Shown here: one piece after another, positions 1 through 64,000 of the stretch
How positions within the stretch are numbered: position 1 is the stretch's first letter
Layout: the number at the start of each line of letters is the position of its first letter
Assembly (NCBI GenBank): GCA_016214895.1
Contig: JACRMR010000025.1
Span: 1-64,000, forward strand
Origin: a candidate division KSB1 bacterium
GTDB lineage: Bacteria > Electryoneota > RPQS01
Direction: 5' to 3'
DNA: 64,000 nucleotides
The notes under the pieces: model-generated
The model's input: the letters and a program-made list of their open reading frames with translations, nothing else
Databases searched by the model: none
Told to the model about the DNA's origin: nothing
Program-made: the position numbers and the translations under genes

Positions 1-2
1 CC

Positions 3-128
3 ATTATGTCAGCGGTGGAACAGCACAATGACAACCCAACCCCGTTTCGCTGGGCCGCAACCGCCGACGACATCATTACCAAGTTCCGTCACGCCCGCGC
101 CGCCCTCGATAAGTTGCAATCTGAGTGA
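3..128 (+). CDS. IS630-family transposase, C-terminal end (partial)
   Basis: The first bases read in frame 3 as the last 41 residues of a protein ending at TGA 126-128. The segment EQHNDNPTPFRWAATADDI followed by a helix rich in Arg and Ala matches the C-terminal end of IS630/Tc1-type DDE transposases, whose usual ending is HNENPKPFxWTATADDIL then an ARAAL-type helix. The protein's start lies outside the window. It marks the right end of an insertion sequence. The fragment runs into the remnant of a host gene on the opposite strand, so the element probably interrupted that gene. Too little is present to say whether the transposase is intact. Confidence 0.75.
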   Translation: MMSAVEQHNDNPTPFRWAATADDIITKFRHARAALDKLQSE

Positions 129-496
129 GACACTACACTAGCACAGTTCCACTGATCATCCAAATATCCTTCGCCGCAGCTATACTGGGTCCAATCTGCG
201 TGCAAATCGTCGAGAAATGGGGCTTTCATAAAACAAGAATATTGACCCGCAGCGCTCGGGTCGTGATGACTAATTCCGAAAACGTGGCCCATCTCGTGTG
301 GATAGGTTCGATTAATTCGGCGCAAAAGCACAAGGTCATACAGGGGATCGGGCGGAGCGGGCAGTCCGAGTTGAATCCAGTCGTTAACCTGGGCGACCAG
401 CCCTTCATCAGCTATTCGCACATAATCACACGTGCCGCTGGGTCCAAATCCGCGGAGCCACACTTCACGCGGTACCTCAGTTGTGAAGGCCTCTGC
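89..496 (-). pseudogene. Metzincin-like secreted protein fragment, truncated by an insertion element
   Basis: The frame is open from just after a stop at 497-499 and holds HEMGHVFGISHHDP, a canonical metzincin zinc site (HExxHxxGxxH), about two thirds along. Next come a Cys-containing CFMK segment and a DDQWNC motif. The same order (HELGH, CFLKNP, HDQFSC) ends the large secreted protein at 55273-58983, so the two are probably related domains. There is no signal peptide and no credible start (GTG at 461-463 has no ribosome site). The last residues lie within the end of the IS630 element. I read this as the decayed catalytic end of a secreted metallopeptidase, not a working gene. Confidence 0.55.
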
Positions 497-518
497 CTAT
501 TTCTGCTGATCCAGTCGT

Positions 519-827
519 TCAAGGATTTAGCCCGCCGAGCCGGGTTAAGTCCGCGCAACCCGGCCGGAATCGGTCTCGGAACTCGGCATTTCGATTTTCA
601 ATTTTCGATTTTCGATTTTCTCGAATGTCAATCGTCAACCCCGCCTCCGTCACCCAAATCGTCGTGCCTCCCGCGCTGAGCTTAAACGCAAACGGCTCGT
701 CCCACTGCCCCTCATTGGCCACGAAGAAGACACTCTGCCCTTGGCGGCACATGTCTCCATGTGCCCCATCTCTGGCGCTGGCAGCGCCCGCGACCCCCAA
801 CATCAGGATGAACAGCGACTTGTACAT
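519..827 (-). pseudogene. 5' remnant of a secreted protein gene
   Basis: The ORF starts with a good signal peptide (MYKSLFILMLGVAGAASA). After it comes a segment with FVANEGQWDEPFAFKL and GGTTIWVTEAGLTIDI. This NEGQW then WVTEAGL pattern is the usual beginning of large FCB secreted proteins of the SBBP/DUF7948 type. The coding sense then dissolves into a simple repeat (KSKIENR) at 588-623 and stops after 102 residues, whereas such proteins are normally many hundreds of residues long. With the adjacent metzincin fragment in another frame, it looks like what is left of one degraded secreted-protein gene. Assignment to the family is from pattern memory only. Confidence 0.45.
588..623. repeat. 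Low-complexity ATTTTCG repeat
   Basis: Repeated units of TTTTCGA / TTTTCAA, about 7 bp each, lie inside the decayed secreted-protein remnant. The repeat breaks the coding sense of that ORF. Confidence 0.7.
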
Positions 828-842
828 TTTAAGCCACAGCGA

Positions 843-871
843 TTGACTTTTTGACCAAAATTTCGTATATT
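843..871 (+). promoter_or_regulatory. Sigma-70 type promoter without an obvious gene
   Basis: TTGACT at 843-848 and TATATT at 866-871 are separated by exactly 17 bp, a near-consensus vegetative promoter reading rightwards. The next rightward gene starts about 2 kb away and the opposite-strand MFS gene lies between. The promoter may have belonged to a lost gene, or may drive a short or antisense RNA. Confidence 0.45.
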
Positions 872-1126
872 ATGAGCGTCCAAGTGGGTCAGAGTCAGCT
901 CTCAACTCCTCATCTATCATCTATCTTCGTTCATCTATCGGCCATTGCTGGCGATGCAATCTACCTCGACAAAAACCGTACAAGCTTCTGATTCTCAAAG
1001 AGTAAACCAGTTCGTTTGGGCAAACAATGTCCTCGCATGCCCTCCTCAACGTCGTCGTTCATCCTTCATCGTTTCAGCCTGAGTTCGTTCCGTCAATTAC
1101 CGTGCATCTCCCCACCCCGCGCCCAC
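872..1126. other. Non-coding stretch between remnant and MFS gene
   Basis: It contains a CATCTATC-rich simple stretch near 910-940 and no ORF with coding character. Apart from the promoter just upstream I see no recognisable element. Confidence 0.5.
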
Positions 1127-2476
1127 TTACCCTATCCGAATTTCCGCTTTCTGCTCTCCGCTTGCTTCCGTTCTGCCGACCATCCACTTCTTCATCACCA
1201 ACAACCCCAGCGGCGAAATCAGCGCGATCACGCCGTAAATCATCCACAACGCCCCACTGTCCTGCGCGCCCTGCTCGGGAATGAACTTCTCCAGCATGAA
1301 TCCCGAATAGAAACCTGTCGTGAACTTCGCGAAAAACCACGGAATCCCCGCCAACCCCATGTACGCCCCCACCCGTCCCGCCGGAGCGAGATCTGCAATG
1401 TACTCAAAGAACCGGCTCGACCAGATCGCCTCGCCGATCGAAAACACGAATATGTAAGTGATCAGCAGCGTCAAATCCGGCGCGGGCGCGAGAATGAACG
1501 TCGCCGCCGCGGAGATCACCGTCCCCAGCACCATCATGAATATGATATCCACCTTGCGCGTCAACGCCGCCACCAGTGGAACCGCTACCGTGATAATCAG
1601 TGGATTCAACCCCTGAAACCACTCATATCGCGCGCCGACAGATTCCGGAAAACAGCGCATGATGTAGTGCGGCATCGTCAACCACTGATGCGCGAACATC
1701 GTCCGCACCGGCAGCAGAATGAAGATGAATGCCATGAACCGCGCATCGAGAATCGGCAGCGCCTTGAGCTTCTGCTTCAGCGTCGCGTGCTCAGGCCTCG
1801 GCGGCTCGATGTGTACCACCCGGTCACGATCCTCGACCTTGCGCGTAAACAGGAGCAGAATCGCCACCAGCACCACGCCGTTTACCGCCGCCATTGTCCA
1901 GAACACCGCCTCGATCCCGCCGCGCTCGCGGATGAACGGAGACATGTAGCTCTCGATCACGATCCCGAAATTCATGATCGCATAGATCAGACTGTAACTG
2001 ATCGCCGACGTGCGCGGATCCGAAAATTCCTTCGCTCCCGCATACAGCGACGGCTGCAACACTCCCGTTCCCAAGGCCATCAGTGCGAGACTCGTCCAGA
2101 GCAGCACTCCGGTCGCATCGAACAGCGGACTCGAGGTCAGGAAGATCCGGCCCAACAATAAGAATAGCAGCGACACCATCAGCGCCTTGCGCACGCCGAG
2201 CCGGTCTGACACGAACCCACCGAAAAACATGAACAGCGTCACCGCACCCGTGAACACCGACACCGCCACACCGGTCATGGTATCCGTTAGGCCCAACTGA
2301 TCGTGAATGAACAGCGTCAGCAGATTCAGAATACCGAAGTACGCAATGCCGTCGCCGAAATTGACCAGATTGACCAGCCAATAGGCGCGCGAGGCGCGGA
2401 ACATGATGCGAAAGCTCTCGCGCATCGATAGATTCTTGGATTCTGCCTGAGAATCCGTTGCGGGGGTAGTGCTCAC
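1127..2476 (-). CDS. MFS / POT-like transporter
   Basis: This is an integral membrane protein of 449 aa with roughly twelve hydrophobic helices, the standard length for the major facilitator superfamily. After a 25-residue hydrophilic start the first helix pair reads AYWLVNLVNFGDGIAYFGIL. The loop between helices 2 and 3 has the MFS signature-like GGFVSDRLGVRKAL (Gly-x-x-x-Asp-Arg-x-Gly-x-Arg). A central cytoplasmic loop rich in Arg and Pro (VEDRDRVVHIEPPRP) separates the two halves. The pattern is closest to the proton-dependent peptide transporter branch, but the substrate cannot be read from the sequence. The start is GTG at 2476. I see no clear ribosome site, so an internal Met (MRESFRIMF, codon 18) is possible. 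It stands alone and leftward. Confidence 0.85.
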   Translation of the reverse strand: MSTTPATDSQAESKNLSMRESFRIMFRASRAYWLVNLVNFGDGIAYFGILNLLTLFIHDQLGLTDTMTGVAVSVFTGAVTLFMFFGGFVSDRLGVRKALMVSLLFLLLGRIFLTSSPLFDATGVLLWTSLALMALGTGVLQPSLYAGAKEFSDPRTSAISYSLIYAIMNFGIVIESYMSPFIRERGGIEAVFWTMAAVNGVVLVAILLLFTRKVEDRDRVVHIEPPRPEHATLKQKLKALPILDARFMAFIFILLPVRTMFAHQWLTMPHYIMRCFPESVGARYEWFQGLNPLIITVAVPLVAALTRKVDIIFMMVLGTVISAAATFILAPAPDLTLLITYIFVFSIGEAIWSSRFFEYIADLAPAGRVGAYMGLAGIPWFFAKFTTGFYSGFMLEKFIPEQGAQDSGALWMIYGVIALISPLGLLVMKKWMVGRTEASGEQKAEIRIG

Positions 2477-2855
2477 AGGGGAAATGGATTTGGGCCGGCG
2501 GGAGAGATGCGACTCTGACTATGGTCCGTGGAAATGAATCGCCACAAGGTAAGCTATTTGTGCGATATCCTCAAGGCCGACGCAGCGATCCATCCCGACC
2601 AAAGAGGCGCACCCCGGAGCTCAACCGTCCCGTCGGTACAAGTTGAGATTCTGTAAGACCTTTAATTTCAAATACATGACAGCGACTCCGCTGGAACTCG
2701 AATTGCAACCGGATGGCGACGGTTCTGTGGCCGGGGCCGAAGCGACTTGACTTTCCCTGTCCGCCGGGGTATCATGTAACTGCTCCTCAATCGCTGCCGT
2801 CGATCGGAACATCGGTCACTTCCGCCCGGCAGCAATAATCGAGATTTCTTACGGC
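2477..2855. other. Divergent intergenic region
   Basis: It separates the leftward MFS gene from the rightward cohesin-like gene. The only element I can support is the sigma-70 promoter at 2747-2775. Short ORFs here on the minus strand show no coding character. Confidence 0.6.
2747..2775 (+). promoter_or_regulatory. Sigma-70 promoter of the cohesin-like gene
   Basis: TTGACT (2747-2752), a 17-bp spacer and TATCAT (2770-2775) point to transcription starting near 2782, about 75 nt before the start codon of the next gene. Confidence 0.6.
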
Positions 2856-3596
2856 ATGCGAATCCGAATCCTGACACGGTTGTCGTTGCTGCTTCTGATG
2901 ACGGTGCCTGCGTTATCGCTGGATTTCTACCTGGATCCGGATACGCTGCAAGCCAGCGCCGGTCAAGAGGTCACACTCTCCGCTCGGATCACGGCCAGCG
3001 ATCTGCTGCGAAGCTTCACGGTTTACCTGGCCTACGATACGAATGTTATCGATCTGATCCCGCCTCTGCTGCCGGGACCTCTGGTCGCCGGACACAGCGG
3101 ACTGCAATTCGACTACTTCGATCATGCGCCGATGCACCCGACACTACTCGAGGTGACCGCGACCATCATCGGGTCCGATCTCTGGCAGGGACCGGGCGAA
3201 CTGTTTCAATTGACGCTGGCCACGCGGACGTGCGGTGATGCCGTCATGACGGCACCGTTTGCGCCGATCTTCCTTGACGGCGGCGGGAATGCGGTCCCCG
3301 TCGCATTTGCCGGAGCCATTGTCGGTGTGTGCCCGCGAGTACCACAGCCCGCGTCAAACCTGACCTGCTATCAAAATCTCGGACCGACGGTAATCCTGCG
3401 CTGGCACGAAGTGCTGCTGGACACCCTGCAGCGGCCGCTCTGGTCTGCGCCGATCTACCGCGTCCTCGGACAACAGATGCTGCCCGTGCCTGAACCCGAA
3501 GTGGTGCTCACCGAAACCGCTGACACCGTGGCCTCGAACACCATTGGGATGGACGGGCAGTCGTGGAACTATCGAGTGATCGTGCTCACTCCGTGA
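2856..3596 (+). CDS. Secreted cohesin-like domain protein (copy A)
   Basis: This is a 246-aa exported protein. Residues 1-22 form a signal peptide (RLSLLLLMTVPALSL). Residues about 23-150 look like a cohesin fold: a strand with DPDTLQASAGQEVTL, then FTVYLAYDTNVIDLI, then a Trp-Gln-Gly-Pro-Gly-Glu-Leu-Phe-Gln strand, as in type I/II cohesins and related carbohydrate-surface modules. Residues about 160-246 form a fibronectin-III-like half with the strand TVILRWHEV and a terminal NYRVIVL. It has no sorting tail, so it may stay in the periplasm or bind another surface protein. A paralogue of identical length lies in convergent orientation at 3694-4434. Biological role unknown; a scaffold or ligand-binding part for the dockerin-bearing giants nearby is a guess. 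Confidence 0.7.
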   Translation: MRIRILTRLSLLLLMTVPALSLDFYLDPDTLQASAGQEVTLSARITASDLLRSFTVYLAYDTNVIDLIPPLLPGPLVAGHSGLQFDYFDHAPMHPTLLEVTATIIGSDLWQGPGELFQLTLATRTCGDAVMTAPFAPIFLDGGGNAVPVAFAGAIVGVCPRVPQPASNLTCYQNLGPTVILRWHEVLLDTLQRPLWSAPIYRVLGQQMLPVPEPEVVLTETADTVASNTIGMDGQSWNYRVIVLTP

Positions 3597-3644
3597 CATT
3601 CCGCGGCGTCACTCACACCCATCCACCGCTTCATAACAGAAAGA

Positions 3645-3664
3645 GCCCCGTCGAGCAACGGGGC
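3645..3664. terminator. Bidirectional terminator between convergent paralogues
   Basis: GCCCCGT and ACGGGGC form a 7-bp stem around a 6-nt loop, with A-rich bases on the left and CTTAT on the right. It sits between two genes that converge on it. Confidence 0.65.
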
Positions 3665-3693
3665 CTTATCATGCGGCGGAGTTCGAGTCGCGC

Positions 3694-4434
3694 TCAGGGA
3701 GTCGTCGTGGCCGTGATCGTGTAGTGATACGTTTCCGTAGAATCCAGCGCATCCACGAATACCGAGTCAGCCGTTGCTGCGATCACCATTTCAGGCCCAA
3801 ACAACGGAAAGACCGGCTGACGGTGGATGTCGTACCGCACGGGGAACAGAATCGGACGCCCGAGTGTGTCGCTCATGACGCGATTCCAACGAAGGGTCAC
3901 CGAGCCCGCGGGCCAGGGAGCGGCCACCAGCTGACCGGGCTGAACCGGAACGCGATCGCAGATCAGAAATGCCGGCGACGAGAAGTCGCCCGCAATGTAC
4001 TCGCCGCCGGGCTGCCGGAAGCCGACTTCAGCCGTCATGCCTTCGTCTCCGCAGCCGCGCATGACCATGCTCATTTGAAATAGCTCACCCGGCCCGGCCC
4101 AGTAGTCCGCGCTGAACACCGTGGCGCCAACCTCCAACCAATCCGGAGCGGACAAGACATGGTCGGCATAGCGAAAATCGAGATCGGAGCGGCTCGCAAT
4201 CAGCGATCCCGGCACCGGCGCACCCACCAGAGCGAGCTTGGTCGTGTCATACACCAGGTACACCGAAAACCCGCGCAGCGTGTCCGTCGGTGTGATTTGA
4301 CCGGAGAGCCGGATCGTGTCCCCGACCGCGGCGAAGGAACTGTCCGGCGCGAAATAGAGCTGGATCGCCTGAGCCGTAGTCACACTGCTCGCGACCAAGG
4401 CCGTAATCAGCAATATTCGCCAATAGTGAATCAT
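3694..4434 (-). CDS. Secreted cohesin-like domain protein (copy B)
   Basis: A 246-aa protein with the same architecture as the copy at 2856-3596: signal peptide (ILLITALVASSVTTAQA), a cohesin-like domain (GDTIRLSGQITPTD, then LRGFSVYLVYDTTKL, then WAGPGELFQMSM) and a C-terminal FN3-like half with GSVTLRWNRVMSDTLGRP. The two proteins align along their whole length and share the motifs LRxFxVYLxYDT, GPGELFQ and a Cys-Gly-Asp turn, so they come from one inverted duplication. A GGGAAGA ribosome site precedes the ATG. The gene lies 52 bp downstream of the 2075-aa giant, on the same strand, and could be co-transcribed with it. Confidence 0.7.
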   Translation of the reverse strand: MIHYWRILLITALVASSVTTAQAIQLYFAPDSSFAAVGDTIRLSGQITPTDTLRGFSVYLVYDTTKLALVGAPVPGSLIASRSDLDFRYADHVLSAPDWLEVGATVFSADYWAGPGELFQMSMVMRGCGDEGMTAEVGFRQPGGEYIAGDFSSPAFLICDRVPVQPGQLVAAPWPAGSVTLRWNRVMSDTLGRPILFPVRYDIHRQPVFPLFGPEMVIAATADSVFVDALDSTETYHYTITATTTP

Positions 4435-4486
4435 GGATCTTCCCGATTAACTTTCGCTTCGCATCTTCATCGGTTCGGACGCGCGA

Positions 4487-7400
4487 TCAGCGCATCAACA
4501 CCAGCTTCCGCAGGTCCGTGAAACCGTTTACACTGATGGAATACACATAGAGACCGGAGGACAAGCCGCCGGCGTCAAACGTAACCTGATGGCGCCCGGC
4601 ATCCAGGTGTTGATCGAGTACCGTCGCGACCGCTTGCCCGAGGACGTTGTGTACCATTAGCGTGACCCGCCCGGCTTCCTTCAGATCAAACCGGATGTTC
4701 GTGGTGGGATTAAACGGATTCGGATAGTTCTGGTAGAGCGCGTACGACTGCGGCAGCATGGCCGAAGAACCTACATTCAGAACGTTGCCCGTCATTTCCA
4801 GCGTCGCACCGGTGTTGCTGAGCAGTTTGATCGCCGCGAGCGAGAGCTGTGCCCGCGCGGGATCCGCGCTTCGCACGCGCAGCGTGATCGCCGCGATGGT
4901 TCCGTCGCCCGTCAGAGTCGTGCGGCCGCCGCACGAAGCCGCAATGATTCCGAGCCTGCCCGGATGGCCCGCAACCTCGGCGACCTTGAAGAATAACTCG
5001 CCCGCCGCGCGGACATCGCCGGAGGTTGACGATACGAATCCGTACACGGACGGATCGAACTGCAATTCCGCCTCGGCTGCCTTAACCCTGTTCTCGGTGT
5101 TCCCGCTTAGTGTTAGCGCGACCGTGAATTCGTCGCCGGCTCCAAGCGCCGATTCGTCCGGAATCGAAATCGCGATGCCGGGCGGCGCCTGATCGAGGCG
5201 ATCGAAGGGCGGCAGCTCCTCCGGCAGCGGCGCCATCCAGAATTCCAGCGGATTGCCGACCGGCGCGACCATGTTGTAGTTGAAGGTCATCGGAACCAGA
5301 TCGGAAAAGTCAATCGTCCCGGCAACATCCGGTGTCGGAATGCCTTTACCGACGCCACCGTTCTCGACGAGGACCGGGCCGATGTTACGGAAATCGCCGA
5401 CAACCGACGAGAAGTACACGACGGAAAGCAGCGTGAGGTCGTCAGAGTCCACGCGGCCGCGCGACGAGGTCGGGCCGACACCGTCCGCGGTGCTGAAGTC
5501 GCCGAGCCAGTAGTTGGTGGATCGATCCGCATTCACGCCCATCGTCGGAGCGAAACCCGTGGACCAGTTTCCACCCGCATCGCGGACGAAAGTGAGATAG
5601 CGATAGATGTCGCGATAAGTCGAGGCGTTTCCATCGCCGTCGATCCAACCGGCATCGGCGTCAAGCCAAAACGTGTCAGAGTCGGTGATGTGCTGATGGA
5701 AATCCCCGCGATTGTTGGCGGCGACCATCCCGGCGGAGGTCTGCATCCCGCTCAAGGCCGACTGCGCGGCAACAAGGGTCCAGCCGGCGGGCGGGACCGT
5801 CGCCGTCGGGTAGTTGGCGTCCGAATTCCAGAGGGCATTGGGATAGCCCGGATATTCGCCCGACAGCGCGCTGCGGTAAACGCGAAGTTCCTGAGCCTGC
5901 GAACCAGCCGCCCACGACCAATTCAGCCAGACACCGTTGTGTGCCGGGCGGGCATCGAACGCGGCGATCGTATTTTCCGGCGCCTGCGTGTCCACACAAA
6001 TCGTGAATTGCTGGATACCGCTCGTATTTCCAGCGCAGTCCTCGGCCCGCACGTCGAATGTGAAGGAGTCGCCGTTGGCCGTTGCCAGACCCGGCACCGT
6101 CAGCATCCAGTTCCAAAGCTCAAGCGCGGTGGAGTCGGAGCCGGGATAGCCTGAGTCGTTGATTTCGGCCACCCAGTCCGGGACCCCGGCGTGGGCGAAG
6201 TGCAGCGTACCCGTTGCCGCATGGCAGGGATCGGTGCCGGGCAGCCACGTGACATCCAGATAGTTGTCGAGCTCGCTGCCGCCAAAGTTCGCACCCGCCG
6301 CGTTGTTGAAACAGAAGTTCGGTGGAGTGCCATTGCTGACCGCGAGCGACGGCGCTGTTTCATCACGGCCCACGACGAGATCGACGGTCGCAGCTTCGTT
6401 GCAGCGCGCGTCCCTCACGTGAAGCGTGAGCGTCGTGCAACCATTGTTCAACAGGTTTGCGTAAAACGCAGCGGCACTGCCCGCATCCGGAAAGGTGACG
6501 GTGTACGGATTAGAGACCGGGTTCGACCCGAAGAGCGGGAACGAGTAACCGCCCGGGCTGAAGGTGACCCAGGCCGAATCCAGAGCCGAGCCATCGACCC
6601 CGCGGTCGAGCACCACCGTCAACTTGTCAATCAACAACAGCGCGGAGCCGAAGGCGGAGCACGTTGCCGGATTCGAGAACGAGGTGATGGTCGGCGGCGT
6701 ACAGTCCACAATGACCGAAATCGCGGAGAGAATCATGTCATCGGTGTGTTGACCGCCGTTGGTGTCGATCCAGAGTGAATGCGCGCCACTGATCTTGTAA
6801 GATCCGCTCACGGCGCCGACATTCCGGAGCGGGATCGACGCCACTTTCTGAGCCGGATTTCCCGAGCTGCCGCCGGCAAAACCGTCCCATGCGATGTCCA
6901 GTTCAAACGAGTCGCCGGCTAGGGCGTTGACCTGCGCGAAGACCGTATTTGAGTCGGCCGGAGCTTGCGGCAGTGCCGCCCCATTGGCCGGGTCGAGCAA
7001 TTGGAAGCCGGAGGGAAGCTGAAAGACCAGGCGCAGATTGGTGAGCGCGGCACGGTCGATCATGACGTGCAACACATCGACGTTGCAGGAATCGCCCGCA
7101 ACACAGCCGATCGTCGGATCGGCGAGGGCCAGATCGACGTTGGAACAGCCATTCGGATTCGGATTCGGGTCCTGATTCCCGGCATTGGGGATATCGTAAC
7201 GTCCGAAGCCGAAACCGGAGTTCAGTGCGTAATCGCTGTAGCAGTTGCCGTTCCAGCTATGGCCCGGAGAATCATCAAGGGCATTATTCGTATTCGTCAT
7301 GCGGTTGCCCGTGATAGTGCCGATGTTGATGGTTCCGGGCGAGACGATGTCCAATGAAATGCCCTTGTCCCAATTCGTCACGACGTTGTCGGTCACGGTT

Positions 7401-10400
7401 ACATCCACATTGAAGCTCGAGCTATAGACGTCAATGCCCCAGCTATTGACCGAGACGGGCGTGGTTCCGATCACGGTCAGATTCGAGAAACTGACGACCT
7501 CATCCTGCGCGGCATCAAGCGGTCCGTGCCCGGGCACGGGATCCACCAGCGGACTCAGATTCCGGCGGCCGGTCGTGAGCGATCGATTATCCGCTCCGAC
7601 GCCCGCCGAATAATAGGTGATGCCGGAAGCCGAGCTGAACGTGCCGCCGTTGTAGCTGCCGCTGGTCTCGACATAGTAGGCGCCGATCTGGTTGTTGGAG
7701 CCGCCGGAGTTCGTCACGTTGACCGGACCGGCTTCGTAGAACAGGTAGCCGCACGAAAGGGTCCCGCTCGGCAGGTAGGCACAGCCGCTCGATGTCGAGC
7801 CCGAGATCGTACCGCTCGCGCCAAAACCAAACTGAATTCCGTTCTGCGCGGCCGCGGCGGTGGGTCCCGCCAGTGTCACCGAGCAGTTCGACACCGTGCC
7901 GAGGGTCGAGGCCCCGTTCAGCGTAATGCCGCCCTTCTGACAGTCGTCGATCGTGCAGCCGGTGACCGCTACCGCGTAAGGACCCGGCAGCGAGCCATTG
8001 GCATAGATGCCGATGCCGCCCGGAGCTTCATTCAACGGCGTATTGCGGACACGCGTCACGTAACAGTCCGTAACCGATCCGGCCGAGTTCCAGAACCCAA
8101 TGCCGTGAAAGCGCTGATTGAGATTTCCCTTGCCGTCACCATCCACCGTGAGGTCGGAGATGTGGACCGTGGAATGGTCGCAGAAGATGATCGGATAGTT
8201 ATAGACCGGGGTCGGAAAGTAGAGCGGCATTGCCGTGGCCGGGGCCCGCACCACCGTCGAACCGATGCCCGCGCCGATCAAGTTCAATTCCGCGTGATTG
8301 GCGATGTGAAGCTGTCCGACATAGGTTCCCGCCGCCAGATAGACGGTACTGCCCAACGCCAAATCGATCCCGTCCTGCGCGCGAGCCGGGAAACCTACGA
8401 CGACGGTATGACCACCGAGGCCGGAGTAGCTCAACGCACCGAGACCCGCAACGTAGATATCATAGCTATGTCCGGTCTGTGAGTAGGCAGCGGACGTGAC
8501 GGTGGTCGCGAAGCCGCCGTCTTCATCCGTTTCAAGATCGAAGCCATAGGTGCAATTGGCGGTGGTGTTGCCGCTGAAATCACAGGCGACGTCGGCCTGC
8601 CACGACGCCCAACTGTCCGGTCCCGGGGTGACCGCGATCCCAACTGAATTGGGCCGGTTCTGGCCGTCCACGAAATTACTGGTGAATTGGCTGACACCGC
8701 CGACTCCGCCCCACGCAAACAGGCCGACATCGTTGTTCGTAACCTGATTACTGTCGAGAGTCGTATTCACAGCCGGGAAGAACACCCACACGCCATAGCT
8801 GTTCGGCCCGCCCGCGCTGACCTGATTGTTCCGGATTTGGTCCGCGATCGGCCCGACGCTGTTGTCGGTGTGGACTCCGCTGCTGCTGTTGGTGACGACG
8901 TTGCGCAGAAATTGTGTGCCGCGTGACCCGTTGGCGGCGATGGCATCCCCGCAGTAAGCCACGGCGTTGTCCTCGATGATGCCTGATCCGCCGAAATTGT
9001 AAAGGCCGATGCCGTACGGGCAGGCATCGAGATTCAGCACGGTATTGTGATGAAAATGGAAGCCGCTGCCGCCGCTGCGCGCATAGATCCCGCGGTAATA
9101 AAGGTTCTTTGCCGTGCAGTGGTGTACCACCAGATTGTTCCACGGACCGTCGGCTTCAATGATCCCGTTGCGCGCGTTGATATCGACCGCGCCATCGGCA
9201 ATGCCTCCGGCCAGCGCGGGATTGTCGCCGTCGATGGTAAGGTCGGAAATCGTGACGTCGTGGGCCGCGACGATAAGCACCTGAGAATTCTGGAACGAAG
9301 CACCGCCGCAGGGTCCGGGATCGGAGACCGCGGGATAAATCGTCGTCGCCGCCGCGCCCGAGCCGGTTAAGGAGATGGACTTGTTGACCAGCAGGTTCTC
9401 GACGTAGCCGCCGCCGCCGATCAGCACGGTTTCGCCCGCCGTCGCGTAGAAGATTTCATCCGCGATCACCGTGCCGATGCGACGCGTGTGCTCATAGACG
9501 TCGGAGGTGTATTCCGCGAGCACACCCGGCGGATTGGAGCCGTGCGCCACTTTGCGGTCGAACGTGTTGTCGTTCCAATAGGCGGCCCAGTCGAATTGCG
9601 CGTCGTCGTAAACTCCGCGGGCCGTGAGATACTGCGAGGCACCGTTGGAAAACGTGTTCCCCGCGATGACCGCGCCGCCGACGGGATACACATACCAACC
9701 GATCGCGGGGACCGTGCCGGTGAAACTGCACGAACTGTAGATATCCAGATTCGAGTCGAAATCATTGAAACGAATCACGCGTCCGCTTGCCGGCCAGCCA
9801 TAACCGGTACCGTTGGCGATATCGATGGTATTATTGCGCGGGAAGAAGTTGTACTCGACCGAGTACGTGCGGATGTGCGACTGCGCGTTCACGGTGTCGT
9901 AACGCCAGTCGAAGAAGCTCGTCGAACCGCCGTACCAGTAGGTCTGATCCCAGTCGTCGATCTTGCAATACCGCAGCGTGAATCCGTCACCGATAATCTC
10001 GAACGTCTGATCGACCTCCTGAGCGGCTTCGTTGTGAATCCAGAGGCCCGTAATCGTGGCGCTGTCGGCCTCCACGAACACCCCGCTGGTCCCGGACGCA
10101 CTGACCGCGGTATAGAGCACCTCGGCCGCGATGCTGTGATAGTCAACGATCGCCGAACCGGCGCCGTCCACGCCTTCGATAATGATCCCCGGCTTGGAAG
10201 CAGGGAGGAAGAGTCCGAATTGATGCGGTCCGGAAGCGTCAAACAGATAGCACCCCGGCGTGGTCTCGTGGTAGATTCCGGGATAGACATGCACGGTCGC
10301 CCCGGCATCAGCCGCCGCGATACCCTCACGAATGGTGGCGAACGCATCGGTCGCCCACGTATGGCCGCCGGCGTTGCCCTCGCTGAAATCGTCATCGACC

Positions 10401-10714
10401 CAGACTTCGGCAACGAGGTCCAGCGTCGAACGATCCACAGGCGGAGCGATCCACGGACCGGCTTGGCCGTAGATTCCCGGCGAGATCACCTCCCTGCGGC
10501 CGGGAAAGCGGGTCTCGATCGGTGGCGACGGGATGAGAGGCAAGGACACGCCGATTAGAGGCGACGGGTCAGCCAGACCCGCAGTCGGGGGGACGGGAGG
10601 AAGAGCATAGGCTCCGGAGGATAAGAGCATCAGTGCAACGGCCACGATCATACCGAGCGGAACCGAAGTTCCAGAAGTGCGGCGGCCAGCGAGATAAGGC
10701 TCAGTCATGCCCAT
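4487..10714 (-). CDS. Giant secreted beta-helix protein with dockerin-like and cohesin-like modules and FCB sorting tail
   Basis: A 2075-aa surface or extracellular protein. The N-terminus has a hydrophobic export segment (LGMIVAVALMLLSSGAYA) after a 20-residue polar lead. Residues about 105-1000 are long parallel beta-helix stretches, recognisable from recurring short strands and turns such as ATIREGIAAADAGATVHVYPG and repeated Asn ladders. Ig-like modules and a CAGNTSG loop follow. Near residue 1760 two Ca-loop-like segments (GRVDSDDLTLL and GTIDFSDLVPMT) resemble a type I dockerin. A cohesin-like domain comes next (DEFTVALTLSGN, LQFDPSVYGF). The last 80 residues are the sorting module (LYQNYPNPFNPTTNIRFDL, then SGLYVYSISVNG and KLVLMR). 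The C-terminal third matches that of the divergent neighbour at 11280. The substrate of the beta-helix is not evident. Confidence 0.75.
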   Translation of the reverse strand: MGMTEPYLAGRRTSGTSVPLGMIVAVALMLLSSGAYALPPVPPTAGLADPSPLIGVSLPLIPSPPIETRFPGRREVISPGIYGQAGPWIAPPVDRSTLDLVAEVWVDDDFSEGNAGGHTWATDAFATIREGIAAADAGATVHVYPGIYHETTPGCYLFDASGPHQFGLFLPASKPGIIIEGVDGAGSAIVDYHSIAAEVLYTAVSASGTSGVFVEADSATITGLWIHNEAAQEVDQTFEIIGDGFTLRYCKIDDWDQTYWYGGSTSFFDWRYDTVNAQSHIRTYSVEYNFFPRNNTIDIANGTGYGWPASGRVIRFNDFDSNLDIYSSCSFTGTVPAIGWYVYPVGGAVIAGNTFSNGASQYLTARGVYDDAQFDWAAYWNDNTFDRKVAHGSNPPGVLAEYTSDVYEHTRRIGTVIADEIFYATAGETVLIGGGGYVENLLVNKSISLTGSGAAATTIYPAVSDPGPCGGASFQNSQVLIVAAHDVTISDLTIDGDNPALAGGIADGAVDINARNGIIEADGPWNNLVVHHCTAKNLYYRGIYARSGGSGFHFHHNTVLNLDACPYGIGLYNFGGSGIIEDNAVAYCGDAIAANGSRGTQFLRNVVTNSSSGVHTDNSVGPIADQIRNNQVSAGGPNSYGVWVFFPAVNTTLDSNQVTNNDVGLFAWGGVGGVSQFTSNFVDGQNRPNSVGIAVTPGPDSWASWQADVACDFSGNTTANCTYGFDLETDEDGGFATTVTSAAYSQTGHSYDIYVAGLGALSYSGLGGHTVVVGFPARAQDGIDLALGSTVYLAAGTYVGQLHIANHAELNLIGAGIGSTVVRAPATAMPLYFPTPVYNYPIIFCDHSTVHISDLTVDGDGKGNLNQRFHGIGFWNSAGSVTDCYVTRVRNTPLNEAPGGIGIYANGSLPGPYAVAVTGCTIDDCQKGGITLNGASTLGTVSNCSVTLAGPTAAAAQNGIQFGFGASGTISGSTSSGCAYLPSGTLSCGYLFYEAGPVNVTNSGGSNNQIGAYYVETSGSYNGGTFSSASGITYYSAGVGADNRSLTTGRRNLSPLVDPVPGHGPLDAAQDEVVSFSNLTVIGTTPVSVNSWGIDVYSSSFNVDVTVTDNVVTNWDKGISLDIVSPGTINIGTITGNRMTNTNNALDDSPGHSWNGNCYSDYALNSGFGFGRYDIPNAGNQDPNPNPNGCSNVDLALADPTIGCVAGDSCNVDVLHVMIDRAALTNLRLVFQLPSGFQLLDPANGAALPQAPADSNTVFAQVNALAGDSFELDIAWDGFAGGSSGNPAQKVASIPLRNVGAVSGSYKISGAHSLWIDTNGGQHTDDMILSAISVIVDCTPPTITSFSNPATCSAFGSALLLIDKLTVVLDRGVDGSALDSAWVTFSPGGYSFPLFGSNPVSNPYTVTFPDAGSAAAFYANLLNNGCTTLTLHVRDARCNEAATVDLVVGRDETAPSLAVSNGTPPNFCFNNAAGANFGGSELDNYLDVTWLPGTDPCHAATGTLHFAHAGVPDWVAEINDSGYPGSDSTALELWNWMLTVPGLATANGDSFTFDVRAEDCAGNTSGIQQFTICVDTQAPENTIAAFDARPAHNGVWLNWSWAAGSQAQELRVYRSALSGEYPGYPNALWNSDANYPTATVPPAGWTLVAAQSALSGMQTSAGMVAANNRGDFHQHITDSDTFWLDADAGWIDGDGNASTYRDIYRYLTFVRDAGGNWSTGFAPTMGVNADRSTNYWLGDFSTADGVGPTSSRGRVDSDDLTLLSVVYFSSVVGDFRNIGPVLVENGGVGKGIPTPDVAGTIDFSDLVPMTFNYNMVAPVGNPLEFWMAPLPEELPPFDRLDQAPPGIAISIPDESALGAGDEFTVALTLSGNTENRVKAAEAELQFDPSVYGFVSSTSGDVRAAGELFFKVAEVAGHPGRLGIIAASCGGRTTLTGDGTIAAITLRVRSADPARAQLSLAAIKLLSNTGATLEMTGNVLNVGSSAMLPQSYALYQNYPNPFNPTTNIRFDLKEAGRVTLMVHNVLGQAVATVLDQHLDAGRHQVTFDAGGLSSGLYVYSISVNGFTDLRKLVLMR

Positions 10715-10918
10715 CAGTTCCTTGTACGCGGCGTCGCGCTATGGTGCACGCGCCGGAATGATCTTGCTTGTCGATTCAGCGGTCTCAACAAATATCGGGA
10801 GCGGTAAGAGCGGAGGGGGCATCCGCAATAGTCATCCATAGCGGGTCTCAAGCGGGACCGGCGGATTGGATGAATTGCAGGCTACCATCGGTTGAACCGG
10901 CCACCGCCGACGATTGCT

Positions 10919-10947
10919 AAGATACCATGACGCCCGGCGATTGTCAA
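10919..10947 (-). promoter_or_regulatory. Sigma-70 promoter of the 2075-aa giant
   Basis: Read on the minus strand: TTGACA, 17-bp spacer, TATCTT. The predicted start near 10912 leaves a leader of about 200 nt. Confidence 0.6.
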
Positions 10948-11174
10948 GTCAAATCAGGAACTTCCTGCATGGGTCGCTTATCATACGACCGTCCGGGTCG
11001 CGATTGGCCTGAGGAGGATCGTGCTGTTAATCAGCGTGTTCAGCGATCGTCAGTGAAGCTGGCAGCGGGCGGTGCGACACGAATGACGCTTTGTGAACTG
11101 TGGAACGATGCTCGATGCGTGAATGACCTCCCGGTCCGGAAACATGTGGATTGTAGGTTCAGCGCGTCCGGGAG

Positions 11175-11203
11175 TTGACTTTCGATCTGGCACGGGCTAC
11201 CTT
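11175..11203 (+). promoter_or_regulatory. Possible sigma-70 promoter of the 1432-aa giant
   Basis: TTGACT (11175-11180), 17 bp, TACCTT. The -35 is excellent and the -10 weak. An alternative -10 (TATGCT / TATAAG) lies closer to the gene, near 11252-11261. Confidence 0.35.
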
Positions 11204-11279
11204 GTACTTTACATTTCGACGGGCTCTTGAGCTATGTGAAATCGCATAGGTTATGCTATAAGACTAACCGGGTGAGAAT

Positions 11280-14200
11280 ATGCGGACGGGCAGTTTGGTA
11301 TTGTTGATCCTACTGGGGAGTGCGGGCAGCGCGGCGGCGCAGGCTGTCGAATCCGGAACCGTGCGCGGATTCCTGCAGGGGAGTTGCGCGGGGTGCGCGT
11401 ATGATAATTGGATGAGCCACGTGGTCGAGGGCGTGGCCCGGCCCGGCTATAATGATTTTGGGCCGGCGTTCTTTGATCCGCAGTTGAACGGGTTCGGGCA
11501 CTTCTCGACGATTCCGTCCACTCCCGAAGGCGATGCGACGCTGACTGCCTGGCGGAGTGTCTTTGATCACGCGCTGGTTGGGGACTGGAGCCTCGCGGAG
11601 ACGGAATTGGCCGCGGCGGACAGCGCGTGGAATTACGAGTTGATCGAGCTGCAGGACACGTCGATGAGCCGCGCGTTCTATGTCTTCCGCGAGCGGTTGG
11701 ACAGCAGTTTCATCGACCCGAACGTGGATACGGTCCTGACGGATGATGTCATCGGCAGTTTCCGCAACGGTTGGGGCGTGTTCGTCTTCAACCCGGCGGC
11801 AGCGCGGCCGCAGCTGGTCATGCAGGTGGTGCATCCGCAGGACGACTTCATGGCCGGTCCGATTGCGATCGAAATGTTCTGCCGGATGGATGCCTATCTG
11901 CTCATGATCGCGGGGGCGTCGCGGGAAGCGGTGTGGGACAGCCTTCATCCGCCCTACGACAACTCCAAGTCGATCAGCGACCCGAGTCGCAATGAGCGGA
12001 CGCCGTTTCACGTGTGCTTTCAGGCCGTATTCGATGCGCGAGACGCCGGGCCGCTGTCTCCGCTGGTCACGATGCAAATGCATTCGTACGATACGGGGCT
12101 GCACGCGAGCCTGTGCGATGTTCAAATCTCGGCCTTTGCCGATGACCAACGGCCGAACATCCCGCTGCGCGATCTGGCGGAACATCGCGACCTCGTGCAT
12201 TACCTCGGCCGCAATCCGCTGAATGGGATCAGCGGCCATCCCACGGTGACGCGGCGCGTCGATCAGTATCTTTCGCTGTGGTGCAGTCCGCGTTACAGCT
12301 ACTTCGGACCCGTGGATACGCTGCTGATTCCGAGTATCACCGATCTGGTCGGCGCCGGCGTTAACCGACAGGGCCAATACAGTCATACCGCTCACCAGAT
12401 TGACATCGATCCGGAAGATTTCATGCATGTCGAATTGGACGAGTACCCCGACGGATTGTGGACGCCGGTGCAGTGGGAAGATTGGTTGACCGGGCCGATG
12501 CCGGCGACCACCGCGACGTACGCGCTGGCCTTGGAGTATTATGATCCGTTCATCGCGGCCATGGACAGTGCGCTGCAACATACGTATTTCGAGAGCGATG
12601 TGACCGCGCCGCCGGCGGTGACCGTGCAGCGCGTGGACTATGCCGGGCAGGATTGCGTGCGGGTGTACTGGGCGCCGCCCGCGGCGGACCGCTGGTTCGA
12701 CAGCTACCGAGTCTATTATGATACGACCGTCGTCTCGACAGCGTCGCCCGTTCGCACGCGCACAAGTTCCGGGTTGTCAACGCTGGCGCAGTTCGGCACA
12801 ACCTCGGCTTTGCTGAAGAACTTGACCGGCCCGCTGGAACGCTATGAATTCGCCGTGGACAGTCGCGACCTGTGGGGGAATCAGGCCGGGCTTTCCAACA
12901 CGGCGAGCGTGAACTGGCACCTCGTTGCAGGAGAGTTCAATCCGCGATACCTCGGCCTCGCGGACTCTTGCAGCTTCACACAATTGAGGTGGAACGTTAG
13001 CGATTCGCTCCTGCAGTCCGGTGTCTGGCAATTCACCTTGCCGTCGCCGCTGATACCGGCCTGGGAATATGCTGTCGAGCCGTTGGATGTGCGACCGGCG
13101 GAGAACGTGGCGGAGCATCTGCTGAGTGCGACCGCAAGGCGAATCGGGGGAGCGGCGTCGCAGACCATCGAGGTGCAGGTCGAATGGCAGGCTCCGTTTT
13201 CGACCAGCGCTCCAGCGCTGTTCGCCGCGGAGTTGCCGGTGCTCAGGAGTACGGGAACTGACGCGGGTATGCAGTTCACAACGGACGGCGATTCCGCCTG
13301 GTTCGTGTCCGCGGCCGATACGGTCAGCCGACGGCTGATGATCCGGCGGGTACCGCTCGCGATCGACACGTTGGGTCCAGTAGCGACGCTCGCATTCAAC
13401 GGCGGCCCCGCGTGCGCGGTGAAGGCTGCGGAGGAACTGATCGGCGCGCTCGGTATCCAGGTCCTGCGCGGGGATTCAACCATCAACGCTCCCCTCAACC
13501 ACGTCGAGCTGGTCGTGTTGGACTCCGTTCAGCACTCGTTCGTGATCATGGATTCTGTGATTGCAGCGGACTTCCTGGCGCCGGACTATCCGGATGCCGC
13601 GGCAGCGGAGAGCCTGTGGACGAACCTGAGCGAAGGCTGCAATCTGCTTTGGATCGCCGCCGGAGACGCCGCCTGCAATCATGCGGTATCCGAACCCGTT
13701 GCTCTGATCCGGGATTCGCGGCCACCGGCAACGCTCATCCTCAATGGTCAGTCCGCTCCGTACAATAACACGCCCGGATCGGACCGTTACGGAGCCGCGC
13801 GGATCGCCGGTGATGTCGATATCGAAATCCGGCTGAATCCGGATGCCGCTGCCGTGGGTTGCTATGCCGAATCGGGGAGCGCGGCGATCAGTTACGACTA
13901 CAGCGTCTGGTGGCCGTTGCCCGCGCCTGACCTGACCGCTTACCCCACGTCCCCGGCCGAGGCAGAATCGCTGTGGACGTGGATGATGAGTCAGATTCCC
14001 GCCGGCGCCAACGGCGAGCGCTATCGATTCTACGTGCGGAGTTGCGACTGCGCGGGAAACTGCGCAGTGGACAGTTTTGCCCTGGAGATCGATCTGACTC
14101 TGCCGGAGAATTCCGTGACGCGGATCGATGCCGCTCCCGGTGATCTGCGCGTGTGGCTCGATTGGGAATGGGCGTATGATGCGGCCAATGCGGTGGCCAT

Positions 14201-15578
14201 GGAAATCTGGCGCAGCCCAGACTCCGGCGAGTACCCGGTCTATGCACAACGACAATGGGCCGATATCGACAGCGTGGACGTTTATCCGAAAGCGTATCCG
14301 CCGGTTGGTTGGACCCTCGTGGTCCAGCAAGCCGCCGGGAACGGAACGAACTCGGCGGTATATTCCGGGACGAACGGTCGCGGTGAACTCGTCCACGGCG
14401 GTGAGGCCGCCCGGTACTGGATGGATGGCGATGTGAGCTGGAATGACAGCACTCCACACCGGGATGTGTACCGTTACGTGGCCTTCGTGTCCGACGCCGC
14501 GGGGAACTGGTCGCGGGCATCGGCTTACGTTGACGGACAGAATTGCGGCTTCGCGACCAACTACTGGTTAGGTGATTATTCGCGGGACATCATGCCCGGA
14601 CCCAATGGTTCCGCCGGGGTCGTCGATGGTCCCGATCTGGGACTGTTGGCCGCGAACTATTTCATGGACTGTCCGCCCGCGCCTGCCATCTATGATATCG
14701 GGCCGACACTGCCCGATCCGCTTTGCGGATTGGGCAGAGGTGTGCCGACCCCTGATGGACGGGTGGACTTTTTCGATCTGGCAACATTCAGCCACAACTT
14801 TGGGCAGCTCGCGGCGGGCGGATTCAGTCCGCCCGCGGTTCGCGGAAATTCGGGTCGGTCAACAGACGATGGCGCGCGATTCGTGATCTCGGTCGTTCAA
14901 ACGGATAATCCGGACCCGGAAACCGCTATGTTCGCGGTCACGCTGTGCGGTGCTGCCAGCCATGGCGTGCGCGTGGCGGAAGCGACGCTGGTGCTCAGTC
15001 CCGCGACCCTCGATCCGACGACTTGCGATATTGAACCTGCGGAGCCATCGGCCGAGCTTTCATTCGTCGCGGCCGGAATTAGCGGAGACGCGCATGCGAT
15101 GGGGGTGGCGCTGGCGGCCCTGGGAACGGGTGCCGCGTTGCCGGAAAGTACGACCGTCGCCATCATCGCCGTGCCGCGGGGCCGCGATGGTGTTGCGACC
15201 GCGCTGCAGGTCAGCCGCTGGCGATTCTATGACGGCGTGAACCTGAGCGAGGGACAAGCCACGGACGCGCCGGTCATCGCCGAGAACTCCGTGCTTCCCG
15301 GCAGCTACCAGCTCTATCCCAACTATCCGAATCCGTTTAATGCGAGCACGCGGATTCGCTTTGACCTGCCGGAATCAGGCCCTGTGGAAATTCGCATTTA
15401 CAATTTGACGGGACAGCAGGTCAGGATGTTTGTTGACGAATACCGAGCCACCGGCTCCTACAGCGTCGAGTGGGACGGTCGCGACGGGAGCGGAATCCGA
15501 CTTGGCTCGGGTCTCTACTTGCTCAGAATGAGCGCGGGAGACTTCGTGGCCGCTCAGAAGCTCGTGCTGCTGCGCTGA
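11280..15578 (+). CDS. Giant secreted multidomain protein with dockerin-like module and FCB sorting tail
   Basis: A 1432-aa exported protein (signal peptide LVLLILLGSAGSAAAQA). The N-terminal 430 residues form an unassigned globular domain with clustered His, Asp and Glu motifs (MQVVHPQDDFMAGP, then LLMIAGASREAVW, then TMQMHSYDTG). These recall zinc-dependent N-formylglutamate-amidohydrolase-like enzymes, but I cannot confirm that. FN3/Ig-like modules follow (TVQRVDYAGQDCVRVYW), then a cassette of Ig-like domain, YWLGDYS segment, dockerin-like Ca loops (GVVDGPDLGLLAANYF and GRVDFFDLATFSHNF), a cohesin-like domain and the sorting module (LYPNYPNPFNASTRIRFDL). The same cassette ends the divergent gene at 4487-10714. 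A GGGTGAGA ribosome site precedes the ATG. Confidence 0.75.
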   Translation: MRTGSLVLLILLGSAGSAAAQAVESGTVRGFLQGSCAGCAYDNWMSHVVEGVARPGYNDFGPAFFDPQLNGFGHFSTIPSTPEGDATLTAWRSVFDHALVGDWSLAETELAAADSAWNYELIELQDTSMSRAFYVFRERLDSSFIDPNVDTVLTDDVIGSFRNGWGVFVFNPAAARPQLVMQVVHPQDDFMAGPIAIEMFCRMDAYLLMIAGASREAVWDSLHPPYDNSKSISDPSRNERTPFHVCFQAVFDARDAGPLSPLVTMQMHSYDTGLHASLCDVQISAFADDQRPNIPLRDLAEHRDLVHYLGRNPLNGISGHPTVTRRVDQYLSLWCSPRYSYFGPVDTLLIPSITDLVGAGVNRQGQYSHTAHQIDIDPEDFMHVELDEYPDGLWTPVQWEDWLTGPMPATTATYALALEYYDPFIAAMDSALQHTYFESDVTAPPAVTVQRVDYAGQDCVRVYWAPPAADRWFDSYRVYYDTTVVSTASPVRTRTSSGLSTLAQFGTTSALLKNLTGPLERYEFAVDSRDLWGNQAGLSNTASVNWHLVAGEFNPRYLGLADSCSFTQLRWNVSDSLLQSGVWQFTLPSPLIPAWEYAVEPLDVRPAENVAEHLLSATARRIGGAASQTIEVQVEWQAPFSTSAPALFAAELPVLRSTGTDAGMQFTTDGDSAWFVSAADTVSRRLMIRRVPLAIDTLGPVATLAFNGGPACAVKAAEELIGALGIQVLRGDSTINAPLNHVELVVLDSVQHSFVIMDSVIAADFLAPDYPDAAAAESLWTNLSEGCNLLWIAAGDAACNHAVSEPVALIRDSRPPATLILNGQSAPYNNTPGSDRYGAARIAGDVDIEIRLNPDAAAVGCYAESGSAAISYDYSVWWPLPAPDLTAYPTSPAEAESLWTWMMSQIPAGANGERYRFYVRSCDCAGNCAVDSFALEIDLTLPENSVTRIDAAPGDLRVWLDWEWAYDAANAVAMEIWRSPDSGEYPVYAQRQWADIDSVDVYPKAYPPVGWTLVVQQAAGNGTNSAVYSGTNGRGELVHGGEAARYWMDGDVSWNDSTPHRDVYRYVAFVSDAAGNWSRASAYVDGQNCGFATNYWLGDYSRDIMPGPNGSAGVVDGPDLGLLAANYFMDCPPAPAIYDIGPTLPDPLCGLGRGVPTPDGRVDFFDLATFSHNFGQLAAGGFSPPAVRGNSGRSTDDGARFVISVVQTDNPDPETAMFAVTLCGAASHGVRVAEATLVLSPATLDPTTCDIEPAEPSAELSFVAAGISGDAHAMGVALAALGTGAALPESTTVAIIAVPRGRDGVATALQVSRWRFYDGVNLSEGQATDAPVIAENSVLPGSYQLYPNYPNPFNASTRIRFDLPESGPVEIRIYNLTGQQVRMFVDEYRATGSYSVEWDGRDGSGIRLGSGLYLLRMSAGDFVAAQKLVLLR

Positions 15579-15603
15579 CCGGCGTCATCAGTCCGGAAAC
15601 TCG

Positions 15604-15630
15604 CAGGCTCCGACGATCAATCGGAGCCTG
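15604..15630 (+). terminator. Rho-independent-like terminator
   Basis: CAGGCTCCGA and TCGGAGCCTG pair perfectly over 10 bp around a 7-nt loop, followed by TTGTC. It lies 26 bp after the 1432-aa gene. Confidence 0.65.
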
Positions 15631-15883
15631 TTGTCATTCCGTTTCGTTGGTTCCCGATCTCGCCGCCCGACGGGAAGTTGCCGCGCCGCTGTGGTGCAAT
15701 CGTGCTGTGATGGTTGATTTCCACCAGCCGGGGTTGCAGTCCGCGGATTAGCTGGACTTGAAGCCATGCTAACTGCTGTTCAAACAACGGACTCGTTTGC
15801 CTGCGGGCTGGCACGGATGCTGCGATTTGCCAACCTGCGCGCTGATGCCCAGTCCAAGCAAATCCGATGTGGAGCAGGCCCTA
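15631..15883. other. Leader region of the M6 peptidase gene
   Basis: No coding ORF is supported. The region holds the -24/-12 promoter at 15808-15824 and a GGAG ribosome site at 15871-15874 that selects the ATG at 15884. Confidence 0.6.
15808..15824 (+). promoter_or_regulatory. Sigma-54 (-24/-12) promoter of the M6 peptidase gene
   Basis: CTGGCACGGATGCTGCG matches the RpoN consensus YTGGCACGrNNNTTGCW at 15 of 17 positions, counting N, with the required GG-N10-GC spacing (GG 15810-15811, GC 15822-15823). The predicted start near 15835 gives a leader of about 49 nt to the ATG at 15884. Confidence 0.65.
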
Positions 15884-18800
15884 ATGATCCGGTTCGTCAT
15901 TCTCATTCTGACCCTCCTCTGGGCAACCGCAATGGCGATGCCGCCTCACCCTGAACTGGTCGAGCGGATCGACCGGGGCGACATCTCCCCGCCGTTTTCG
16001 CTGGCACACGATGCGGAGATTGAAGCGCGCGGAGTGGATGCGCCGACGCGGATTCCCTATCTGGACCGGTTGCGGGACCGACGGACGCTGGATGAAGACT
16101 TCCACGCCATCGCAATTCTAATCGATTTCAGTGACAACACCTCCCGCACCGCGGCTTCGTCCTTCGACAATCTGTTGTTCGGCAGCGCGCAGGGGACGCT
16201 GCCGCATTTTGTTTCACAAGTGACTTACGGCGCGCTGACGGTCGTGACCGTGAACCTGCCGAGCGCGCTGGGCTGGCACCGCGCGCCGCAGTCGTATGCC
16301 TATTACGTGAACGGGCAAAACGGGTTCGGATCCTATCCGCGCAACGCGCAAAAGTTGACGGAAGATGCCATCGCCCTCGTCGATCCGGTGGTGGATTTCG
16401 CTCCTTACGACAACGACGGCGACGGCTACGTCGATGCGCTGTTCATCGTGCACGCCGGGTCGGGCGCGGAATACACGGGGAGCAATAATCAAATCTGGTC
16501 GCACAAGTGGCAGACCGGGTATCCGCAGCAGGTGGACGGCGTGACCGCCTCCGTTTACTCCATGGAGCCGGAACTCTGGGCGAATCCCGGTGACATGACC
16601 GTCGGTGTGTACGTGCACGAGCTGGGGCATGCCGCGTTTGGCCTTCCTGATCTCTATGATTACGGCAATGACTCGCACGGACTGGGTCGCTGGAGCTTGA
16701 TGGCCGGCGGTTCGTGGAACGGAACGCTGGGCAGCTCGCCCGCGCACCCCGACGCGTGGTGCAAGATCCAGATGGGCGTGGTGACGCCGACGATTGTGAC
16801 CGGCAGTCAGCTCGGCGCGTCCATTCCCGCGGTCGAGAACAGCGCGACGATATTCAAACTGGTGCCCAGCGGCGGCGGAACACAGTATGCGCTCGTGGAA
16901 AACCGGCAGCAAACCGGATACGACGCGAGCCTGCCGGGCAGCGGGCTGCTGATCTATCACGTGGACGACGCCGTCGCCGGCAACAACAATCAGTGGTACC
17001 CGGGGCGCACAAACTACGGCCACTATCAGGTGGCGCTGGAGCAGGCCGATGCGCTGTGGCAGTTGGAACAACGGACCAGCTCCGGCAACAGCGGCGATCC
17101 CTATCCCGGCTCGGCAAACAACCGAAGCTACAACGCGGGCAGCAATCCGAATAGCCGCAACTACAGCGATCAACTGACCGGAATCGCCGTGCAGAACATC
17201 GGCAATTCCGGTGCCTCCATGACCGCCGACCTCTACGGCGCGCAACCGGCGGCGATCACGCTGACGGTACCGAACGGCGGAGAAGCGTGGTACGTCGGCG
17301 ATGCCGATACGATCCGCTGGTCGGCGTCGGGATTCTCCGGGAATGTAGCCATCGAGATTAATCGCAACTTTCCTTCGGGCCCATGGGCGGCGATCAGTTC
17401 GAGTGCCACGAATTCCGGCTGGTATCGCTGGGGGGTCACCTCCGGGGCGACGACGAATGCCCGGATTCGGGTGCGCAGCGTCAGCTATCCCGCCGTGCGG
17501 GACAGCTCGGACGCGGTGTTCACGATCGCCGCGCGCACCATTACGGTGACCGCGCCGAACAGCGCCGTGGTGTGGCTGTTGGGTGACAGCGCGGATATTA
17601 CGTGGACCTCGCAGAATCTGTCCGAGAATGTGAGCCTCGAGATCAATCGCAGCTATCCCTCATCCAGCTGGTCCGCGATCGCCTCCAACATCTCCAACAG
17701 CGGCTCGTATCGCTGGCGCATCGCCGGTGCGGCGAGCGGAACCTGCCGCGTGCGAATCAGCGGCGCGGCACATCCGACGATTCGGGACACCTCCAACGTC
17801 AACTTCCGAGTCGCGGCGCGACAGATCACGGTTTCCTACCCCAACACGGCGGTCACCGTCGTCGCCGGCGATTCCGCGAATATCCAGTGGACGTCCGCGT
17901 ACATGACCGGAGAACCGGTGCGAATCGAATTGAACCGCGCGTATCCGGTGGGAAGTTGGGAACTGCTCGCGGATTCGACCGCCAATGACGGCAGCTATCG
18001 CTGGGGGATCACGGAGCCGTTGAGCACAACGGCGCGGGTGCGTGTGCGGGGCACGGTTCACACCACAGTTGGTGATTCGTCAAACGCGAACTTCATGATT
18101 GCGCGGCGGACGATCACCGTCACGCGGCCCAACACGAACCTCACGTGGCTGACCGGAGGTGCCGACACGATTCGCTGGACATCAGCGAATCTGGCGGGAA
18201 ACGTGCGCGTAGAGCTGAACCGTGACTATCCGGGTGGAAGCTGGGAGGTGCTGTCGGCCAGCGGCACGAACAGCGGTTGGTATCGCTGGAACGTATCCGG
18301 ACCGGTCACCAGTTCGGCACGGGTGCGGGTCTCGGCGGTGAATTACCCGGCGGTGGGCGACACCTCCAACAGCGACTTCGCGTTGGTGACGCCGTCCGTG
18401 ACGGTACTGGCTCCCAACGGCGGAGAATTCAAACTCGAAGGCGACAGCGATACGATCCGCTGGACGTCAACTCATCTTGCCGAGAACATGCGGATCGAAT
18501 TGAACCGGACGTTCCCGTCGTCCACGTGGGTGACGCTGGCCGCGAGCGTACCGAATACGGGAACCTACGTGCGGACGGTTCCGGCGGGCATTAGCACGGC
18601 CGCGCGAATCCGGATTACCGCAATCAATCATCCGAGCGCCAGCGATGCGTCCGACGCCAACTTCACCATTGCGAGGCGCTCGATCACCGTGACCGCGCCG
18701 AATACAGCCGTGGTGTGGCTCGTCGGAGACAGCGCGAGCATCACGTGGACATCGCAGAATCTGCCGGAAAACCTGAATCTCGAAATCGACCGCTCCTATC

Positions 18801-19879
18801 CCTATTCCACATGGACGGTCCTGGCCTCCAATATCCCCAATACGGGAAGCTATCGCTGGTTGGTCGCGCTGCCCGCCAGCGGCACGACCCGGATTCGCAT
18901 CAGTGGAACCGCGCATGCCACCGTGCGTGACACGTCCAATGTGAATTTCCGTATCGCGGAACGAGCGATTACCGTCACCGCCCCGAATACCGCCGTAACT
19001 CTGATGCTTGGGGCCGCGAGCAATATCACGTGGTCGGCGCCGTATCTCTACAGCGAGTTTGTGAGAGCGGAGCTGAACCGGACGTACCCGGCAGGTGAAT
19101 GGGAGCTGATCGCGGACTCGACGGCCAATGACGGTTTGCACAGTTGGACCGTGACCGGACCGCTGACGACTGCCGCGCGCATTCGCGTTACCGGAACGGT
19201 GCACGCGAACATCAGTGACATTTCCAACGTGAACTTTGCGATCGGAGTGCGGTCGATCACGGTGACGCGCCCGAACGGCGGACAGATTTGGGTGATCGGT
19301 CGCGCGGATACGGTGCGCTGGACTTCGACGAACATGAGCGGCAATGTGCGAGTCATGTTGAATCGCGGTTATCCCGCGGGAGCGTGGGAGACGCTGGCCT
19401 CCAATGCCGCCAATAACGGTTCCTATCGCTGGGTCGCGGCTGGCGCGCTGACCGAGACCGCGCGCATCCGGGTTATGTCGATCAACTATGCCACGGTGGG
19501 TGACAGTTCGGACGCAGATTTCGCCATTCACGCCGGCGGTGAGCCGCTGCCGGGGGGAGGTCAAGTGGCTGGCACGACAGGGACGGGGGAGGGGATCCCC
19601 GCCGAGTATTCACTCGATCAGAACTTTCCGAATCCGTTCAATGCATCCACACAGATTCGCTTCGGCCTGCCCCAGGCCGGACTCGTGAATATCACTGTAT
19701 TCGACCCGCTGGGTCGCCGCGTGGCCGTGCTCGTGGATGAGCAGCGAGCGGCAGGCATTCACGTGTTGACGTGGGGCGGCGATGATGGCAATCGCCGCAG
19801 CCTCGCCTCGGGAGCATATCTGTTGAGACTAACGACAGCCGACTTCAGCCAAACCCGACGCATTGTACTCATGCGGTGA
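15884..19879 (+). CDS. M6-family (immune inhibitor A-like) secreted metallopeptidase with eight Ig-like repeats
   Basis: The start at 15884 (GGAG 9 nt upstream, then MIRFVILILTLLWATAMA signal peptide) is preferred over an in-frame GTG/ATG further left and gives 1331 aa. After a propeptide-like region, the catalytic domain spans about residues 75-450. It has a Ca-binding YDNDGDGYVDALFIVHAG segment, the zinc site VHELGHAAFGLPDLYD (first His near residue 244) and the downstream Met-turn-like WSLMAGGSWNG, all typical of M6 peptidases. Eight tandem modules of about 95 aa follow. A sorting module closes the protein (LDQNFPNPFNASTQIRFGL, ending RRIVLMR). It probably degrades extracellular protein while anchored by or exported through the sorting machinery. 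The promoter looks sigma-54 dependent. Confidence 0.88.
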   Translation: MIRFVILILTLLWATAMAMPPHPELVERIDRGDISPPFSLAHDAEIEARGVDAPTRIPYLDRLRDRRTLDEDFHAIAILIDFSDNTSRTAASSFDNLLFGSAQGTLPHFVSQVTYGALTVVTVNLPSALGWHRAPQSYAYYVNGQNGFGSYPRNAQKLTEDAIALVDPVVDFAPYDNDGDGYVDALFIVHAGSGAEYTGSNNQIWSHKWQTGYPQQVDGVTASVYSMEPELWANPGDMTVGVYVHELGHAAFGLPDLYDYGNDSHGLGRWSLMAGGSWNGTLGSSPAHPDAWCKIQMGVVTPTIVTGSQLGASIPAVENSATIFKLVPSGGGTQYALVENRQQTGYDASLPGSGLLIYHVDDAVAGNNNQWYPGRTNYGHYQVALEQADALWQLEQRTSSGNSGDPYPGSANNRSYNAGSNPNSRNYSDQLTGIAVQNIGNSGASMTADLYGAQPAAITLTVPNGGEAWYVGDADTIRWSASGFSGNVAIEINRNFPSGPWAAISSSATNSGWYRWGVTSGATTNARIRVRSVSYPAVRDSSDAVFTIAARTITVTAPNSAVVWLLGDSADITWTSQNLSENVSLEINRSYPSSSWSAIASNISNSGSYRWRIAGAASGTCRVRISGAAHPTIRDTSNVNFRVAARQITVSYPNTAVTVVAGDSANIQWTSAYMTGEPVRIELNRAYPVGSWELLADSTANDGSYRWGITEPLSTTARVRVRGTVHTTVGDSSNANFMIARRTITVTRPNTNLTWLTGGADTIRWTSANLAGNVRVELNRDYPGGSWEVLSASGTNSGWYRWNVSGPVTSSARVRVSAVNYPAVGDTSNSDFALVTPSVTVLAPNGGEFKLEGDSDTIRWTSTHLAENMRIELNRTFPSSTWVTLAASVPNTGTYVRTVPAGISTAARIRITAINHPSASDASDANFTIARRSITVTAPNTAVVWLVGDSASITWTSQNLPENLNLEIDRSYPYSTWTVLASNIPNTGSYRWLVALPASGTTRIRISGTAHATVRDTSNVNFRIAERAITVTAPNTAVTLMLGAASNITWSAPYLYSEFVRAELNRTYPAGEWELIADSTANDGLHSWTVTGPLTTAARIRVTGTVHANISDISNVNFAIGVRSITVTRPNGGQIWVIGRADTVRWTSTNMSGNVRVMLNRGYPAGAWETLASNAANNGSYRWVAAGALTETARIRVMSINYATVGDSSDADFAIHAGGEPLPGGGQVAGTTGTGEGIPAEYSLDQNFPNPFNASTQIRFGLPQAGLVNITVFDPLGRRVAVLVDEQRAAGIHVLTWGGDDGNRRSLASGAYLLRLTTADFSQTRRIVLMR
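17251..19540 (+). repeat. Eight Ig-like repeats arranged as two copies of a four-repeat block
   Basis: Each repeat runs ITVTxPN, then DTIRWTS or SITWTSQNL, then LNRxYPxGxW, then SYRW, then RIRVxxxxxxxVxDxSNxxF. Repeats 1 to 8 pair as 1/5 (PNGGE start), 2/6 (AVVWLxGDSAxITWTSQNL), 3/7 (TAVT start, WELxADSTANDG) and 4/8 (TVTRPN, GNVRVxLNR). This indicates duplication of a 1.1-kb four-repeat unit. Confidence 0.75.
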
Positions 19880-19937
19880 GGGACATGCGGAAGGCAACGG
19901 AGAGCAGTGGGGGTTGGTCGCAAAGGGGAAAAAGCAG

Positions 19938-19966
19938 AAGGGGACAGCCGGATTGGCTGTCCCCTT
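19938..19966. terminator. Bidirectional terminator
   Basis: AAGGGGACAGCC and GGCTGTCCCCTT form a 12-bp perfect stem with a 5-nt loop between the convergent M6 peptidase and 513-aa genes. Its core (GGGACAGCC/GGCTGTCCC) recurs in the terminator at 32505-32528. Confidence 0.75.
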
Positions 19967-20001
19967 GCTTCCTGAAGCGGACCGAATAGTCTCTGAACCG
20001 G

Positions 20002-21543
20002 CTACTCGAGAACCGGGGTTGCCGCCGGCAGCCGATAGGTCGAAAACGCACCGGCCTCGAAGGTCACGTGATAGTACCGCTGCGCCGGACTGGGAACAAT
20101 GGTCGCATCGGTATAGGTTTGTGCGGTGGTGGAGTCGATCAACGCGTAGGAACCGCCGAACGTTGGCGCACGGTAGATCTTGTATTGAGTGGCGCCCGGA
20201 TCGACCCGCCAATCGAGCACGATGTTGCCGGCAACGGGGCGAATCGTCAGCACGGGACCGACAATAATCGAGTCCGTGCCGGCGACCGACCAGCGGCCCA
20301 GATCATCACGCGTGCGCAGGCCGAACAGATGCAGACCGACCGGAAGTCCGGTCAATAAGACCGCCTCGTCCTCAATTCCTTCATCCCACGTGCCGTCGCC
20401 GGGAAGCGGAATCGGCACCCCGTTGCCCGGACCCGGATCAACATTGATGAAATACTCCGCCGCCGTCAGGTAGCGCTCCCCGCCGCCCGCGAAGGGTGAA
20501 CTGACAATCAGATACGCGCGATGAACTGGACCGATGCGGCCCAGATCATCAAGCGAACGCAGGTCGAAGTTATGTAGGCCAATTGCCAGTGCATTGGTAG
20601 CGAAGAGTTCATTGAAATTGACAATCCCGGCATCGGCATTATCCACGGGGACAAAAGCCCCACCGTCAATCCGGTATTCCATTTGAGTGACCAGACGCGG
20701 ACCCGAACCGGCGGTGTTCGAAATGACCAGATAACCATCGTGCACCGGGCCGACACGACCGAGATCATCGGTTGAACGAACTTGCAGACGATGCAGTCCG
20801 TTCGTCAAACCGGCCGTGGCGATAATCTCATTCAGATTGACGATTGCGCCATCGACAACATCCACGGGCGTGAACGCGCCGCTGTCGAAACGATATTCCA
20901 ACTGGGTGACGAGGCGCGTCGCAAAGGCCGCCGTGTTGGAGACGACAAGATAGCCATCGGTCACGACACCGGTGCGACTCAGGTCGTCGGTGGCGCGAAT
21001 GCGAACACGATGCAGGCCATCGGTCAGACCGACCGTGGAGACGATGTCGGCGAAGTTCGCGATGCCCGCATCGGCGACATCCACATTGGTGAAGGAACCG
21101 TTGTCGACTTGGTAGGACATTGAAGTCACGAGTCGGGCAACTCCAGACGCCGGGGAGAGCAGTAACAAACCATCCGTTGCTATCCCCCAGATATTAGTCC
21201 GGCCGGCCGTGAGACTATCCGGTCCGCGGACACTATCCGCCTTACAGCGAATCTTCACTCTGGTCAGTTGACCGGCAGTGAACGAACCCGTGGCGACACT
21301 GAAGGCCAGGCTCTCCTGCGCCTCCGGAGTGCCAAGGGCGATTGCGGTACCATTGCCGAGGCCGGGATCGACTCCGGTAAACCATTCACACTGGGTGACC
21401 ACGGCGGATTGCGCGAAAACGGATGAGAGCGAAAGCAGCAAAGCGATAAGTAGCTGCGGCAACAACCGGCTGCTCCGGTCGGCCCCCCCCTTGCCCCCCC
21501 GTGAACGGAGCGGGAGAAAAGGCAGAAGAATTCTCTGCTTCAT
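20002..21543 (-). CDS. Secreted repeat protein with FN3-like C-terminus
   Basis: A 513-aa protein with an unusually long polar N-region (LPLRSRGGKGGADRS) before its export helix (LLIALLLSLSSVFAQS). The body has an opening FTGVDPGLGNGTAIAL module. About three 65-residue repeats follow, each with VTxMEYRxDxGxFxPVDxxDxGIxNF, GLHxxxxRxxDDLxRxGxVxxGYLxVSN. A second FINVDPGPGNGVPIPL module and an FN3-like end (NIVLDWRVDPGATQYKIYRA) complete it. Such modules occur in FCB surface proteins that end in repeats announcing a paired VDPGPGNG unit. No sorting module is present. It starts 19 bp after the beta-helix gene upstream and is almost certainly translated from the same mRNA. Function unknown. Confidence 0.7.
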   Translation of the reverse strand: MKQRILLPFLPLRSRGGKGGADRSSRLLPQLLIALLLSLSSVFAQSAVVTQCEWFTGVDPGLGNGTAIALGTPEAQESLAFSVATGSFTAGQLTRVKIRCKADSVRGPDSLTAGRTNIWGIATDGLLLLSPASGVARLVTSMSYQVDNGSFTNVDVADAGIANFADIVSTVGLTDGLHRVRIRATDDLSRTGVVTDGYLVVSNTAAFATRLVTQLEYRFDSGAFTPVDVVDGAIVNLNEIIATAGLTNGLHRLQVRSTDDLGRVGPVHDGYLVISNTAGSGPRLVTQMEYRIDGGAFVPVDNADAGIVNFNELFATNALAIGLHNFDLRSLDDLGRIGPVHRAYLIVSSPFAGGGERYLTAAEYFINVDPGPGNGVPIPLPGDGTWDEGIEDEAVLLTGLPVGLHLFGLRTRDDLGRWSVAGTDSIIVGPVLTIRPVAGNIVLDWRVDPGATQYKIYRAPTFGGSYALIDSTTAQTYTDATIVPSPAQRYYHVTFEAGAFSTYRLPAATPVLE

Positions 21544-21562
21544 GACGAGAATCTCCTGTGGT

Positions 21563-22681
21563 TTAGTATTGCGGACCGACGCGACCGAGAGCAGTAGCGT
21601 TGACGGGGGTGCCGACGCCGACGAGATTCGGATTCAGAAGGATGTTGACCGCCCACGGGTAGTTGGGAACGCCGTTGTCCACGAGCGGCTTGGGACCGCC
21701 GTACGCGCCGCGATCGGATTGCGAGCCGTCGGTGAAGTCGAGCAGGCTCGGGTGTCCGGAGTTGATCTGTGCCGCACCGTTGGTGGGATCGAGATTCAGA
21801 TTGGTCGTTCCCAACACGTAGTTCAGCGCTTCATCGTAGTTGACAAACGGATCCGTGGAGAAGCTCAACGCGTTGGTACCCGGAGCGGCGACTGCCGTGT
21901 GGGAGGAGTTATAGTCCCAGACGCTGGAGGCATTGTAACTGCCCATTGTGGGGGTGGCCAGCCAATCGTAGAAGACGTTGTTGATGCCGATGACGGGTCC
22001 GCCCGCGGTACTCAGAGCGAGCACCCGTTTCCAGTTGAGAAATACGCAGTTGTAGAGTTCAACCGTGCCGGAGGTGGCTGTGCCTTCAATTGCCCACACA
22101 CTCGTGCTCGTGCTTCCGCCCTGATTAACAATAACCGTATTGCGGATGGTTGTCGGGTAGCTTTGACTGGTGACCTCCAGCGCGTAGCCGCTGGTCTGCG
22201 AAGACAGAATGATGCAATCCTCGATGGTCAGACCGCGACCCGTTGCACTGACGTTCGGGTCTGTCCATGTGATGCCGCGATTAGGGTCGGTCAGAATCAG
22301 GTAACAGCGTCGAAAGGTTACCGAGTCCACGTTGCTCAAGCCGCGAAAACAGTAACTCGCCGTACTGATGCGCATGCCCTCAATAGAGGTTCGATTGGCA
22401 CCTGATCCGTTGAAGTCCCATTGGGCCGCGCCCATGTTTACGATGGTCTGATCCCAACCTGCACCGATGTAAGTTAGGCGCTTGTTGGCCTCGTTAATAG
22501 TAGCGGTGGAGTACGTACCGGGGCCGACGAGAATGGTGTCACCGGTCACCGCTGCGGTCGCGGCGGCGTTAAGTGTGGTGTAGGTCCCCGCGCCAGTGGC
22601 GGACACATAACGCGTGGTGGCGGCGGCTGGCAGGGTGTAAAGCAGACCAAGAACGGTCAAACAGAGCAGGGTTTTCATCAT
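21563..22681 (-). CDS. Secreted right-handed beta-helix (pectate-lyase-like) protein
   Basis: The start MMKTLLCLTVLGLLYTLPAAA at 22681 is chosen over an earlier in-frame codon because it opens a perfect signal peptide and lies 45 nt below a strong promoter. This gives 372 aa. The mature part begins TTRYVSATGAGTYTTLNAAATAAVTGDTILVGPGTY, the usual opening of FCB beta-helix proteins. Short strand ladders follow (RGLTIEDCIILSS, YPTTIRNTVIVNQG, TVELYNCVFLNWKR), ending with a DRGAYGGPKP loop common at the end of such folds. No catalytic residues of a pectate lyase can be identified, so binding or structural roles remain possible. First gene of a two-gene unit. Confidence 0.7.
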   Translation of the reverse strand: MMKTLLCLTVLGLLYTLPAAATTRYVSATGAGTYTTLNAAATAAVTGDTILVGPGTYSTATINEANKRLTYIGAGWDQTIVNMGAAQWDFNGSGANRTSIEGMRISTASYCFRGLSNVDSVTFRRCYLILTDPNRGITWTDPNVSATGRGLTIEDCIILSSQTSGYALEVTSQSYPTTIRNTVIVNQGGSTSTSVWAIEGTATSGTVELYNCVFLNWKRVLALSTAGGPVIGINNVFYDWLATPTMGSYNASSVWDYNSSHTAVAAPGTNALSFSTDPFVNYDEALNYVLGTTNLNLDPTNGAAQINSGHPSLLDFTDGSQSDRGAYGGPKPLVDNGVPNYPWAVNILLNPNLVGVGTPVNATALGRVGPQY

Positions 22682-22732
22682 CGGTGATCCGGTGTGGTTG
22701 TTATAACTTGCTAATTCGAGTCCGTAAGTCCT

Positions 22733-22761
22733 ATTATACCCAAATGAGCGGCGAATTCCAA
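22733..22761 (-). promoter_or_regulatory. Sigma-70 promoter of the beta-helix operon
   Basis: On the minus strand TTGGAA, 17 bp, TATAAT (perfect -10). The predicted start near 22726 is about 45 nt ahead of the chosen ATG. Confidence 0.65.
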
Positions 22762-22881
22762 TAGCACACAACAATTTCCCCATGTGTGCCTCGAACGGCT
22801 TAGATGGATAATGACGAAGTTCGTGACAGTTGCCGGGTCACGATGTTTGGCGGGGAGAGGCGGGACATCATGGCAGGACAC

Positions 22882-22907
22882 GAAAAAAGGCGGGCTTCTG
22901 CCCGCCT
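22882..22907 (-). terminator. Rho-independent terminator of the STAS gene
   Basis: On the minus strand AGGCGGGC and GCCCGCCT pair around AGAA and are followed by a run of T, 34 bp after the STAS stop codon. Confidence 0.8.
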
Positions 22908-22940
22908 CACAGCGTCCGGACACTGAACTTTTGGGTCGGT

Positions 22941-23279
22941 CTACTTGAAACCCTCGACGGCTTGTGGTACCGAGGCGAAGATATCGAACACGCGATTGAG
23001 TTTGCTTATATTCATGATATTTTGTACGGTATCGTTGAGTCTGGCCAGTTTGATGTCGCCTCCGACGTCAACCAGCAAACCTCGAGCGGAGATCAGCGAG
23101 CCGAGGCCCGTGGAATTCAGCCAGTCCACGCCGCCGAAGTCCAGGATGATCTTGGTGCGATTGTTATACAGGGACGACTTCACGGTATCCAACAGCTCCG
23201 TCGTGTCGGGTTCGCCCATCAGCCGACCGTTGAGTTCAATAACGGTGGCATCGCCTTCGTCGCGGGTGGAAATGTTCAT
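22941..23279 (-). CDS. STAS-domain anti-sigma factor antagonist
   Basis: A 112-aa single-domain protein: MNISTRDEGDATVIELNGRL opens the STAS fold, and the phosphorylation-loop motif DWLNSTGLGSLISA is intact with its Ser about residue 60. The family (SpoIIAA/RsbV-type) binds an anti-sigma kinase when unphosphorylated and frees a sigma factor. An in-frame TTG 22 codons upstream is less likely because the conserved fold begins at the ATG used here. No partner kinase or phosphatase is adjacent; the gene stands alone with its own terminator, so its partners are elsewhere. Confidence 0.88.
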   Translation of the reverse strand: MNISTRDEGDATVIELNGRLMGEPDTTELLDTVKSSLYNNRTKIILDFGGVDWLNSTGLGSLISARGLLVDVGGDIKLARLNDTVQNIMNISKLNRVFDIFASVPQAVEGFK

Positions 23280-23391
23280 AGGGAGAGAGTGACGGTTGAA
23301 CCACAAAAAGTATCGCAATATAAGCTCATTTGGGCACAGAATCAACCCCTCAGACTGCGGCGACGAGCAGGGCTGTCAAGACGAACCGAGG

Positions 23392-23420
23392 TTGTAAGTA
23401 TGGGGGAATCCCGCTATATT
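23392..23420 (+). promoter_or_regulatory. Sigma-70 promoter of the metal uptake cluster
   Basis: TTGTAA (23392-23397), 17 bp, TATATT (23415-23420). Transcription would start at about 23427, only a couple of bases before the first ATG, so either the first gene is read leaderless or it starts at a later Met (23447). Confidence 0.5.
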
Positions 23421-23428
23421 GACAAGCC

Positions 23429-23755
23429 ATGTTGTCCGTCTCAACAATGTCGCCCGATTCGGCGGCGGATTCCTGCGATCGTCCTCGTGTAATTCGGTGG
23501 CTGATCGTCGGCATGCTTGTCGGTTTGCTTATGCAGACCGAACTGGCCGCCTCGGCCCATGAGTGCCATAACGATGAGCATCATGGCCATGACTGCGCAC
23601 TGTGCCAGGTCCTGACCTCGCCGGCGCAAACTGCTATTTGTACGTCGATTACGCCGACATCCGAGGAGTTTGTGGCCGTCCAGACGGCGCCTCAGACTCT
23701 TCACTGCCTCGCTGTTCCCTCCCCCCGCGCATCCCGCGCGCCTCCGGCCCGCTAA
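23429..23755 (+). CDS. Small His/Cys-rich exported protein at the head of a metal uptake cluster
   Basis: A 108-aa protein with one hydrophobic export or anchor segment (VIRWLIVGMLVGLLMQTELAASA, residues about 20-43). A metal-ligand-rich stretch follows, HECHNDEHHGHDCALCQ, with five His and three Cys. The layout of one helix followed by a His cluster and CxxC resembles small DUF2946-like proteins that accompany metal transport genes. It precedes an outer-membrane protein and ZnuA/ZnuB-like genes on the same strand, so a role in binding or sensing zinc in the periplasm is plausible but unproven. The C-terminal Pro/Arg-rich tail has little coding character. Confidence 0.55.
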   Translation: MLSVSTMSPDSAADSCDRPRVIRWLIVGMLVGLLMQTELAASAHECHNDEHHGHDCALCQVLTSPAQTAICTSITPTSEEFVAVQTAPQTLHCLAVPSPRASRAPPAR

Positions 23756-23847
23756 CCTCCAGTTCAGTGTTTTCGGACAGCTTCGTCGGCCGCCATGGTG
23801 GCCGACCGTTACTGTTTGGTTTCAAATTCACTATTGAGGTTAGCTCT

Positions 23848-24927
23848 ATGCAATATCTACGCACCGTCCAGTGCTTGTGTGCATTTTTGTCATGTGGACT
23901 CCTCTCGCTTGTCTATGGCGGAGTCACGAACCCGGACATCTCCGTCATCGGTCAGATGCGGGTGTTCAATACCGCCGACACGACCGACCCGAATCATGAC
24001 CGGGGTCAATTCGCTTTCGATGAGACCGAGTTGGTCTTCGACGCCTATCTGAATCCCTATGCCAAGGGGACGTTCGTATTTGCCGTCGTCCGGGAGGAGG
24101 GGATTGAAGTCGAAGAAGGCTTCTTCCAGATCATGCGCGGGTTGCCGCAGGGGTTCGCGATCAAGGCCGGAAAGTACCGGACCGGATTCGGCAAGCTGAA
24201 TCCGGTGCATCCGCATGCCTACCCGTTTGCCGAGCGGTTCGGCGTACTGGCGGAGTACCTGCCCGGGGAGGAATCGTACAACGAGATCGGCGGTCAACTG
24301 TCGTATCTACTTCCGCTGCCGGGCACTCTGGCCTCCACGATTTCAGTGGATGTGCTGCAAGGTAACAGCTTCAAGGTTGACGCAGATGAATCAGGGCAAG
24401 CTCGACCTGCCGTCCTTGGCCGCTGGTCGAACTTTTTCACGTTGCACGGCGAGTCGTCGATGGAAATCGGACTCTCGGCGACACAGGGAACGAACCATGC
24501 GGTGGACGGCACAACGACGACCGCAACTGGTGCCGATGCAAAAGCGAAGCTCTGGCTGAGTTCGCTAAGTTCGTTGACCTTGCAGGCGGAGTTCCTGGGT
24601 CTGAACAGGGAATATGCTGCGTACAATGACGAAGGTGTGGCGACCGGGACCGAATCCCTGACCCCCAACGGCGGCTATTTTTTCGCCGACCTGAGCCTGC
24701 GCAAGCGCTACAACGTGGGCTTCAGCATTGAACGCTATCAGCAGGCGACGGATGAGCAGCCGTGGAACCAGTCGCTCGGAGTCTTCGCGGGCGTAGCGCT
24801 GATGGAAGAGAGCACGCTGTTCCGGCTGGTACTTGATCACAATCAAGCGGGAGAAGGACAGGACTTCAACACGATTACCGTGCAGGCGGTGTTCTCGATG
24901 GGGCCGCACAAAGTTCACCAATTCTAA
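23848..24927 (+). CDS. Outer-membrane beta-barrel protein linked to metal uptake
   Basis: The ATG at 23848 (TTGAGGTTAG ribosome site, then MQYLRTVQCLCAFLSCGLLSLVYGG signal peptide) gives 359 aa. The mature protein starts with NPDISVIGQMRVFNT and has alternating amphipathic strands (GTFVFAVVREEGIEVEEGFFQI, FAIKAGKYRTGFGKLNPVHPHAYPFAERFG). It ends in a strand with a terminal aromatic residue (FSMGPHKVHQF), as expected of outer-membrane barrels. The KAGKYRTGFGKLNxxHPHAYPF segment is typical of zinc-regulated outer-membrane proteins found beside ZnuA in Bacteroidota-like genomes. It may pass zinc across the outer membrane, since no TonB plug is present. The gene upstream ends 92 bp away and ZnuA starts 17 bp downstream. 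Confidence 0.7.
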   Translation: MQYLRTVQCLCAFLSCGLLSLVYGGVTNPDISVIGQMRVFNTADTTDPNHDRGQFAFDETELVFDAYLNPYAKGTFVFAVVREEGIEVEEGFFQIMRGLPQGFAIKAGKYRTGFGKLNPVHPHAYPFAERFGVLAEYLPGEESYNEIGGQLSYLLPLPGTLASTISVDVLQGNSFKVDADESGQARPAVLGRWSNFFTLHGESSMEIGLSATQGTNHAVDGTTTTATGADAKAKLWLSSLSSLTLQAEFLGLNREYAAYNDEGVATGTESLTPNGGYFFADLSLRKRYNVGFSIERYQQATDEQPWNQSLGVFAGVALMEESTLFRLVLDHNQAGEGQDFNTITVQAVFSMGPHKVHQF

Positions 24928-24944
24928 CCGAGCGGAGCCAACTG

Positions 24945-25814
24945 ATGAAGTACATATTTCTGGCTTCGATGTTCGTGATGAATCTCTCCACGGCGGCGGT
25001 GGCCCAAGTGACCGTGGCCGCTGCGCTTCCCGACTTGGGCTCGATTGCCGCTTATATCGGCGGAGATCGTGTTGAGTGTTTCTCGATTGCCAAGGCCGCC
25101 CATGATCCGCATAGCGTGGAAGTGCTGCCGACTTACATGGTTAAGGTCTCGCGCGCGGATCTCTATCTGAAAGTCGGGTTGGGACTCGATCCGTGGTCGA
25201 GTCAGATCATCGACGGCTCGCGGAATGCCAAGCTGAAAGTGGTGGATTGTTCCGACGGCGTTCCGGTCCTGGAGCGACCGACGGTCGCGGTCAATGCATC
25301 GATGGGGGATGTTCATCCCAGCGGCAACCCGCACTACTGGCTCGACCCGGCAAACGGAATCCGGATTGCCCGGACCGTCGAGCGTGCGTTGGCCGCGGTT
25401 GATCCCGACGGTGCCACGGTGTACGCCGCCAATCTCGAAAAGTTCGCGGCGGAGGCGCAGTCCCGTATCGAAAAGTGGAATGCGGCGGCGGCTGACATCC
25501 CCAATCGCACGGTGGTTACCTATCATTCGTCGTGGGCGTATTTCGCAGCTGCATTCGGGTTTGAGATTGCGGCCAAGGTGGAACCGGTACCCGGCATTCC
25601 GCCGACGGCCTCGCACCTGAAGGAACTGGTTGATATGATTCAGGCGAAACAGATCAAGCGGCTGTTGCAGGAACCGTACTTCTCGGACGATGGAAGCAAC
25701 TACTTGAATCGGCAGACCGGAATTCGGGTGGTCAAGCTGTCACCGTCGTGCGCTGACGTGTCCCCCGAGTCGTACTTGCAGCATTTCGATCAGATCTTCG
25801 AGGCGATGCGGTGA
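24945..25814 (+). CDS. znuA: ZnuA-like metal ABC transporter substrate-binding protein
   Basis: A 289-aa periplasmic protein of cluster A-I. A signal peptide (IFLASMFVMNLSTAAVAQ) is followed by VTVAAALPDLGSIAAYIGGDRV. Metal ligands are recognisable in order: AAHDPHSVEVLP (first His), NPHYWLDPANGI (second His), TYHSSWAYFAAAFGF (third His) and LLQEPYFSDD near the acidic ligand. It captures Zn or Mn and hands it to the permease encoded 45 bp downstream. No His-rich loop of the type seen in E. coli ZnuA is present. A GAGCGGAG ribosome site precedes the ATG. Whether the ion is Zn, Mn or Fe cannot be decided from sequence alone. Confidence 0.85.
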   Translation: MKYIFLASMFVMNLSTAAVAQVTVAAALPDLGSIAAYIGGDRVECFSIAKAAHDPHSVEVLPTYMVKVSRADLYLKVGLGLDPWSSQIIDGSRNAKLKVVDCSDGVPVLERPTVAVNASMGDVHPSGNPHYWLDPANGIRIARTVERALAAVDPDGATVYAANLEKFAAEAQSRIEKWNAAAADIPNRTVVTYHSSWAYFAAAFGFEIAAKVEPVPGIPPTASHLKELVDMIQAKQIKRLLQEPYFSDDGSNYLNRQTGIRVVKLSPSCADVSPESYLQHFDQIFEAMR

Positions 25815-25859
25815 CATTCCGGGCACATGAAGACATGTGCCGCGGCGGAGACAAACTTG

Positions 25860-26705
25860 ATGATTGAAGCACTCACATATCCGTTCATGTGGTGGGCGCT
25901 GGCGGCCTGTCTGGTCCTGGCCGGAATCCACGCGTACCTTGGTTTCCATGTCGTCAAGCGGGGTGTGATTTTCGTCGATCTTTCGCTGGCGCAGTTGGCC
26001 GCGCTCGGCATGGCGATCGCCATCGCGACAGACCTGCACGATCACCCACTGGCGGCTTACTTGTTCCCGGTGGGAATGACCCTGATCGGGGCGGTCCTGT
26101 TCGCATGGCTGAGACGACTCGCCCATCGCGTTCCGCTGGAGGCGTTCATCGGAATTGTGTTCGCGACGGCGCAGGCACTTGTCATTCTCGTGTTGGAAAA
26201 GACGCCGTCGGGAACTGAACATCTCAAGGAGACCCTGATCGGCGGGATCTTTACGGTCGCGCCGGAGTTGGTCGTCAAGACCGCGGTGATTTATGCGCTG
26301 ATCGGCGTGCTCCATTTTGCCGTGCGCAAGCCGTTGTTCGCGATCAGCGACGATGCGGAGGCGGCCGCGCGCGCGGGATATAAGATCTTCTGGTGGGATG
26401 TGCTGTTCTACGCGACGTTCGGCATTGTGGTGACATCGTCGGTGCGAATCGCCGGAGTGCTGCTCGTATTCGCGCTGCTGGTGATTCCCGCCGTCGCCGG
26501 GGTGATGACATCCCGGCATTCCGGCTTGCGCCTGGCGGTGGGGTGGGCGTTCGGATTCGCGGGCTGCATTCTCGGTTTGCTGGCGGCCTTCCGCCTTGAT
26601 GAACCGGCGGCGCCCACGATTCTGGCGATGATGACGGCCATGCTCGCCGTGCTGGGCGCGGTGCTGTGGATCAGGCGGCGGCTGGTCCCGGCCGCCGGAA
26701 GGTGA
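25860..26705 (+). CDS. znuB: ZnuB-like metal ABC transporter permease
   Basis: Start MIEALTYPFMWWAL at 25860 (GGCGGAG 8 nt upstream) gives 281 aa. It has eight or nine hydrophobic helices and ABC-3 family signatures: GFHVVKRGVIFVDLSLAQLAALG near the N-terminus, and VRIAGVLLVFALLVIPAVAGVM in the C-terminal half, the conserved site contacting the ATPase. It forms the membrane channel for the ZnuA-like protein encoded just upstream. The striking point is that no ZnuC ATPase gene is present before the terminator at 26758, so the energising subunit must be encoded elsewhere or shared. Confidence 0.88.
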   Translation: MIEALTYPFMWWALAACLVLAGIHAYLGFHVVKRGVIFVDLSLAQLAALGMAIAIATDLHDHPLAAYLFPVGMTLIGAVLFAWLRRLAHRVPLEAFIGIVFATAQALVILVLEKTPSGTEHLKETLIGGIFTVAPELVVKTAVIYALIGVLHFAVRKPLFAISDDAEAAARAGYKIFWWDVLFYATFGIVVTSSVRIAGVLLVFALLVIPAVAGVMTSRHSGLRLAVGWAFGFAGCILGLLAAFRLDEPAAPTILAMMTAMLAVLGAVLWIRRRLVPAAGR

Positions 26706-26757
26706 GAATTTCATTGCATCTAACCCACAAAATCGCGATATTTGGGCTGGTGGAGAG

Positions 26758-26782
26758 AAACGGGCGTCATGCCCGTTTTTCG
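26758..26782 (+). terminator. Rho-independent terminator of the metal uptake cluster
   Basis: AAACGGGC and GCCCGTTT pair around GTCAT and are followed by TTTCG. Confidence 0.8.
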
Positions 26783-26871
26783 TCGGGCGCGACCCCTAAA
26801 TTACTATGTTTTAAGACCTTGAAGGCGAATCCGTGGCTTCGAGGTCGTGTACCGCTTTTTGAGGAATCCTG

Positions 26872-27177
26872 ATGGCTTTCGTGATTACGGATAAATGCCT
26901 GGGCGAGCGTTATGCCTCGTGCATGCAGGTATGTCCGGTGTACTGCATCTATCCCGGCGAACGGGATGGACAGCCGTTTGCCGTGATCGATCCGCAACTC
27001 TGTATCGACTGCGGCGCGTGCGTTCCGGAGTGCCCGGTGGAGGCAATTATTGAGAATCCCGACGAGGATGTCGTTGCGGCGGAGATCAACGCGCAGCTTT
27101 CGCCCGTGTTTAAGGGCAATCCGATGCCAGAGATTCGCCCCGCGACGGATCCGCCGCGACGGGGGAACGTGTACTGA
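26872..27177 (+). CDS. Ferredoxin with two iron-sulfur cluster sites
   Basis: A 101-aa soluble electron carrier. The N-terminal site is C9-x7-C-x3-CP followed by VYCI, the 7Fe-ferredoxin pattern where one Cys is displaced. The second site CIDCGACVPECPVEAI is a regular CxxCxxCxxxCP [4Fe-4S] motif. The C-terminal extension (ENPDEDVVAAEINAQLSPVF) is typical of this subfamily. The family transfers electrons between dehydrogenases and oxidoreductases; no partner enzyme is adjacent. A GAGGAAT ribosome site lies just before the ATG. Confidence 0.9.
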   Translation: MAFVITDKCLGERYASCMQVCPVYCIYPGERDGQPFAVIDPQLCIDCGACVPECPVEAIIENPDEDVVAAEINAQLSPVFKGNPMPEIRPATDPPRRGNVY

Positions 27178-27185
27178 AAACGCAG

Positions 27186-27657
27186 AAATTCGGAAATGCA
27201 GAAATGCAGAAAGCTAACCGATTGTAAGGGCCCACCGTGAGGCGGTCACAGGAGCAGGGACGTGACTTGGTGATGAGGACTCGGGCGTTTGCCGTTCGCG
27301 TCATCCGTGTCTATGGTTCGTAGCCCAAGGAGACCGTCGCACAGACCATCGGCAAACAACTGTTGCGCTCCGGAACATCAACCGGTGCCCAAGTTGCCGA
27401 GGCGAATTACGCAAAATCGGATGCGGATTTCGCAAGCAAACTTGAGGGGGCGCTTCAGGAACTGAGCGAAACGAAATACTGGTTTGACCTCTTGATCGAG
27501 GTCGGGACGGTCAAGCCCACCGAGCTGAAGGCGCTGGTCGCCGAGCTTGAAGAGCTTACCGCTATCATTGCGACGGTTGTTGGCAAGAAACGCAGGGCCA
27601 AGATCGTGGCGAAGGTCTGAGTTCTCTGCCTTTCCGGCTTTCTGATTTTCCGAATTT
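27186..27657. repeat. Inverted repeats bracketing the four-helix-bundle gene
   Basis: AAATTCGGAAA at 27186-27196 and its exact complement TTTCCGAATTT at 27647-27657 flank the broken gene, with further imperfect similarity inwards (GCAGAAATGCAGAAAGC against GGCTTTCTGAT). Confidence 0.5.
27237..27620 (+). pseudogene. Four-helix-bundle (S23/IVS-type) protein, interrupted by an in-frame TAG
   Basis: Reading from GTG 27237 the protein begins with QGRDLVMRTRAFAVRVIRVYGS, then hits TAG at 27321-27323, and continues in the same frame as PKETVAQTIGKQLLRSGTSTGAQVAEANYAKSD and ETKYWFDLLIE. This is the hallmark of the four-helix-bundle family encoded by 23S rRNA intervening sequences and many scattered genomic copies (usual text RTRAFALRIIRLYxxLPKT, QLLRSGTSVGANYREA). 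The stop stands where the family has Leu (TTG to TAG, one base), so a nonsense mutation or a sequencing error explains it. The family's role is unknown; it forms pentameric bundles. Confidence 0.8.
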
Positions 27658-27662
27658 GATTT

Positions 27663-28628
27663 ATGGAATACCGCACCGTTCCCCACACGACTCTATCGCT
27701 GTCTGAGCTTGGGCTCGGGACGATGACGATGGGGTGGCAGAATGACGAGCGCGAGTCGCATGCAATTCTGGATCGCGCGTTCGACGCCGGCATCAACTTC
27801 ATCGATACGGCGGACGTGTATTCACGCTGGGTGGAGGGGAATCCGGGGGGCGTGTCGGAGCGGTTTATCGGGAACTGGCTGAAGTCCAAGCCGCGCGACC
27901 GGATCGTGCTGGCCACCAAGTGCCGCGGGCAGATGTGGGAGGGGCCGGACGGCGAAGGGCTGTCGCGTTCGCATATTCTGCGGGCGTGCGCGGAGTCGCT
28001 GAAGCGGCTGCAAACGGATTACCTTGACCTGTACCAATGTCATTCGCCGGATGAGAATACGCCGATCGAAGTGACGCTGGAAGCGATGGCCGAACTCGTG
28101 CGGGACGGTAAGGTCCGCTATCTTGGGGTCTCGAACTTCCCGGCCTGGCTGCATGAACGGGCGAATCAATATGCCGCGTCATTGGGACTGCCCAAGTTCG
28201 TGTGCACGCAGCCGAAATACAACCTGATCTGGCGGCGGGACTACGAGGCCGAGGTTGGGCCATTCTGCTTGCGGGAGGGGATCGGCTGCCTGCCATATTC
28301 GCCGTTAGAAGGCGGCTTGCTGTCCGGCAAGTACAAGCCGGGGCAAGAGCTGCCGGCGAACGCGCGGCATACGCTGAACGGTCGCGCACAGGACAAGTTG
28401 ACCCCGCAGGTCGCGCGGACGCTTACGAAGCTCGCGGAACTGGCGGGATCACGCGGCGAGACGATGACACAGACTGCCCTGGCTTGGCTGAATACCAAGT
28501 CATGGGTAGTTTCCCCCATCATCGGGGCGACATCCCTCCCGCAGCTTGAAGACTCATTGGGCGCCATCGGAAAACGGCTCTCGGCTGATGAGCTGGTGGC
28601 GTTGGATGACGTGAGCGACGGACTCTGA
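27663..28628 (+). CDS. Aldo/keto reductase
   Basis: A 321-aa NADPH-dependent oxidoreductase of the usual family length. Signatures in order: LGLGTMTMGWQ at the N-terminus; the catalytic Asp and Tyr in FIDTADVYSRW; the catalytic Lys in VLATKCRG; the His-containing YLDLYQCHSPDENTPIEVTLEAM; GVSNFPAWL; and the cofactor-binding end WVVSPIIGATSLPQLEDSL. The family reduces carbonyls of sugars, aldehydes or ketones; the substrate is not predictable. It is 42 bp downstream of the broken four-helix-bundle gene and is followed by an alpha/beta hydrolase gene 82 bp further on. Confidence 0.93.
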   Translation: MEYRTVPHTTLSLSELGLGTMTMGWQNDERESHAILDRAFDAGINFIDTADVYSRWVEGNPGGVSERFIGNWLKSKPRDRIVLATKCRGQMWEGPDGEGLSRSHILRACAESLKRLQTDYLDLYQCHSPDENTPIEVTLEAMAELVRDGKVRYLGVSNFPAWLHERANQYAASLGLPKFVCTQPKYNLIWRRDYEAEVGPFCLREGIGCLPYSPLEGGLLSGKYKPGQELPANARHTLNGRAQDKLTPQVARTLTKLAELAGSRGETMTQTALAWLNTKSWVVSPIIGATSLPQLEDSLGAIGKRLSADELVALDDVSDGL

Positions 28629-28710
28629 CGCGGCGCGCGGTCCGTTGATCCGTCCCGCCGCTAACGGACTGTAAATTCGAGTGACACTCTAAATAACCGT
28701 TTCTGGGATC

Positions 28711-29433
28711 ATGCTTCATCACAAATCTGTCGGGAGTGGGCCACCGGTGTTGCTTCTGCCCGGCTTATTGGGTACGGCCGAAACCGAGTTCAGCCAGCTC
28801 ATCGACCCGATCGCGAAGATGGGTAATACGGTCATCGCCGCGGACCTGCCCGGTCACGGCGAGTCTGAGATGACGAAATCGTTGACGCTCCGAGTCATCG
28901 TGGAAGAGATTGACAAACTGCTGACCGGGGTCAAGGCGGAGCCGGTTGTCATCTTGGGGTACAGCCTCGGCGGATACGCGGGTTTGCAGTATGCGATCAA
29001 GAACCCCTCCCGCGTCGTCGGCGTCTTCATGCACGCCACGAAGTTCTACTGGTCCGGACAGGAGGCCGAGGACATGGCGACCGAGCTGGACATGACATGG
29101 CTGGAGGAGAATAAGCCGGATCGGCTGGAGAAATTGCGTGCACTGCATGGCGAGGAAAAGCTGGAAGCGATGATGCCCTGGTTACACAAGCTGCTCGTCG
29201 GTCTGCCGGACCTGGGCCTGACGGAAATGGACCTCGAAGAAGCGAAGTTTCCGGTAGTCGTGTCGGTTGGAGACCGCGACGAACTCGTGCCAGCGTCGGA
29301 GGCGGTTGACCTCTACCGGGCCTTGCCGAGAGGACAACTCGCGATCTTTCCGGACACGCCACACCCGATGGCGGGCCTGCGCGACCATGTATTTCTGCCG
29401 GTGTTCAAGGATTTCCTGAATCGTCTCGACTGA
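28711..29433 (+). CDS. Alpha/beta hydrolase
   Basis: A 240-aa soluble hydrolase. The oxyanion-hole segment LLLPGLLGT lies near residue 20, AADLPGHGES follows, and the nucleophile elbow GYSLGGYAG has the Ser near residue 93. The acid lies in SVGDRDELVP and the catalytic His in DTPHPM near the C-terminus. The cap region (residues 120-165) is charged and helical. These are the marks of the esterase/C-C hydrolase superfamily; the substrate is unknown. ATG at 28711 is the only credible start. Confidence 0.9.
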   Translation: MLHHKSVGSGPPVLLLPGLLGTAETEFSQLIDPIAKMGNTVIAADLPGHGESEMTKSLTLRVIVEEIDKLLTGVKAEPVVILGYSLGGYAGLQYAIKNPSRVVGVFMHATKFYWSGQEAEDMATELDMTWLEENKPDRLEKLRALHGEEKLEAMMPWLHKLLVGLPDLGLTEMDLEEAKFPVVVSVGDRDELVPASEAVDLYRALPRGQLAIFPDTPHPMAGLRDHVFLPVFKDFLNRLD

Positions 29434-29459
29434 TTTCGACTGTTTTTTATATATTTAGC

Positions 29460-29483
29460 GGAGTCTCCCGATCAGGAGGCTCC
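29460..29483 (+). terminator. Possible terminator after the hydrolase gene
   Basis: GGAGTCTCC and GGAGGCTCC pair over 9 positions with one G-U around a 6-nt loop. The T-rich tract lies before rather than after the stem, so confidence is modest. Confidence 0.4.
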
Positions 29484-29653
29484 GCTTCGTGCTCGTTAGA
29501 CTGAGCTCAAGAAAATTTGAGATATGGTTGGGTGAACTGTGAGAAATTTCGGTTTGGAGCGTATAACACACAGAATGTGGTTGTCTGCCATGGCGTTCAG
29601 GAGTAACCCGGAGGACAGCCCGACATCATAAGAATGAAAGGAAGGGTAAATAG

Positions 29654-29887
29654 ATGGTCGGTTCACAGGATGGCTTGATGGGATTGGATGAGGCTGCCGC
29701 AATGCTCGGAGTTTCCAAGGTCACGCTGCGACGATGGTCCGCCGACGGCAAGTTGCCGTGTATCAGGCTGGGAGGCCGTGGTGATCGCCGGTTTCGTCCG
29801 CAAGATCTGGAAAGCTATATTCGCGCACGAATGGTGAGCGGGACAGAGTTGGTCCGCGAGTCCACGACCATGGAGGCCATGCGCTGA
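29654..29887 (+). CDS. Excisionase/MerR-like helix-turn-helix protein
   Basis: A 77-aa DNA-binding protein of the excisionase (BldC/MerR-like winged helix) type. GLDEAAAMLGVSKVTLRRWSADGKLPCIRLGG gives the HTH and wing entry, and GDRRFRPQDLESYI the wing and last helix. A strong AAGGAAGGG ribosome site precedes the ATG. It is followed by a terminator, so it is a single-gene unit. It is not beside an integrase, so a regulatory role seems likelier than recombination. Distinct from the island excisionase-like gene at 44964. Confidence 0.8.
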   Translation: MVGSQDGLMGLDEAAAMLGVSKVTLRRWSADGKLPCIRLGGRGDRRFRPQDLESYIRARMVSGTELVRESTTMEAMR

Positions 29888-29919
29888 TCTGTTTGGTTTG
29901 AACGGCCACTTTGATGGCA

Positions 29920-29947
29920 GAAAAGGTGCACTTTTGTGCGCCTTTTC
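29920..29947 (+). terminator. Rho-independent terminator
   Basis: GAAAAGGTGCA and TGCGCCTTTTC form an 11-bp stem (one G-U) followed by TTATATT, 33 bp after the HTH gene. Confidence 0.75.
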
Positions 29948-29993
29948 TTATATTCCGCCCAAGGGGAGGAGCAAGGTTGCCGCTTCGCCGGAG

Positions 29994-30010
29994 CTGGCAT
30001 CAAAGTTGCT
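29994..30010 (+). promoter_or_regulatory. Sigma-54 (-24/-12) promoter of the cytochrome gene
   Basis: CTGGCATCAAAGTTGCT matches the RpoN consensus apart from two bases and has GG-N10-GC spacing with a perfect TTGCT -12 element. The predicted start is near 30021. Confidence 0.6.
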
Positions 30011-30066
30011 GTTAAAGTTCAAATTAGTTGCCCAACTTGGAGAATGTGCCGCGTGAGTCCAGCCGA

Positions 30067-31191
30067 GTGAGTCCGCCCCGGCTCGTCATGACTATTCTGA
30101 GCCTGCTCGCAGCCTGCGGGACCGCCGTATCGTTTCATAACGGGGGTGTGGCCGCCTGTGTCGCTTGCCACACCATGCACAATAGCGAAGACGGGATACC
30201 GGTCAACCCGACAGCTGCGAATGACTTTCTGCTGGCCGCTGATTCGCCGACGGACCTCTGCTTGAGTTGCCACGCCTCGGCAATCGGAGCGGCTTGGGCA
30301 TTCACTCCGCTCACCCCCGCACCGGAGTATGGGGCCGGCAATTTCGTCTTTTCCAGCGAAGATAACCTTAACGATTCACCGACGGGCTTGCAGCTTCCGC
30401 TGAGCGGCAGCCATGGCGTTCACAACTGCGTGTCTCCGGCCAACGGACTCGCCGCGGATCCGGTGCATGTCAACGCGCCCGGCGGAAGTTTTCCATCTTC
30501 GGAACTGGGCTGCACGAGTTGTCACGATCCTCACGGCAACACCAACTACCGTTTGCTGCGCGGGATCGGCCAACTTCCGGTGGCGAACTTCTACTTCGGC
30601 TATCCTGCGCCAAGCGCCGAGGGTCTCAACGTGATGGGTGCGAGCGAGTCTCCGACGAATCATACCGCTTACCGCGGCGGCTGGACCAACTGGTGCGCCA
30701 ATTGTCATGGCAGGTACCATGACGGTGGGCCGGGGTTTGAGCACCCGATTGACCGCACCCTGGGAGGCGACGTGCGGCAGTCCTATGAGTTGTATGCCGG
30801 CAGCGGCAACCCGACCGGAGGCAACCCGGCAACCTCGTACTTGCCGCAGCTCCCGTTCGAGGATCCTTCCGCCACACCGCAGCAGACCTCCGGTCCGACA
30901 AGCTCCAGCCGAATCGCCTGCATTACCTGCCACCGGGCGCACGGCAGCAGCGCCCCGGACTTGGGCCGGTGGGACTTCAACGTGCAGTATCTGGATCGGG
31001 ACGGCAGCGTTTCAGGATCGTACCGGCTGCCGGTGCCTTATGCCGATGCGAACCAGCGTCAGCTCTGTGTGAAGTGTCATCAACAAGACGCGCAGGACCA
31101 CGGACTGGATCGCGCGTGCATCGAATGCCATCGAAGTGGAGAAGGACTGCGTCAGCCGGCCGGGTTGCCCCTGAAAGGCAAACCGAACTGA
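30067..31191 (+). CDS. Seven-haem c-type cytochrome
   Basis: It contains seven CxxCH haem sites: CVACH, CLSCH, CTSCH (with HDPHG), CANCH, CITCH (with HRAHG), CVKCH and CIECH. The start is uncertain. GTG 30067 gives an export segment with an Arg and the hydrophobic LVMTILSLLAAC. That segment also reads as a lipobox (LAAC), so the protein may be a lipoprotein in a membrane facing the periplasm or outside. ATG 30088 is the alternative. At about 374 aa it is a typical multihaem electron carrier of the doubled-CXXCH kind. No oxidoreductase partner is adjacent; the beta-barrel gene 93 bp downstream could be related (porin-cytochrome conduit), but this is inference. A sigma-54 promoter precedes it. 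Confidence 0.88.
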   Translation: MSPPRLVMTILSLLAACGTAVSFHNGGVAACVACHTMHNSEDGIPVNPTAANDFLLAADSPTDLCLSCHASAIGAAWAFTPLTPAPEYGAGNFVFSSEDNLNDSPTGLQLPLSGSHGVHNCVSPANGLAADPVHVNAPGGSFPSSELGCTSCHDPHGNTNYRLLRGIGQLPVANFYFGYPAPSAEGLNVMGASESPTNHTAYRGGWTNWCANCHGRYHDGGPGFEHPIDRTLGGDVRQSYELYAGSGNPTGGNPATSYLPQLPFEDPSATPQQTSGPTSSSRIACITCHRAHGSSAPDLGRWDFNVQYLDRDGSVSGSYRLPVPYADANQRQLCVKCHQQDAQDHGLDRACIECHRSGEGLRQPAGLPLKGKPN

Positions 31192-31215
31192 GATCGCTCG
31201 CCGATCACGAACGGC

Positions 31216-31244
31216 TTGATTTTTCAGGTACAGTTGTGTAAATT
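31216..31244 (+). promoter_or_regulatory. Sigma-70 promoter of the beta-barrel gene
   Basis: TTGATT (31216-31221), 17 bp, TAAATT (31239-31244). The leader is about 35 nt. Confidence 0.55.
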
Positions 31245-31284
31245 GGGCTTACATTCTGTGGACCATTTAGAACCAGGAGGAGTG

Positions 31285-31872
31285 ATGAAGAAACTGACAA
31301 TCTTGTTGCTGACTCTGCTGTTCGGAGTGCCGATTGGCGCGTCGGCAGCCTACCCCTTGGGTGTTACCGCCTTCGGGGGCTACGATATGCCGGTGATTCA
31401 AGACGACGTGGGGGCCGGTCCGCTCTTCGGCATTGGGGTCCGGGGCAACGTCTGGAAGCTCTTCCACGGCGAACTCTACTTCCGCAGCACGTCGCAGGGA
31501 GATGTCGATGAGGACTTGGAATTTGGCAATCAGACCGAGACCGTGACCTATGCGGGCGGTACGCTGACCGGCTTTGGACTCAATCTGTTGCTGGCCAACA
31601 AGAATCCGGTGAATGTGTGGCCGTACTTCATGGTGGGTGTGTCGAGCAACAGTCTGAGTCCGGGCGCGAGTTTCAAGCAGGACGAGACGCTCTCCGGCAT
31701 CAACGGCGGTCTCGGCACCGGGATCAACCTGTATGATCGCAAGATCTACCTCGACGTGAACACCAGCCTGCTCGTGATGCCGTTCCACGACAACAACGCC
31801 TCCCGTAAGAACTGGCAGACGCGGCTCGGAGTGCAGTACTTCTTTCCCATCAAGACCAAATCCGCATCGTAA
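31285..31872 (+). CDS. Small outer-membrane beta-barrel protein
   Basis: ATG 31285 with AGGAGG 5 nt upstream gives 195 aa, so the longer frame upstream is not used. A signal peptide (KKLTILLLTLLFGVPIGASA) is followed by AYPLGVTAFGGYDMPVIQDD, then amphipathic strands with Gly/aromatic spacing (FGIGVRGNVWKLFHGELYFRS, VWPYFMVGVSSNSL, KNWQTRLGVQYFFPI). This fits an eight-stranded OmpA/OmpX-type barrel. No peptidoglycan-binding domain is attached. It lies 11 bp ahead of a lipoprotein gene with which it forms a unit. Confidence 0.7.
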   Translation: MKKLTILLLTLLFGVPIGASAAYPLGVTAFGGYDMPVIQDDVGAGPLFGIGVRGNVWKLFHGELYFRSTSQGDVDEDLEFGNQTETVTYAGGTLTGFGLNLLLANKNPVNVWPYFMVGVSSNSLSPGASFKQDETLSGINGGLGTGINLYDRKIYLDVNTSLLVMPFHDNNASRKNWQTRLGVQYFFPIKTKSAS

Positions 31873-31883
31873 GGAGCACGACC

Positions 31884-32459
31884 ATGAAGAAAGCAATTTT
31901 GATCGCTGCGCTCGCGCTTGCCTCCCTGCTCCTGATCGCGGGCTGCGGACTGGTGTCGGGAACGGTATTTGTCTCGCAAGATGTAGGCGGTCAGATCAGA
32001 ACGAGTACGGAAGCGGGACCGAATCTGCGCGGCCGCGGCGCACTTGATGATCAATTCACCGGGGTCGTGGTGGACTTGACCGATAACTCGAATTGGGGCG
32101 ACATCACGGTTGAGGGAGTGGAAGACGTCTGCATCCGCTTGACCGCGACCAACAATCTGACCCAGAATGTGTCGGGAGAAATCTGGATCACGCTGGACAC
32201 GAATCGGGCCAATATTCACTCGATCGCGGGTGTGCAAGCGGCGGGCGGTTTCCGGCTGTTCCAGGGGCTGGCACTGTCGGCAAGTCAAACGCGTACCTTC
32301 ACGTGCGCGGAAACGTTGACGCTGTTCGAGAACCTTGAGCAATTCAGCGACGCGGTCGCGGTCGGCACGTTCGCCGCCTGGGGCCGGGGCGATCAGGATC
32401 AGTACGACATCACCATCAGTGACATCTACATCGGTGTGCACATTACCGGCAGTCTATAG
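31884..32459 (+). CDS. Lipoprotein of unknown function
   Basis: A 191-aa protein with a textbook lipoprotein signal: KKAILIAALALASLLLIAGC, with lipobox LIAG|C. The mature part is predicted to be beta-rich (GVVVDLTDNSNWGDITVEGVEDVCIRLTATNNLTQNVSGEIWI) and ends with DQYDITISDIYIGVHITG. It recalls envelope lipoproteins of about 180 aa that hold immunoglobulin-like folds, but I do not recognise the family. A strong AAGGAG site and the 11-bp spacing place it in one operon with the beta-barrel gene. Confidence 0.75.
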   Translation: MKKAILIAALALASLLLIAGCGLVSGTVFVSQDVGGQIRTSTEAGPNLRGRGALDDQFTGVVVDLTDNSNWGDITVEGVEDVCIRLTATNNLTQNVSGEIWITLDTNRANIHSIAGVQAAGGFRLFQGLALSASQTRTFTCAETLTLFENLEQFSDAVAVGTFAAWGRGDQDQYDITISDIYIGVHITGSL

Positions 32460-32504
32460 GCACCGAACAACGTTGTCTCACTTGAGTGAGCAAGCATGTG
32501 TAAT

Positions 32505-32528
32505 GGGACAGCCCGGTCAGGCTGTCCC
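32505..32528 (+). terminator. Rho-independent-like terminator
   Basis: GGGACAGCC and GGCTGTCCC form a 9-bp perfect stem with a 6-nt loop, followed by GTTG. Same stem core as the terminator at 19938-19966. Confidence 0.65.
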
Positions 32529-32579
32529 GTTGCAGTTTCTGGGTCGCGGGAGCCGTAATGTCGCCAGCGGAGTTGAGGC

Positions 32580-34361
32580 ATGAGTCCGCTGGGTCGGATC
32601 GGGCGACGACTGTTGCTGTGGTTTCTCGCGGTAGCGCTGATACCCCTGCTGTTCATGGGATTTCAGAGCTACCGGTTCGCGCGCGCGGCCGTCGAGCGCG
32701 AGGTGTTCTTGCACATGCAGGCGGTCGCGGTGTCCAAACAACGGGCGATTGAGCAGTGGTTTGCGGAGCGCTTGGCGGATCTGCGGGTGATCGCTTCCAC
32801 GCCGGAAGTTGTGCGGCTGATGCAGCGTCGCGAGCGTTCACCGCGCTCGCACGAGCAGGTAGCTGCCGTCTTGCGAACGTATCAGCGGCAATCCGGGGCC
32901 TATGTCGATCTGTGCCTGCACGACGCGCACGGGGCCCCGGTCTCGTGTACGGCCGGGGACGACTTGCGGATGGGAAAGGTTGCACCTGAAGCGCTGATCG
33001 CGAACGCACTGGCGGAGCCGCTACCGGTGATGAGCCCCATCTATCTGAATCCGAATTACGGTCCGAGCTTGCACCTGGCGGGCGCGGTGCGCGACAGCAG
33101 CGGGGCGACCCTCGGTGCGGTCGTCGTGACTCTCGCACTGGCGCAGACGCTGGATCCGATCATCCTGGACACGACGGGTCTGGGTCGCACCGGGCAGGCG
33201 TATCTGGTTGACGCGGAGCGCGTGATGTTGACGCCCTCGCGGTTCATGAATCATCCTGCGCCGCTGACGCACAAGATGAACTCGGAGGGAATTCAACGGG
33301 CGATTGCGGGCGGGAGCGGAGCGAGTGTTTATCCCGGCTTCGATGGCCAACAAGTCATGGGAGCGTGGGGTTGGCTGCCGCAGCAACAATGGGCTCTGAT
33401 CGCGGAAATGGACGCGGCGGAGGCGTTCGAACCGCTGGATCGATTGAAGCGCGATACGTTGCTCGTCGCGCTGATCACCGGATTGGTCATCGTGCTGGTG
33501 GTGTGGCAAATATCGCGCACGATCAGTCAGCCGATTCGTCGCCTGGCCGAGGCCAGTGCCGCGATCGCGCAGGGGGAGCTGGAGCGGAAAGTTGCCGTTG
33601 ATCTGAACGACGAAGTCGGCGAACTGGCAACGCGGTTCAATCAGATGGTGGCCTCGTTGCGGGATTCGCAGCGGCAGCTGGTGCAGTCGGAACGGCTGGC
33701 CGCGATCGGGGAGATCACCGCCAGCATCGTTCACGAAATCCGCAACCCCCTGTCCTCGATCAAGATGAATTTGCAGATTCTGGAAGCAAAGGCCGCGACG
33801 GATCAGATCAGTCAGGAACAGTTTGCCATCGCCCGGCAGCAAGCCGAACGGGTTGAGCGACTGCTGAATGAACTGCTCGACTATTCCAAGCCGCTGACAC
33901 TCGAGCGCGTCCCGGTGCGGCTGGCGGACGTGATTAACGATGTGGCACGCAGTACCCTGCCGCAGTTGGACGCGACGGGGGCGCGATTGAAGGTGCAAGT
34001 TCCCGATTCCCTGCTGACGATTTCCGCCGATCGCGACAAGCTCGAGCAGGCCCTCATGAATCTGGTATTGAATGCGATTCAGGCGGCGAAGCGGAACGGA
34101 CTGATCGCCGTTTTCGCGCGCAAGACGGAATCGGACGGTCGTTTCTATGCGGCGATTTCCGTCAATGACGATGGGGCGGGGATTCCGGCGGAGCGGCTGT
34201 CGCGGGTCTTCGAGCCGTTCTTCACCACGCGCAAGCAGGGGACCGGATTGGGGTTGTCAAATGCGAAGAAGATTGCGGAGGCGCACGGCGGGCGAATCGA
34301 GATCATCAGCGCTCCCGGTGAAGGAACGGAAGTTAAGCTATTACTGCCGCTATGGACCTGA
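32580..34361 (+). CDS. Sensor histidine kinase (ZraS/NtrB-like)
   Basis: A 593-aa membrane kinase. Helix 1 (LLLWFLAVALIPLLFMGF) anchors a periplasmic dCache-type sensor (residues about 35-295). Helix 2 (TLLVALITGLVIVLVVW) leads to HAMP (ISQPIRRLAEASAAIAQGELE), then the H-box ITASIVHEIRNPLSSIKM with phospho-His385. The ATPase domain has N (LEQALMNLVLNAIQAA), G1 (DDGAGIPAE), F (FEPFFTTRKQGTGLGL) and G2 boxes. The HEIRNPLSSI H-box is typical of kinases that pair with NtrC-type regulators. The gene overlaps its regulator by 10 bp. The genes just downstream are metal efflux genes, so the signal may be a periplasmic metal ion, as for ZraS. The sensor itself shows no obvious metal site. Confidence 0.92.
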   Translation: MSPLGRIGRRLLLWFLAVALIPLLFMGFQSYRFARAAVEREVFLHMQAVAVSKQRAIEQWFAERLADLRVIASTPEVVRLMQRRERSPRSHEQVAAVLRTYQRQSGAYVDLCLHDAHGAPVSCTAGDDLRMGKVAPEALIANALAEPLPVMSPIYLNPNYGPSLHLAGAVRDSSGATLGAVVVTLALAQTLDPIILDTTGLGRTGQAYLVDAERVMLTPSRFMNHPAPLTHKMNSEGIQRAIAGGSGASVYPGFDGQQVMGAWGWLPQQQWALIAEMDAAEAFEPLDRLKRDTLLVALITGLVIVLVVWQISRTISQPIRRLAEASAAIAQGELERKVAVDLNDEVGELATRFNQMVASLRDSQRQLVQSERLAAIGEITASIVHEIRNPLSSIKMNLQILEAKAATDQISQEQFAIARQQAERVERLLNELLDYSKPLTLERVPVRLADVINDVARSTLPQLDATGARLKVQVPDSLLTISADRDKLEQALMNLVLNAIQAAKRNGLIAVFARKTESDGRFYAAISVNDDGAGIPAERLSRVFEPFFTTRKQGTGLGLSNAKKIAEAHGGRIEIISAPGEGTEVKLLLPLWT

Positions 34362-35686
34362 GCAGAATTCTCATCATTGACGACGACGATGCCATCCGGC
34401 GGACGCTGGAACTGCATCTCCGGGAGCGCGGCTTTGACACGGCCAGCGCGGATTCGATTGCGCGAGGCCGGGCGACGTGGAACGACTTCGAGCCGCGGAT
34501 CGTGATCCTTGATCTAAAGCTGCCGGACGGCGAGGGCATCAGTCTGCTGGAGGAACAGGTTGCCGCCGGCACGACGGCCTTGATTATTCTGGTCACGGGT
34601 CATTCCGATCTGGAATATGCAATACGCGCGATGAAGGCGGGCGCCTTCAATTACATCCACAAGCCGGTGAACATTGATGAGCTGGACGTGGTGATTGACC
34701 GCGCGGACTCGGAGGCGAGACTGCGCTCGCGGATGTCGAATGCGGAAGCGCGGGACGCCGACTACCGGCCCGACCGAATCGCGGGGCATAGCGCGGCGAT
34801 CATCGAACTTCACAAGCAGATCGGAATCCTCGCGCGATCGCGCGTCAATGTGCTGATTTCCGGTGAGACCGGGACCGGCAAGGAATTGGTCGCGCGGGCC
34901 ATTCACCGGAGTTCGGCGGCCGATCAGCCATTTGTGGCGGTGAATTGCTCGGCGATCGTGCCGACGTTGCTGGAATCGGAGCTGTTCGGTCATGAACGCG
35001 GGGCATTCACGGGAGCACATCAACGCAAGATCGGCAAGTTTGAGCTTGCACAGTCGGGCACGCTGTTTCTCGACGAGATCGGCGACCTGACACTCGGCCT
35101 GCAAGCGAAAATCTTGCGCGTGGTTCAAGAGCGTACGTTTGAACGGGTCGGCGGAACCGCGGCCATTCGATTTGAGGCGCGACTGATCGCGGCCACACAC
35201 CGGGAGCTCGGCGCGCTCGTCAAGGGAGGGTCGTTTCGCGAGGACCTCTACTTTCGGCTAAAAGTGGCGCAGGTTCGCGTGCCCGCGCTGCGAGAGCGCA
35301 AGCGCGATCTGCCGGAACTTGTGCACCACATTCTGGAAAAGGCCGGACGCGAACTGCACCAACCTGTGTCCGGCGTGACCCCGGGCGTGCTCGCCAAATT
35401 GACCAAGTACGACTGGCCGGGGAATGTCCGGGAACTGGAGAATGTGCTGATCCGCTCGCTGTTGCGATCCAGCGGGCCGGTGATCGGCGAAGTCGTGTTG
35501 GAAGACAGTGAGGTTCACGTGCGGGCGGAATACAAGTCGCTGGCGGATGTCGAACGCGAGCATATTCGTCGCACCTTGAACGAAGTCGGCGGAAATCTCG
35601 GGAAGGCGTGCGAGGTGCTCGGAATCACGCGTCCCACACTGCGCAAAAAAATGGAAGAGTACGGGATCGGCAGCGGCAAGGAGTGA
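34352..35686 (+). CDS. Sigma-54-dependent NtrC-family response regulator
   Basis: A 444-aa regulator with three modules. The receiver (residues 1-120) has acidic pocket DDDDA, phospho-acceptor Asp54 in VILDLKLPDGEG and the Lys in YIHKPVNIDE. The AAA+ domain has Walker A GETGTGKE near residue 170, the sigma-54 contact loop GAFTGAHQRK, Walker B TLFLDEIGDL and the Arg-finger region. The Fis-type HTH is at the C-terminus (GNLGKACEVLGITRPTLRKKM). GAFTGA is intact, so it should activate RpoN promoters. Such a site, with palindromes upstream of it, lies directly after this gene in front of the efflux operon. Translationally coupled to the kinase (10-bp overlap). Confidence 0.95.
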   Translation: MDLSRILIIDDDDAIRRTLELHLRERGFDTASADSIARGRATWNDFEPRIVILDLKLPDGEGISLLEEQVAAGTTALIILVTGHSDLEYAIRAMKAGAFNYIHKPVNIDELDVVIDRADSEARLRSRMSNAEARDADYRPDRIAGHSAAIIELHKQIGILARSRVNVLISGETGTGKELVARAIHRSSAADQPFVAVNCSAIVPTLLESELFGHERGAFTGAHQRKIGKFELAQSGTLFLDEIGDLTLGLQAKILRVVQERTFERVGGTAAIRFEARLIAATHRELGALVKGGSFREDLYFRLKVAQVRVPALRERKRDLPELVHHILEKAGRELHQPVSGVTPGVLAKLTKYDWPGNVRELENVLIRSLLRSSGPVIGEVVLEDSEVHVRAEYKSLADVEREHIRRTLNEVGGNLGKACEVLGITRPTLRKKMEEYGIGSGKE

Positions 35687-35705
35687 AAATCTACGGTGAA
35701 AGGTC

Positions 35706-35719
35706 CTTGCAAATGCAAG
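35706..35719. promoter_or_regulatory. Palindrome, candidate regulator-binding site
   Basis: CTTGCA-AA-TGCAAG is a perfect 6+2+6 inverted repeat about 100 bp upstream of the -24/-12 element, the usual distance for an NtrC-type enhancer site. Confidence 0.4.
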
Positions 35720-35765
35720 TGAAAAGGATTTTCAACGCACCGACAATTTCGTTCGCAGGAATAAG

Positions 35766-35808
35766 CTCGAAGTTGGGAATTATCAAGCCCTTGGATTACC
35801 AATTCGAG
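35766..35808. promoter_or_regulatory. Inverted repeat upstream of the efflux promoter
   Basis: CTCGAAgTTGG (35766-35776) and CCAATTCGAG (35799-35808) are complementary apart from one inserted base. It could be a second enhancer half-site pair or an RNA hairpin. Confidence 0.3.
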
Positions 35809-35818
35809 GGCCATTTTT

Positions 35819-35835
35819 TTGGTACGCGACTTGCG
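35819..35835 (+). promoter_or_regulatory. Sigma-54 (-24/-12) promoter of the metal efflux operon
   Basis: TTGGTACGCGACTTGCG has GG (35821-35822)-N10-GC (35833-35834) and a TTGC -12 core. The predicted start near 35846 is only 2 nt before the ATG of the TolC-like gene. Either the message is nearly leaderless or this match is fortuitous. Confidence 0.5.
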
Positions 35836-35847
35836 AAATGTGATAAC

Positions 35848-37155
35848 ATGAATCGCTCGCGGATCCTCCCTATCGCCATCCTGATCGGCGCCCTGCTCCT
35901 GACCTCCGCTGGCCGTGCGCGAGCGGAAGACATGGTGCTCCGACGATATATCGATCTGGCACTGGCGCGAAACCCGCGAGTTTCGGCAGCCGAGCACCGC
36001 ACGAACGCGGCGACGGAGCGCATTTCGCAAGCAGGGGCCCTCGCGGATCCGATGCTGGGACTGGGCTTGAGCGAGTATCCGCTGGGCGGACCCGGTACGG
36101 ATCGGCTGCGGATGGCGGCCAAGCGCATTTCAATCGAGCAGCAGTTTCCGTGGCCGGGATCGCGCAGGCTGGAGCGCGGCATGGCGGGCGCGGATCGCGA
36201 CATGTTACGGGCGATGACGGACGCCGAGCGCGTGATGCTGGCGCTTGAGGTCAAAATGAGTTACCGCGAGTGGCAACGGATCCGCGCCGAACTCGTACTG
36301 ATCGACTCGAGTCGGGCCGTGCTTACGAAGATGCTGGCGCAGACTCGGAGCAACTACGCCGTCGGGCTGGGCGACCTGTCCGACCTGCTGCGCGCGGAAA
36401 CCGAGGTGAACAAGCTGGACGCGATGCGCGTTGACTTCGCGGCGATGGAACAGAAGGTGGTTGCGGACTTGAGCACATTTTGCCAGCTTCCGCCGGATTC
36501 GATCAGTACACCGCCGCAGCCGCTGGAGTTCCAGCCGCGCGACTATGAAGTGGACTCGGTGCTGGCTCGTGTCTCGGCCGCGAGCCCCGAGCTGCGCGCG
36601 GCGGAGTTCAAACATCGGGCAGCGGAAATCGGCGTAAAATCTGCGCGCAAGATGGGGCTGCCCATGTTCAGTTTAGGCCTTGAATATATGCGCCGGCACA
36701 CGGAGGTGATGACGACGGACGGTCACACAGTTGAAACCGAGTTGTTGCCGGACAACATGATCTCGATCATGGGCGGCGCGACGCTGCCGGTGTATCGGAA
36801 GAGCAAACAGAACCGGCTGGTCGCGCAGCGCGAAATTGCCGCGCTGCAGGCCGGCGATGAGCGGGACGTGATCTACAATGATCTCCGCCTGGGTGTCAGC
36901 AAGGCACTGGCCGACTTGCAAGCGTTGGACGAACAGATCGGTCTCTACCAGACGGCCATCCTACCGCAGGCGCGCACGACCCTGGCGGCCGCGCTGATCG
37001 GATATGCCAACGGGCGAGTGGACTTCACCGCGCTGCTGTCCAGCGAAATGAACGTGTTTGAGCAGGAGCGCCAAGCAGTGGCGAAAATAGCCGAGTTTGC
37101 GATCGCTCGCGCCCGGCTTGAAGCCGCGACGGGAGAAGTGTATGATGAAAGGTAA
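35848..37155 (+). CDS. TolC-family outer-membrane efflux protein (CusC/CzcC-like)
   Basis: ATG 35848 opens a signal peptide (ILPIAILIGALLLTSAGRARA), so the longer upstream frame that runs into the regulator gene is not used. The 435-aa product has the two-repeat TolC layout: RYIDLALARNPRVSAAEHR at the start of repeat 1, SLGLEYMRRHTEVM between halves, LGVSKALADLQALDEQIGLYQ in the second coiled-coil, and LLSSEMNVFEQERQAV near the end. It forms the outer-membrane exit duct for the CusB/CusA-like proteins. It has no ribosome site. It overlaps the next gene by 14 bp. Confidence 0.88.
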   Translation: MNRSRILPIAILIGALLLTSAGRARAEDMVLRRYIDLALARNPRVSAAEHRTNAATERISQAGALADPMLGLGLSEYPLGGPGTDRLRMAAKRISIEQQFPWPGSRRLERGMAGADRDMLRAMTDAERVMLALEVKMSYREWQRIRAELVLIDSSRAVLTKMLAQTRSNYAVGLGDLSDLLRAETEVNKLDAMRVDFAAMEQKVVADLSTFCQLPPDSISTPPQPLEFQPRDYEVDSVLARVSAASPELRAAEFKHRAAEIGVKSARKMGLPMFSLGLEYMRRHTEVMTTDGHTVETELLPDNMISIMGGATLPVYRKSKQNRLVAQREIAALQAGDERDVIYNDLRLGVSKALADLQALDEQIGLYQTAILPQARTTLAAALIGYANGRVDFTALLSSEMNVFEQERQAVAKIAEFAIARARLEAATGEVYDER

Positions 37156-38662
37156 ACTGCCGGTGGTGCTGCTGACGCTGCTCTTGATGGGCAGCGTGAG
37201 CTACAATTTCTACCAGTTGCGGCGCGGGTCCGCGGGGTCTGAGTCGAGCGCTTCAGCGAAGCAGGTCTGGACCTGTGGAATGGACCCGCAAGTGATCCAG
37301 GATCATCCGGGGAAATGCCCGATTTGCGGAATGAATCTCACGCTTCAAGAGCAGGGTCGCGAACCGGCCACGATGGAAAAGCTGACCGCGGACGCGCCGG
37401 CTGAAGAGAACTACCAATGCCCGATGCACCCCGCGATCGTGCAGGATCATCCGGGAGACTGCCCGGCTTGCGGAATGAAACTCGTGAAGATGAAAGGCTC
37501 CACTGCGGAGACGGAAAAGTCCGATGGGAGCATGCACCGGGTTTCATACTACCGCTCGCCGATGGATCCGAAGCAGACTTCCATGGTTCCGCGCAAGGAT
37601 GAGATGGGGATGGACTATCTTCCCGTGTACGAGACTGACGGGAGTGGAAAGAGCGGTGTGGAAGGTCGCAGCGCAGTGGTCATTGACCCCACCCGGCAGC
37701 AGCTGATCGGACTCAGGACGGCGACGGCCACGCCGGGAGAAGTGGGCGGAAGCTGGCAGACGGTGGGGCGGGTGGAGATCGACCCGACCAACGTGCGCAA
37801 GATCAACATCAAGGTTTCCGGCTATGTCGAGCGGATTTTCGTCGATTTCGTCGGTAAACCGGTGAAGCGTGGCGAGCCCTTGTTCACGCTATACAGTCCC
37901 GAGCTGCTGGTGGCACAGCAGGAGTTTCTGCTGGCGCTCAAGAGCGGGAATCCGTCCGGCGCGGTCGGCGACACCAGCGATGCGGTGACGGCCGCCGCTC
38001 GCCGCAAGCTGTTGCGCTGGGACGTGCCGAGCGCCGAAATTGAACGACTGGAACAGACCGGCGAGGCGGTGAAGTCACTGACGTTTACCTCACCGGTGAC
38101 CGGCGTCGTCACGGCCAAGAACGTTGTCGAAGGAGCCGCCGTTGAGCCGGGAGATACGCCGTACGAAGTCACCGATCTCAACACGGTATGGGTGCTTGCC
38201 GACGCCTACCAACCTGATCTCGCGCGGGTGAAAACCGGCATGCGAGCGTCGATGGCGTTCGAGTCGGTGCCCGATCGCGTATTCATCGGCAAGGTGGCAT
38301 TCATCGATCCCATGCTCGACTCCCGAAGTCGAACCCTGAAAGTCCGGATCAATGTGCAGAATGACGAGGGTGAACTTAAGCCGGGTATGTACGGTGAAGT
38401 AATGTTGCGGGGAGAAAGCCGTGAGGGGCTGACGATCCCGGCGGATGCGCTCATCCCATCCGGGCGAGGTTACTTCGTGTTTGTCGCGATTGGCGATGGG
38501 CGGTTTGAACCCCGCGTCGTAACACTGGGCGAACAGGCCGGTGGTGTGGCGGAGGTGCTCAAGGGCCTGGATGCAGGTGAGGCGGTGGTGACCCGGGCGA
38601 ACTTCCTGGTGGATTCTGAATCCTCGTTGCGCGCGGCGCTGGCAGCCGTCGAAGGGAATTAG
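37142..38662 (+). CDS. cusB: CusB-like membrane fusion protein with three heavy-metal-binding modules
   Basis: Starts MMKGKLPVVLLTLLLMGSVSY (GGGAG site), 506 aa. A signal anchor is followed by three short metal-binding modules: WTCGMDPQVIQDHPGKCPICGMNL, YQCPMHPAIVQDHPGDCPACGMKL and a Cys-less YYRSPMDPKQTSMVPRKDEMGMDYL. The adaptor body then has GRVEIDPTNVRKINIKVSGYVERIFVDFVGKPVKRGEPLFTLYSPEL (barrel-sandwich entry), a helical hairpin, FTSPVTGVVTAKNVVEGAAVEPGDTPYEVTDLNTVWVLADAYQPDL and a C-terminal membrane-proximal domain. CusB proteins carry Cu(I)/Ag(I) to CusA and bridge it to the outer-membrane channel. Three modules are more than the usual one or two. Confidence 0.9.
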   Translation: MMKGKLPVVLLTLLLMGSVSYNFYQLRRGSAGSESSASAKQVWTCGMDPQVIQDHPGKCPICGMNLTLQEQGREPATMEKLTADAPAEENYQCPMHPAIVQDHPGDCPACGMKLVKMKGSTAETEKSDGSMHRVSYYRSPMDPKQTSMVPRKDEMGMDYLPVYETDGSGKSGVEGRSAVVIDPTRQQLIGLRTATATPGEVGGSWQTVGRVEIDPTNVRKINIKVSGYVERIFVDFVGKPVKRGEPLFTLYSPELLVAQQEFLLALKSGNPSGAVGDTSDAVTAAARRKLLRWDVPSAEIERLEQTGEAVKSLTFTSPVTGVVTAKNVVEGAAVEPGDTPYEVTDLNTVWVLADAYQPDLARVKTGMRASMAFESVPDRVFIGKVAFIDPMLDSRSRTLKVRINVQNDEGELKPGMYGEVMLRGESREGLTIPADALIPSGRGYFVFVAIGDGRFEPRVVTLGEQAGGVAEVLKGLDAGEAVVTRANFLVDSESSLRAALAAVEGN

Positions 38663-38663
38663 C

Positions 38664-41600
38664 GTGCTACAGCGGATCATCCGGTTTTCGGCCGAAAACA
38701 AGTTCCTGGTCATCGGCGCCACGCTGGTCACCCTGGTGATCGCGGTGTGGACGATGAAACGCATCCCGCTCGATGCCTTGCCTGATCTCTCCGACACGCA
38801 GGTGATCGTCTATTCCCGATGGGATCGCAGCCCGGATATCCTGGAGGATCAGGTTACTTATCCGATCATCAGCGCCCTGCTCGGGGCGCCGCAGGTGAAG
38901 GCGATTCGCGGCTTTTCCGATTTCGGCTACAGCTATGTGTACGTGATCTTCGAGGACGGCACGGATATCTACTGGGCGCGGACCCGCGTGCTCGAATATC
39001 TGTCCAAGATCACTTCGCAGCTTCCGCCTGACGTGAAAACGGAACTGGGACCGGACGCGACCAGTCTCGGCTGGGTCTTTCAGTATGCCCTGGTGGATAC
39101 GACCGGGAAGAACACGAGCGACGAGTTGCGCAGCTATCAGGATTGGTTCCTGCGTTACGCGGTTCAGAGTGTACCCGGCGTCGCCGAGGTCGCGACGGTC
39201 GGCGGTCAGGTCCGGCAGTATCAGATCACGGTAAACCCGAACGCTCTGGCCAGTTACGACTTGCCGTTGGACGCCGTGATTCAGGCCGTGCGTAACGGCA
39301 ACAACGATGTGGGCGGCCGCCTGGTGGAGATCTCGGGCCGCGAATACATGGTGCGGGGCCGCGGCTATGTGAAGTCCGTCGCCGATCTCGAATTGCTCGT
39401 TCTCAAAACGGAGAATGGGACTCCGGTTACCGTCAAGGACGTGGCTACCGTGCAATTGGGACCGGAGCTGCGGCGCGGGATCTCGGATTACAACGGCGAA
39501 GGTGACGTGGTGGGCGGCATCGTTGTGATGCGCCAGGGGGAGAATGCGCTGAACGTGATTGAGCGCGTGAAGGTGAAACTGGAGGACCTTAAGCCGTCGT
39601 TGCCGCCGGGCGTCGACATCGTTACCACCTATGATCGGTCGGAGCTGATCGGCCGCGCGATCGACACGGTCACGAGCAAATTGATCGAGGAGATGATCGT
39701 CGTCGCCGTCATCATTCTGCTGTTTCTCTGGCATATTCCGTCGGCGGCGATTCCCATCGTGACCATTCCACTGAGCGTCGCGCTGGCGTTCATTCCCATG
39801 TACATCATGGGACTCACTGCCAACCTCATGTCGCTCGCGGGAATTGCGATTTCGATCGGCGTGCTCGTGGACGGGGCCATCGTGGAGGTGGAGAACGCCT
39901 ACAATAAGATTTATCACTGGCAGGCGGCCGGATCCAAAGGCGACTTCTATAAGGTGCGGCTCGAAGCGCTGCTCGAGGTCGGACCGTCCGTATTCTTCTC
40001 GCTATTGGTCATTGCCGTCGCCTTCATGCCCGTCTTCACCCTCGTGGACCAGGAAGGCCGGCTCTTCAAACCGCTGGCCTATTCCAAGAACCTGGCCATG
40101 GCGATCGCGGCGGTGCTCGCGGTCACGCTGGATCCGGCCATGCGAATGATGTTCGCCCGCATTGAGCCCTTTCGATTCCGGCCCCGCTTCTTGGCGTGGA
40201 CGGCCACGAAACTCGTGGTTGGCAAGTACTACGCGGAAGAGCGACATCCGATCAGCCGACTGTTGCATCGCATCTACGAACGCCCATGCCGGTTTGTCGT
40301 GCGGCATCCACGGGCGACCATCGCGGCGAGCATTCTGGTCGTGATCTTGACGATTCCCGTCTATTGGAAGCTGGGCTCTGAGTTCATGCCGCCACTGCGC
40401 GAAGGAAGTTTGCTCTACATGCCGTCGGCGGTCCAGCCGGGAATGTCCGTGGCCGAAGCGCAAAAAGCACTGCAAGTACAAGACAAGCTGCTGCTCAGCT
40501 TCCCGGAAGTCTATCGCGTATTCGGCAAGGCGGGCCGGGCGGAAACGTCCACCGATCCGGCGCCGTTCACGATGATGGAAACGACGATTCTCCTGAAGCC
40601 GGAAACTGAGTGGCGTGAACACGCGCGCTGGTATTCAAGCTGGGCACCCGATTGGTTGAAGAGCATCTTGCGCACGATGTGGCGCGACCGCATCACGGAA
40701 GCGGAGCTGGTGGCGGAGCTGGACGAGACGCTTCAGCTGCCCGGCATCAGCAATGCCTGGACGATGCCCATCAAGGCGCGTCTGGACATGCTGTCCACCG
40801 GCATTCGCACGCCGGTGGGAATCAAGGTCTCCGGAGCTGACCTGGCCACGATTCAGCAGATTGCGGTGGATGTCGAGAGCGCGCTGCAAACGGTGCCGGA
40901 TACACGAAGCGTGTATGCGGAGCGCGTGGCCGGTGGCTATTTTCTCGATTTTGATCTCAGGCGCGACCAGCTGGCGCGATATGGGTTGTCGGTGGACGAC
41001 GCCAACATGATGGTGATGACCGCCGTGGGCGGTGACAACCAGTCCACGACCTTCGAAGGGCGGGCGCGGTACGGGGTGAACGTGCGCTATGCCCGCGACT
41101 TTCGAAACGACCTGGAGGCCATGCGCCGCGTGTTGATTCCGCTGCCGGATGGCCGCGGTCAGATCCCGATGGAAGAGATTGCCGACATCAAGCTCGTCGA
41201 GGGACCGTCCATGATCCGGGACGAGAACGGACTCCTGGCAGGCTACGTCTATGTGGACTTTGATCCCGCTAAGGTCGATGTCGGGCGATATGTGGAGCGG
41301 GCTAAGCAGGCGGTTGCCGCCTCGGTGAAGCTGCCGACCAGCTATGCACTGGTCTGGAGCGGGCAGTACGAGAACATGCTGCGTGTGCAGGAGCGGTTGA
41401 AGTTCATCGTGCCCCTTACGCTGGTGCTGATCTTTGCCCTGCTCTATATGAATACGAAATCGGGCTTCAAGTCGCTCGTGGTGATGCTGGCGGTCCCGTT
41501 CTCGGCCGTTGGCGCGATCTGGCTGCTCTACATTCTGGGTTACAACATCTCGATCGCCGTGTGGGTCGGCATGATTGCGCTGCTCGGCCTTGATGCGGAG

Positions 41601-41969
41601 ACCGGCGTTTTCATGCTGCTGTTTCTCGATCTCTCGCACGGGGAAGCGAAATCCAGAGGAATGCTCCGCACGACCGGCGATCTGACCGAGGCCATCGTGC
41701 ATGGTGCCGTCAAGCGCATTCGGCCCAAGGCGATGACGGTCTGTGCGGCGTTCATCGGATTGCTGCCGATCATGTGGTCAACGGGAACGGGATCCGACGT
41801 GATGAAGCGAATTGCCGCGCCGATGGTGGGTGGGCTGATCACATCGTTTGTATTGGAATTGCTCGTCTATCCGGCGATCTACTATCTGTGGAAGCGCAAG
41901 GAAGTCGTGCCCGGACCGCCGACCTCACCCGCGGAAGGGATGTCGGCGCTCGAACCGATCACGGCTTGA
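38664..41969 (+). CDS. cusA: CusA/CzcA-like heavy-metal RND efflux pump
   Basis: A 1101-aa inner-membrane proton-driven pump of the HME-RND family. It starts at GTG one base after the cusB-like stop. The opening is IIRFSAENKFLVIGATLVTLVIAVWTMKRIPLDALPDLSDTQVIVYS. The transmembrane proton-relay region GIAISIGVLVDGAIVEVENAYNK in TM4 has the family Asp and Glu. The periplasmic cleft has Met residues in EFMPPLREGSLLYMPSAVQPGMS and DPAPFTMMETTILLKPETEW, as in CusA. The C-terminal half has VWVGMIALLGLDAETGVFMLLFLD. Met-rich cleft residues and the neighbouring metal-binding modules favour Cu(I)/Ag(I), but Zn/Co cannot be excluded. Confidence 0.92.
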   Translation: MLQRIIRFSAENKFLVIGATLVTLVIAVWTMKRIPLDALPDLSDTQVIVYSRWDRSPDILEDQVTYPIISALLGAPQVKAIRGFSDFGYSYVYVIFEDGTDIYWARTRVLEYLSKITSQLPPDVKTELGPDATSLGWVFQYALVDTTGKNTSDELRSYQDWFLRYAVQSVPGVAEVATVGGQVRQYQITVNPNALASYDLPLDAVIQAVRNGNNDVGGRLVEISGREYMVRGRGYVKSVADLELLVLKTENGTPVTVKDVATVQLGPELRRGISDYNGEGDVVGGIVVMRQGENALNVIERVKVKLEDLKPSLPPGVDIVTTYDRSELIGRAIDTVTSKLIEEMIVVAVIILLFLWHIPSAAIPIVTIPLSVALAFIPMYIMGLTANLMSLAGIAISIGVLVDGAIVEVENAYNKIYHWQAAGSKGDFYKVRLEALLEVGPSVFFSLLVIAVAFMPVFTLVDQEGRLFKPLAYSKNLAMAIAAVLAVTLDPAMRMMFARIEPFRFRPRFLAWTATKLVVGKYYAEERHPISRLLHRIYERPCRFVVRHPRATIAASILVVILTIPVYWKLGSEFMPPLREGSLLYMPSAVQPGMSVAEAQKALQVQDKLLLSFPEVYRVFGKAGRAETSTDPAPFTMMETTILLKPETEWREHARWYSSWAPDWLKSILRTMWRDRITEAELVAELDETLQLPGISNAWTMPIKARLDMLSTGIRTPVGIKVSGADLATIQQIAVDVESALQTVPDTRSVYAERVAGGYFLDFDLRRDQLARYGLSVDDANMMVMTAVGGDNQSTTFEGRARYGVNVRYARDFRNDLEAMRRVLIPLPDGRGQIPMEEIADIKLVEGPSMIRDENGLLAGYVYVDFDPAKVDVGRYVERAKQAVAASVKLPTSYALVWSGQYENMLRVQERLKFIVPLTLVLIFALLYMNTKSGFKSLVVMLAVPFSAVGAIWLLYILGYNISIAVWVGMIALLGLDAETGVFMLLFLDLSHGEAKSRGMLRTTGDLTEAIVHGAVKRIRPKAMTVCAAFIGLLPIMWSTGTGSDVMKRIAAPMVGGLITSFVLELLVYPAIYYLWKRKEVVPGPPTSPAEGMSALEPITA

Positions 41970-42095
41970 TCGGCGCCTGATTCTGAATCGCGATCCCGTG
42001 CAACCACCGAAATCCGGAACCTCCGTCACTCCGGGATAGCTGACGAGCCGCGCGCGCGAATCGCAGCCGATCGGAGGCAAAGAAAGGGAGAAACA

Positions 42096-42761
42096 ATGGG
42101 ACTTACGATGGCGATCGTCATGGTGGCCATGATGACGGCCTATACCGTTTCCACACTCATTACTCCCGGCAAGCGACACCACGCCGGACAGGCCGATACG
42201 ACCGGCCAGGGGTGCGGAATGAGTCACGGAATCCGGGAGTCCACCGACACCCGCCCGGCGGAACCGCCAGCGGGTGACACACCGCACGGTAGCGCAAGCA
42301 GACGCTCCGCGGCGACGAGCACTTACCCCATTGACTACTGCATCGTCTGCGACCAGAAGCTGGGTGACGCGGCCGACCCCGTGACGAACAGTTACGATGG
42401 CCGCGAAGTTCGCTTTTGCGGCGCGGTGTGCGCGCGGAGTTTCGAGCAGGATTGGGCAACGCACATGCAGCAGCTGGACGCTGCAATTGTCGCGGCCGAG
42501 CAGGCGGCCTATCCGCTCCGGACCTGCGTGGTAAGCGGGGCGGAACTGACGCCCAGCACGCGGGGTGTCCCCGTGGATTATGTTTACGATAACCACCTCG
42601 TGCGTTTCTGCTGCAACCGGTGTCCGGCGACGTTCGAGCAGGATCCCGACAAGTACTTGCGGATCATCAGCGATGCCTACCGCACCGAAAACACATCGAA
42701 AGCGGCGACAGCGCATCCGGATTCTGCGCCTCAGGATCAGCAGCCGAAACACCGGCACTGA
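42096..42761 (+). CDS. Membrane-anchored protein with two TRASH/YHS-like Cys domains
   Basis: A 221-aa protein with an N-terminal membrane helix (LTMAIVMVAMMTAYTVSTLIT) and a His-containing linker. Two tandem domains each have a YPIDYCIVCDQKLGD or YPLRTCVVSGAELT entry, a VTNSYDGREVRFCGAVCARSFEQD or VPVDYVYDNHLVRFCCNRCPATFEQDPDKYL core, and closing helices. Cys pairs (CxxC or CVVSG, then FCxxxC) fit the treble-clef TRASH/YHS-like metal-binding fold. It follows the CusA-like gene by 126 bp, and a homologue with a signal peptide comes next. A copper/silver buffer or delivery role is inferred from context and ligands. AGGGAG ribosome site. Confidence 0.7.
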   Translation: MGLTMAIVMVAMMTAYTVSTLITPGKRHHAGQADTTGQGCGMSHGIRESTDTRPAEPPAGDTPHGSASRRSAATSTYPIDYCIVCDQKLGDAADPVTNSYDGREVRFCGAVCARSFEQDWATHMQQLDAAIVAAEQAAYPLRTCVVSGAELTPSTRGVPVDYVYDNHLVRFCCNRCPATFEQDPDKYLRIISDAYRTENTSKAATAHPDSAPQDQQPKHRH

Positions 42762-42865
42762 GCTCCACATGATTCGGAAATCAGTCGCCGCCGGGGAACT
42801 TTTCCCAGTCAATTTCCGTTAACCCTCTGCAAGAATTCGACCACCGTTCACACAAGGAGAAATCG

Positions 42866-43405
42866 ATGAAACACATTCTGACGACCACCATCTGCGCGGG
42901 CTTGTTGATGGCAACATCCGTTGTACCGCTCTGGGCCGAAGATCACCCGTCACATGCGGCGCCGGCCGCGGAAGCGACCGTACAGACCGCGGCCTCGACA
43001 ACCTCGCAGGCGGCCGCATATCCGCTCGAGAAGTGCATCGTGTCCGGCGAAAGCCTGGGGGAGATGGGCAAGCCCGTCGTGAAGACGTACGACGGCCGTG
43101 AAGTGAAGTTCTGTTGCAACAACTGCGTCAAGACGTTCGAGAAGGATCAGACCAAGTGGATGACGAAGCTCGATGACGCGATCATCAGCGTTCAGAGCAA
43201 GACGTATCCGATCGAGACCTGCGTCGTCAGCGGTGAGAAGCTTGGCGGAATGGGCGACCCGGTCAACTACATGTATAAGAACCAGCTGGTGAAGTTCTGT
43301 TGTAAGAGCTGCATCGGCAGCTTCGAGAAAGACCCGGAAAAGTACCTGAAGATGCTGTCGCCGGCCCCGGCCGCTGATGCCCCGGCTGCACCGGACGCGA
43401 AGTAG
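42866..43405 (+). CDS. Secreted protein with two TRASH/YHS-like Cys domains
   Basis: A 179-aa exported homologue of the preceding gene: signal peptide (LTTTICAGLLMATSVVPLWA), HPSHAAP linker, then two near-identical domains. These read YPLEKCIVSGESLGEMGKPVVKTYDGREVKFCCNNCVKTFEKDQTKW and YPIETCVVSGEKLGGMGDPVNYMYKNQLVKFCCKSCIGSFEKDPEKYL. Both keep the Cys of CxVSG and the FCCxxC pair. A free periplasmic metal-binding protein working with the Cus-like pump is the best inference. AAGGAG ribosome site and a strong terminator after it make it the last gene of the efflux cluster. Confidence 0.75.
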   Translation: MKHILTTTICAGLLMATSVVPLWAEDHPSHAAPAAEATVQTAASTTSQAAAYPLEKCIVSGESLGEMGKPVVKTYDGREVKFCCNNCVKTFEKDQTKWMTKLDDAIISVQSKTYPIETCVVSGEKLGGMGDPVNYMYKNQLVKFCCKSCIGSFEKDPEKYLKMLSPAPAADAPAAPDAK

Positions 43406-43428
43406 CTTGACTTGTCGGCTTGAGTGAA

Positions 43429-43452
43429 CAAGGCCAGCGTCCGCTGGCCTTG
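43429..43452 (+). terminator. Rho-independent terminator of the efflux cluster
   Basis: CAAGGCCAGC and GCTGGCCTTG form a 10-bp perfect stem with a 4-nt loop, followed by ATTCGTTT. Confidence 0.8.
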
Positions 43453-43618
43453 ATTCGTTTAGAATATGCGCGAACTAAGCCTCGTGAGTTAGCAGCGATG
43501 TTCGCGGTTATCGCTGTAACGCTTTTTTAATTATGCATTTAGATATGAAGTCGTGAACCACCTGCGCGCACGAAGGCCTTGATTTTCAGGTGGAAAACCC
43601 ATAAATTCAAGGTCTTTC

Positions 43619-43694
43619 GCACCCATAGCTCAATTGGTAGAGCAACTGACTCTTAATCAGTGGGTTCCAGGTTCAAGTCCTGGTGGGTGCACCA
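43619..43694 (+). tRNA. tRNA-Lys (anticodon CTT)
   Basis: A 73-nt cloverleaf can be drawn completely: acceptor GCACCCA/TGGGTGC, D stem GCTC/GAGC, anticodon stem ACTGA/TCAGT with loop CTCTTAA (anticodon CTT), T stem CCAGG/CCTGG with loop TTCAAGT, discriminator A and an encoded CCA (43692-43694). Its 3' end adjoins an integrase gene, the standard layout of a tRNA-targeting genomic island. Confidence 0.95.
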
Positions 43695-43699
43695 GCTAA

Positions 43700-43728
43700 A
43701 AGCCCGTAGGTCAGTGACTTACGGGCTT
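43700..43728 (+). terminator. Terminator after tRNA-Lys
   Basis: AAGCCCGTA and TACGGGCTT pair over 9 bp around an 11-nt centre (itself partly paired), followed by GTTGTTT. Confidence 0.6.
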
Positions 43729-43794
43729 GTTGTTTGGGTGCTCGTTGAACATAAGTTCCGATGTAAGTCCAATGTTTAGGAACCTGTGACAAGG

Positions 43795-43827
43795 ATTTCG
43801 TCTACGAAACGTCTATATAGACGAAAT
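43795..43827. promoter_or_regulatory. Inverted repeat near the island attachment end
   Basis: ATTTCGTCTA (43795-43804) and TAGACGAAAT (43818-43827) are exact 10-bp inverted repeats, with a further direct copy of CGTCTA between them. They lie between the tRNA and the integrase, where integrase arm sites and excisionase sites normally occur. Confidence 0.45.
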
Positions 43828-43899
43828 AACTTCCGAGAATTTAGAGCACCCAGTTTTTCGTAAGGTTGACCAGACGGTTGGCCGCCCCAAGCTAAAAAG

Positions 43900-43930
43900 A
43901 AAGGGAGGTCCGAGTGATCGGTCTCCCTTT
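43900..43930 (-). terminator. Terminator of the integrase gene
   Basis: On the minus strand AAAGGGAGAC and the opposite CTCCCTTT form an imperfect stem followed by CTTTTT, immediately after the integrase stop codon. Confidence 0.6.
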
Positions 43931-44962
43931 TCAGTACGGCAACTTGTCCACCGTTCGTGCAAGATGTTCTGGTGACACGTGGCTGTAGATCATCGTCACG
44001 GTAACGTCGTGATGGCCGAGGATCTCCTGGATGGATGCCAGGTCGACACCCTTCATGACCAGATGGCTGGCGAAGGTGTGTCGCAGCGTGTGAAGCGAGA
44101 CCTTGCCTTCGATCTTGGCGCGACGGACGGAGAGCAGAAACCTCTTGCCCAACGACCAGTAGTTGATCGGAAAGACGCGATCGCCTGGCAGTGCACTAAC
44201 GGGTCGAATCGAGACCAGCATCGTATGCAGCGCGGGGTTAATCGGAATCACGCGGGACCGACCTGACTTCGTCTGAAAACCGACACGGTTCTGCACGGTG
44301 ATCGTACGTCTCTCCATGTCCAGATCGGACCAGCACACATTCACGATCTCGTTTCGCCGCATGCCGGTCCAGAGGGCAAAGTTGACAACGTGGAGCAGTT
44401 CCGGATCATCGGCAATCTCAACACGCAGTCGTTCGACTTCCGCTTCACTCAGGAATCGTGGATGCAGGTTCTTGGGCACGCGGTTCAGCCGAACCTTTGC
44501 TGCCGGGCTTTCCCTCAGTAGCCCCCGCTCCACAGCCCAGTTGAACGCTGCTTTCAGATGCCGCAACGCGACGTTCACGGAGCTCGGTTTGACCGTTTGA
44601 ATTCGAACCGCACGGAAGCGCTCGAAGTGATCAGCAGTGATTTCGCCAAGCTTCGGGTTCCCTATAACCTTGAAAAAGGCCGCGAATGCGTCGCGCTCGG
44701 TCTCGGTCGTCTTTGCAGCTTTTGTGGTGCGTGAGTGGTAAAGGTAGTTACGCATCAAGTCATCGAGTCGAATGGCCTCCCCGCGCCCCTTGCCCCATCC
44801 GTTGAGCACTAGGTCGCGTTCAACTTCGGCAGCGATCCGCTTTGCTTCTCGCATGTCAGAAGTCTTGAGGTCAACGCGCTTCCGTTTCCCGTCATGGCTG
44901 ATATCAAGATACAGTACGGTCGGACGTCCCTTCGTGATGCGAGAACGGATAATCACAGACAT
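43931..44962 (-). CDS. Tyrosine recombinase / island integrase
   Basis: A 343-aa site-specific recombinase. The N-terminal SAM-like core-binding domain spans about residues 55-150. The catalytic domain holds the first Arg in ALWTGMRRNEIVNVCWSDLD, the His-Thr-Leu-Arg-His box HTLRHTFASHLVMKGVDL, the second His in ILGHHDVTVTMIYSHV and the nucleophile Tyr in that same MIYSHVSPEHL segment. It integrates and excises circular DNA, here very probably at the 3' end of tRNA-Lys 240 bp away. Its start is one base after the stop of the excisionase-like gene, whose last codons hold its GGAGG ribosome site, so the two are co-translated. Confidence 0.95.
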   Translation of the reverse strand: MSVIIRSRITKGRPTVLYLDISHDGKRKRVDLKTSDMREAKRIAAEVERDLVLNGWGKGRGEAIRLDDLMRNYLYHSRTTKAAKTTETERDAFAAFFKVIGNPKLGEITADHFERFRAVRIQTVKPSSVNVALRHLKAAFNWAVERGLLRESPAAKVRLNRVPKNLHPRFLSEAEVERLRVEIADDPELLHVVNFALWTGMRRNEIVNVCWSDLDMERRTITVQNRVGFQTKSGRSRVIPINPALHTMLVSIRPVSALPGDRVFPINYWSLGKRFLLSVRRAKIEGKVSLHTLRHTFASHLVMKGVDLASIQEILGHHDVTVTMIYSHVSPEHLARTVDKLPY

Positions 44963-44963
44963 A

Positions 44964-45260
44964 CTATTTCAACAACCTCCTCATTGTATTCGTGGTTAGT
45001 TCATCAGTTGCTCGGTGGCCTGATCGAACCCAGTTGTCAAGTTCGTTCCTGTCCAGTCGAATCAGGCTCGAATCTGGCAGGTAGTGCCCTGGCATCGTGC
45101 CTTCGCGGACATACTGGTAGACGCGCGATCTCGAGATGCCGAGGTAAACGGCAACTTCTTCTGGCGACAGCCAGCGCTTGGGGTCCGCTGACACCCTGGT
45201 TCGCAGCTCGCGCAGCATCGCCATCACCTCCTCGTGTTTGAGATCTTGTGTCGTCGACAT
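44964..45260 (-). CDS. Excisionase-like helix-turn-helix protein
   Basis: A 98-aa protein whose middle reads WLSPEEVAVYLGISRSRVYQYVREGTMPGHYLP followed by LIRLDRNELDNWV. This is the HTH plus wing of the excisionase (MerR-like) family that bends att DNA and sets recombination direction. The N-terminal 35 residues are charged and helical (LKHEEVMAMLRELRTRV). It is one base upstream of the integrase gene and so forms an xis-int pair. Confidence 0.85.
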   Translation of the reverse strand: MSTTQDLKHEEVMAMLRELRTRVSADPKRWLSPEEVAVYLGISRSRVYQYVREGTMPGHYLPDSSLIRLDRNELDNWVRSGHRATDELTTNTMRRLLK

Positions 45261-45334
45261 CTTCTTATACCATAATTACAATCCCTCCAGCCGGTGAGCT
45301 CTTGCCGGCTTGAGGGATTTTATGTGGAGGTATC

Positions 45335-46006
45335 CTACGGACAGAGTCGTGGATACTCGAGAAAATACTTGCCGCCGGCTTTGATGAACTTCCCATACTC
45401 GTCCTCCGGATCACGATCCATTAGAATGGCCCGACACACAATGAGTACGAGATTGCGATGATCAACCAATTCACGACACCAGACAGCCCTTCGAGACTGA
45501 AACAGGTCTCCTATGGCTGCATTCCACGTCGACGCGAACTGATCTGGCAACCGGACCGGCACATTGTCCTTAGGCTCGAATGATCCGGCAGTTGTCACCG
45601 CGGCGTCGCAGATCATCATCGCATCGTTGGCAATTTGGTGGCCGCAACCAGGAAATTCATCAGTACAGTATCCCGCTTGCACGTAGATCCCGTCTACTGC
45701 CCACTTCTTGGCCGATATAGGGAGCACGTTCCATAAGGCAGCCTGCTGAATTCCGGTGCCAACCACATAAATGTCCGGAAGCCTTTCAAAGAGCTTTACC
45801 AGATGGCTGGTAGAGTGTAAAGTCCTCATAATACTGTCGTTCATGTCAGTGTTGAGGCGATCGCCGCAGGCTTGAAAGTCATGTGGGCCTGCACCGGGAT
45901 CACCCATCAGAAGAATTGACATGGTGACTTCGTCAATTGCAGGTAGTTCGAACAATCGCTCGTACTCGGCCTGCGACAGATTAAACGGGTTTGGCAGCTG
46001 TGCCAT
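45335..46006 (-). CDS. Island protein of unknown function
   Basis: A 223-aa soluble protein with a good GGAGG ribosome site. I recognise no family. Visible features are an N-terminal acidic helical region, several scattered Cys (ACGDR, GYCTDEFPGCGHQI, WCREL) and a well-ordered alpha/beta look. It is transcribed toward the xis-int pair. Codon use looks less GC-biased than in the host genes to the left. Confidence 0.6.
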   Translation of the reverse strand: MAQLPNPFNLSQAEYERLFELPAIDEVTMSILLMGDPGAGPHDFQACGDRLNTDMNDSIMRTLHSTSHLVKLFERLPDIYVVGTGIQQAALWNVLPISAKKWAVDGIYVQAGYCTDEFPGCGHQIANDAMMICDAAVTTAGSFEPKDNVPVRLPDQFASTWNAAIGDLFQSRRAVWCRELVDHRNLVLIVCRAILMDRDPEDEYGKFIKAGGKYFLEYPRLCP

Positions 46007-46057
46007 TTTATTCCTCCATTGTTAGGTTGTTAGTGCTTGACTCAATTTTCGACACGA

Positions 46058-46119
46058 ACACCCCAGGTGCCGTCGCTGATGCCGTCTGATCTAAGGATCG
46101 GGACGAACACCTGGGGTGT
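46058..46119. repeat. 12-bp perfect inverted repeat
   Basis: ACACCCCAGGTG (46058-46069) and CACCTGGGGTGT (46108-46119) are exact complements 38 nt apart. They lie between two leftward island genes and could be an operator or a long-loop terminator. Confidence 0.55.
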
Positions 46120-46130
46120 ATCGGGCGCCC

Positions 46131-46586
46131 CTACTCGGGCTCTTCGTTAAGCAGGCGGTCGAGTTCAGCCTTGTCCTTCGCGAAGTTTTCCTTCTGACTT
46201 TTCAGACTGGCTTCCAACTGAGCCAATGTCTTCTTAGCGCGGGATTTCTCGTAAGGAGTTGGGGCGTCTTCGACTTGCTTCTTTGCGGCGACAATCGTGG
46301 ATTCCTTGGCCATGATGAGCCCTGGAGCGCGTTCGGTCCGTGCCTTCACGAGACCCATCGATCTTCCACCAGTGCTCTTCGTCCTGGCGCGCCGAGCGGC
46401 CTGCTCAATCTTCGTCAGCAAAACGGTCTGAACGCCGGCATCGTAACGTTCTCGGTCTACATACTCGAGACCGGCCACGAGAATCAAAGCGCCGAACTTC
46501 TTTGCCGCACGTCGCAAGGTTTCAATGTCGGGGATACCAATCTCCTCGGCAGCCTTGCGAATCGGCAATACTGTTGATTCACTCAT
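46131..46586 (-). CDS. Island protein with HTH-like start and coiled coil
   Basis: A 151-aa protein. The N-terminus (LPIRKAAEEIGIPDIETLRRAAKKFGAL) could be a small HTH. The C-terminal 60 residues (EDAPTPYEKSRAKKTLAQLEASLKSQKENFAKDKAELDRLL) are a strong coiled coil. A GGAGGT site lies ahead of the ATG. A structural or DNA-binding accessory protein of the mobile element is possible; no family recognised. Confidence 0.6.
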   Translation of the reverse strand: MSESTVLPIRKAAEEIGIPDIETLRRAAKKFGALILVAGLEYVDRERYDAGVQTVLLTKIEQAARRARTKSTGGRSMGLVKARTERAPGLIMAKESTIVAAKKQVEDAPTPYEKSRAKKTLAQLEASLKSQKENFAKDKAELDRLLNEEPE

Positions 46587-46719
46587 TTGTGAACCTCCAT
46601 ATTTGTGTGTAGTCTGGCAGTTAACCGATTGCCGGATTCCGGCCTGTCAACACCATGCGATGACGGGGTTCGCGTTCGACAACAACTACCTCCTTTCCAT
46701 CTTGTCTCCTCATAGACTA

Positions 46720-46837
46720 GTTTTCTTATAGGGGTGCCGCTACAATCGCTTCCAAGATCATCGGCCGTCCCAATCGCCGATTCCGTCTACGTAGGGGTGG
46801 ATCCATGCCCCCACGTAGTATGGTTTTCTTATAGGGG
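46720..46837. repeat. Direct repeats flanking an inverted repeat
   Basis: GTTTTCTTATAGGGG occurs exactly at 46720-46734 and 46823-46837. Between them CTACGTAGGGG (46787-46797) and CCCCCACGTAG (46808-46818) form an 11-bp stem with one mismatch. A regulatory node or a terminator for the leftward sigma-like gene is possible. Confidence 0.5.
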
Positions 46838-46843
46838 CAGCCA

Positions 46844-47284
46844 TCAGGCCCGGCTGTTTCCCACTTGTTTTGGTCCCAAGCCCTCAGCAATCAAGACATT
46901 GCGCAACCTGCCCAACGCTCCTTCTCTTCCGTCCTTGCCACGCAGGATCTCGAAATAGCGCGGTTGGCTAATGTTCATGATCTCCGCCGCTTCCTCCTGT
47001 GTCATCTTCTCCATATGCAACTCGACCGCTTGCTTCCATCGAGGCGGCAGGTCGTCCAATGCCATCATGGCCTTGCTTGGTTCCACCTGTTGACCAGGTG
47101 CATCTTCATTCTCGCAGTCAATTTCGTCGAACGGTGCTTGCCAATTAGGATCGGCGAGCGCCTCGTCTTCGGAGATGGGACGTTGATGCAGTGCCTCCCA
47201 GTCGGTGAACAGTGTTTCGTTTTTCGCAATTCCTACAATGTCGAATCCATCCCTTGCTTGAATCTTCTTCCGTTTCAAAATCAT
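46844..47284 (-). CDS. Sigma-70 region-4-like regulatory protein
   Basis: Start MILKRKKIQARDGFDIVG at 47284 (AAGGGG site) gives 146 aa. The last 60 residues read ALDDLPPRWKQAVELHMEKMTQEEAAEIMNISQPRYFEILRGK, the pattern of sigma-70 region 4 (Leu-Pro, then helix, then Thr-Gln-Glu-Glu-Ala-Ala HTH). No region 2 is present, so it is a small regulator or a phage-type late activator rather than a complete sigma factor. It is upstream of, and reads towards, the coiled-coil and unknown island genes. Confidence 0.65.
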   Translation of the reverse strand: MILKRKKIQARDGFDIVGIAKNETLFTDWEALHQRPISEDEALADPNWQAPFDEIDCENEDAPGQQVEPSKAMMALDDLPPRWKQAVELHMEKMTQEEAAEIMNISQPRYFEILRGKDGREGALGRLRNVLIAEGLGPKQVGNSRA

Positions 47285-47507
47285 CGCCGTACCCCTTAAG
47301 CTTGGGTGTACGGCTACCGGTAGCCGATTTGTTAAGGCGTGGCCACACCTGGTGAAGCGAGAATAATCAAGTCTCGCGAACACAAAAGTACCAGTTTTAG
47401 ATGACGAAGGCAGTATCGCTAAGTCTCCAATGGTTAGCCTAACCACATCCCAGATATAGAAATGCCCAGCATTTGCCGGGCATTTAGAAGAAACAGTAGC
47501 AAGTTAT

Positions 47508-48812
47508 TCAATCAAGCGGGCCCAAGTAATCAGTTAGCCATTCCAGTTCCTCGGGCCAAAGTCCATACGAATTCCTGGGGGAGCTGAGGACAGACTTGGA
47601 CAACCCAAGATCGCTCATGTAGTTCTTAAAGCCAACGTGATTCGCCGCTTCAGCTCCGCCTGGTTCGTCCGATTCATCACGACTGATAAAACCGAGTTCA
47701 AGCAGCAAGGTGCGATAGTCCTTCCTTCTTGATTTTACGAGCTCGTTATAGGCGACTATTACCCGCCGCGCGACTAACATTCGTTGTATTCTCTCGGGAG
47801 CCTCGCGGGTCATATACTCTCGGAAGGTGACGCCTCGCACGCCCTTGTCATATTGGATCTTTGTCAATATGTCGGATGCGATTCGAGGCACATCTGTTTG
47901 ATGCCGCTTCCAGATCGCGGGGTTACGTCTTGCAATCTCGTAGTCAGACAAGTAGGATTTCTTCCATGTACTGGTTATGGCCGGCGGGAGAGGTACCTCA
48001 ACGATATCCGGATCGGTCGCTTCTATACCTTTTTGAAGGTTGTGCATAACTTCACCTTCATTCAACATTACTTTCAAGAACGAAGTCACAACGCCTGGGT
48101 TTCCGAACGCAAGCTTGATCGTCATCCCTTCAACACTTTTCCGGTCGTCAAGTGATCGCCGGTGTCCAGCGCTGCGAAGCTCATTCCAAACGACCCAAAT
48201 CAAATCGTCCATCTCATGTGTGAGTAGCTCGAGTCCGAACGGTATGATCAGGACCGTGGCGTACGAACTGCCGTCATTTCCCCATATTATTGAATTCAGC
48301 GCCTTGCGCAGACCTTTTTGTACGTCACTCACCATTACTTCATACTGACCGTTTTCTGTTCGACGCAACAGCGGCACAAAACAATATGTCACGCCATCTG
48401 TCGACTGGCTGCGCACAAATCGCAAATTGTCCGGTAATTGCTCGTCCTCAGTCGGACCATAAGCTAAATCCGAAGCATTTTCCCCGCGAGATCGGATCCA
48501 TCCATTTGTTGCAAGCTCGGGAGCGTCAAAATTCATGCGACTATCCGCCGGTAGAATGTACAACTCGTAACTCTTGATGTCCTGACTGAACCAGACGCTC
48601 ATCGAAAGCTGCAGCCTAAAGTTCGGCCATTCAAGCTCATAACTGAACGGTTGGTCGTGTTGCACCATGTATTCGGTCACTAACTGGTGCACAAAGCTCT
48701 GAGGTCCGATTGAATCGATGAGTTGAATCACTTCTTCGCTTCTGCCCCTGAGTGAGCCATCGTTTACCCAGCTGCAGAGCAAGTCCCTTATTTGTTGCTC
48801 AAACCACTCCAT
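47508..48812 (-). CDS. Unknown protein divergent from the ubiquitin-like operon
   Basis: ATG 48812 with GGAG 8 nt upstream (MEWFEQQIRDLLCSWVNDGSL) gives 434 aa; earlier in-frame codons lack a ribosome site. No family recognised. The N-terminal half looks beta-rich (FSYELEWPNFRLQLSMSVWF) with a YCFVPLLRRTENGQYEVMVSDV strand pair. The C-terminal half is helical and basic, ending LEWLTDYLGP. No catalytic motif, membrane helix or nucleotide site is visible. It shares a 197-bp upstream region with the ubiquitin-like modifier gene. It may therefore be a regulator, target or effector of that system, which is inference from position only. Confidence 0.65.
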   Translation of the reverse strand: MEWFEQQIRDLLCSWVNDGSLRGRSEEVIQLIDSIGPQSFVHQLVTEYMVQHDQPFSYELEWPNFRLQLSMSVWFSQDIKSYELYILPADSRMNFDAPELATNGWIRSRGENASDLAYGPTEDEQLPDNLRFVRSQSTDGVTYCFVPLLRRTENGQYEVMVSDVQKGLRKALNSIIWGNDGSSYATVLIIPFGLELLTHEMDDLIWVVWNELRSAGHRRSLDDRKSVEGMTIKLAFGNPGVVTSFLKVMLNEGEVMHNLQKGIEATDPDIVEVPLPPAITSTWKKSYLSDYEIARRNPAIWKRHQTDVPRIASDILTKIQYDKGVRGVTFREYMTREAPERIQRMLVARRVIVAYNELVKSRRKDYRTLLLELGFISRDESDEPGGAEAANHVGFKNYMSDLGLSKSVLSSPRNSYGLWPEELEWLTDYLGPLD

Positions 48813-49009
48813 TGCAAACGCTCCTACGTTGGGTGACAAAAATGTTATCTCCATTAAGACTATTGAGAATCTACTGAATCTAATGGAATAATGCATCCCC
48901 TAAACGGGAGAATTCAATTTAGCTCCAAAGTGAAGAAATATATGGCATAAGATGGTGGAACACATTGTGGATAACGAATTGATCACCTAACTCAGTGAGG
49001 AAGGTCGCC

Positions 49010-49225
49010 GTGAAAATCAAGGTCTTGTGCCTCGGCCGATCGGCCAAGGAAATCGAGGTCTCGCCCGAGACCACCGTCGAGCAGGCAATCCAGCAGTCCG
49101 GCTTCCCCAAGGACTCCAGCTACACCCGGCATGTCAACGGCAGTCCGGCCTTCGATTCAGACATCTTGTCGGAGGGAGCGGTATTGACCCTCGTGCCGCA
49201 GGTCAAGGGAGGCTGCAGGTCTTAA
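49010..49225 (+). CDS. Ubiquitin/ThiS-like modifier protein with Gly-Gly-Cys-Arg-Ser end
   Basis: A 71-aa beta-grasp protein. GTG 49010 is selected over the in-frame GTG 48995 because GAGGAAGG lies 5 nt upstream. Segments fit a ThiS/MoaD/ubiquitin fold: KIKVLCLGRSAKEIEVSPETTVEQAI (strand, turn, strand, helix), then TRHVNGSPAFDSDILSEGAVLTLVPQV and the end KGGCRS with Gly67-Gly68. The diglycine is followed by three residues, so trimming by the JAMM peptidase encoded two genes downstream would be needed before E1 can adenylate it. First gene of a Ubl-E2-JAMM-E1 operon. Sulfur-carrier roles (ThiS/MoaD) are possible in general but the E2 and JAMM partners argue for protein conjugation. Confidence 0.85.
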   Translation: MKIKVLCLGRSAKEIEVSPETTVEQAIQQSGFPKDSSYTRHVNGSPAFDSDILSEGAVLTLVPQVKGGCRS

Positions 49226-49236
49226 GCAGCTACCCA

Positions 49237-49284
49237 CCAACGAGAGGGCTCTGGTCGTAACTGGCTGGAGCCCTCTTTCGTTGG
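49237..49284 (+). promoter_or_regulatory. Intra-operon hairpin between modifier and E2 genes
   Basis: CCAACGAGAGGGCTC and GAGCCCTCTTTCGTTGG pair over 15 bp with a 2-nt bulge around a 16-nt loop. The 3' arm runs into the GGGAGA ribosome site of the E2-like gene. It could attenuate transcription or mask that site, raising modifier over enzyme. Confidence 0.65.
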
Positions 49285-49293
49285 GAGATAAAG

Positions 49294-50310
49294 ATGATCG
49301 AACAAATCAAAGACCTGCTGCGATTCTACTCGCAGCGCTATCATGTGCCGATCGACCTGCTGGTCGAAGCACACCAGATCGATGCATGGGATCGGAATGG
49401 GCTGATCGTTGCGATGCCGATGTCTGGGCCGGCTGAATTGCTTCTGGGAGAAGCAATATTCCACTTCGACCCAGAATTTGGACTGAAGCTGCGCGGTGAT
49501 CTGCTGGTGCAGAATGCCCAGTCCGTCGGTCGCAGCGGCAAGACGTGGCTCGCGTTGCATCTGTGCCCGGTGAACGCATCTGCAAGCGCATTCGTTCGCA
49601 ATGTGATCGATCAGCAACTGCCCAGGATGTGTCGGGAGTACAGGCACGAACAGAAAGATGCTCTCGTCGATGCAATTGCATCCTGTGTGCAGGATCGCAA
49701 GCGTGAGTTGCAATCAAGCCTGCGCGAAGATCAGTACGAGCTCGAGCGGCTCAGTCTACAGCTGATGCAATTGTCGCGGAAGATTGAAAGCGACCGGCAG
49801 ATTCTGCGGCTGTTCGAGAAGTCGGCGGAATGGATCAAGGCTCGTGCGATTCGGACGTACGTTGACCTGCTAAAGCTGGTGCCGGGATGCTATCAGCACT
49901 TTGTCATCGACGAGGAAAGCATCTTTGGGACAACGCATGAGATCGCAATCACGTATGATGATCACACCTACGTTTTTGACCCGTACGAGATCGAGATCAA
50001 CATGCGAACAGGGAAGCTGATGATCCGAGGCGGGACCAACGTGAACGACTATCTGCACCCGCACATTTCGTCAGACTCCGTTTGCTTCGGAAACATCGGA
50101 CACATGGTCAGCAGGATGACCGGCGAGCTGGATCTGTTCGGATTGTTCCAACTCGTGCACACGTTTCTCACGACGTATAATGCGAGTGATCCGTATCAAC
50201 GCATCGAGAAGTGGGACCCGAGTTGGGAAGAAGAGTGCGACGATGACGAACCGTACTGCTCTTGGTGCGACGACTATGGTCACGAGATCTGCGATTGCGA
50301 ATCCTGCTAG
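49294..50310 (+). CDS. E2 (UBC)-like protein with coiled coil and Cys-rich zinc-type tail
   Basis: A 338-aa protein started by GGGAGATAAAG. Residues 1-115 form an unrecognised domain and about 118-175 a coiled coil (QDRKRELQSSLREDQYELER). Residues about 195-300 match an E2 core: GTTHEIAITYDDHTYVFDPYEIEINM, then H255-P256-H257 (HPN box) and SSDSVCFGN with Cys264 nine residues on. That is the E2 order HPN then Ile/Val-Cys-Leu/Phe, followed by the crossover helix region LFGLFQLVHTFLTTYN. The C-terminal 30 residues are acidic with C315, C322, C325, H330, C333, C335 and C338, a likely zinc-binding unit. It should carry the modifier as a thioester and pass it to a target. The family assignment rests on these motifs and its neighbours. 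Confidence 0.75.
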   Translation: MIEQIKDLLRFYSQRYHVPIDLLVEAHQIDAWDRNGLIVAMPMSGPAELLLGEAIFHFDPEFGLKLRGDLLVQNAQSVGRSGKTWLALHLCPVNASASAFVRNVIDQQLPRMCREYRHEQKDALVDAIASCVQDRKRELQSSLREDQYELERLSLQLMQLSRKIESDRQILRLFEKSAEWIKARAIRTYVDLLKLVPGCYQHFVIDEESIFGTTHEIAITYDDHTYVFDPYEIEINMRTGKLMIRGGTNVNDYLHPHISSDSVCFGNIGHMVSRMTGELDLFGLFQLVHTFLTTYNASDPYQRIEKWDPSWEEECDDDEPYCSWCDDYGHEICDCESC

Positions 50311-50395
50311 TGGTGTGATCACTGTAACGAACATGTTGACCATGAAGAAGAAGACTGTCCAAACCGTCCTAAAGTCGAAGAAACGGAGGAAGCCG

Positions 50396-51106
50396 ATGCA
50401 GTGGCAGACGAACAAGCAGCGTGATCCGGTCAAGCTGCCGATCAAGATACAAGTGGATGCCGTTGCGATGCAGAAGCTGTGGCTCTGGACTGATCAGGCT
50501 AAAGGCGAAGTCAGTGCGTTGGGTCTGGTCGACGAGCTTCGTGATGCTGAATCTGGTGTGCTGAACGGGCTGCTCGTGACCGACTTCCTCCTGACCAAGC
50601 AAGTCTGCAGCATGGATGAGACCACGATGGATCCCGCAGGTGTAGCCGAGCTGCTCATGGATCTCGAGTCTCGAGATGTCGACACGAAGAAGCTGCGCTG
50701 CTGGGCACATAGTCACGGCGGCATGTCTGTGTTCTGGTCGGGGCAAGATGACCAGTGTATCGAGGGACTGGCGAACGGTGAATGGCTACTTAGCCTCGTT
50801 GTGAACAAGCGGCGCGACTCGATCATGCGCTTGGATCAGTACCATCCCGCGCATTTGTACATGTCTGATTGCGTCTGGGAAGTGCATTATCGAACAGCGG
50901 ACGGTCTGGCTGAAGCATGCTTTGCGGAGTTCAAGTCACAAGTCACGGAGGCCTCCGGATTGCTGATGCCGAACCTTCGTTCGGGATTTGATCACATTGC
51001 TGATTTAAAGTCTGCACACGAACGCGGCAGTCTTACGGACGAAGATCTGCAGGAGGAAATGTCGTGGTGCGGCTTGTCCATGGAAGACTTCGATGAGGTG
51101 CCATGA
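50396..51106 (+). CDS. JAMM/JAB isopeptidase
   Basis: ATG 50396 is selected by a perfect GGAGGA 5 nt upstream, giving 236 aa. The frame is open much further left and overlaps the E2-like gene, but that part has no coding character. The metal motif is complete: Glu38 in KGEVSALG, then H105-S-H107-x7-S115-x2-D118 in CWAHSHGGMSVFWSGQDD. The JAMM family cleaves isopeptide or C-terminal tails of ubiquitin-like proteins with one zinc. Here it is the obvious candidate to release Gly-Gly from the modifier precursor and to remove conjugates. The C-terminal 60 residues are charged and helical (DLKSAHERGSLTDEDLQEEM). Its stop overlaps the start of the E1 gene (ATGA). Confidence 0.92.
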   Translation: MQWQTNKQRDPVKLPIKIQVDAVAMQKLWLWTDQAKGEVSALGLVDELRDAESGVLNGLLVTDFLLTKQVCSMDETTMDPAGVAELLMDLESRDVDTKKLRCWAHSHGGMSVFWSGQDDQCIEGLANGEWLLSLVVNKRRDSIMRLDQYHPAHLYMSDCVWEVHYRTADGLAEACFAEFKSQVTEASGLLMPNLRSGFDHIADLKSAHERGSLTDEDLQEEMSWCGLSMEDFDEVP

Positions 51107-51765
51107 CCGACGATCGATTCCTCCGCCAATCGGATGTCCTCGATGCCAGCAAGGTGAGCCAGTTGGGGATTACCCTTATCGGATTAGGATCCATTGGCAG
51201 CGTAACGGGTTTGGCACTTGCGAAACTCGGCGTGGTGGGGCTAACTGCATACGATGCAGACTTTGTGGAAAGCCACAACTGGTCGAATCAGATGTATTCT
51301 GACAGCGATATTGGCTCTCTGAAGGCCACAGCATTCACTATGCTGCTTGAAACGTACGGAGGTCAGACACCCAATGCTGTGCCAGCTCGCTTCGCTGAAC
51401 AGACGCTGACCGAGATCGTGATCTCCGCAGTTGATTCGATGGAGAGTCGCAAGTTGATATGGCGTGCAGTTCGCGAGCAGTCGCAAATGCGATTGTACAT
51501 CGATTCTCGCATGGGTCTCGAAACACTCGACGTCCATGTCGTGCGGCCGCAGATCAGGGAGGATCGTGTTCGATACTCCGCGACATTGGTCTCCGACGCG
51601 GAGACCCTGCAAGAGTCTTGCACTGCACGATCTGTCTGCTACACGCCGCTGATGGCGGCCAGCATAATCTGCAATCTGATTCGGCGTTACGTGAACGACG
51701 AGCAACTGCCGTCGCGAGTTATCCTCGATCTCGCAACATTCACGTTGCTGACGATTCCCCAATGA
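51103..51765 (+). CDS. Minimal ThiF/E1-like activating enzyme
   Basis: A 220-aa single-domain ThiF fold. The nucleotide-binding loop is IGLGSIGS (G27, G29, G32). The ribose-binding acid is in LTAYDADFVESHNWSNQ (D51/D53). A conserved Lys74 follows, then AVDSMESRKLIW with D111. The cysteine segment ETLQESCTARSVCYTP holds C173 (or C179) as the candidate thioester residue. E1-like enzymes adenylate the modifier C-terminus and move it to an E2. At 220 aa this is about the smallest size that keeps all these motifs, with no separate Cys or ubiquitin-fold domain. It is coupled to the JAMM gene by an ATGA overlap. Confidence 0.92.
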   Translation: MTDDRFLRQSDVLDASKVSQLGITLIGLGSIGSVTGLALAKLGVVGLTAYDADFVESHNWSNQMYSDSDIGSLKATAFTMLLETYGGQTPNAVPARFAEQTLTEIVISAVDSMESRKLIWRAVREQSQMRLYIDSRMGLETLDVHVVRPQIREDRVRYSATLVSDAETLQESCTARSVCYTPLMAASIICNLIRRYVNDEQLPSRVILDLATFTLLTIPQ

Positions 51766-51786
51766 ATCACAACCTGAAAGGACAAT

Positions 51787-51885
51787 ATGAACGGACCTCG
51801 AACCGGATGCAAAATCGTCGATGCCGTGTGTGGCATTGCGGATCGCATTTGCGGAAATGACCGGTCAAGCGATGACGACGAGTAG
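51787..51885 (+). CDS. 32-codon ORF at the end of the ubiquitin-like operon
   Basis: ATG 51787 follows AAAGGA by 4 nt and ends at TAG 51883-51885, giving a 32-aa peptide (MNGPRTGCKIVDAVCGIADR, then ICGNDRSSDDDE). It holds three Cys and an acidic end. It is 21 bp after the E1 stop and 22 bp before the operon terminator, so it belongs to the transcript. No homologue is known to me; chance is possible for so short a frame. Confidence 0.45.
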   Translation: MNGPRTGCKIVDAVCGIADRICGNDRSSDDDE

Positions 51886-51907
51886 CATTGCTACTTGCTG
51901 GATGCAC

Positions 51908-51935
51908 GAAGCCCACAGGAAATCCCGTGGGCTTC
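51908..51935 (+). terminator. Terminator of the ubiquitin-like operon
   Basis: GAAGCCCAC and GTGGGCTTC pair over 9 bp around a 10-nt loop and are followed by TCTTTTAG. It also lies just after the convergent secreted-protein operon and may serve both. Confidence 0.75.
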
Positions 51936-51963
51936 TCTTTTAGCTATGAAGTTGGCGTTGGCA

Positions 51964-53352
51964 CTATCGAATCAGAACCATCTTCTTCTGATCGGTGAAC
52001 TTGCCGGCTTTCAGCTGGTACACATAGACGCCGGACGCTACAGTTGAGCCGCCCATGTTCTTGCTGTCCCAGAGGATGTTGTAGGCACCCGCGGGGCGCA
52101 TGGCATCAACCAGCGTCGCGACTTCTTGGCCGAGGATGTTGAAGACTCTGAGCTGAACCTGCGCAGCCTCGGGTAGGTCGAACCGGATCTCCGTGTTCGG
52201 ATTGAACGGGTTGGGGAAGTTCTGGTAGAGCCAATACTCAGTAGGCAAGACGATCAGTTCCCTGGCAGGATCGTCGAATTCAGAACCCATGGCGTCCAAT
52301 GTAGATCCAATCCCAAAGGATCGGAGTCGAAAGATCCCATCCTCGGAAACTGAGATTAGCACAAGTCGTCCAGACGCCTGACGAATTCGCACCAGTTGTT
52401 CCCCGGGTACCAGATCCTCGACTTCAGCATCATAGCGGATTGAGCTATTCAACGAGTCGAATGTAGTCCAGCAGAGGAGCTTGAGCTTTGCCCAGTCATA
52501 AACCACGACTCCCACGCCAGGCATCAACGTCACGTCCCGCGGGTACATGTAGAGGGAGTCATCAGCTACGCACCAAACACTGGAGTGCCTGTAGATTCGT
52601 GCATTGGATTCGCGAGCAGTCAGGTGATCAACCCGGCTATTCTTTGTATCGACGACGTATAGGTGCGCAGTCCCGGTACTATCGACGAATCCTGCGATGT
52701 CACTGATCCAGCGGTAGCTCCACGGAGATACGCCCCACCTGCCGTAGGTAGAGAGAACGGCTCCGCTGGTGTCGACTCTGACAATTCTGCTATTCGTCTC
52801 ATCGAGCACAAAGAAACTTCCCACGCCCCAGTACACTCCAACCGGCCGTCCCAGCATCGGACTCGATACAAAGTGGGAGAGAGTTACTTCTCCGGTCGAA
52901 TCAGAGAAGCGATAGAGTGCCAGGCGACTCTCCGCGGCATCGGCGACAACCAGAAAGTCTGTGACCGGATCAAAGTACGTTCCTCGTTTCATCTGACACA
53001 TAGCCCTCGGCATGCGGAGCGGATCTGTTGCTCCGGGATCATCACCGGATGAAACGACATCAAAGTAGTGAAGGCTGTCGGTGGTGGTGACTCGGAACTG
53101 GATGAAGTGCGGTCGGCCACCATCGAGAACCACGATGCGATAGTCGTAAGGGGACAGCCGAATGACCTCGATATCCAGTGGATCCTGGAATCCGAAGTCC
53201 GTGGAGTCCGAGCTTGCGATGAACCACTCGTCGCTCAGCGCGTCCAATCCAGGAATACTGAAGAAGTCACTCTCTTGGACGAAGTGCAACTGCCCGAAAG
53301 CAGCACGCACCCAGAGCAGGAGTAGTGAGACGGCGAAGATTCTTGTATTCAT
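51964..53352 (-). CDS. Secreted beta-propeller-like protein with FCB sorting tail
   Basis: ATG 53352 (GGGAG site; MNTRIFAVSLLLLWVRAAFGQ signal peptide) gives 462 aa. The body shows repeated strands of an NHL/6-bladed propeller type (FLVVADAAESRLALYRF, SFFVLDETNSRIVRVDTSG, HLYVVDTKNSRVDHLTA). The last 85 residues are the sorting module (LYQNFPNPFNPNTEIRFDL, ASGVYVYQLKAG, KMVLIR). A ligand-binding or scaffold role outside the cell is likely. It is the last gene of a leftward four-gene operon and converges on the ubiquitin-like operon. Confidence 0.8.
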   Translation of the reverse strand: MNTRIFAVSLLLLWVRAAFGQLHFVQESDFFSIPGLDALSDEWFIASSDSTDFGFQDPLDIEVIRLSPYDYRIVVLDGGRPHFIQFRVTTTDSLHYFDVVSSGDDPGATDPLRMPRAMCQMKRGTYFDPVTDFLVVADAAESRLALYRFSDSTGEVTLSHFVSSPMLGRPVGVYWGVGSFFVLDETNSRIVRVDTSGAVLSTYGRWGVSPWSYRWISDIAGFVDSTGTAHLYVVDTKNSRVDHLTARESNARIYRHSSVWCVADDSLYMYPRDVTLMPGVGVVVYDWAKLKLLCWTTFDSLNSSIRYDAEVEDLVPGEQLVRIRQASGRLVLISVSEDGIFRLRSFGIGSTLDAMGSEFDDPARELIVLPTEYWLYQNFPNPFNPNTEIRFDLPEAAQVQLRVFNILGQEVATLVDAMRPAGAYNILWDSKNMGGSTVASGVYVYQLKAGKFTDQKKMVLIR

Positions 53353-53405
53353 GGCGACTCCCGAAGTCTTGACTTGGTCACTTCTATCCACCCCAACTTG
53401 ACAAC

Positions 53406-54314
53406 TCACCGCTCGTTCCGGGCGGCGTCCTCCTGAAGCCCGCGGCGGATCACCTGATAGAACTCTTCATATTTCTCGAGTGTCACGCCGTGACTCCGCG
53501 GAAACCAAATCACTTGCCCCGTCGTCTGGTAGAGCGTATCCAAATAGAAGAGCGCGAGGTCGAAGCGACCGAGACGCTCTGCACAATGCCTCGCCTGCTC
53601 AAAGCCCAAGGTACCCACCATGTCTGCCGCAAGCTGAGAATCCGCGATGGCGATTCCCGCGGCGAAGTCGCACGCGTGCTGCGCAAGCCAGATCCGGCTA
53701 CCCACAACCCACAGGGTGTCATCCCGCGAACACGGAGCCACGACATCAAATCGAAGGTCATAGTTGCTCGGCACGCGACCAAACTCCGGCGTCTCGCAAT
53801 ACCCGCGAATGTACACGGTCTTCCCGCCAAGCTCCGCCGGGACAACCGCCGTAAAGTGAAACGTGCGAAACTCATACGACATGTATGCACTCCACGGCTG
53901 GCCTGCCGCCCACAAGCTGTCCTGATAGAGCTGATCGCGGGTGACGATCGGCCGCAAGGAGAACCGTTCGCGTAGCGCCGGATCGGCGCGAAAGCCCGCG
54001 CCGCCTGCCAGACTGAACTCGATGTCCACGCCCTCCGGCCAGCCGCGGATCAGTCGGAGGGATGAATCCACATTGGCCTCGGACGGATACAGCGTGTAAC
54101 GGACAATCAAGTCGAGCGACGTTCCGGCCAACCGTGGGTGAACTCCGCCGCCGCAATCCCCCCCCGGGCCATCTGGCGTAACCTCGGACACCACCACCGA
54201 CATGCGATCCGCACTTGGCAGCGCCCAGACGTTCGACCAGGTCACTACCGCAAGCAGGAGCGAGAGCGCGGCGCGGGGCAGCGACAACGATATGAGCGCG
54301 ATTTGGATCATCAT
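53406..54314 (-). CDS. Exported protein of unknown function, paralogue 1
   Basis: A 302-aa protein with an export helix (LSLPRAALSLLLAVVTWSNVWA). Conserved with its upstream neighbour are the openings DRMSVVVSEVTPDGPGGDC, a YPSEANVDSSLRLIRGWPEGVDIEFSLAGG segment, the FTAVVPAELGGKTVYIRGY strand, the APCSRDDTLWVVGSRI segment and a helical end with FDLALFYLDTLYQTTGQ. The mature N-terminal part looks beta-rich and the C-terminal part helical (TPR-like). I recognise no family. It arose by tandem duplication with the gene at 54359. Confidence 0.7.
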   Translation of the reverse strand: MMIQIALISLSLPRAALSLLLAVVTWSNVWALPSADRMSVVVSEVTPDGPGGDCGGGVHPRLAGTSLDLIVRYTLYPSEANVDSSLRLIRGWPEGVDIEFSLAGGAGFRADPALRERFSLRPIVTRDQLYQDSLWAAGQPWSAYMSYEFRTFHFTAVVPAELGGKTVYIRGYCETPEFGRVPSNYDLRFDVVAPCSRDDTLWVVGSRIWLAQHACDFAAGIAIADSQLAADMVGTLGFEQARHCAERLGRFDLALFYLDTLYQTTGQVIWFPRSHGVTLEKYEEFYQVIRRGLQEDAARNER

Positions 54315-54358
54315 GGCCTGGCCCGTAGATCGTAACCCTCGGTGGCGCTGCTGCTCCG

Positions 54359-55276
54359 CTACCGCGGCCCGCCGGCCGCATCTTCGAGGAGGTGAGAGCG
54401 TATGCTAATGTACTCCTCTTGCCATTGTGCCGGCGTACGCCATCCCGTCGGAGCCCACTCTGTCTTGCCGGTAGCGCGATATAATGTGTCCAAGTAGAAT
54501 ATGCTACGGTCGTAATCGCCCACCTGAGAAGCGCAATACCGCGCGAACTGAAGGCCGAGAGTCCCAATCATTCCTACTTCGACGAGAGAATCGCCGAGAG
54601 CGATTCCTTCCGCGAAGTCACTCGTGCGATATGCCATCCGAACCCGGCTCCCCAAGATCTGTAGAGTGTCTTCGCGAGAACATGGGGCAACCATGTGATA
54701 GACACGGTCGTAATTGCTATGCTTACGTCCGAACTCGGAGGTCGTATAGTAAGCACGGGCGTAGACAGTCTTCCCGGCTAGCTCTGGAGGAACTACCGCT
54801 GCAAACTGGAACTCGCGGAAGGAGGACCAATGACTGGAGTCCAGCTGCCCAAGCGCGCGAAGGCTATCGTCTTTCAGTTGCTGGCGGCTGAAGAATGGAC
54901 GCAGTCGAAAACGCTGCTGAAGGATCGGATCTGAACTGAAGTTCTTCCCCCCGGCCCAGCTGAACTCGATTTCTACGTATGCGGGCCACCCCGGGTCGAG
55001 CCGCAGGAACGGGTCAGCATTGGCCTCAGTTGGCATGAGATAGGCACTAATCACGAAGTAGAGTGAACTGCCTGCAAGAATCGCATCAATCCTGTCTGCA
55101 CAGTCCCCATCCCCGCCGGGGGCAGCTACCTCCGCAAGCACTACCGAAACATCCCGCGCCGACGGTACCGCGCTGCAGGCGAATTGGACAACCGTGGCTA
55201 GGGCAAACGTGAAGACTGCATTGATCGAGACCCGCCGTATCGCATCGCTCGCAGACCAGAGACGTGACCATTTCAC
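54359..55276 (-). CDS. Exported protein of unknown function, paralogue 2
   Basis: The start is GTG 55276, selected by GGAGG 8 nt upstream, giving 305 aa (export helix INAVFTFALATVVQFACSA). It aligns with the gene at 53406 along its length: RDVSVVLAEVAAPGGDGDC, MPTEANADPFLRLDPGWPAYVEIEFSWAGG, FAAVVPPELAGKTVYARAY, APCSREDTLQILGSRV and YDRSIFYLDTLYRATG. Its GTG overlaps the TGA of the 1236-aa gene upstream (GTGA), showing translational coupling. Function unknown. Confidence 0.7.
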   Translation of the reverse strand: MKWSRLWSASDAIRRVSINAVFTFALATVVQFACSAVPSARDVSVVLAEVAAPGGDGDCADRIDAILAGSSLYFVISAYLMPTEANADPFLRLDPGWPAYVEIEFSWAGGKNFSSDPILQQRFRLRPFFSRQQLKDDSLRALGQLDSSHWSSFREFQFAAVVPPELAGKTVYARAYYTTSEFGRKHSNYDRVYHMVAPCSREDTLQILGSRVRMAYRTSDFAEGIALGDSLVEVGMIGTLGLQFARYCASQVGDYDRSIFYLDTLYRATGKTEWAPTGWRTPAQWQEEYISIRSHLLEDAAGGPR

Positions 55277-58200
55277 GGACGGTACCTCCGTTGAGTATCG
55301 CAACTAAATTGATCATGCCGAAATCCCCAAGCGGAATTCCCCGAGCCGTTGGCGTACTGTGTGATCCACTGTGCCCAACTGTCATCGTCATTGGGAATCG
55401 TTCCCAGCGGGTTTTTCAGGAAGCAACCGTCGACATTCCCCGCGGTCTGAGGGACATGGTCATCGATGTCGAGTGCGTGTCCAAGCTCATGAAGCAGAAC
55501 TCGCTGGAGGAGTATTTCGCGCACTTGTTGAACTTGATTGCCTTCCAGATTGCTGTGTTCGCTCCAATCTGTCACCCGGTCGTCAATCAGGTTAACCAGC
55601 ACCCCGATCTCAACGCAACCCGCGCTCCCCGGGAACGCGTCGCCCGTACGGATGACACGACCGTATTCGATCTCGGGGTCACCAGTACGACGAAGCGGGA
55701 TCACCGTCTGTTGGGGGCGAGGGACGATGTCGCTATTGGGAAACCCCGGGGGCAAAGGGTACAGCGGGCGTGGCATCACGGCGTAGGCCACCGCCGTCCA
55801 CTGGTCATCCGCCACGCTATAGTGCTGCTGCTTGGTATCCAGGAAGTACTGGATGCCCGCTGACGTCTCAAAAGAATCGGTCAGCGCGGCCAACTGGGCT
55901 GCATCAGAACTGAGGAGAATCAGATCGCCGCCAATAACCGACGGAATCACCTCATTCTGGAACCATGGATCGCTCAAGTAGGAGAAGCTGAGGACATTCC
56001 CCATGTCCGTGACAAACATCTGCGGCCGAGTGTGATCGAGGCTTCTCCAACTGAAGGGATCGGTGGCAGTAATGACACCCCGATACTCTTCCCACCGCGT
56101 CAAACCGTCGAGGTCGGAATCATCACTTGCCCAATCCACATCGTCGTGCCATTGATCGTATCCCAGCGGGAGCTTACAGCTTTCCAATGCAGAGCCCCCA
56201 TCCGGGGGGCGGAACTCCGCGGACCTGATACGCGTACCGTCTTCCGCGATTTCCCAGACACTGATTTCCATCTCAGCCGCGTAGTCGAGCACCAAAACAC
56301 GGAATTCAATTGGGTCTTCCGTGGCTTCACTGCTGATCATCGTGGACTGCCCAAAGTCCTGATGATCATTCAAAGGAGTCTCCCATCCCGCGTCAGCGAC
56401 CATGACCGCGTCCAGATACTGATCCTCTTCCTGCGGTACCGCCCAGTTCATGGCCGCGCCTTCGTACATGGACGGCTTGCAAACAACCATCCATCGGGCT
56501 GGGTACCGAGGCGTGAGGCGGAACGACAACGTCTGCCCGTACATTGGCCGGTAATCAGCATAGGTCATCGACTCAGGCAATTGACCGATTTCAAAATAAT
56601 TCACGCGGCGATCCACCGCGACTTCGCCCAAGACTGTTCCGAAGCCGTCCGTGAACTCAAGCCTCCACAGCGAGTGAGGTTCAACCTCCAACACGGGTCC
56701 GGCGCACCACTGGCCGTAGAATGGCAGGGCAGGGATCTGGCCGGGTCCGGGATAGACATAGACTCCTGGAAGATCGCGTTGTTGACCGTCTTGCGCCTGG
56801 TAAAGAGTTATGCTCTGATTCTCCAGGCAGGATGTATGGTTGCCGGATGCGTCCACGTTGTCAATATCTACCCTGACCTCAACAGATGGCTCTGTGTGAT
56901 GGTAGGCGTACAGAAGCAGCCCCACCTGATCCGAAGGCCGTACGAATGAAACCAGATGACGACAATCATTGCCTGAGTTCGGGTCAAAAGCTCCAAGCTT
57001 GCCAATACCGCTCGGCCAGTCCGTAAACTGACCCACGATACTCTCGCAATCCAGATCCAATTCCGTTGCGTTAGCGACGAACTGTGACCACATCCCTTGC
57101 GCACTAACCTGAACCACTGACTGAACGAGTTGTTCAAACGTCTCGGTGTTCCACTCCGGCGGCCCAGTGAAGGCTTCCGCCTCAGCGTTTGGATCTACCA
57201 ACGTTCCGTTGTCTATCAGATCTCGGAGGTATTCAAGATAGCCACCAGACGGGTCATCATAGAGTTCCAGAACGTGTTCACGCCAGCTTGCGAATGCGGG
57301 GAAGGGTTGCCGATCTGGCTCGTCGCACTGTTGGAATGCAAACGTCGGACACAGATCCGGGCGGCCGGGATTCGCAATGAACGGCGCGACTCGCAGTTGA
57401 AGATCGAACTCGAAGGGTCCCCGATCTCCGCTTCCAGGAGTTACGTACCACACGCCTTGGTTAGGTCCTGTAGAAACCCGCGCGACGCTGACTTCGATGT
57501 CCTCAGGGAGCGGCACCTGCAGTTCGTAGCGGAGCACATTCTCGAATAGCCAACCGCTCGACGTACCGTTATCGCAGTTTTTTCCAGGCAAGGCGGGGCA
57601 TTCTATCTGTGGATCGACGACGAACGCATCGTCAACGTTGATCGTACCGGGCTGTACGGACCAGTCTCGTGGCGTCACTTCAACATCCAGCCGAAGGCCC
57701 GTCTCCGCTACGTTTCGACCTTCCATGTACGGCCATTCAGAGCCGCTTCCCCAATTCACGAAATAGACGGAATCCAAATACACGTGCCCGTTCTCCACCA
57801 GCTTTCCCTCCCACTCGAGTCCATCGATGACTTCCGCCTTCCCAATATGAACACCATCGGGATCTCTGATCAATGAGGAAGTTCCCTGGTACTTTCGCAC
57901 GAATGCCAGCGGGTATAGCGGACCCTCGACCGGGAGGATTCGCAGTGAATAGCTCCCTTCGGTCCCGCGCATCAGCGAGTTCGGGCCCTCAATTCCCACC
58001 TGCGTGTTATAGACTCTCTCTACGGCCATGAATTCCTGGTAATAAGCCTTGAGAGGCAAGTATTCTTGTGGTGGAATCGTCACGTCGCCGGGGAGGTACC
58101 AGTAAGCGGGGTAGCGTTCAAACTCATTGAACTGGTATCTGAAGCCGCCAACATCAATGTAGTTATCCAACGAGAGCCAAGCGGGGTCATATGAGTCGTC

Positions 58201-58983
58201 AAAACTCAATTCCACGAGTTCCGGCGGATCAATACAGAGCGGATCATTGAGCTTACGCTTCAACACCAGGATCACTCGCTCCCGCATGTCCTGGTGCTCG
58301 GTACGGGCGTTATAATGTTCGACTATCTGATTGTTCGCGAAGTATAGATCCACGACGGGATTGCACTGTTTTAGCAGTGAATCGAGATTCAGAGAATCGA
58401 GATACTCTCCGTCATTCGGGCTCAAACCCGGAGGTAGCCCGTTCCATGTTACGAACTGGCAATCCGAACCCAACTCGCACATCACGGAGATCTTTCCTCC
58501 ACAACGTGTTTCCATATATACGCAATATTGATTGTACGAGTCGCAACCATCGGTTGATCCCGGGACATGCGACACGCACCAAACGTCGTAATACCCGGGA
58601 GTAAAGATGTTGCAGTAGCCCGCCACACATGGAGGGTTGGGGCGGAAGTAAACACCCACTACTGGTCTCGCACAGTCGTCAAGGTGTGGGCAGTATCCGC
58701 ACGCTGCTTCGCATTCCCACTCGGCCGACGTAGCGACGAAGTACCGGGCAATAAGAATGTCGGCCATCGGTCTGTGAAACTGAAAGTTCACAATGGCATG
58801 GTAATCTGTGCGACCACTCTGGGCGGCAGCGATCTGGAAATCAACTGTCGGAGCGACGCACGCCCACAACAAGAAACACCTCGCCGCGGCACGCAGCAAG
58901 GTGTCGATGGTGGTTCGTCGATCGGTAGGCCGTCCGTCAGGAATGGATAGAATGTTCGGCAGGAAGGATGTCAGGGCAGGCAT
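55273..58983 (-). CDS. Large secreted protein with C-terminal metzincin-like HExxH site
   Basis: ATG 58983 (GAGGTAG site) gives 1236 aa; a longer frame starts further upstream without a ribosome site. An export helix is expected near LLRAAARCFLLWACVAPTVDFQIAAAQ. Cys-rich segments follow (EWECEAACGYCPHLDDCARP, YCVYMETRCGGKI). Several beta-rich domains come next, including RYELQVPLPEDIEVSVARV. The C-terminal 90 residues contain LLHELGHALDIDDH followed by CFLKNPLG and HDQFSC. The spacing HExxHxxxxxxH departs by one residue from the canonical HExxHxxGxxH, so activity is uncertain; Asp in the third-ligand position is possible. First gene of the secreted operon. Confidence 0.65.
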   Translation of the reverse strand: MPALTSFLPNILSIPDGRPTDRRTTIDTLLRAAARCFLLWACVAPTVDFQIAAAQSGRTDYHAIVNFQFHRPMADILIARYFVATSAEWECEAACGYCPHLDDCARPVVGVYFRPNPPCVAGYCNIFTPGYYDVWCVSHVPGSTDGCDSYNQYCVYMETRCGGKISVMCELGSDCQFVTWNGLPPGLSPNDGEYLDSLNLDSLLKQCNPVVDLYFANNQIVEHYNARTEHQDMRERVILVLKRKLNDPLCIDPPELVELSFDDSYDPAWLSLDNYIDVGGFRYQFNEFERYPAYWYLPGDVTIPPQEYLPLKAYYQEFMAVERVYNTQVGIEGPNSLMRGTEGSYSLRILPVEGPLYPLAFVRKYQGTSSLIRDPDGVHIGKAEVIDGLEWEGKLVENGHVYLDSVYFVNWGSGSEWPYMEGRNVAETGLRLDVEVTPRDWSVQPGTINVDDAFVVDPQIECPALPGKNCDNGTSSGWLFENVLRYELQVPLPEDIEVSVARVSTGPNQGVWYVTPGSGDRGPFEFDLQLRVAPFIANPGRPDLCPTFAFQQCDEPDRQPFPAFASWREHVLELYDDPSGGYLEYLRDLIDNGTLVDPNAEAEAFTGPPEWNTETFEQLVQSVVQVSAQGMWSQFVANATELDLDCESIVGQFTDWPSGIGKLGAFDPNSGNDCRHLVSFVRPSDQVGLLLYAYHHTEPSVEVRVDIDNVDASGNHTSCLENQSITLYQAQDGQQRDLPGVYVYPGPGQIPALPFYGQWCAGPVLEVEPHSLWRLEFTDGFGTVLGEVAVDRRVNYFEIGQLPESMTYADYRPMYGQTLSFRLTPRYPARWMVVCKPSMYEGAAMNWAVPQEEDQYLDAVMVADAGWETPLNDHQDFGQSTMISSEATEDPIEFRVLVLDYAAEMEISVWEIAEDGTRIRSAEFRPPDGGSALESCKLPLGYDQWHDDVDWASDDSDLDGLTRWEEYRGVITATDPFSWRSLDHTRPQMFVTDMGNVLSFSYLSDPWFQNEVIPSVIGGDLILLSSDAAQLAALTDSFETSAGIQYFLDTKQQHYSVADDQWTAVAYAVMPRPLYPLPPGFPNSDIVPRPQQTVIPLRRTGDPEIEYGRVIRTGDAFPGSAGCVEIGVLVNLIDDRVTDWSEHSNLEGNQVQQVREILLQRVLLHELGHALDIDDHVPQTAGNVDGCFLKNPLGTIPNDDDSWAQWITQYANGSGNSAWGFRHDQFSCDTQRRYRP

Positions 58984-59767
58984 GTCTACCTCGCTTCCAA
59001 GGTTCCCCAAGTGATCTGGAGGTAGTATAGCATGGTGAATCGAAAAAGTCAAGTGAAACAGGTAACAAGAGCGACCTGTAGCCACGGCTGGACCGCTTAC
59101 CACATTGACGGCAATGTGACAAAGCGACCGGGATAAGTTGTTGTTTTCTTGTATCGAAGCCGGCTTGAATGCGAATCAGAATTCGCGCCAAGACCGATTC
59201 GTCACACCCTGTGTGCAAGGATTAGGCAGACGCATGAGAGCTTCTCCTCTTCGTTGCGAAGGCGGGGCCAAGTGCATGTGAACCTGCTCCGAAGCGGTCA
59301 CCCCGGCGGTCATCGCCGGCTTTCTATTCTGGCATAAGAAGGTGATGACCGTCATCTTTAGTTAAGGAGTCACCCTGTGGCGTAGAATGCCTCCGGTGCT
59401 GCTCTGCGAAGCCGGACACGCGCTTGCGAGGCTATTCACACGCATCCGACGACGCTGGCGTAAAACAGAGGAGCAGGTGTTGGCCTGCTCTGTTACGTAT
59501 ATTGGTACGGCGTGCTTCGCTTCAATGCTGACGTAGATATGCCGCTGCAACTGCTGGTGGGAGGCTATTACCTACGCCGGGATGTAGTAGCTGCTACATC
59601 GATCAGCAGCTGAATAATCGCGGCTTTTCTTTAGCTGTCCCTCGACCGATGCTACCAAGCCGCTTCCAGCACAAAGAATACGTCTTAAGTAGTCTGCTAC
59701 CGGCTAAAAATCAGGTGGTTTTTGCGATTACTGGCATTTTGTCGCATGCATGCGCGCGAAACCTGTT
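58984..59767. other. Non-coding hairpin-rich stretch upstream of a mobile replication module
   Basis: No coding ORF is supported over about 780 bp. It contains many short perfect palindromes: CACATTG/CAATGTG (59101-59118), AAGCCGGCTT (59157-59166), GCGAAT/ATTCGC (59171-59186), CACAC/GTGTG (59203-59215), CCGGCG/CGCCGG followed by CTTTCTATT (59303-59328), GATGAC/GTCATC (59344-59356), GAGCAGG/CCTGCTC (59471-59490) and GATGTAGTAGCTGCTACATC (59581-59600). Some could be terminators; the density suggests structured RNA or an element end. Confidence 0.5.
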
Positions 59768-59959
59768 TTACATGCCGAGTCGCCTTAATTCAGAGCCCAT
59801 GATTTCTTTGAATCCCCAGGACGGCGTATCGGCAATGATATCGCGCATCTGGGTTCGCATCTGGAGATTGACGATTGACTCCGGTTGGTGCTTTGCGAGC
59901 TCGCGCTCGAGTTTGTCTTTTTCGATCATCTCGTTGAAGAATCTCAGTAGGTTTGTCAT
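59768..59959 (-). CDS. Small protein of the mobile element
   Basis: A 63-aa charged helical protein (MTNLLRFFNEMIEKDKLERELAK start, AAAGGA site 8 nt upstream). It ends FKEIMGSELRRLGM. No family recognised; small accessory proteins of this size are common beside phage-type replication genes. Confidence 0.55.
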   Translation of the reverse strand: MTNLLRFFNEMIEKDKLERELAKHQPESIVNLQMRTQMRDIIADTPSWGFKEIMGSELRRLGM

Positions 59960-60020
59960 TTTTTTTCCTTTCTTGGGTTTTGGGGTGCAGGAGGGGTAGG
60001 CGGCTCCTGTTTTATTCTTA

Positions 60021-60311
60021 GTGATGCCAGTGAGTGAAGTCGGTGATGAAGGTGATGCAAACGTGATCGAGCTTTTGGCTGATTTCTCCTCTCATGGTGA
60101 TGAAAGTGATGAAAGTGATGGACATTTTCGAAAAACTTTTTAGCGACCTACCACAGTAGTTGTATTCTATTCTAATATCAAAAATATATTCTTAATAAAT
60201 GACATCACTCACATCACTTCCATCACTTTGTTATCATAAGTTGAGCAATTACTCAACTTACAGCGGTGATGTATTTTCGGTTCAATACGTCGAAAACATC
60301 ACCGACATCAC
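60021..60311. other. Candidate replication origin: iterons around an AT-rich core
   Basis: GTGATG units occur on the plus strand at 60021, 60042, 60052, 60097, 60106 and 60115, the last three spaced exactly 9 bp (GTGATGAAA). Complementary CATCAC units occur at 60203, 60212 and 60221, again 9 bp apart, with further copies at 60266 (direct), 60298 and 60306. Between the two arrays lies an AT-rich tract (about 60158-60200, with AATATCAAAAATATATTCTT). It sits directly after the primase-helicase gene. Symmetrical iterons plus an AT-rich unwinding region are the usual features of an initiator-dependent origin. Confidence 0.55.
60237..60260. terminator. Hairpin after the primase-helicase gene
   Basis: TAAGTTGAG and CTCAACTTA are exact 9-bp complements around CAATTA, 48 bp beyond the primase-helicase stop. 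Terminator or part of the candidate origin. Confidence 0.5.
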
Positions 60312-62896
60312 TTAAATAGCGTCGGTGTTGGATCGTCAGGATCGTCGTAAAACTTGGGTTCACGCAAAATCCGATATCCAAGCCATCGCCTATTCTGTCG
60401 GAAATCACAATCAATTGATAATATTCCTGCTTCTTGGAGGATCGTGATGTAGGCCTTGTAATTGCTGCTGCCCTTAAACCGCAGGCGTCCGACAAGGTCG
60501 CGTATTTCTTTGCCTTGCACGTAAAGTTCACCGTCCTTGGTTTCGTAAGGCTTGAATTGAATTGGCTCTGAATTTGAACCACCATACGGATCCGATTCAT
60601 AGATTCCGCAAACAAGATACCGTGCCAGTTCCTCTGCTTCCATTTCGACGGTCGTCTTACTGGAGACAAATAAATCCTTGGAAAACGGAGTAATGGGAGC
60701 CGAAAGTCCATAGCGATTGTTTGATGTTTGCACGGCTGATAACCGCCGGAATCTATCCTTGAGCTCCGTACGAACATAGTTGCCCAAACGCTGTTGAAGC
60801 ATCTCACCCAGCTGGTTGTTTATCTTCGTGGAAGCGACGTCCGGGCAGCGATAAATAAAGAAGTTATTGACGTTTTCCGATTCCGGCTGCTCCTGAGACT
60901 TTAAGAACATCGGACGTGGATCATTCGTGGCGATAATCACATTAATATTGTTCGGTGCGTAGTACTCTGGGCGATACTTCTCATTGATCTTGATCTTCTT
61001 GTTACCGGTTAACTTCTTGATTTCGACGTACTGTGTGGGTTTCTCAGCGTTCGGGTTTTCGTCAACGAACAACAGTTTTTTACGATAGTGTTCATTGAAG
61101 TGGCTTGAGTCTCCATCCCATTGGCCAGCCAACGCCGGGAAGATATTGCCGACCATGTCTGCAAAGGTACCCTTGCCACAGCCACGGGAACCGGTCAAGA
61201 CAATAACCGGCAGGGTAACGTAATTCGTAAAGCAATACATAGCCATCCAGTCCTTGATAAACCCAGAATACGATCCGAACATGCCGCCTAGAAATGCGTC
61301 AACAAAGTCATTGTCAGCCACATCGATCGGCAACGCAGGATACTTGAAAACCAGGGCATTGTCTTCCACTCGCAGTTCGTAATCAAGACACGGAAAGTCC
61401 ACACTACCGACTCGTCGAATCTGAAAGTCATCGTCCAGAAATCGGCGTTTCGGGTCGGTCAGCAACTTCTTCTTGGCATAATCGTAGTCGTCTTTGTTCC
61501 TGAAGTGGTCGGACTTCAAACATTCCATACTCACGAACTTATCGGATCGCATCTCAACCCTATACAATTCCCCTTGATAGGAGAACATCTCCGGATGAAC
61601 TGCGTATTCATGGTAGACCTGCTTGCATTCCGGACAATCCAGTTGGACGAAGCCAAAGCTGTCCGCTATTAAGCTCGCTGTGTCATGGTCGCAGAAAGGA
61701 CACACTGCCGGCACTTTACTATGCCCAGCCGGCGGATCATGCCGGAACTCCCTCACTTCGGTAATCCGCCATTGGCCATCGATACCGATGATCACCTCAT
61801 CCTGCGCGAACAGTCTCTTTTCGCCTTTTTCTCCATAGCCCAGCCGGTCCCGAATCTTTCCAATCACTCCCCATCCGGCAGGTGATCGTGGTTTCAACGG
61901 AACCCCTCCCGGCCACCCATCCCGCACAATCTTCTCGTACGTCAAAGGTCCGGAAGCATCGAGCGCGTGCTCGATCTTCCAATCTGTTCCACTCACACTG
62001 TAACGCCCTGGTGTCTGGTCCCTGGCGCTAATTTCGTGAATCACCTCGGCCCCGCCTTCAAATCTGCATAGATTGGAAATCATCGCGTACCAAAGTGGCT
62101 CTGGGATCCCCTCTTGCGCACGTTCAATGCACCATTTCACGAACGGGTCGAACTTCAGCATGCGTTCCAATTCACGCTGGGGATGTAGCTCATGAGAGCC
62201 TCGAGCCACAAACAAAGTATCGCACTCGACTGGATCATCCACTGCTTCCGGTTCAATCTCGATATACCTTCCCGTCGAATTGACAAAGCACTCAAAGGGT
62301 GCACCCTTCTCAGCACTATGCGGAAAGTACTTTCTCCCCGGTTCCTTGCAACTGGGATCCGCCTGCGAATAGGTATTCAGTAACCTCCGATAAACACCCC
62401 GTGCCTCACTTTGCGACGCGAAGCGAACTTCCCCAGGTGCGAAGGGCAAAATCACCCGAAATCGATCTGCCATCATCTCATTTTTCAGCACTTGATGCGA
62501 CGAACTTGTGTGGATGATGTGATTGTACTCTGCAAAAGCCTTTCGGGCCTCTTCAATAGCCATGCCACTGTCAAAGTCCAGAATCACACCCCTCATTCCC
62601 TGGTAATTCTGGTTGGAACAAGTGCCATGCCAAACGTTCGTTGAGTAATTCCGGGATCGCAACACGGTCTCGATGCGTTCCCGGCCACGTTCAGCGTCAA
62701 ATTCCTCCACCTGAAAATCTACGACCTTCTCTCCCGCCGATTTCGATCTCACTTCCACCATGGAAACAGAAAGGGTCAGCGAAAAGCTGGCACACTGACC
62801 CCCCACTTTATTACCAACTTCTGCAATCTCTAATATCCCAGCTTCGTCACTGTTATCTTGTGATACTGTAGTCAACTCGTCCGAGTTTATGTTCAT
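60308..62896 (-). CDS. Primase/SF3-helicase replication protein of a mobile element
   Basis: ATG 62896 (AGGAGAAC site) gives 862 aa. The N-terminal part has primase-polymerase (AEP-like) motifs: GVILDFDSGMAIEEARKAF (DxD), IIHTSSSHQ and RFRVILPFA. A zinc-type knuckle follows (CPFC, then CPEC with 22 residues between). The helicase part has Walker A VLTGSRGCGKGTFADM, Walker B KKLLFVDENPN, a NVIIATNDPRPMFL sensor segment and an Arg-rich end; this order is that of superfamily 3 helicases in phage P4-like and satellite elements. It should bind and unwind an origin and prime replication; a candidate origin lies just beyond its 3' end. The upstream gene overlaps by 44 bp. Confidence 0.85.
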   Translation of the reverse strand: MNINSDELTTVSQDNSDEAGILEIAEVGNKVGGQCASFSLTLSVSMVEVRSKSAGEKVVDFQVEEFDAERGRERIETVLRSRNYSTNVWHGTCSNQNYQGMRGVILDFDSGMAIEEARKAFAEYNHIIHTSSSHQVLKNEMMADRFRVILPFAPGEVRFASQSEARGVYRRLLNTYSQADPSCKEPGRKYFPHSAEKGAPFECFVNSTGRYIEIEPEAVDDPVECDTLFVARGSHELHPQRELERMLKFDPFVKWCIERAQEGIPEPLWYAMISNLCRFEGGAEVIHEISARDQTPGRYSVSGTDWKIEHALDASGPLTYEKIVRDGWPGGVPLKPRSPAGWGVIGKIRDRLGYGEKGEKRLFAQDEVIIGIDGQWRITEVREFRHDPPAGHSKVPAVCPFCDHDTASLIADSFGFVQLDCPECKQVYHEYAVHPEMFSYQGELYRVEMRSDKFVSMECLKSDHFRNKDDYDYAKKKLLTDPKRRFLDDDFQIRRVGSVDFPCLDYELRVEDNALVFKYPALPIDVADNDFVDAFLGGMFGSYSGFIKDWMAMYCFTNYVTLPVIVLTGSRGCGKGTFADMVGNIFPALAGQWDGDSSHFNEHYRKKLLFVDENPNAEKPTQYVEIKKLTGNKKIKINEKYRPEYYAPNNINVIIATNDPRPMFLKSQEQPESENVNNFFIYRCPDVASTKINNQLGEMLQQRLGNYVRTELKDRFRRLSAVQTSNNRYGLSAPITPFSKDLFVSSKTTVEMEAEELARYLVCGIYESDPYGGSNSEPIQFKPYETKDGELYVQGKEIRDLVGRLRFKGSSNYKAYITILQEAGILSIDCDFRQNRRWLGYRILREPKFYDDPDDPTPTLFK

Positions 62897-63128
62897 AATT
62901 TGTTCTCCTATTATCATAAATTAGTGCTTTTAACATTTTCTGTGCCGCCAAATAATCTTGCGCATGAACAGTCGCTGCATTGCAGTGAAAGCTCTGTTCA
63001 AGTTCGCGAACCGTCTTGTCATCGTTAAATGTGAACCACATCTGGCTCATGCTGTCCATTTCGTACGCTAATAGCGCACATTTTTTCGCGACAAATAACG
63101 CCGCTAAGCCAAAATCTTTAGTCTTCAT
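62853..63128 (-). CDS. Small phage-type protein (DUF5659-like)
   Basis: A 91-aa protein starting MKTKDFGLAALFVAKKCALLAYE, then MWFTFNDDKTVRELEQSFHCNAATVHAQDYLAAQKMLKALIYD. A Lys-Thr-x-Asp-x-x-x-Ala-Ala opening, a FxF strand and a closing helix ending in LKxLI resemble the DUF5659 family that sits next to phage replication genes; function unknown. AGGAG ribosome site; it overlaps the primase-helicase start. Confidence 0.65.
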   Translation of the reverse strand: MKTKDFGLAALFVAKKCALLAYEMDSMSQMWFTFNDDKTVRELEQSFHCNAATVHAQDYLAAQKMLKALIYDNRRTNYEHKLGRVDYSITR

Positions 63129-63139
63129 TCTCGTTCTCC

Positions 63140-63532
63140 TTAGTAGTTGTTGCGCGTCAATTCCAGCGCAAGATATTCGATTCCATCAAATAGATCTCGT
63201 CCGATACTCCAGTCTGCGAAGTCACCAATACTGTTTTCAACGACCTGATGAAGATCGTCTCCGCATCGCAGGTTGTACACGGTTCCATCGAGCACGTGAA
63301 GATTGAGTTTATAGTCAGCAAATGACAATACCGCTCCCGCATTCATCCACCACTTGATAACCCGCAACGCTTCATCCAAACCAAAGCGGTCAAGCTCCGG
63401 TGCCTTACTTCGCACCCGTCTACGGGCTTCTGCTGCAATTTCTTTTGTCAACGGCCCACGGAATTCACCTGCGGAGCCAGTTGTGTTGTTCTGAACTTCA
63501 GTCTGAGGCTTAAGCAATTCATTTTGATTCAT
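63140..63532 (-). CDS. Mobile-element protein of unknown function
   Basis: A 130-aa protein with an AGGAGAAC ribosome site identical to those of its two downstream neighbours. A disordered start (QTEVQNNTTGSAGEF) precedes a basic helix (KEIAAEARRRVRSKAPELDRFG) and a compact alpha/beta end. No family recognised; co-transcribed with the primase-helicase gene. Confidence 0.6.
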   Translation of the reverse strand: MNQNELLKPQTEVQNNTTGSAGEFRGPLTKEIAAEARRRVRSKAPELDRFGLDEALRVIKWWMNAGAVLSFADYKLNLHVLDGTVYNLRCGDDLHQVVENSIGDFADWSIGRDLFDGIEYLALELTRNNY

Positions 63533-63551
63533 AGTTATTGTTCTCCTTGTT

Positions 63552-64000
63552 TTATAGATAGTATTTTAGATAATGCGTCCGGTTGTAGACGCCGCTGTGG
63601 TAGTCGTCCTTATAGTAATTGAGGATATCGAACATGTAGTGACGGACGCAGTTACGCTTGCCGTCTGTGGAAATCCCATCGAGCAGCTTCCGATCTAGCG
63701 GCTTGAAGTGCGGAAATTCCTGGCACTGTGATAGTCCGGACTCCCAAACCCGATTCGCAATCATAAGCCATAGATCTTTGGGATAAGCGTCAAGTGCTTC
63801 AGACTGATATAATTCCCAAAGCACGCGATCTTTGTCATCAAGATCCACGATTGCAAAACCGGCACGGATGTCGGGCTCATTGAGCGGAGCTCCGAACCAG
63901 ACAAAGTGAAAGTTCGGTGTGTACGAATACAGAACGCCGCTGCCTGGGAAGATGTTTGTGTAAAGTTGGTGTGCCGCTTGGGCGACGATTTGAAGCTGCT
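63552..64000 (-). CDS. Mobile-element protein, 5' end outside the window (partial)
   Basis: The frame is open from the right edge of the window to a stop at 63552, at least 148 codons. It passes through VLYSYTPNFHFVWFGAPLNEPD before the GTG at 63846-63848, so the gene begins beyond the window. The end reads CVRHYMFDILNYYKDDYHSGVYNRTHYL. The composition (many Tyr, Trp, Asp) is that of a small phage or satellite protein; family unknown. Confidence 0.6.
   Translation of the reverse strand, partial: QLQIVAQAAHQLYTNIFPGSGVLYSYTPNFHFVWFGAPLNEPDIRAGFAIVDLDDKDRVLWELYQSEALDAYPKDLWLMIANRVWESGLSQCQEFPHFKPLDRKLLDGISTDGKRNCVRHYMFDILNYYKDDYHSGVYNRTHYLKYYL

What the first reader, a model, noticed from the sequence alone, without database searches (positions are those of the whole stretch)
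49010..51885. Compact ubiquitin-like conjugation operon (Ubl, E2-like, JAMM, E1-like, small ORF)
Four genes with matching motifs lie in one transcript with coupled or short junctions: a beta-grasp modifier ending in GG-CRS, an E2-like protein, a JAMM protease with a full metal site and a minimal ThiF/E1 with an intact nucleotide loop and Cys. Known relatives by function are the Bil-type anti-phage operon (BilA Ubl, BilB E2, BilC E1, BilD JAMM) and CBASS Cap2/Cap3. Gene order (JAMM before E1), the short ThiS-like modifier, the large E2-like protein and the location on a tRNA-Lys island differ from my memory of those, so this may be an uncatalogued class of bacterial conjugation or defence system.
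Basis: partly seen in the sequence, partly recalled or inferred. Interest (0 to 1): 0.92.

Follow-up and report, generated by a model that had tools for sequence, protein, structure and literature searches.

The report
Phage-type ubiquitin-like conjugation gene cassette
A four-gene set that looks able to tag proteins with a ubiquitin-like label and to remove the label sits on a mobile DNA island in this bacterium, and relatives of the same set occur in many bacterial viruses, including crAss-like gut phages, where in the records read the genes are annotated as thiamine-synthesis or hypothetical genes.

Summary
In detail: Ubl (49010-49225), E2-like (49294-50310), JAMM (50396-51106) and E1 (51103-51765) form one compact operon. 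The same four genes in the same order recur in related genomes, under purifying selection (dN/dS mostly 0.05-0.19), up to four copies per genome, in elements with a tyrosine integrase beside tRNA/tmRNA genes. In the window, a 68-bp repeat bounds a 44.6-kb tRNA-Lys island. Profile searches tie the Ubl to SAMP2 (8e-12), the JAMM to Rpn11 (1.6e-10) and the E1 to UBA5 (1.8e-10). The E2 matches no Pfam model, but all ten best PDB fold matches of its modelled core are ubiquitin E2s. The main carriers found are tailed phages: of 81 IMG/VR contigs with the E1, 75 keep E2-JAMM-E1, usually with a Ubl in front; crAss-like and Flavobacterium phages carry it too. It is not Bil or CBASS, and only a distant relative of PRTRC (same order, models not met). 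Reader corrections: Bil has the same gene order, and this E2 copy carries a nonsense codon that cuts off its second zinc motif. A conjugation/deconjugation cassette is very likely; defence or counter-defence is untested.

The parts
49010..49225 (+). Ubl: single beta-grasp modifier precursor (71 aa, GTG start), ends VKGG|CRS
   Evidence: element homologues 64-85% identical; VKGG invariant, followed by 1-3 variable residues; diverse Ubl profile hits PDB SAMP2 at 8.1e-12; ThiS Pfam 3.3e-4, just under cut-off
49294..50310 (+). E2-like: N-terminal domain (1-~95), long helix/coiled coil (95-175), UBC domain (~176-317) with H255-P-H257...C264-x-G266, first CCHC zinc knuckle C322-x2-C325-x4-H330-x4-C335
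   Evidence: no Pfam hit
50308..50310 (+). in-frame TAG in the E2 gene where intact relatives have Trp/Tyr/His; removes second zinc knuckle and acidic tail in this copy
50311..50424 (+). open, conserved remainder of the E2 frame (WCDHCNEHVDHEEEDCPNRPK...), ends TGA
   Evidence: sequence against intact tails of 13 relatives
50396..51106 (+). JAMM (Rpn11-like) metalloprotease, 236 aa; start overlaps the E2 read-through frame
   Evidence: metal site invariant; diverse profile hits Rpn11 6fjv at 1.6e-10
51103..51765 (+). minimal single-domain E1 (ThiF superfamily), 220 aa, catalytic Cys173, no CxxC zinc pair, no Cys-domain insertion
   Evidence: Pfam ThiF 2.6e-12; UBA5 1.8e-10
51787..51885 (+). 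32-aa micro-ORF after E1; similar micro-ORFs follow E1 in L021, L026, L032
   Evidence: by eye, weak
47508..48896 (-). divergent upstream gene; homologues in L021, L023, L030 carry a sigma-54 activator AAA domain
46844..47446 (-). sigma-70 region-4-like / HTH small regulator
43931..44962 (-). tyrosine integrase of the island
   Evidence: Phage_integrase 4.2e-28; homologous in 11 other loci
43646..43713 (.). 68-bp direct repeat covering the tRNA-Lys 3' end; second copy at contig position 88229-88296, outside the window: island of 44.6 kb
43619..43694 (+). tRNA-Lys(CTT), integration site

Best explanation
This is a self-contained ubiquitin-like conjugation/deconjugation cassette of a phage-type lineage, carried as cargo by tRNA-integrated mobile elements. 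Inferred cycle: the JAMM trims the Ubl precursor after VKGG and can also cut conjugates; the single-domain E1 adenylates the Gly-Gly end and takes it as a thioester on Cys173; it passes to Cys264 of the UBC-fold E2; the E2, whose coiled coil and zinc knuckles probably select targets, puts the Ubl on target amines. No separate E3 was seen. Shown here: the four parts, their motifs, order, purifying selection, mobility, and the same cassette in many tailed phages. Inferred: the chemistry, and the role, most likely protein modification in conflict among phages, mobile elements and host. The island relatives group with a subset of the phage versions. The E2 copy in this window is truncated and may be impaired.
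For: All intact loci in the phylum keep Ubl-E2-JAMM-E1. dN/dS mostly 0.05-0.19 where computable. Ubl to SAMP2 8.1e-12; JAMM to Rpn11 1.6e-10; E1 to UBA5 1.8e-10. E2: PDB fold search top 6 of 6 and top 10 of 10 are ubiquitin E2s; members touch UQ_con 0.017, Prok-E2_D 0.048, Prok-E2_B 0.12; C264 and G266 invariant in 14 E2s, most at 14-26% identity. Ubl ends in VKGG plus 1-3 variable residues, as a processed precursor would. Phages: 107 IMG/VR E1 stretches; 75 of 81 unique contigs keep E2-JAMM-E1; 78 INPHARED phage records by E1. Island repeat 68 bp.
Against: No biochemistry. E2 structure-match E-values are 0.03-0.4 with TM about 0.4-0.5, none below 0.001. The E1 lacks the Arg of the usual NxxRQ motif (NWSNQ). 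One element E1 (L026) lacks several otherwise conserved residues. The E2 profile was refined on the same phage set, so hit counts are not independent, although hits fall in the slot before JAMM or E1. The role is inference only.
Confidence: 0.78

Rival explanations
1. Sulfur transfer: the Ubl is a ThiS/MoaD-like sulfur carrier, the E1 makes the acyl-adenylate, and the JAMM only matures the carrier.
For: Ubl and E1 are nearest to ThiS/ThiF in Pfam/NCBIfam; JAMM plus ThiS/MoaD sulfur operons exist (Iyer 2006, PMC1779556).
Against: A UBC-fold E2 with conserved HPH...C sits between Ubl and JAMM. No rhodanese or sulfur genes seen in the loci examined; in phages the neighbours are primase, exonuclease and UDG-like genes. 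The genome has its own MoaD-MoeB-rhodanese fusion elsewhere.
Confidence: 0.07
2. It is simply a member of a catalogued system (PRTRC, Iyer type 6d; or Bil).
For: Same relative gene order as PRTRC C-(F)-B-A-ThiF and as BilABCD; E1 profile matches PRTRC ThiF over 197 columns at 2.8e-20; JAMM core to PRTRC_A 9e-5.
Against: All curated cut-offs missed by wide margins (PRTRC_ThiF 45 of 145 bits, PRTRC_A 14 of 102); no E or F protein found, no ParB except one in L003; PRTRC E1s form their own clade (100/99); E2 to PRTRC_B profile match insignificant (prob 8%). Bil features not met (see membership).
Confidence: 0.1
3. The window copy is a decaying remnant: the E2 nonsense codon (TAG 50308) makes the operon non-functional here.
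For: TAG replaces a residue that is Trp/Tyr/His in all intact relatives; decayed copies exist (L034: E2 broken after codon ~44).
Against: UBC domain, catalytic Cys and first zinc knuckle remain, some phage E2s lack any zinc tail (L035, L042), the other three genes are intact; could be an assembly error in a draft genome.
Confidence: 0.3

Closest known systems
PRTRC cassette (my identification with Iyer et al. 2006 operon type 6d, PMC1779556)
   Same: Order Ubl (C) - E2 (B, Prok-E2_D) - JAB (A) - E1; single-domain stand-alone parts; on mobile DNA; E1 homologous over full length
   Different: PRTRC has ParB, E and F proteins; E2 lacks a His before the Cys and has a conserved His after it; JAB has its own N-terminal domain; the Ubls compared end in TKG, some with long tails. 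Here: HPH before Cys, coiled coil, zinc knuckles, VKGG Ubl
BilABCD anti-phage system
   Same: Ubl-E2-JAMM-E1 order; Ubl precursor trimmed by JAMM (PMC11354881)
   Different: BilA has two Ubl domains; BilB uses a C-E-H-H motif after the Cys; BilD has inactive+active adenylation domains and a Cys domain. Here: one Ubl domain, HPH before Cys, 220-aa single-domain E1
CBASS Cap2/Cap3 and 6A-MBL
   Same: E1/E2/JAMM chemistry; E1 profile similarity below cut-off
   Different: Cap2 is an E2-E1 fusion that attaches the CD-NTase and uses no separate Ubl (my knowledge); no CD-NTase found here
Bub (bacterial ubiquitination-like) operons
   Same: A bacterial ubiquitination-like pathway (named in PMC13373217)
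   Different: Defining papers not held in the library; not comparable here

Membership tests
Ubl conjugation cassette (functional class) | beta-grasp Ubl with C-terminal di-Gly | tested here: met
Ubl conjugation cassette (functional class) | E1 adenylation domain with catalytic Cys | tested here: met
   (Cys invariant; activity untested)
Ubl conjugation cassette (functional class) | UBC-fold E2 with active Cys | tested here: met
   by predicted structure; weak by sequence
Ubl conjugation cassette (functional class) | JAMM protease with full metal site | tested here: met
Ubl conjugation cassette (functional class) | thioester relay and isopeptide conjugates | not testable with these tools
   needs biochemistry
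PRTRC | matches PRTRC A/ThiF models above cut-off | tested here: not met
   PRTRC_ThiF 45.1 of 144.75 bits; PRTRC_A 14 of 101.8
PRTRC | E2 of Pfam Prok-E2_D | tested here: not met
   window E2 has no hit; PRTRC_B hits at 2.6e-50
PRTRC | ParB, E and F proteins in the cassette | tested here: not met
   none recognised in window or element loci, except a ParB downstream in L003 only; divergent E/F could be missed
PRTRC | order Ubl-E2-JAB-E1 | tested here: met
Bil | BilA with two Ubl domains | tested here: not met
   71-aa single domain
Bil | E1 with inactive + active adenylation domains and ~80-aa Cys domain | tested here: not met
   220-aa single domain (definition from PMC11354881)
Bil | E2 CEHH motif | tested here: not met
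   HPH upstream of Cys instead
CBASS type II | E2-E1 fusion Cap2 with CD-NTase | tested here: not met
   separate genes; no CD-NTase recognised in the loci
Bub | Bub protein signatures | not testable with these tools
   defining papers not held
ThiS/ThiF or MoaD/MoeB sulfur transfer | linkage to thiamin/Moco/sulfur genes or rhodanese | tested here: not met

The most novel reading that the evidence does not exclude
Tailed phages, including crAss-like phages of the human gut, encode a complete ubiquitin-like conjugation machinery of their own that modifies host or viral proteins during infection, and integrative elements of a poorly known bacterial phylum have captured a branch of it as portable cargo.
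Probability: 0.5. Interest if true: 0.92.

Novelty: new variant of a known kind. Interest (0 to 1): 0.82.

Why it matters
Ubiquitin-like conjugation in bacteria has so far been tied mainly to anti-phage defence. A full Ubl/E2/JAMM/E1 set kept in the same order across very different tailed phages suggests that viruses of bacteria also use it. It gives a reading for crAss-like phage genes annotated as 'thiamine biosynthesis protein ThiF', 'metalloprotease domain' or hypothetical. It adds an E2 family that Pfam does not recognise, with coiled-coil and zinc-knuckle additions, next to a very small single-domain E1, which bears on how the eukaryotic cascade arose. It is directly testable with cultured phages (phiCrAss001 group, Flavobacterium FpV4) and by co-expression in E. 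coli.

Tried and rejected
Direct Pfam, NCBIfam and PADLOC scans: no model over cut-off except Pfam ThiF for the E1. E2 by tblastn in plasmids and INPHARED phages: nothing; E2 profile scan of viral contigs: nothing confirmed; only the E1 opened the phage relatives. E2 profile against PDB sequences alone: not significant. Search for Prok-E2_D in the own genome: no control rang, so uninformative. Short repeat search for the island end within 43.4-53.6 kb failed; the end was found 44.6 kb away. UBC to PRTRC_B hhalign: prob 8%, not used as proof of homology. One sequence in the PRTRC_A alignment A12 (L140:5156-5857) was annotated only as hypothetical and looks like a PRTRC_B protein, which weakens that comparison. 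Literature searches for phage or crAss ubiquitin conjugation found nothing in the open library, which does not prove that none exists. The ParB downstream in L003 was considered as a PRTRC sign and rejected: it is absent from the other loci.
Full report
WHAT IS THERE. The operon is real. Ubl 49010-49225 starts at GTG and ends VKGGCRS. The E2-like gene is 49294-50310. The JAMM starts at ATG 50396 by comparison with relatives and ends at 51106; the E1, 51103-51765, overlaps it by 4 nt. A 32-aa ORF follows at 51787-51885. The frame behind it stays open and conserved to TGA 50422-50424. This copy therefore keeps the UBC domain and one CCHC knuckle but loses the second knuckle and acidic tail, unless the stop is read through or is an assembly error.

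IT IS A CONSERVED UNIT. A first scan found two genomes with the same operon. In 39 genomes of the phylum (which includes MAG Calditrichaeota bacterium AABM5.125.24) 10 have it, one with four copies and one with three; a Ubl profile finds the same 10 genomes. All loci long enough show Ubl-E2-JAMM-E1 on one strand. dN/dS is mostly 0.05-0.19 for all four genes; it was not computable in pairs with saturated dS, and dS is high in most others, so values are approximate. Key residues: Ubl VKGG invariant with 1-3 variable residues behind it; JAMM E38 and HxHx7SxxD invariant; E1 C173 the only Cys invariant in 16 diverse sequences, 24-65% identical to the first; E2 C264 and G266 invariant and H257 nearly so even in relatives at 14-26% identity.

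THE FOUR PARTS ARE WHAT THEY LOOK LIKE. With diverse profiles, the Ubl hits archaeal SAMP2 at 8.1e-12, the JAMM hits Rpn11 at 1.6e-10; the E1 profile hits UBA5 at 1.8e-10. The E2 is the hard one: no Pfam match. A full-length model (mean pLDDT 71.5) gives ubiquitin E2s as the first six PDB fold matches. A model of its core from 27 sequences (pLDDT 84.8, pTM 0.78) gives E2s as the first ten (UbcH7, UBE2L6, Ube2W; prob up to 0.93, TM about 0.4-0.5). E-values stay above 0.01, so this is strong by consistency, not by one score. Single members touch UQ_con (0.017), Prok-E2_D (0.048) and Prok-E2_B (0.12). Relatives carry HPHxxx...CxG close to the eukaryotic HPN...C site, e.g. HPHVRDGRPCLG in L035.

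WHERE IT LIVES. The operon lies on a mobile island. A tyrosine integrase (43931-44962) sits beside tRNA-Lys; a perfect 68-bp repeat covering the tRNA 3' end lies at 43646-43713 and again at contig position 88229-88296, so the island is 44.6 kb and runs out of the window. In L030 a repeat of at least 40 nt of tRNA-Asp bounds 16 kb. Homologous integrases are found in 11 other loci, with tRNA-Lys, Ser, Glu, Asp, Met or tmRNA genes in many of the same loci. Divergent from the operon lies a gene with a variable N-terminal part, a sigma-54-activator AAA domain in L021, L023 and L030, and a sigma-70-region-4-like HTH gene. Large proteins with type IX-type secretion tails follow downstream in many elements, and the window island carries a DUF5906 gene.

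THE PHAGE CONNECTION. An E1 profile scan of IMG/VR found 10 relatives, then 107 with a wider profile, 80 kept. Among 81 unique contigs, 72 show E2-JAMM-E1, 3 the same with a split JAMM, 1 E2-E1-JAMM, and 5 lack parts, four of which have the E1 at or near the locus edge. Nearly all have a small ORF before the E2; in the subset closest to the window it typically ends in VKGG, VRGG, IKGG, KAG or similar plus 0-4 residues, while in crAss-like phages the Ubl has a long extension behind a KSG or RSG (read by eye). Terminase genes nearby confirm phage identity for L039 and L043. In annotated records the E1 matches 78 phages: Flavobacterium phages, Bacteroides and crAss-like phages, Xanthomonas jumbo phages. 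In records read these genes are called 'thiamine biosynthesis protein', 'contains metalloprotease domain' or hypothetical. In cr111_1 the cassette stands between DNA primase and uracil-DNA glycosylase; a primase-like family recurs upstream in 48 loci and an exonuclease-like family downstream in 43. In an E1 tree the element copies are one clade (100/100), inside a group with 16 phage rows (99/91), apart from 65 other phage rows (100/99) and from PRTRC (100/99). The root is uncertain, so capture from phages is the simpler reading, not a proof.

COMPARISON WITH KNOWN SYSTEMS. PRTRC plasmid cassettes have the same relative order, C(Ubl)-F-B(E2)-A(JAB)-ThiF, and the E1s are homologous over their length (2.8e-20), but no PRTRC model reaches its cut-off, the E2 does not match Prok-E2_D and no ParB, E or F protein is part of the operon. 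Iyer et al. 2006 describe type 6d E2s without the His before the Cys (PMC1779556); here an HPH stands before it. CBASS uses an E2-E1 fusion. Bub could not be compared because its papers are not in the library.

HOW IT PROBABLY WORKS. JAMM trims the Ubl after VKGG (some phage Ubls already end in GG, so it probably also removes the Ubl from targets); E1 adenylates and forms the C173 thioester; E2 C264 takes over and modifies targets chosen through its coiled coil and zinc knuckles. All of this is inference from motif conservation. The biological role is open: phage use (host takeover, counter-defence or modification of replication proteins) and element use (defence of the element or its host against other phages) are both compatible.

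LIMITS. The E2 profile was refined on the phage set that it was then counted in; the control is that hits fall in the slot directly before JAMM or E1 among 2267 ORFs screened. Distribution outside this phylum was tested with only one genome-collection scan and one close query. No biochemical evidence exists here.

Noticed in passing
window 50308-50310: In-frame TAG in the E2 gene where relatives have Trp/Tyr/His, with the conserved tail still open behind it: recent nonsense mutation, recoding, or assembly error.
   Followed up: partly
L034 6534-7429: Decayed copy: Ubl intact, E2 codons 1-44 run in frame into a glutathione-peroxidase-like sequence; the integrase is split too.
   Followed up: no
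window 51787-51885; also after E1 in L021, L026, L032: Micro-ORF of about 32 aa with a shared C-x-I-[VI]-x-A...A-C look; possible small accessory peptide or substrate.
   Followed up: partly
window 47508-48896 and L021, L023, L030, L033: Divergent upstream gene with a variable N-terminal part (sigma-54-activator AAA in several) and what looks like a shared C-terminal part.
   Followed up: partly
window 51964-59103, and loci L023-L032: Element cargo of large secreted proteins with type IX-type C-terminal tails directly behind the Ubl operon in many copies.
   Followed up: partly
window 60308-62917: DUF5906 protein of 869 aa within the island, related to genes in L023 and L032.
   Followed up: no
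window 46703-46734 and 46806-46837: 32-nt direct repeat (78% identical) in a short intergenic stretch upstream of the 46131-46586 gene.
   Followed up: no
L045 1767-2402, L046 1616-2485: crAss-like and Flavobacterium phage Ubls carry an extension of roughly 100-200 aa behind the KSG/RSG that would be the conjugation end.
   Followed up: partly
genome contig C3 304876-305580: MoaD-MoeB-rhodanese fusion, the only other ThiF-superfamily gene found in this genome.
   Followed up: yes
L143 (plasmid OY726001.1 of Phocaeicola massiliensis): A 175-kb circular 'plasmid' with a weak phage-type E1 match; might be a phage-plasmid.
   Followed up: no
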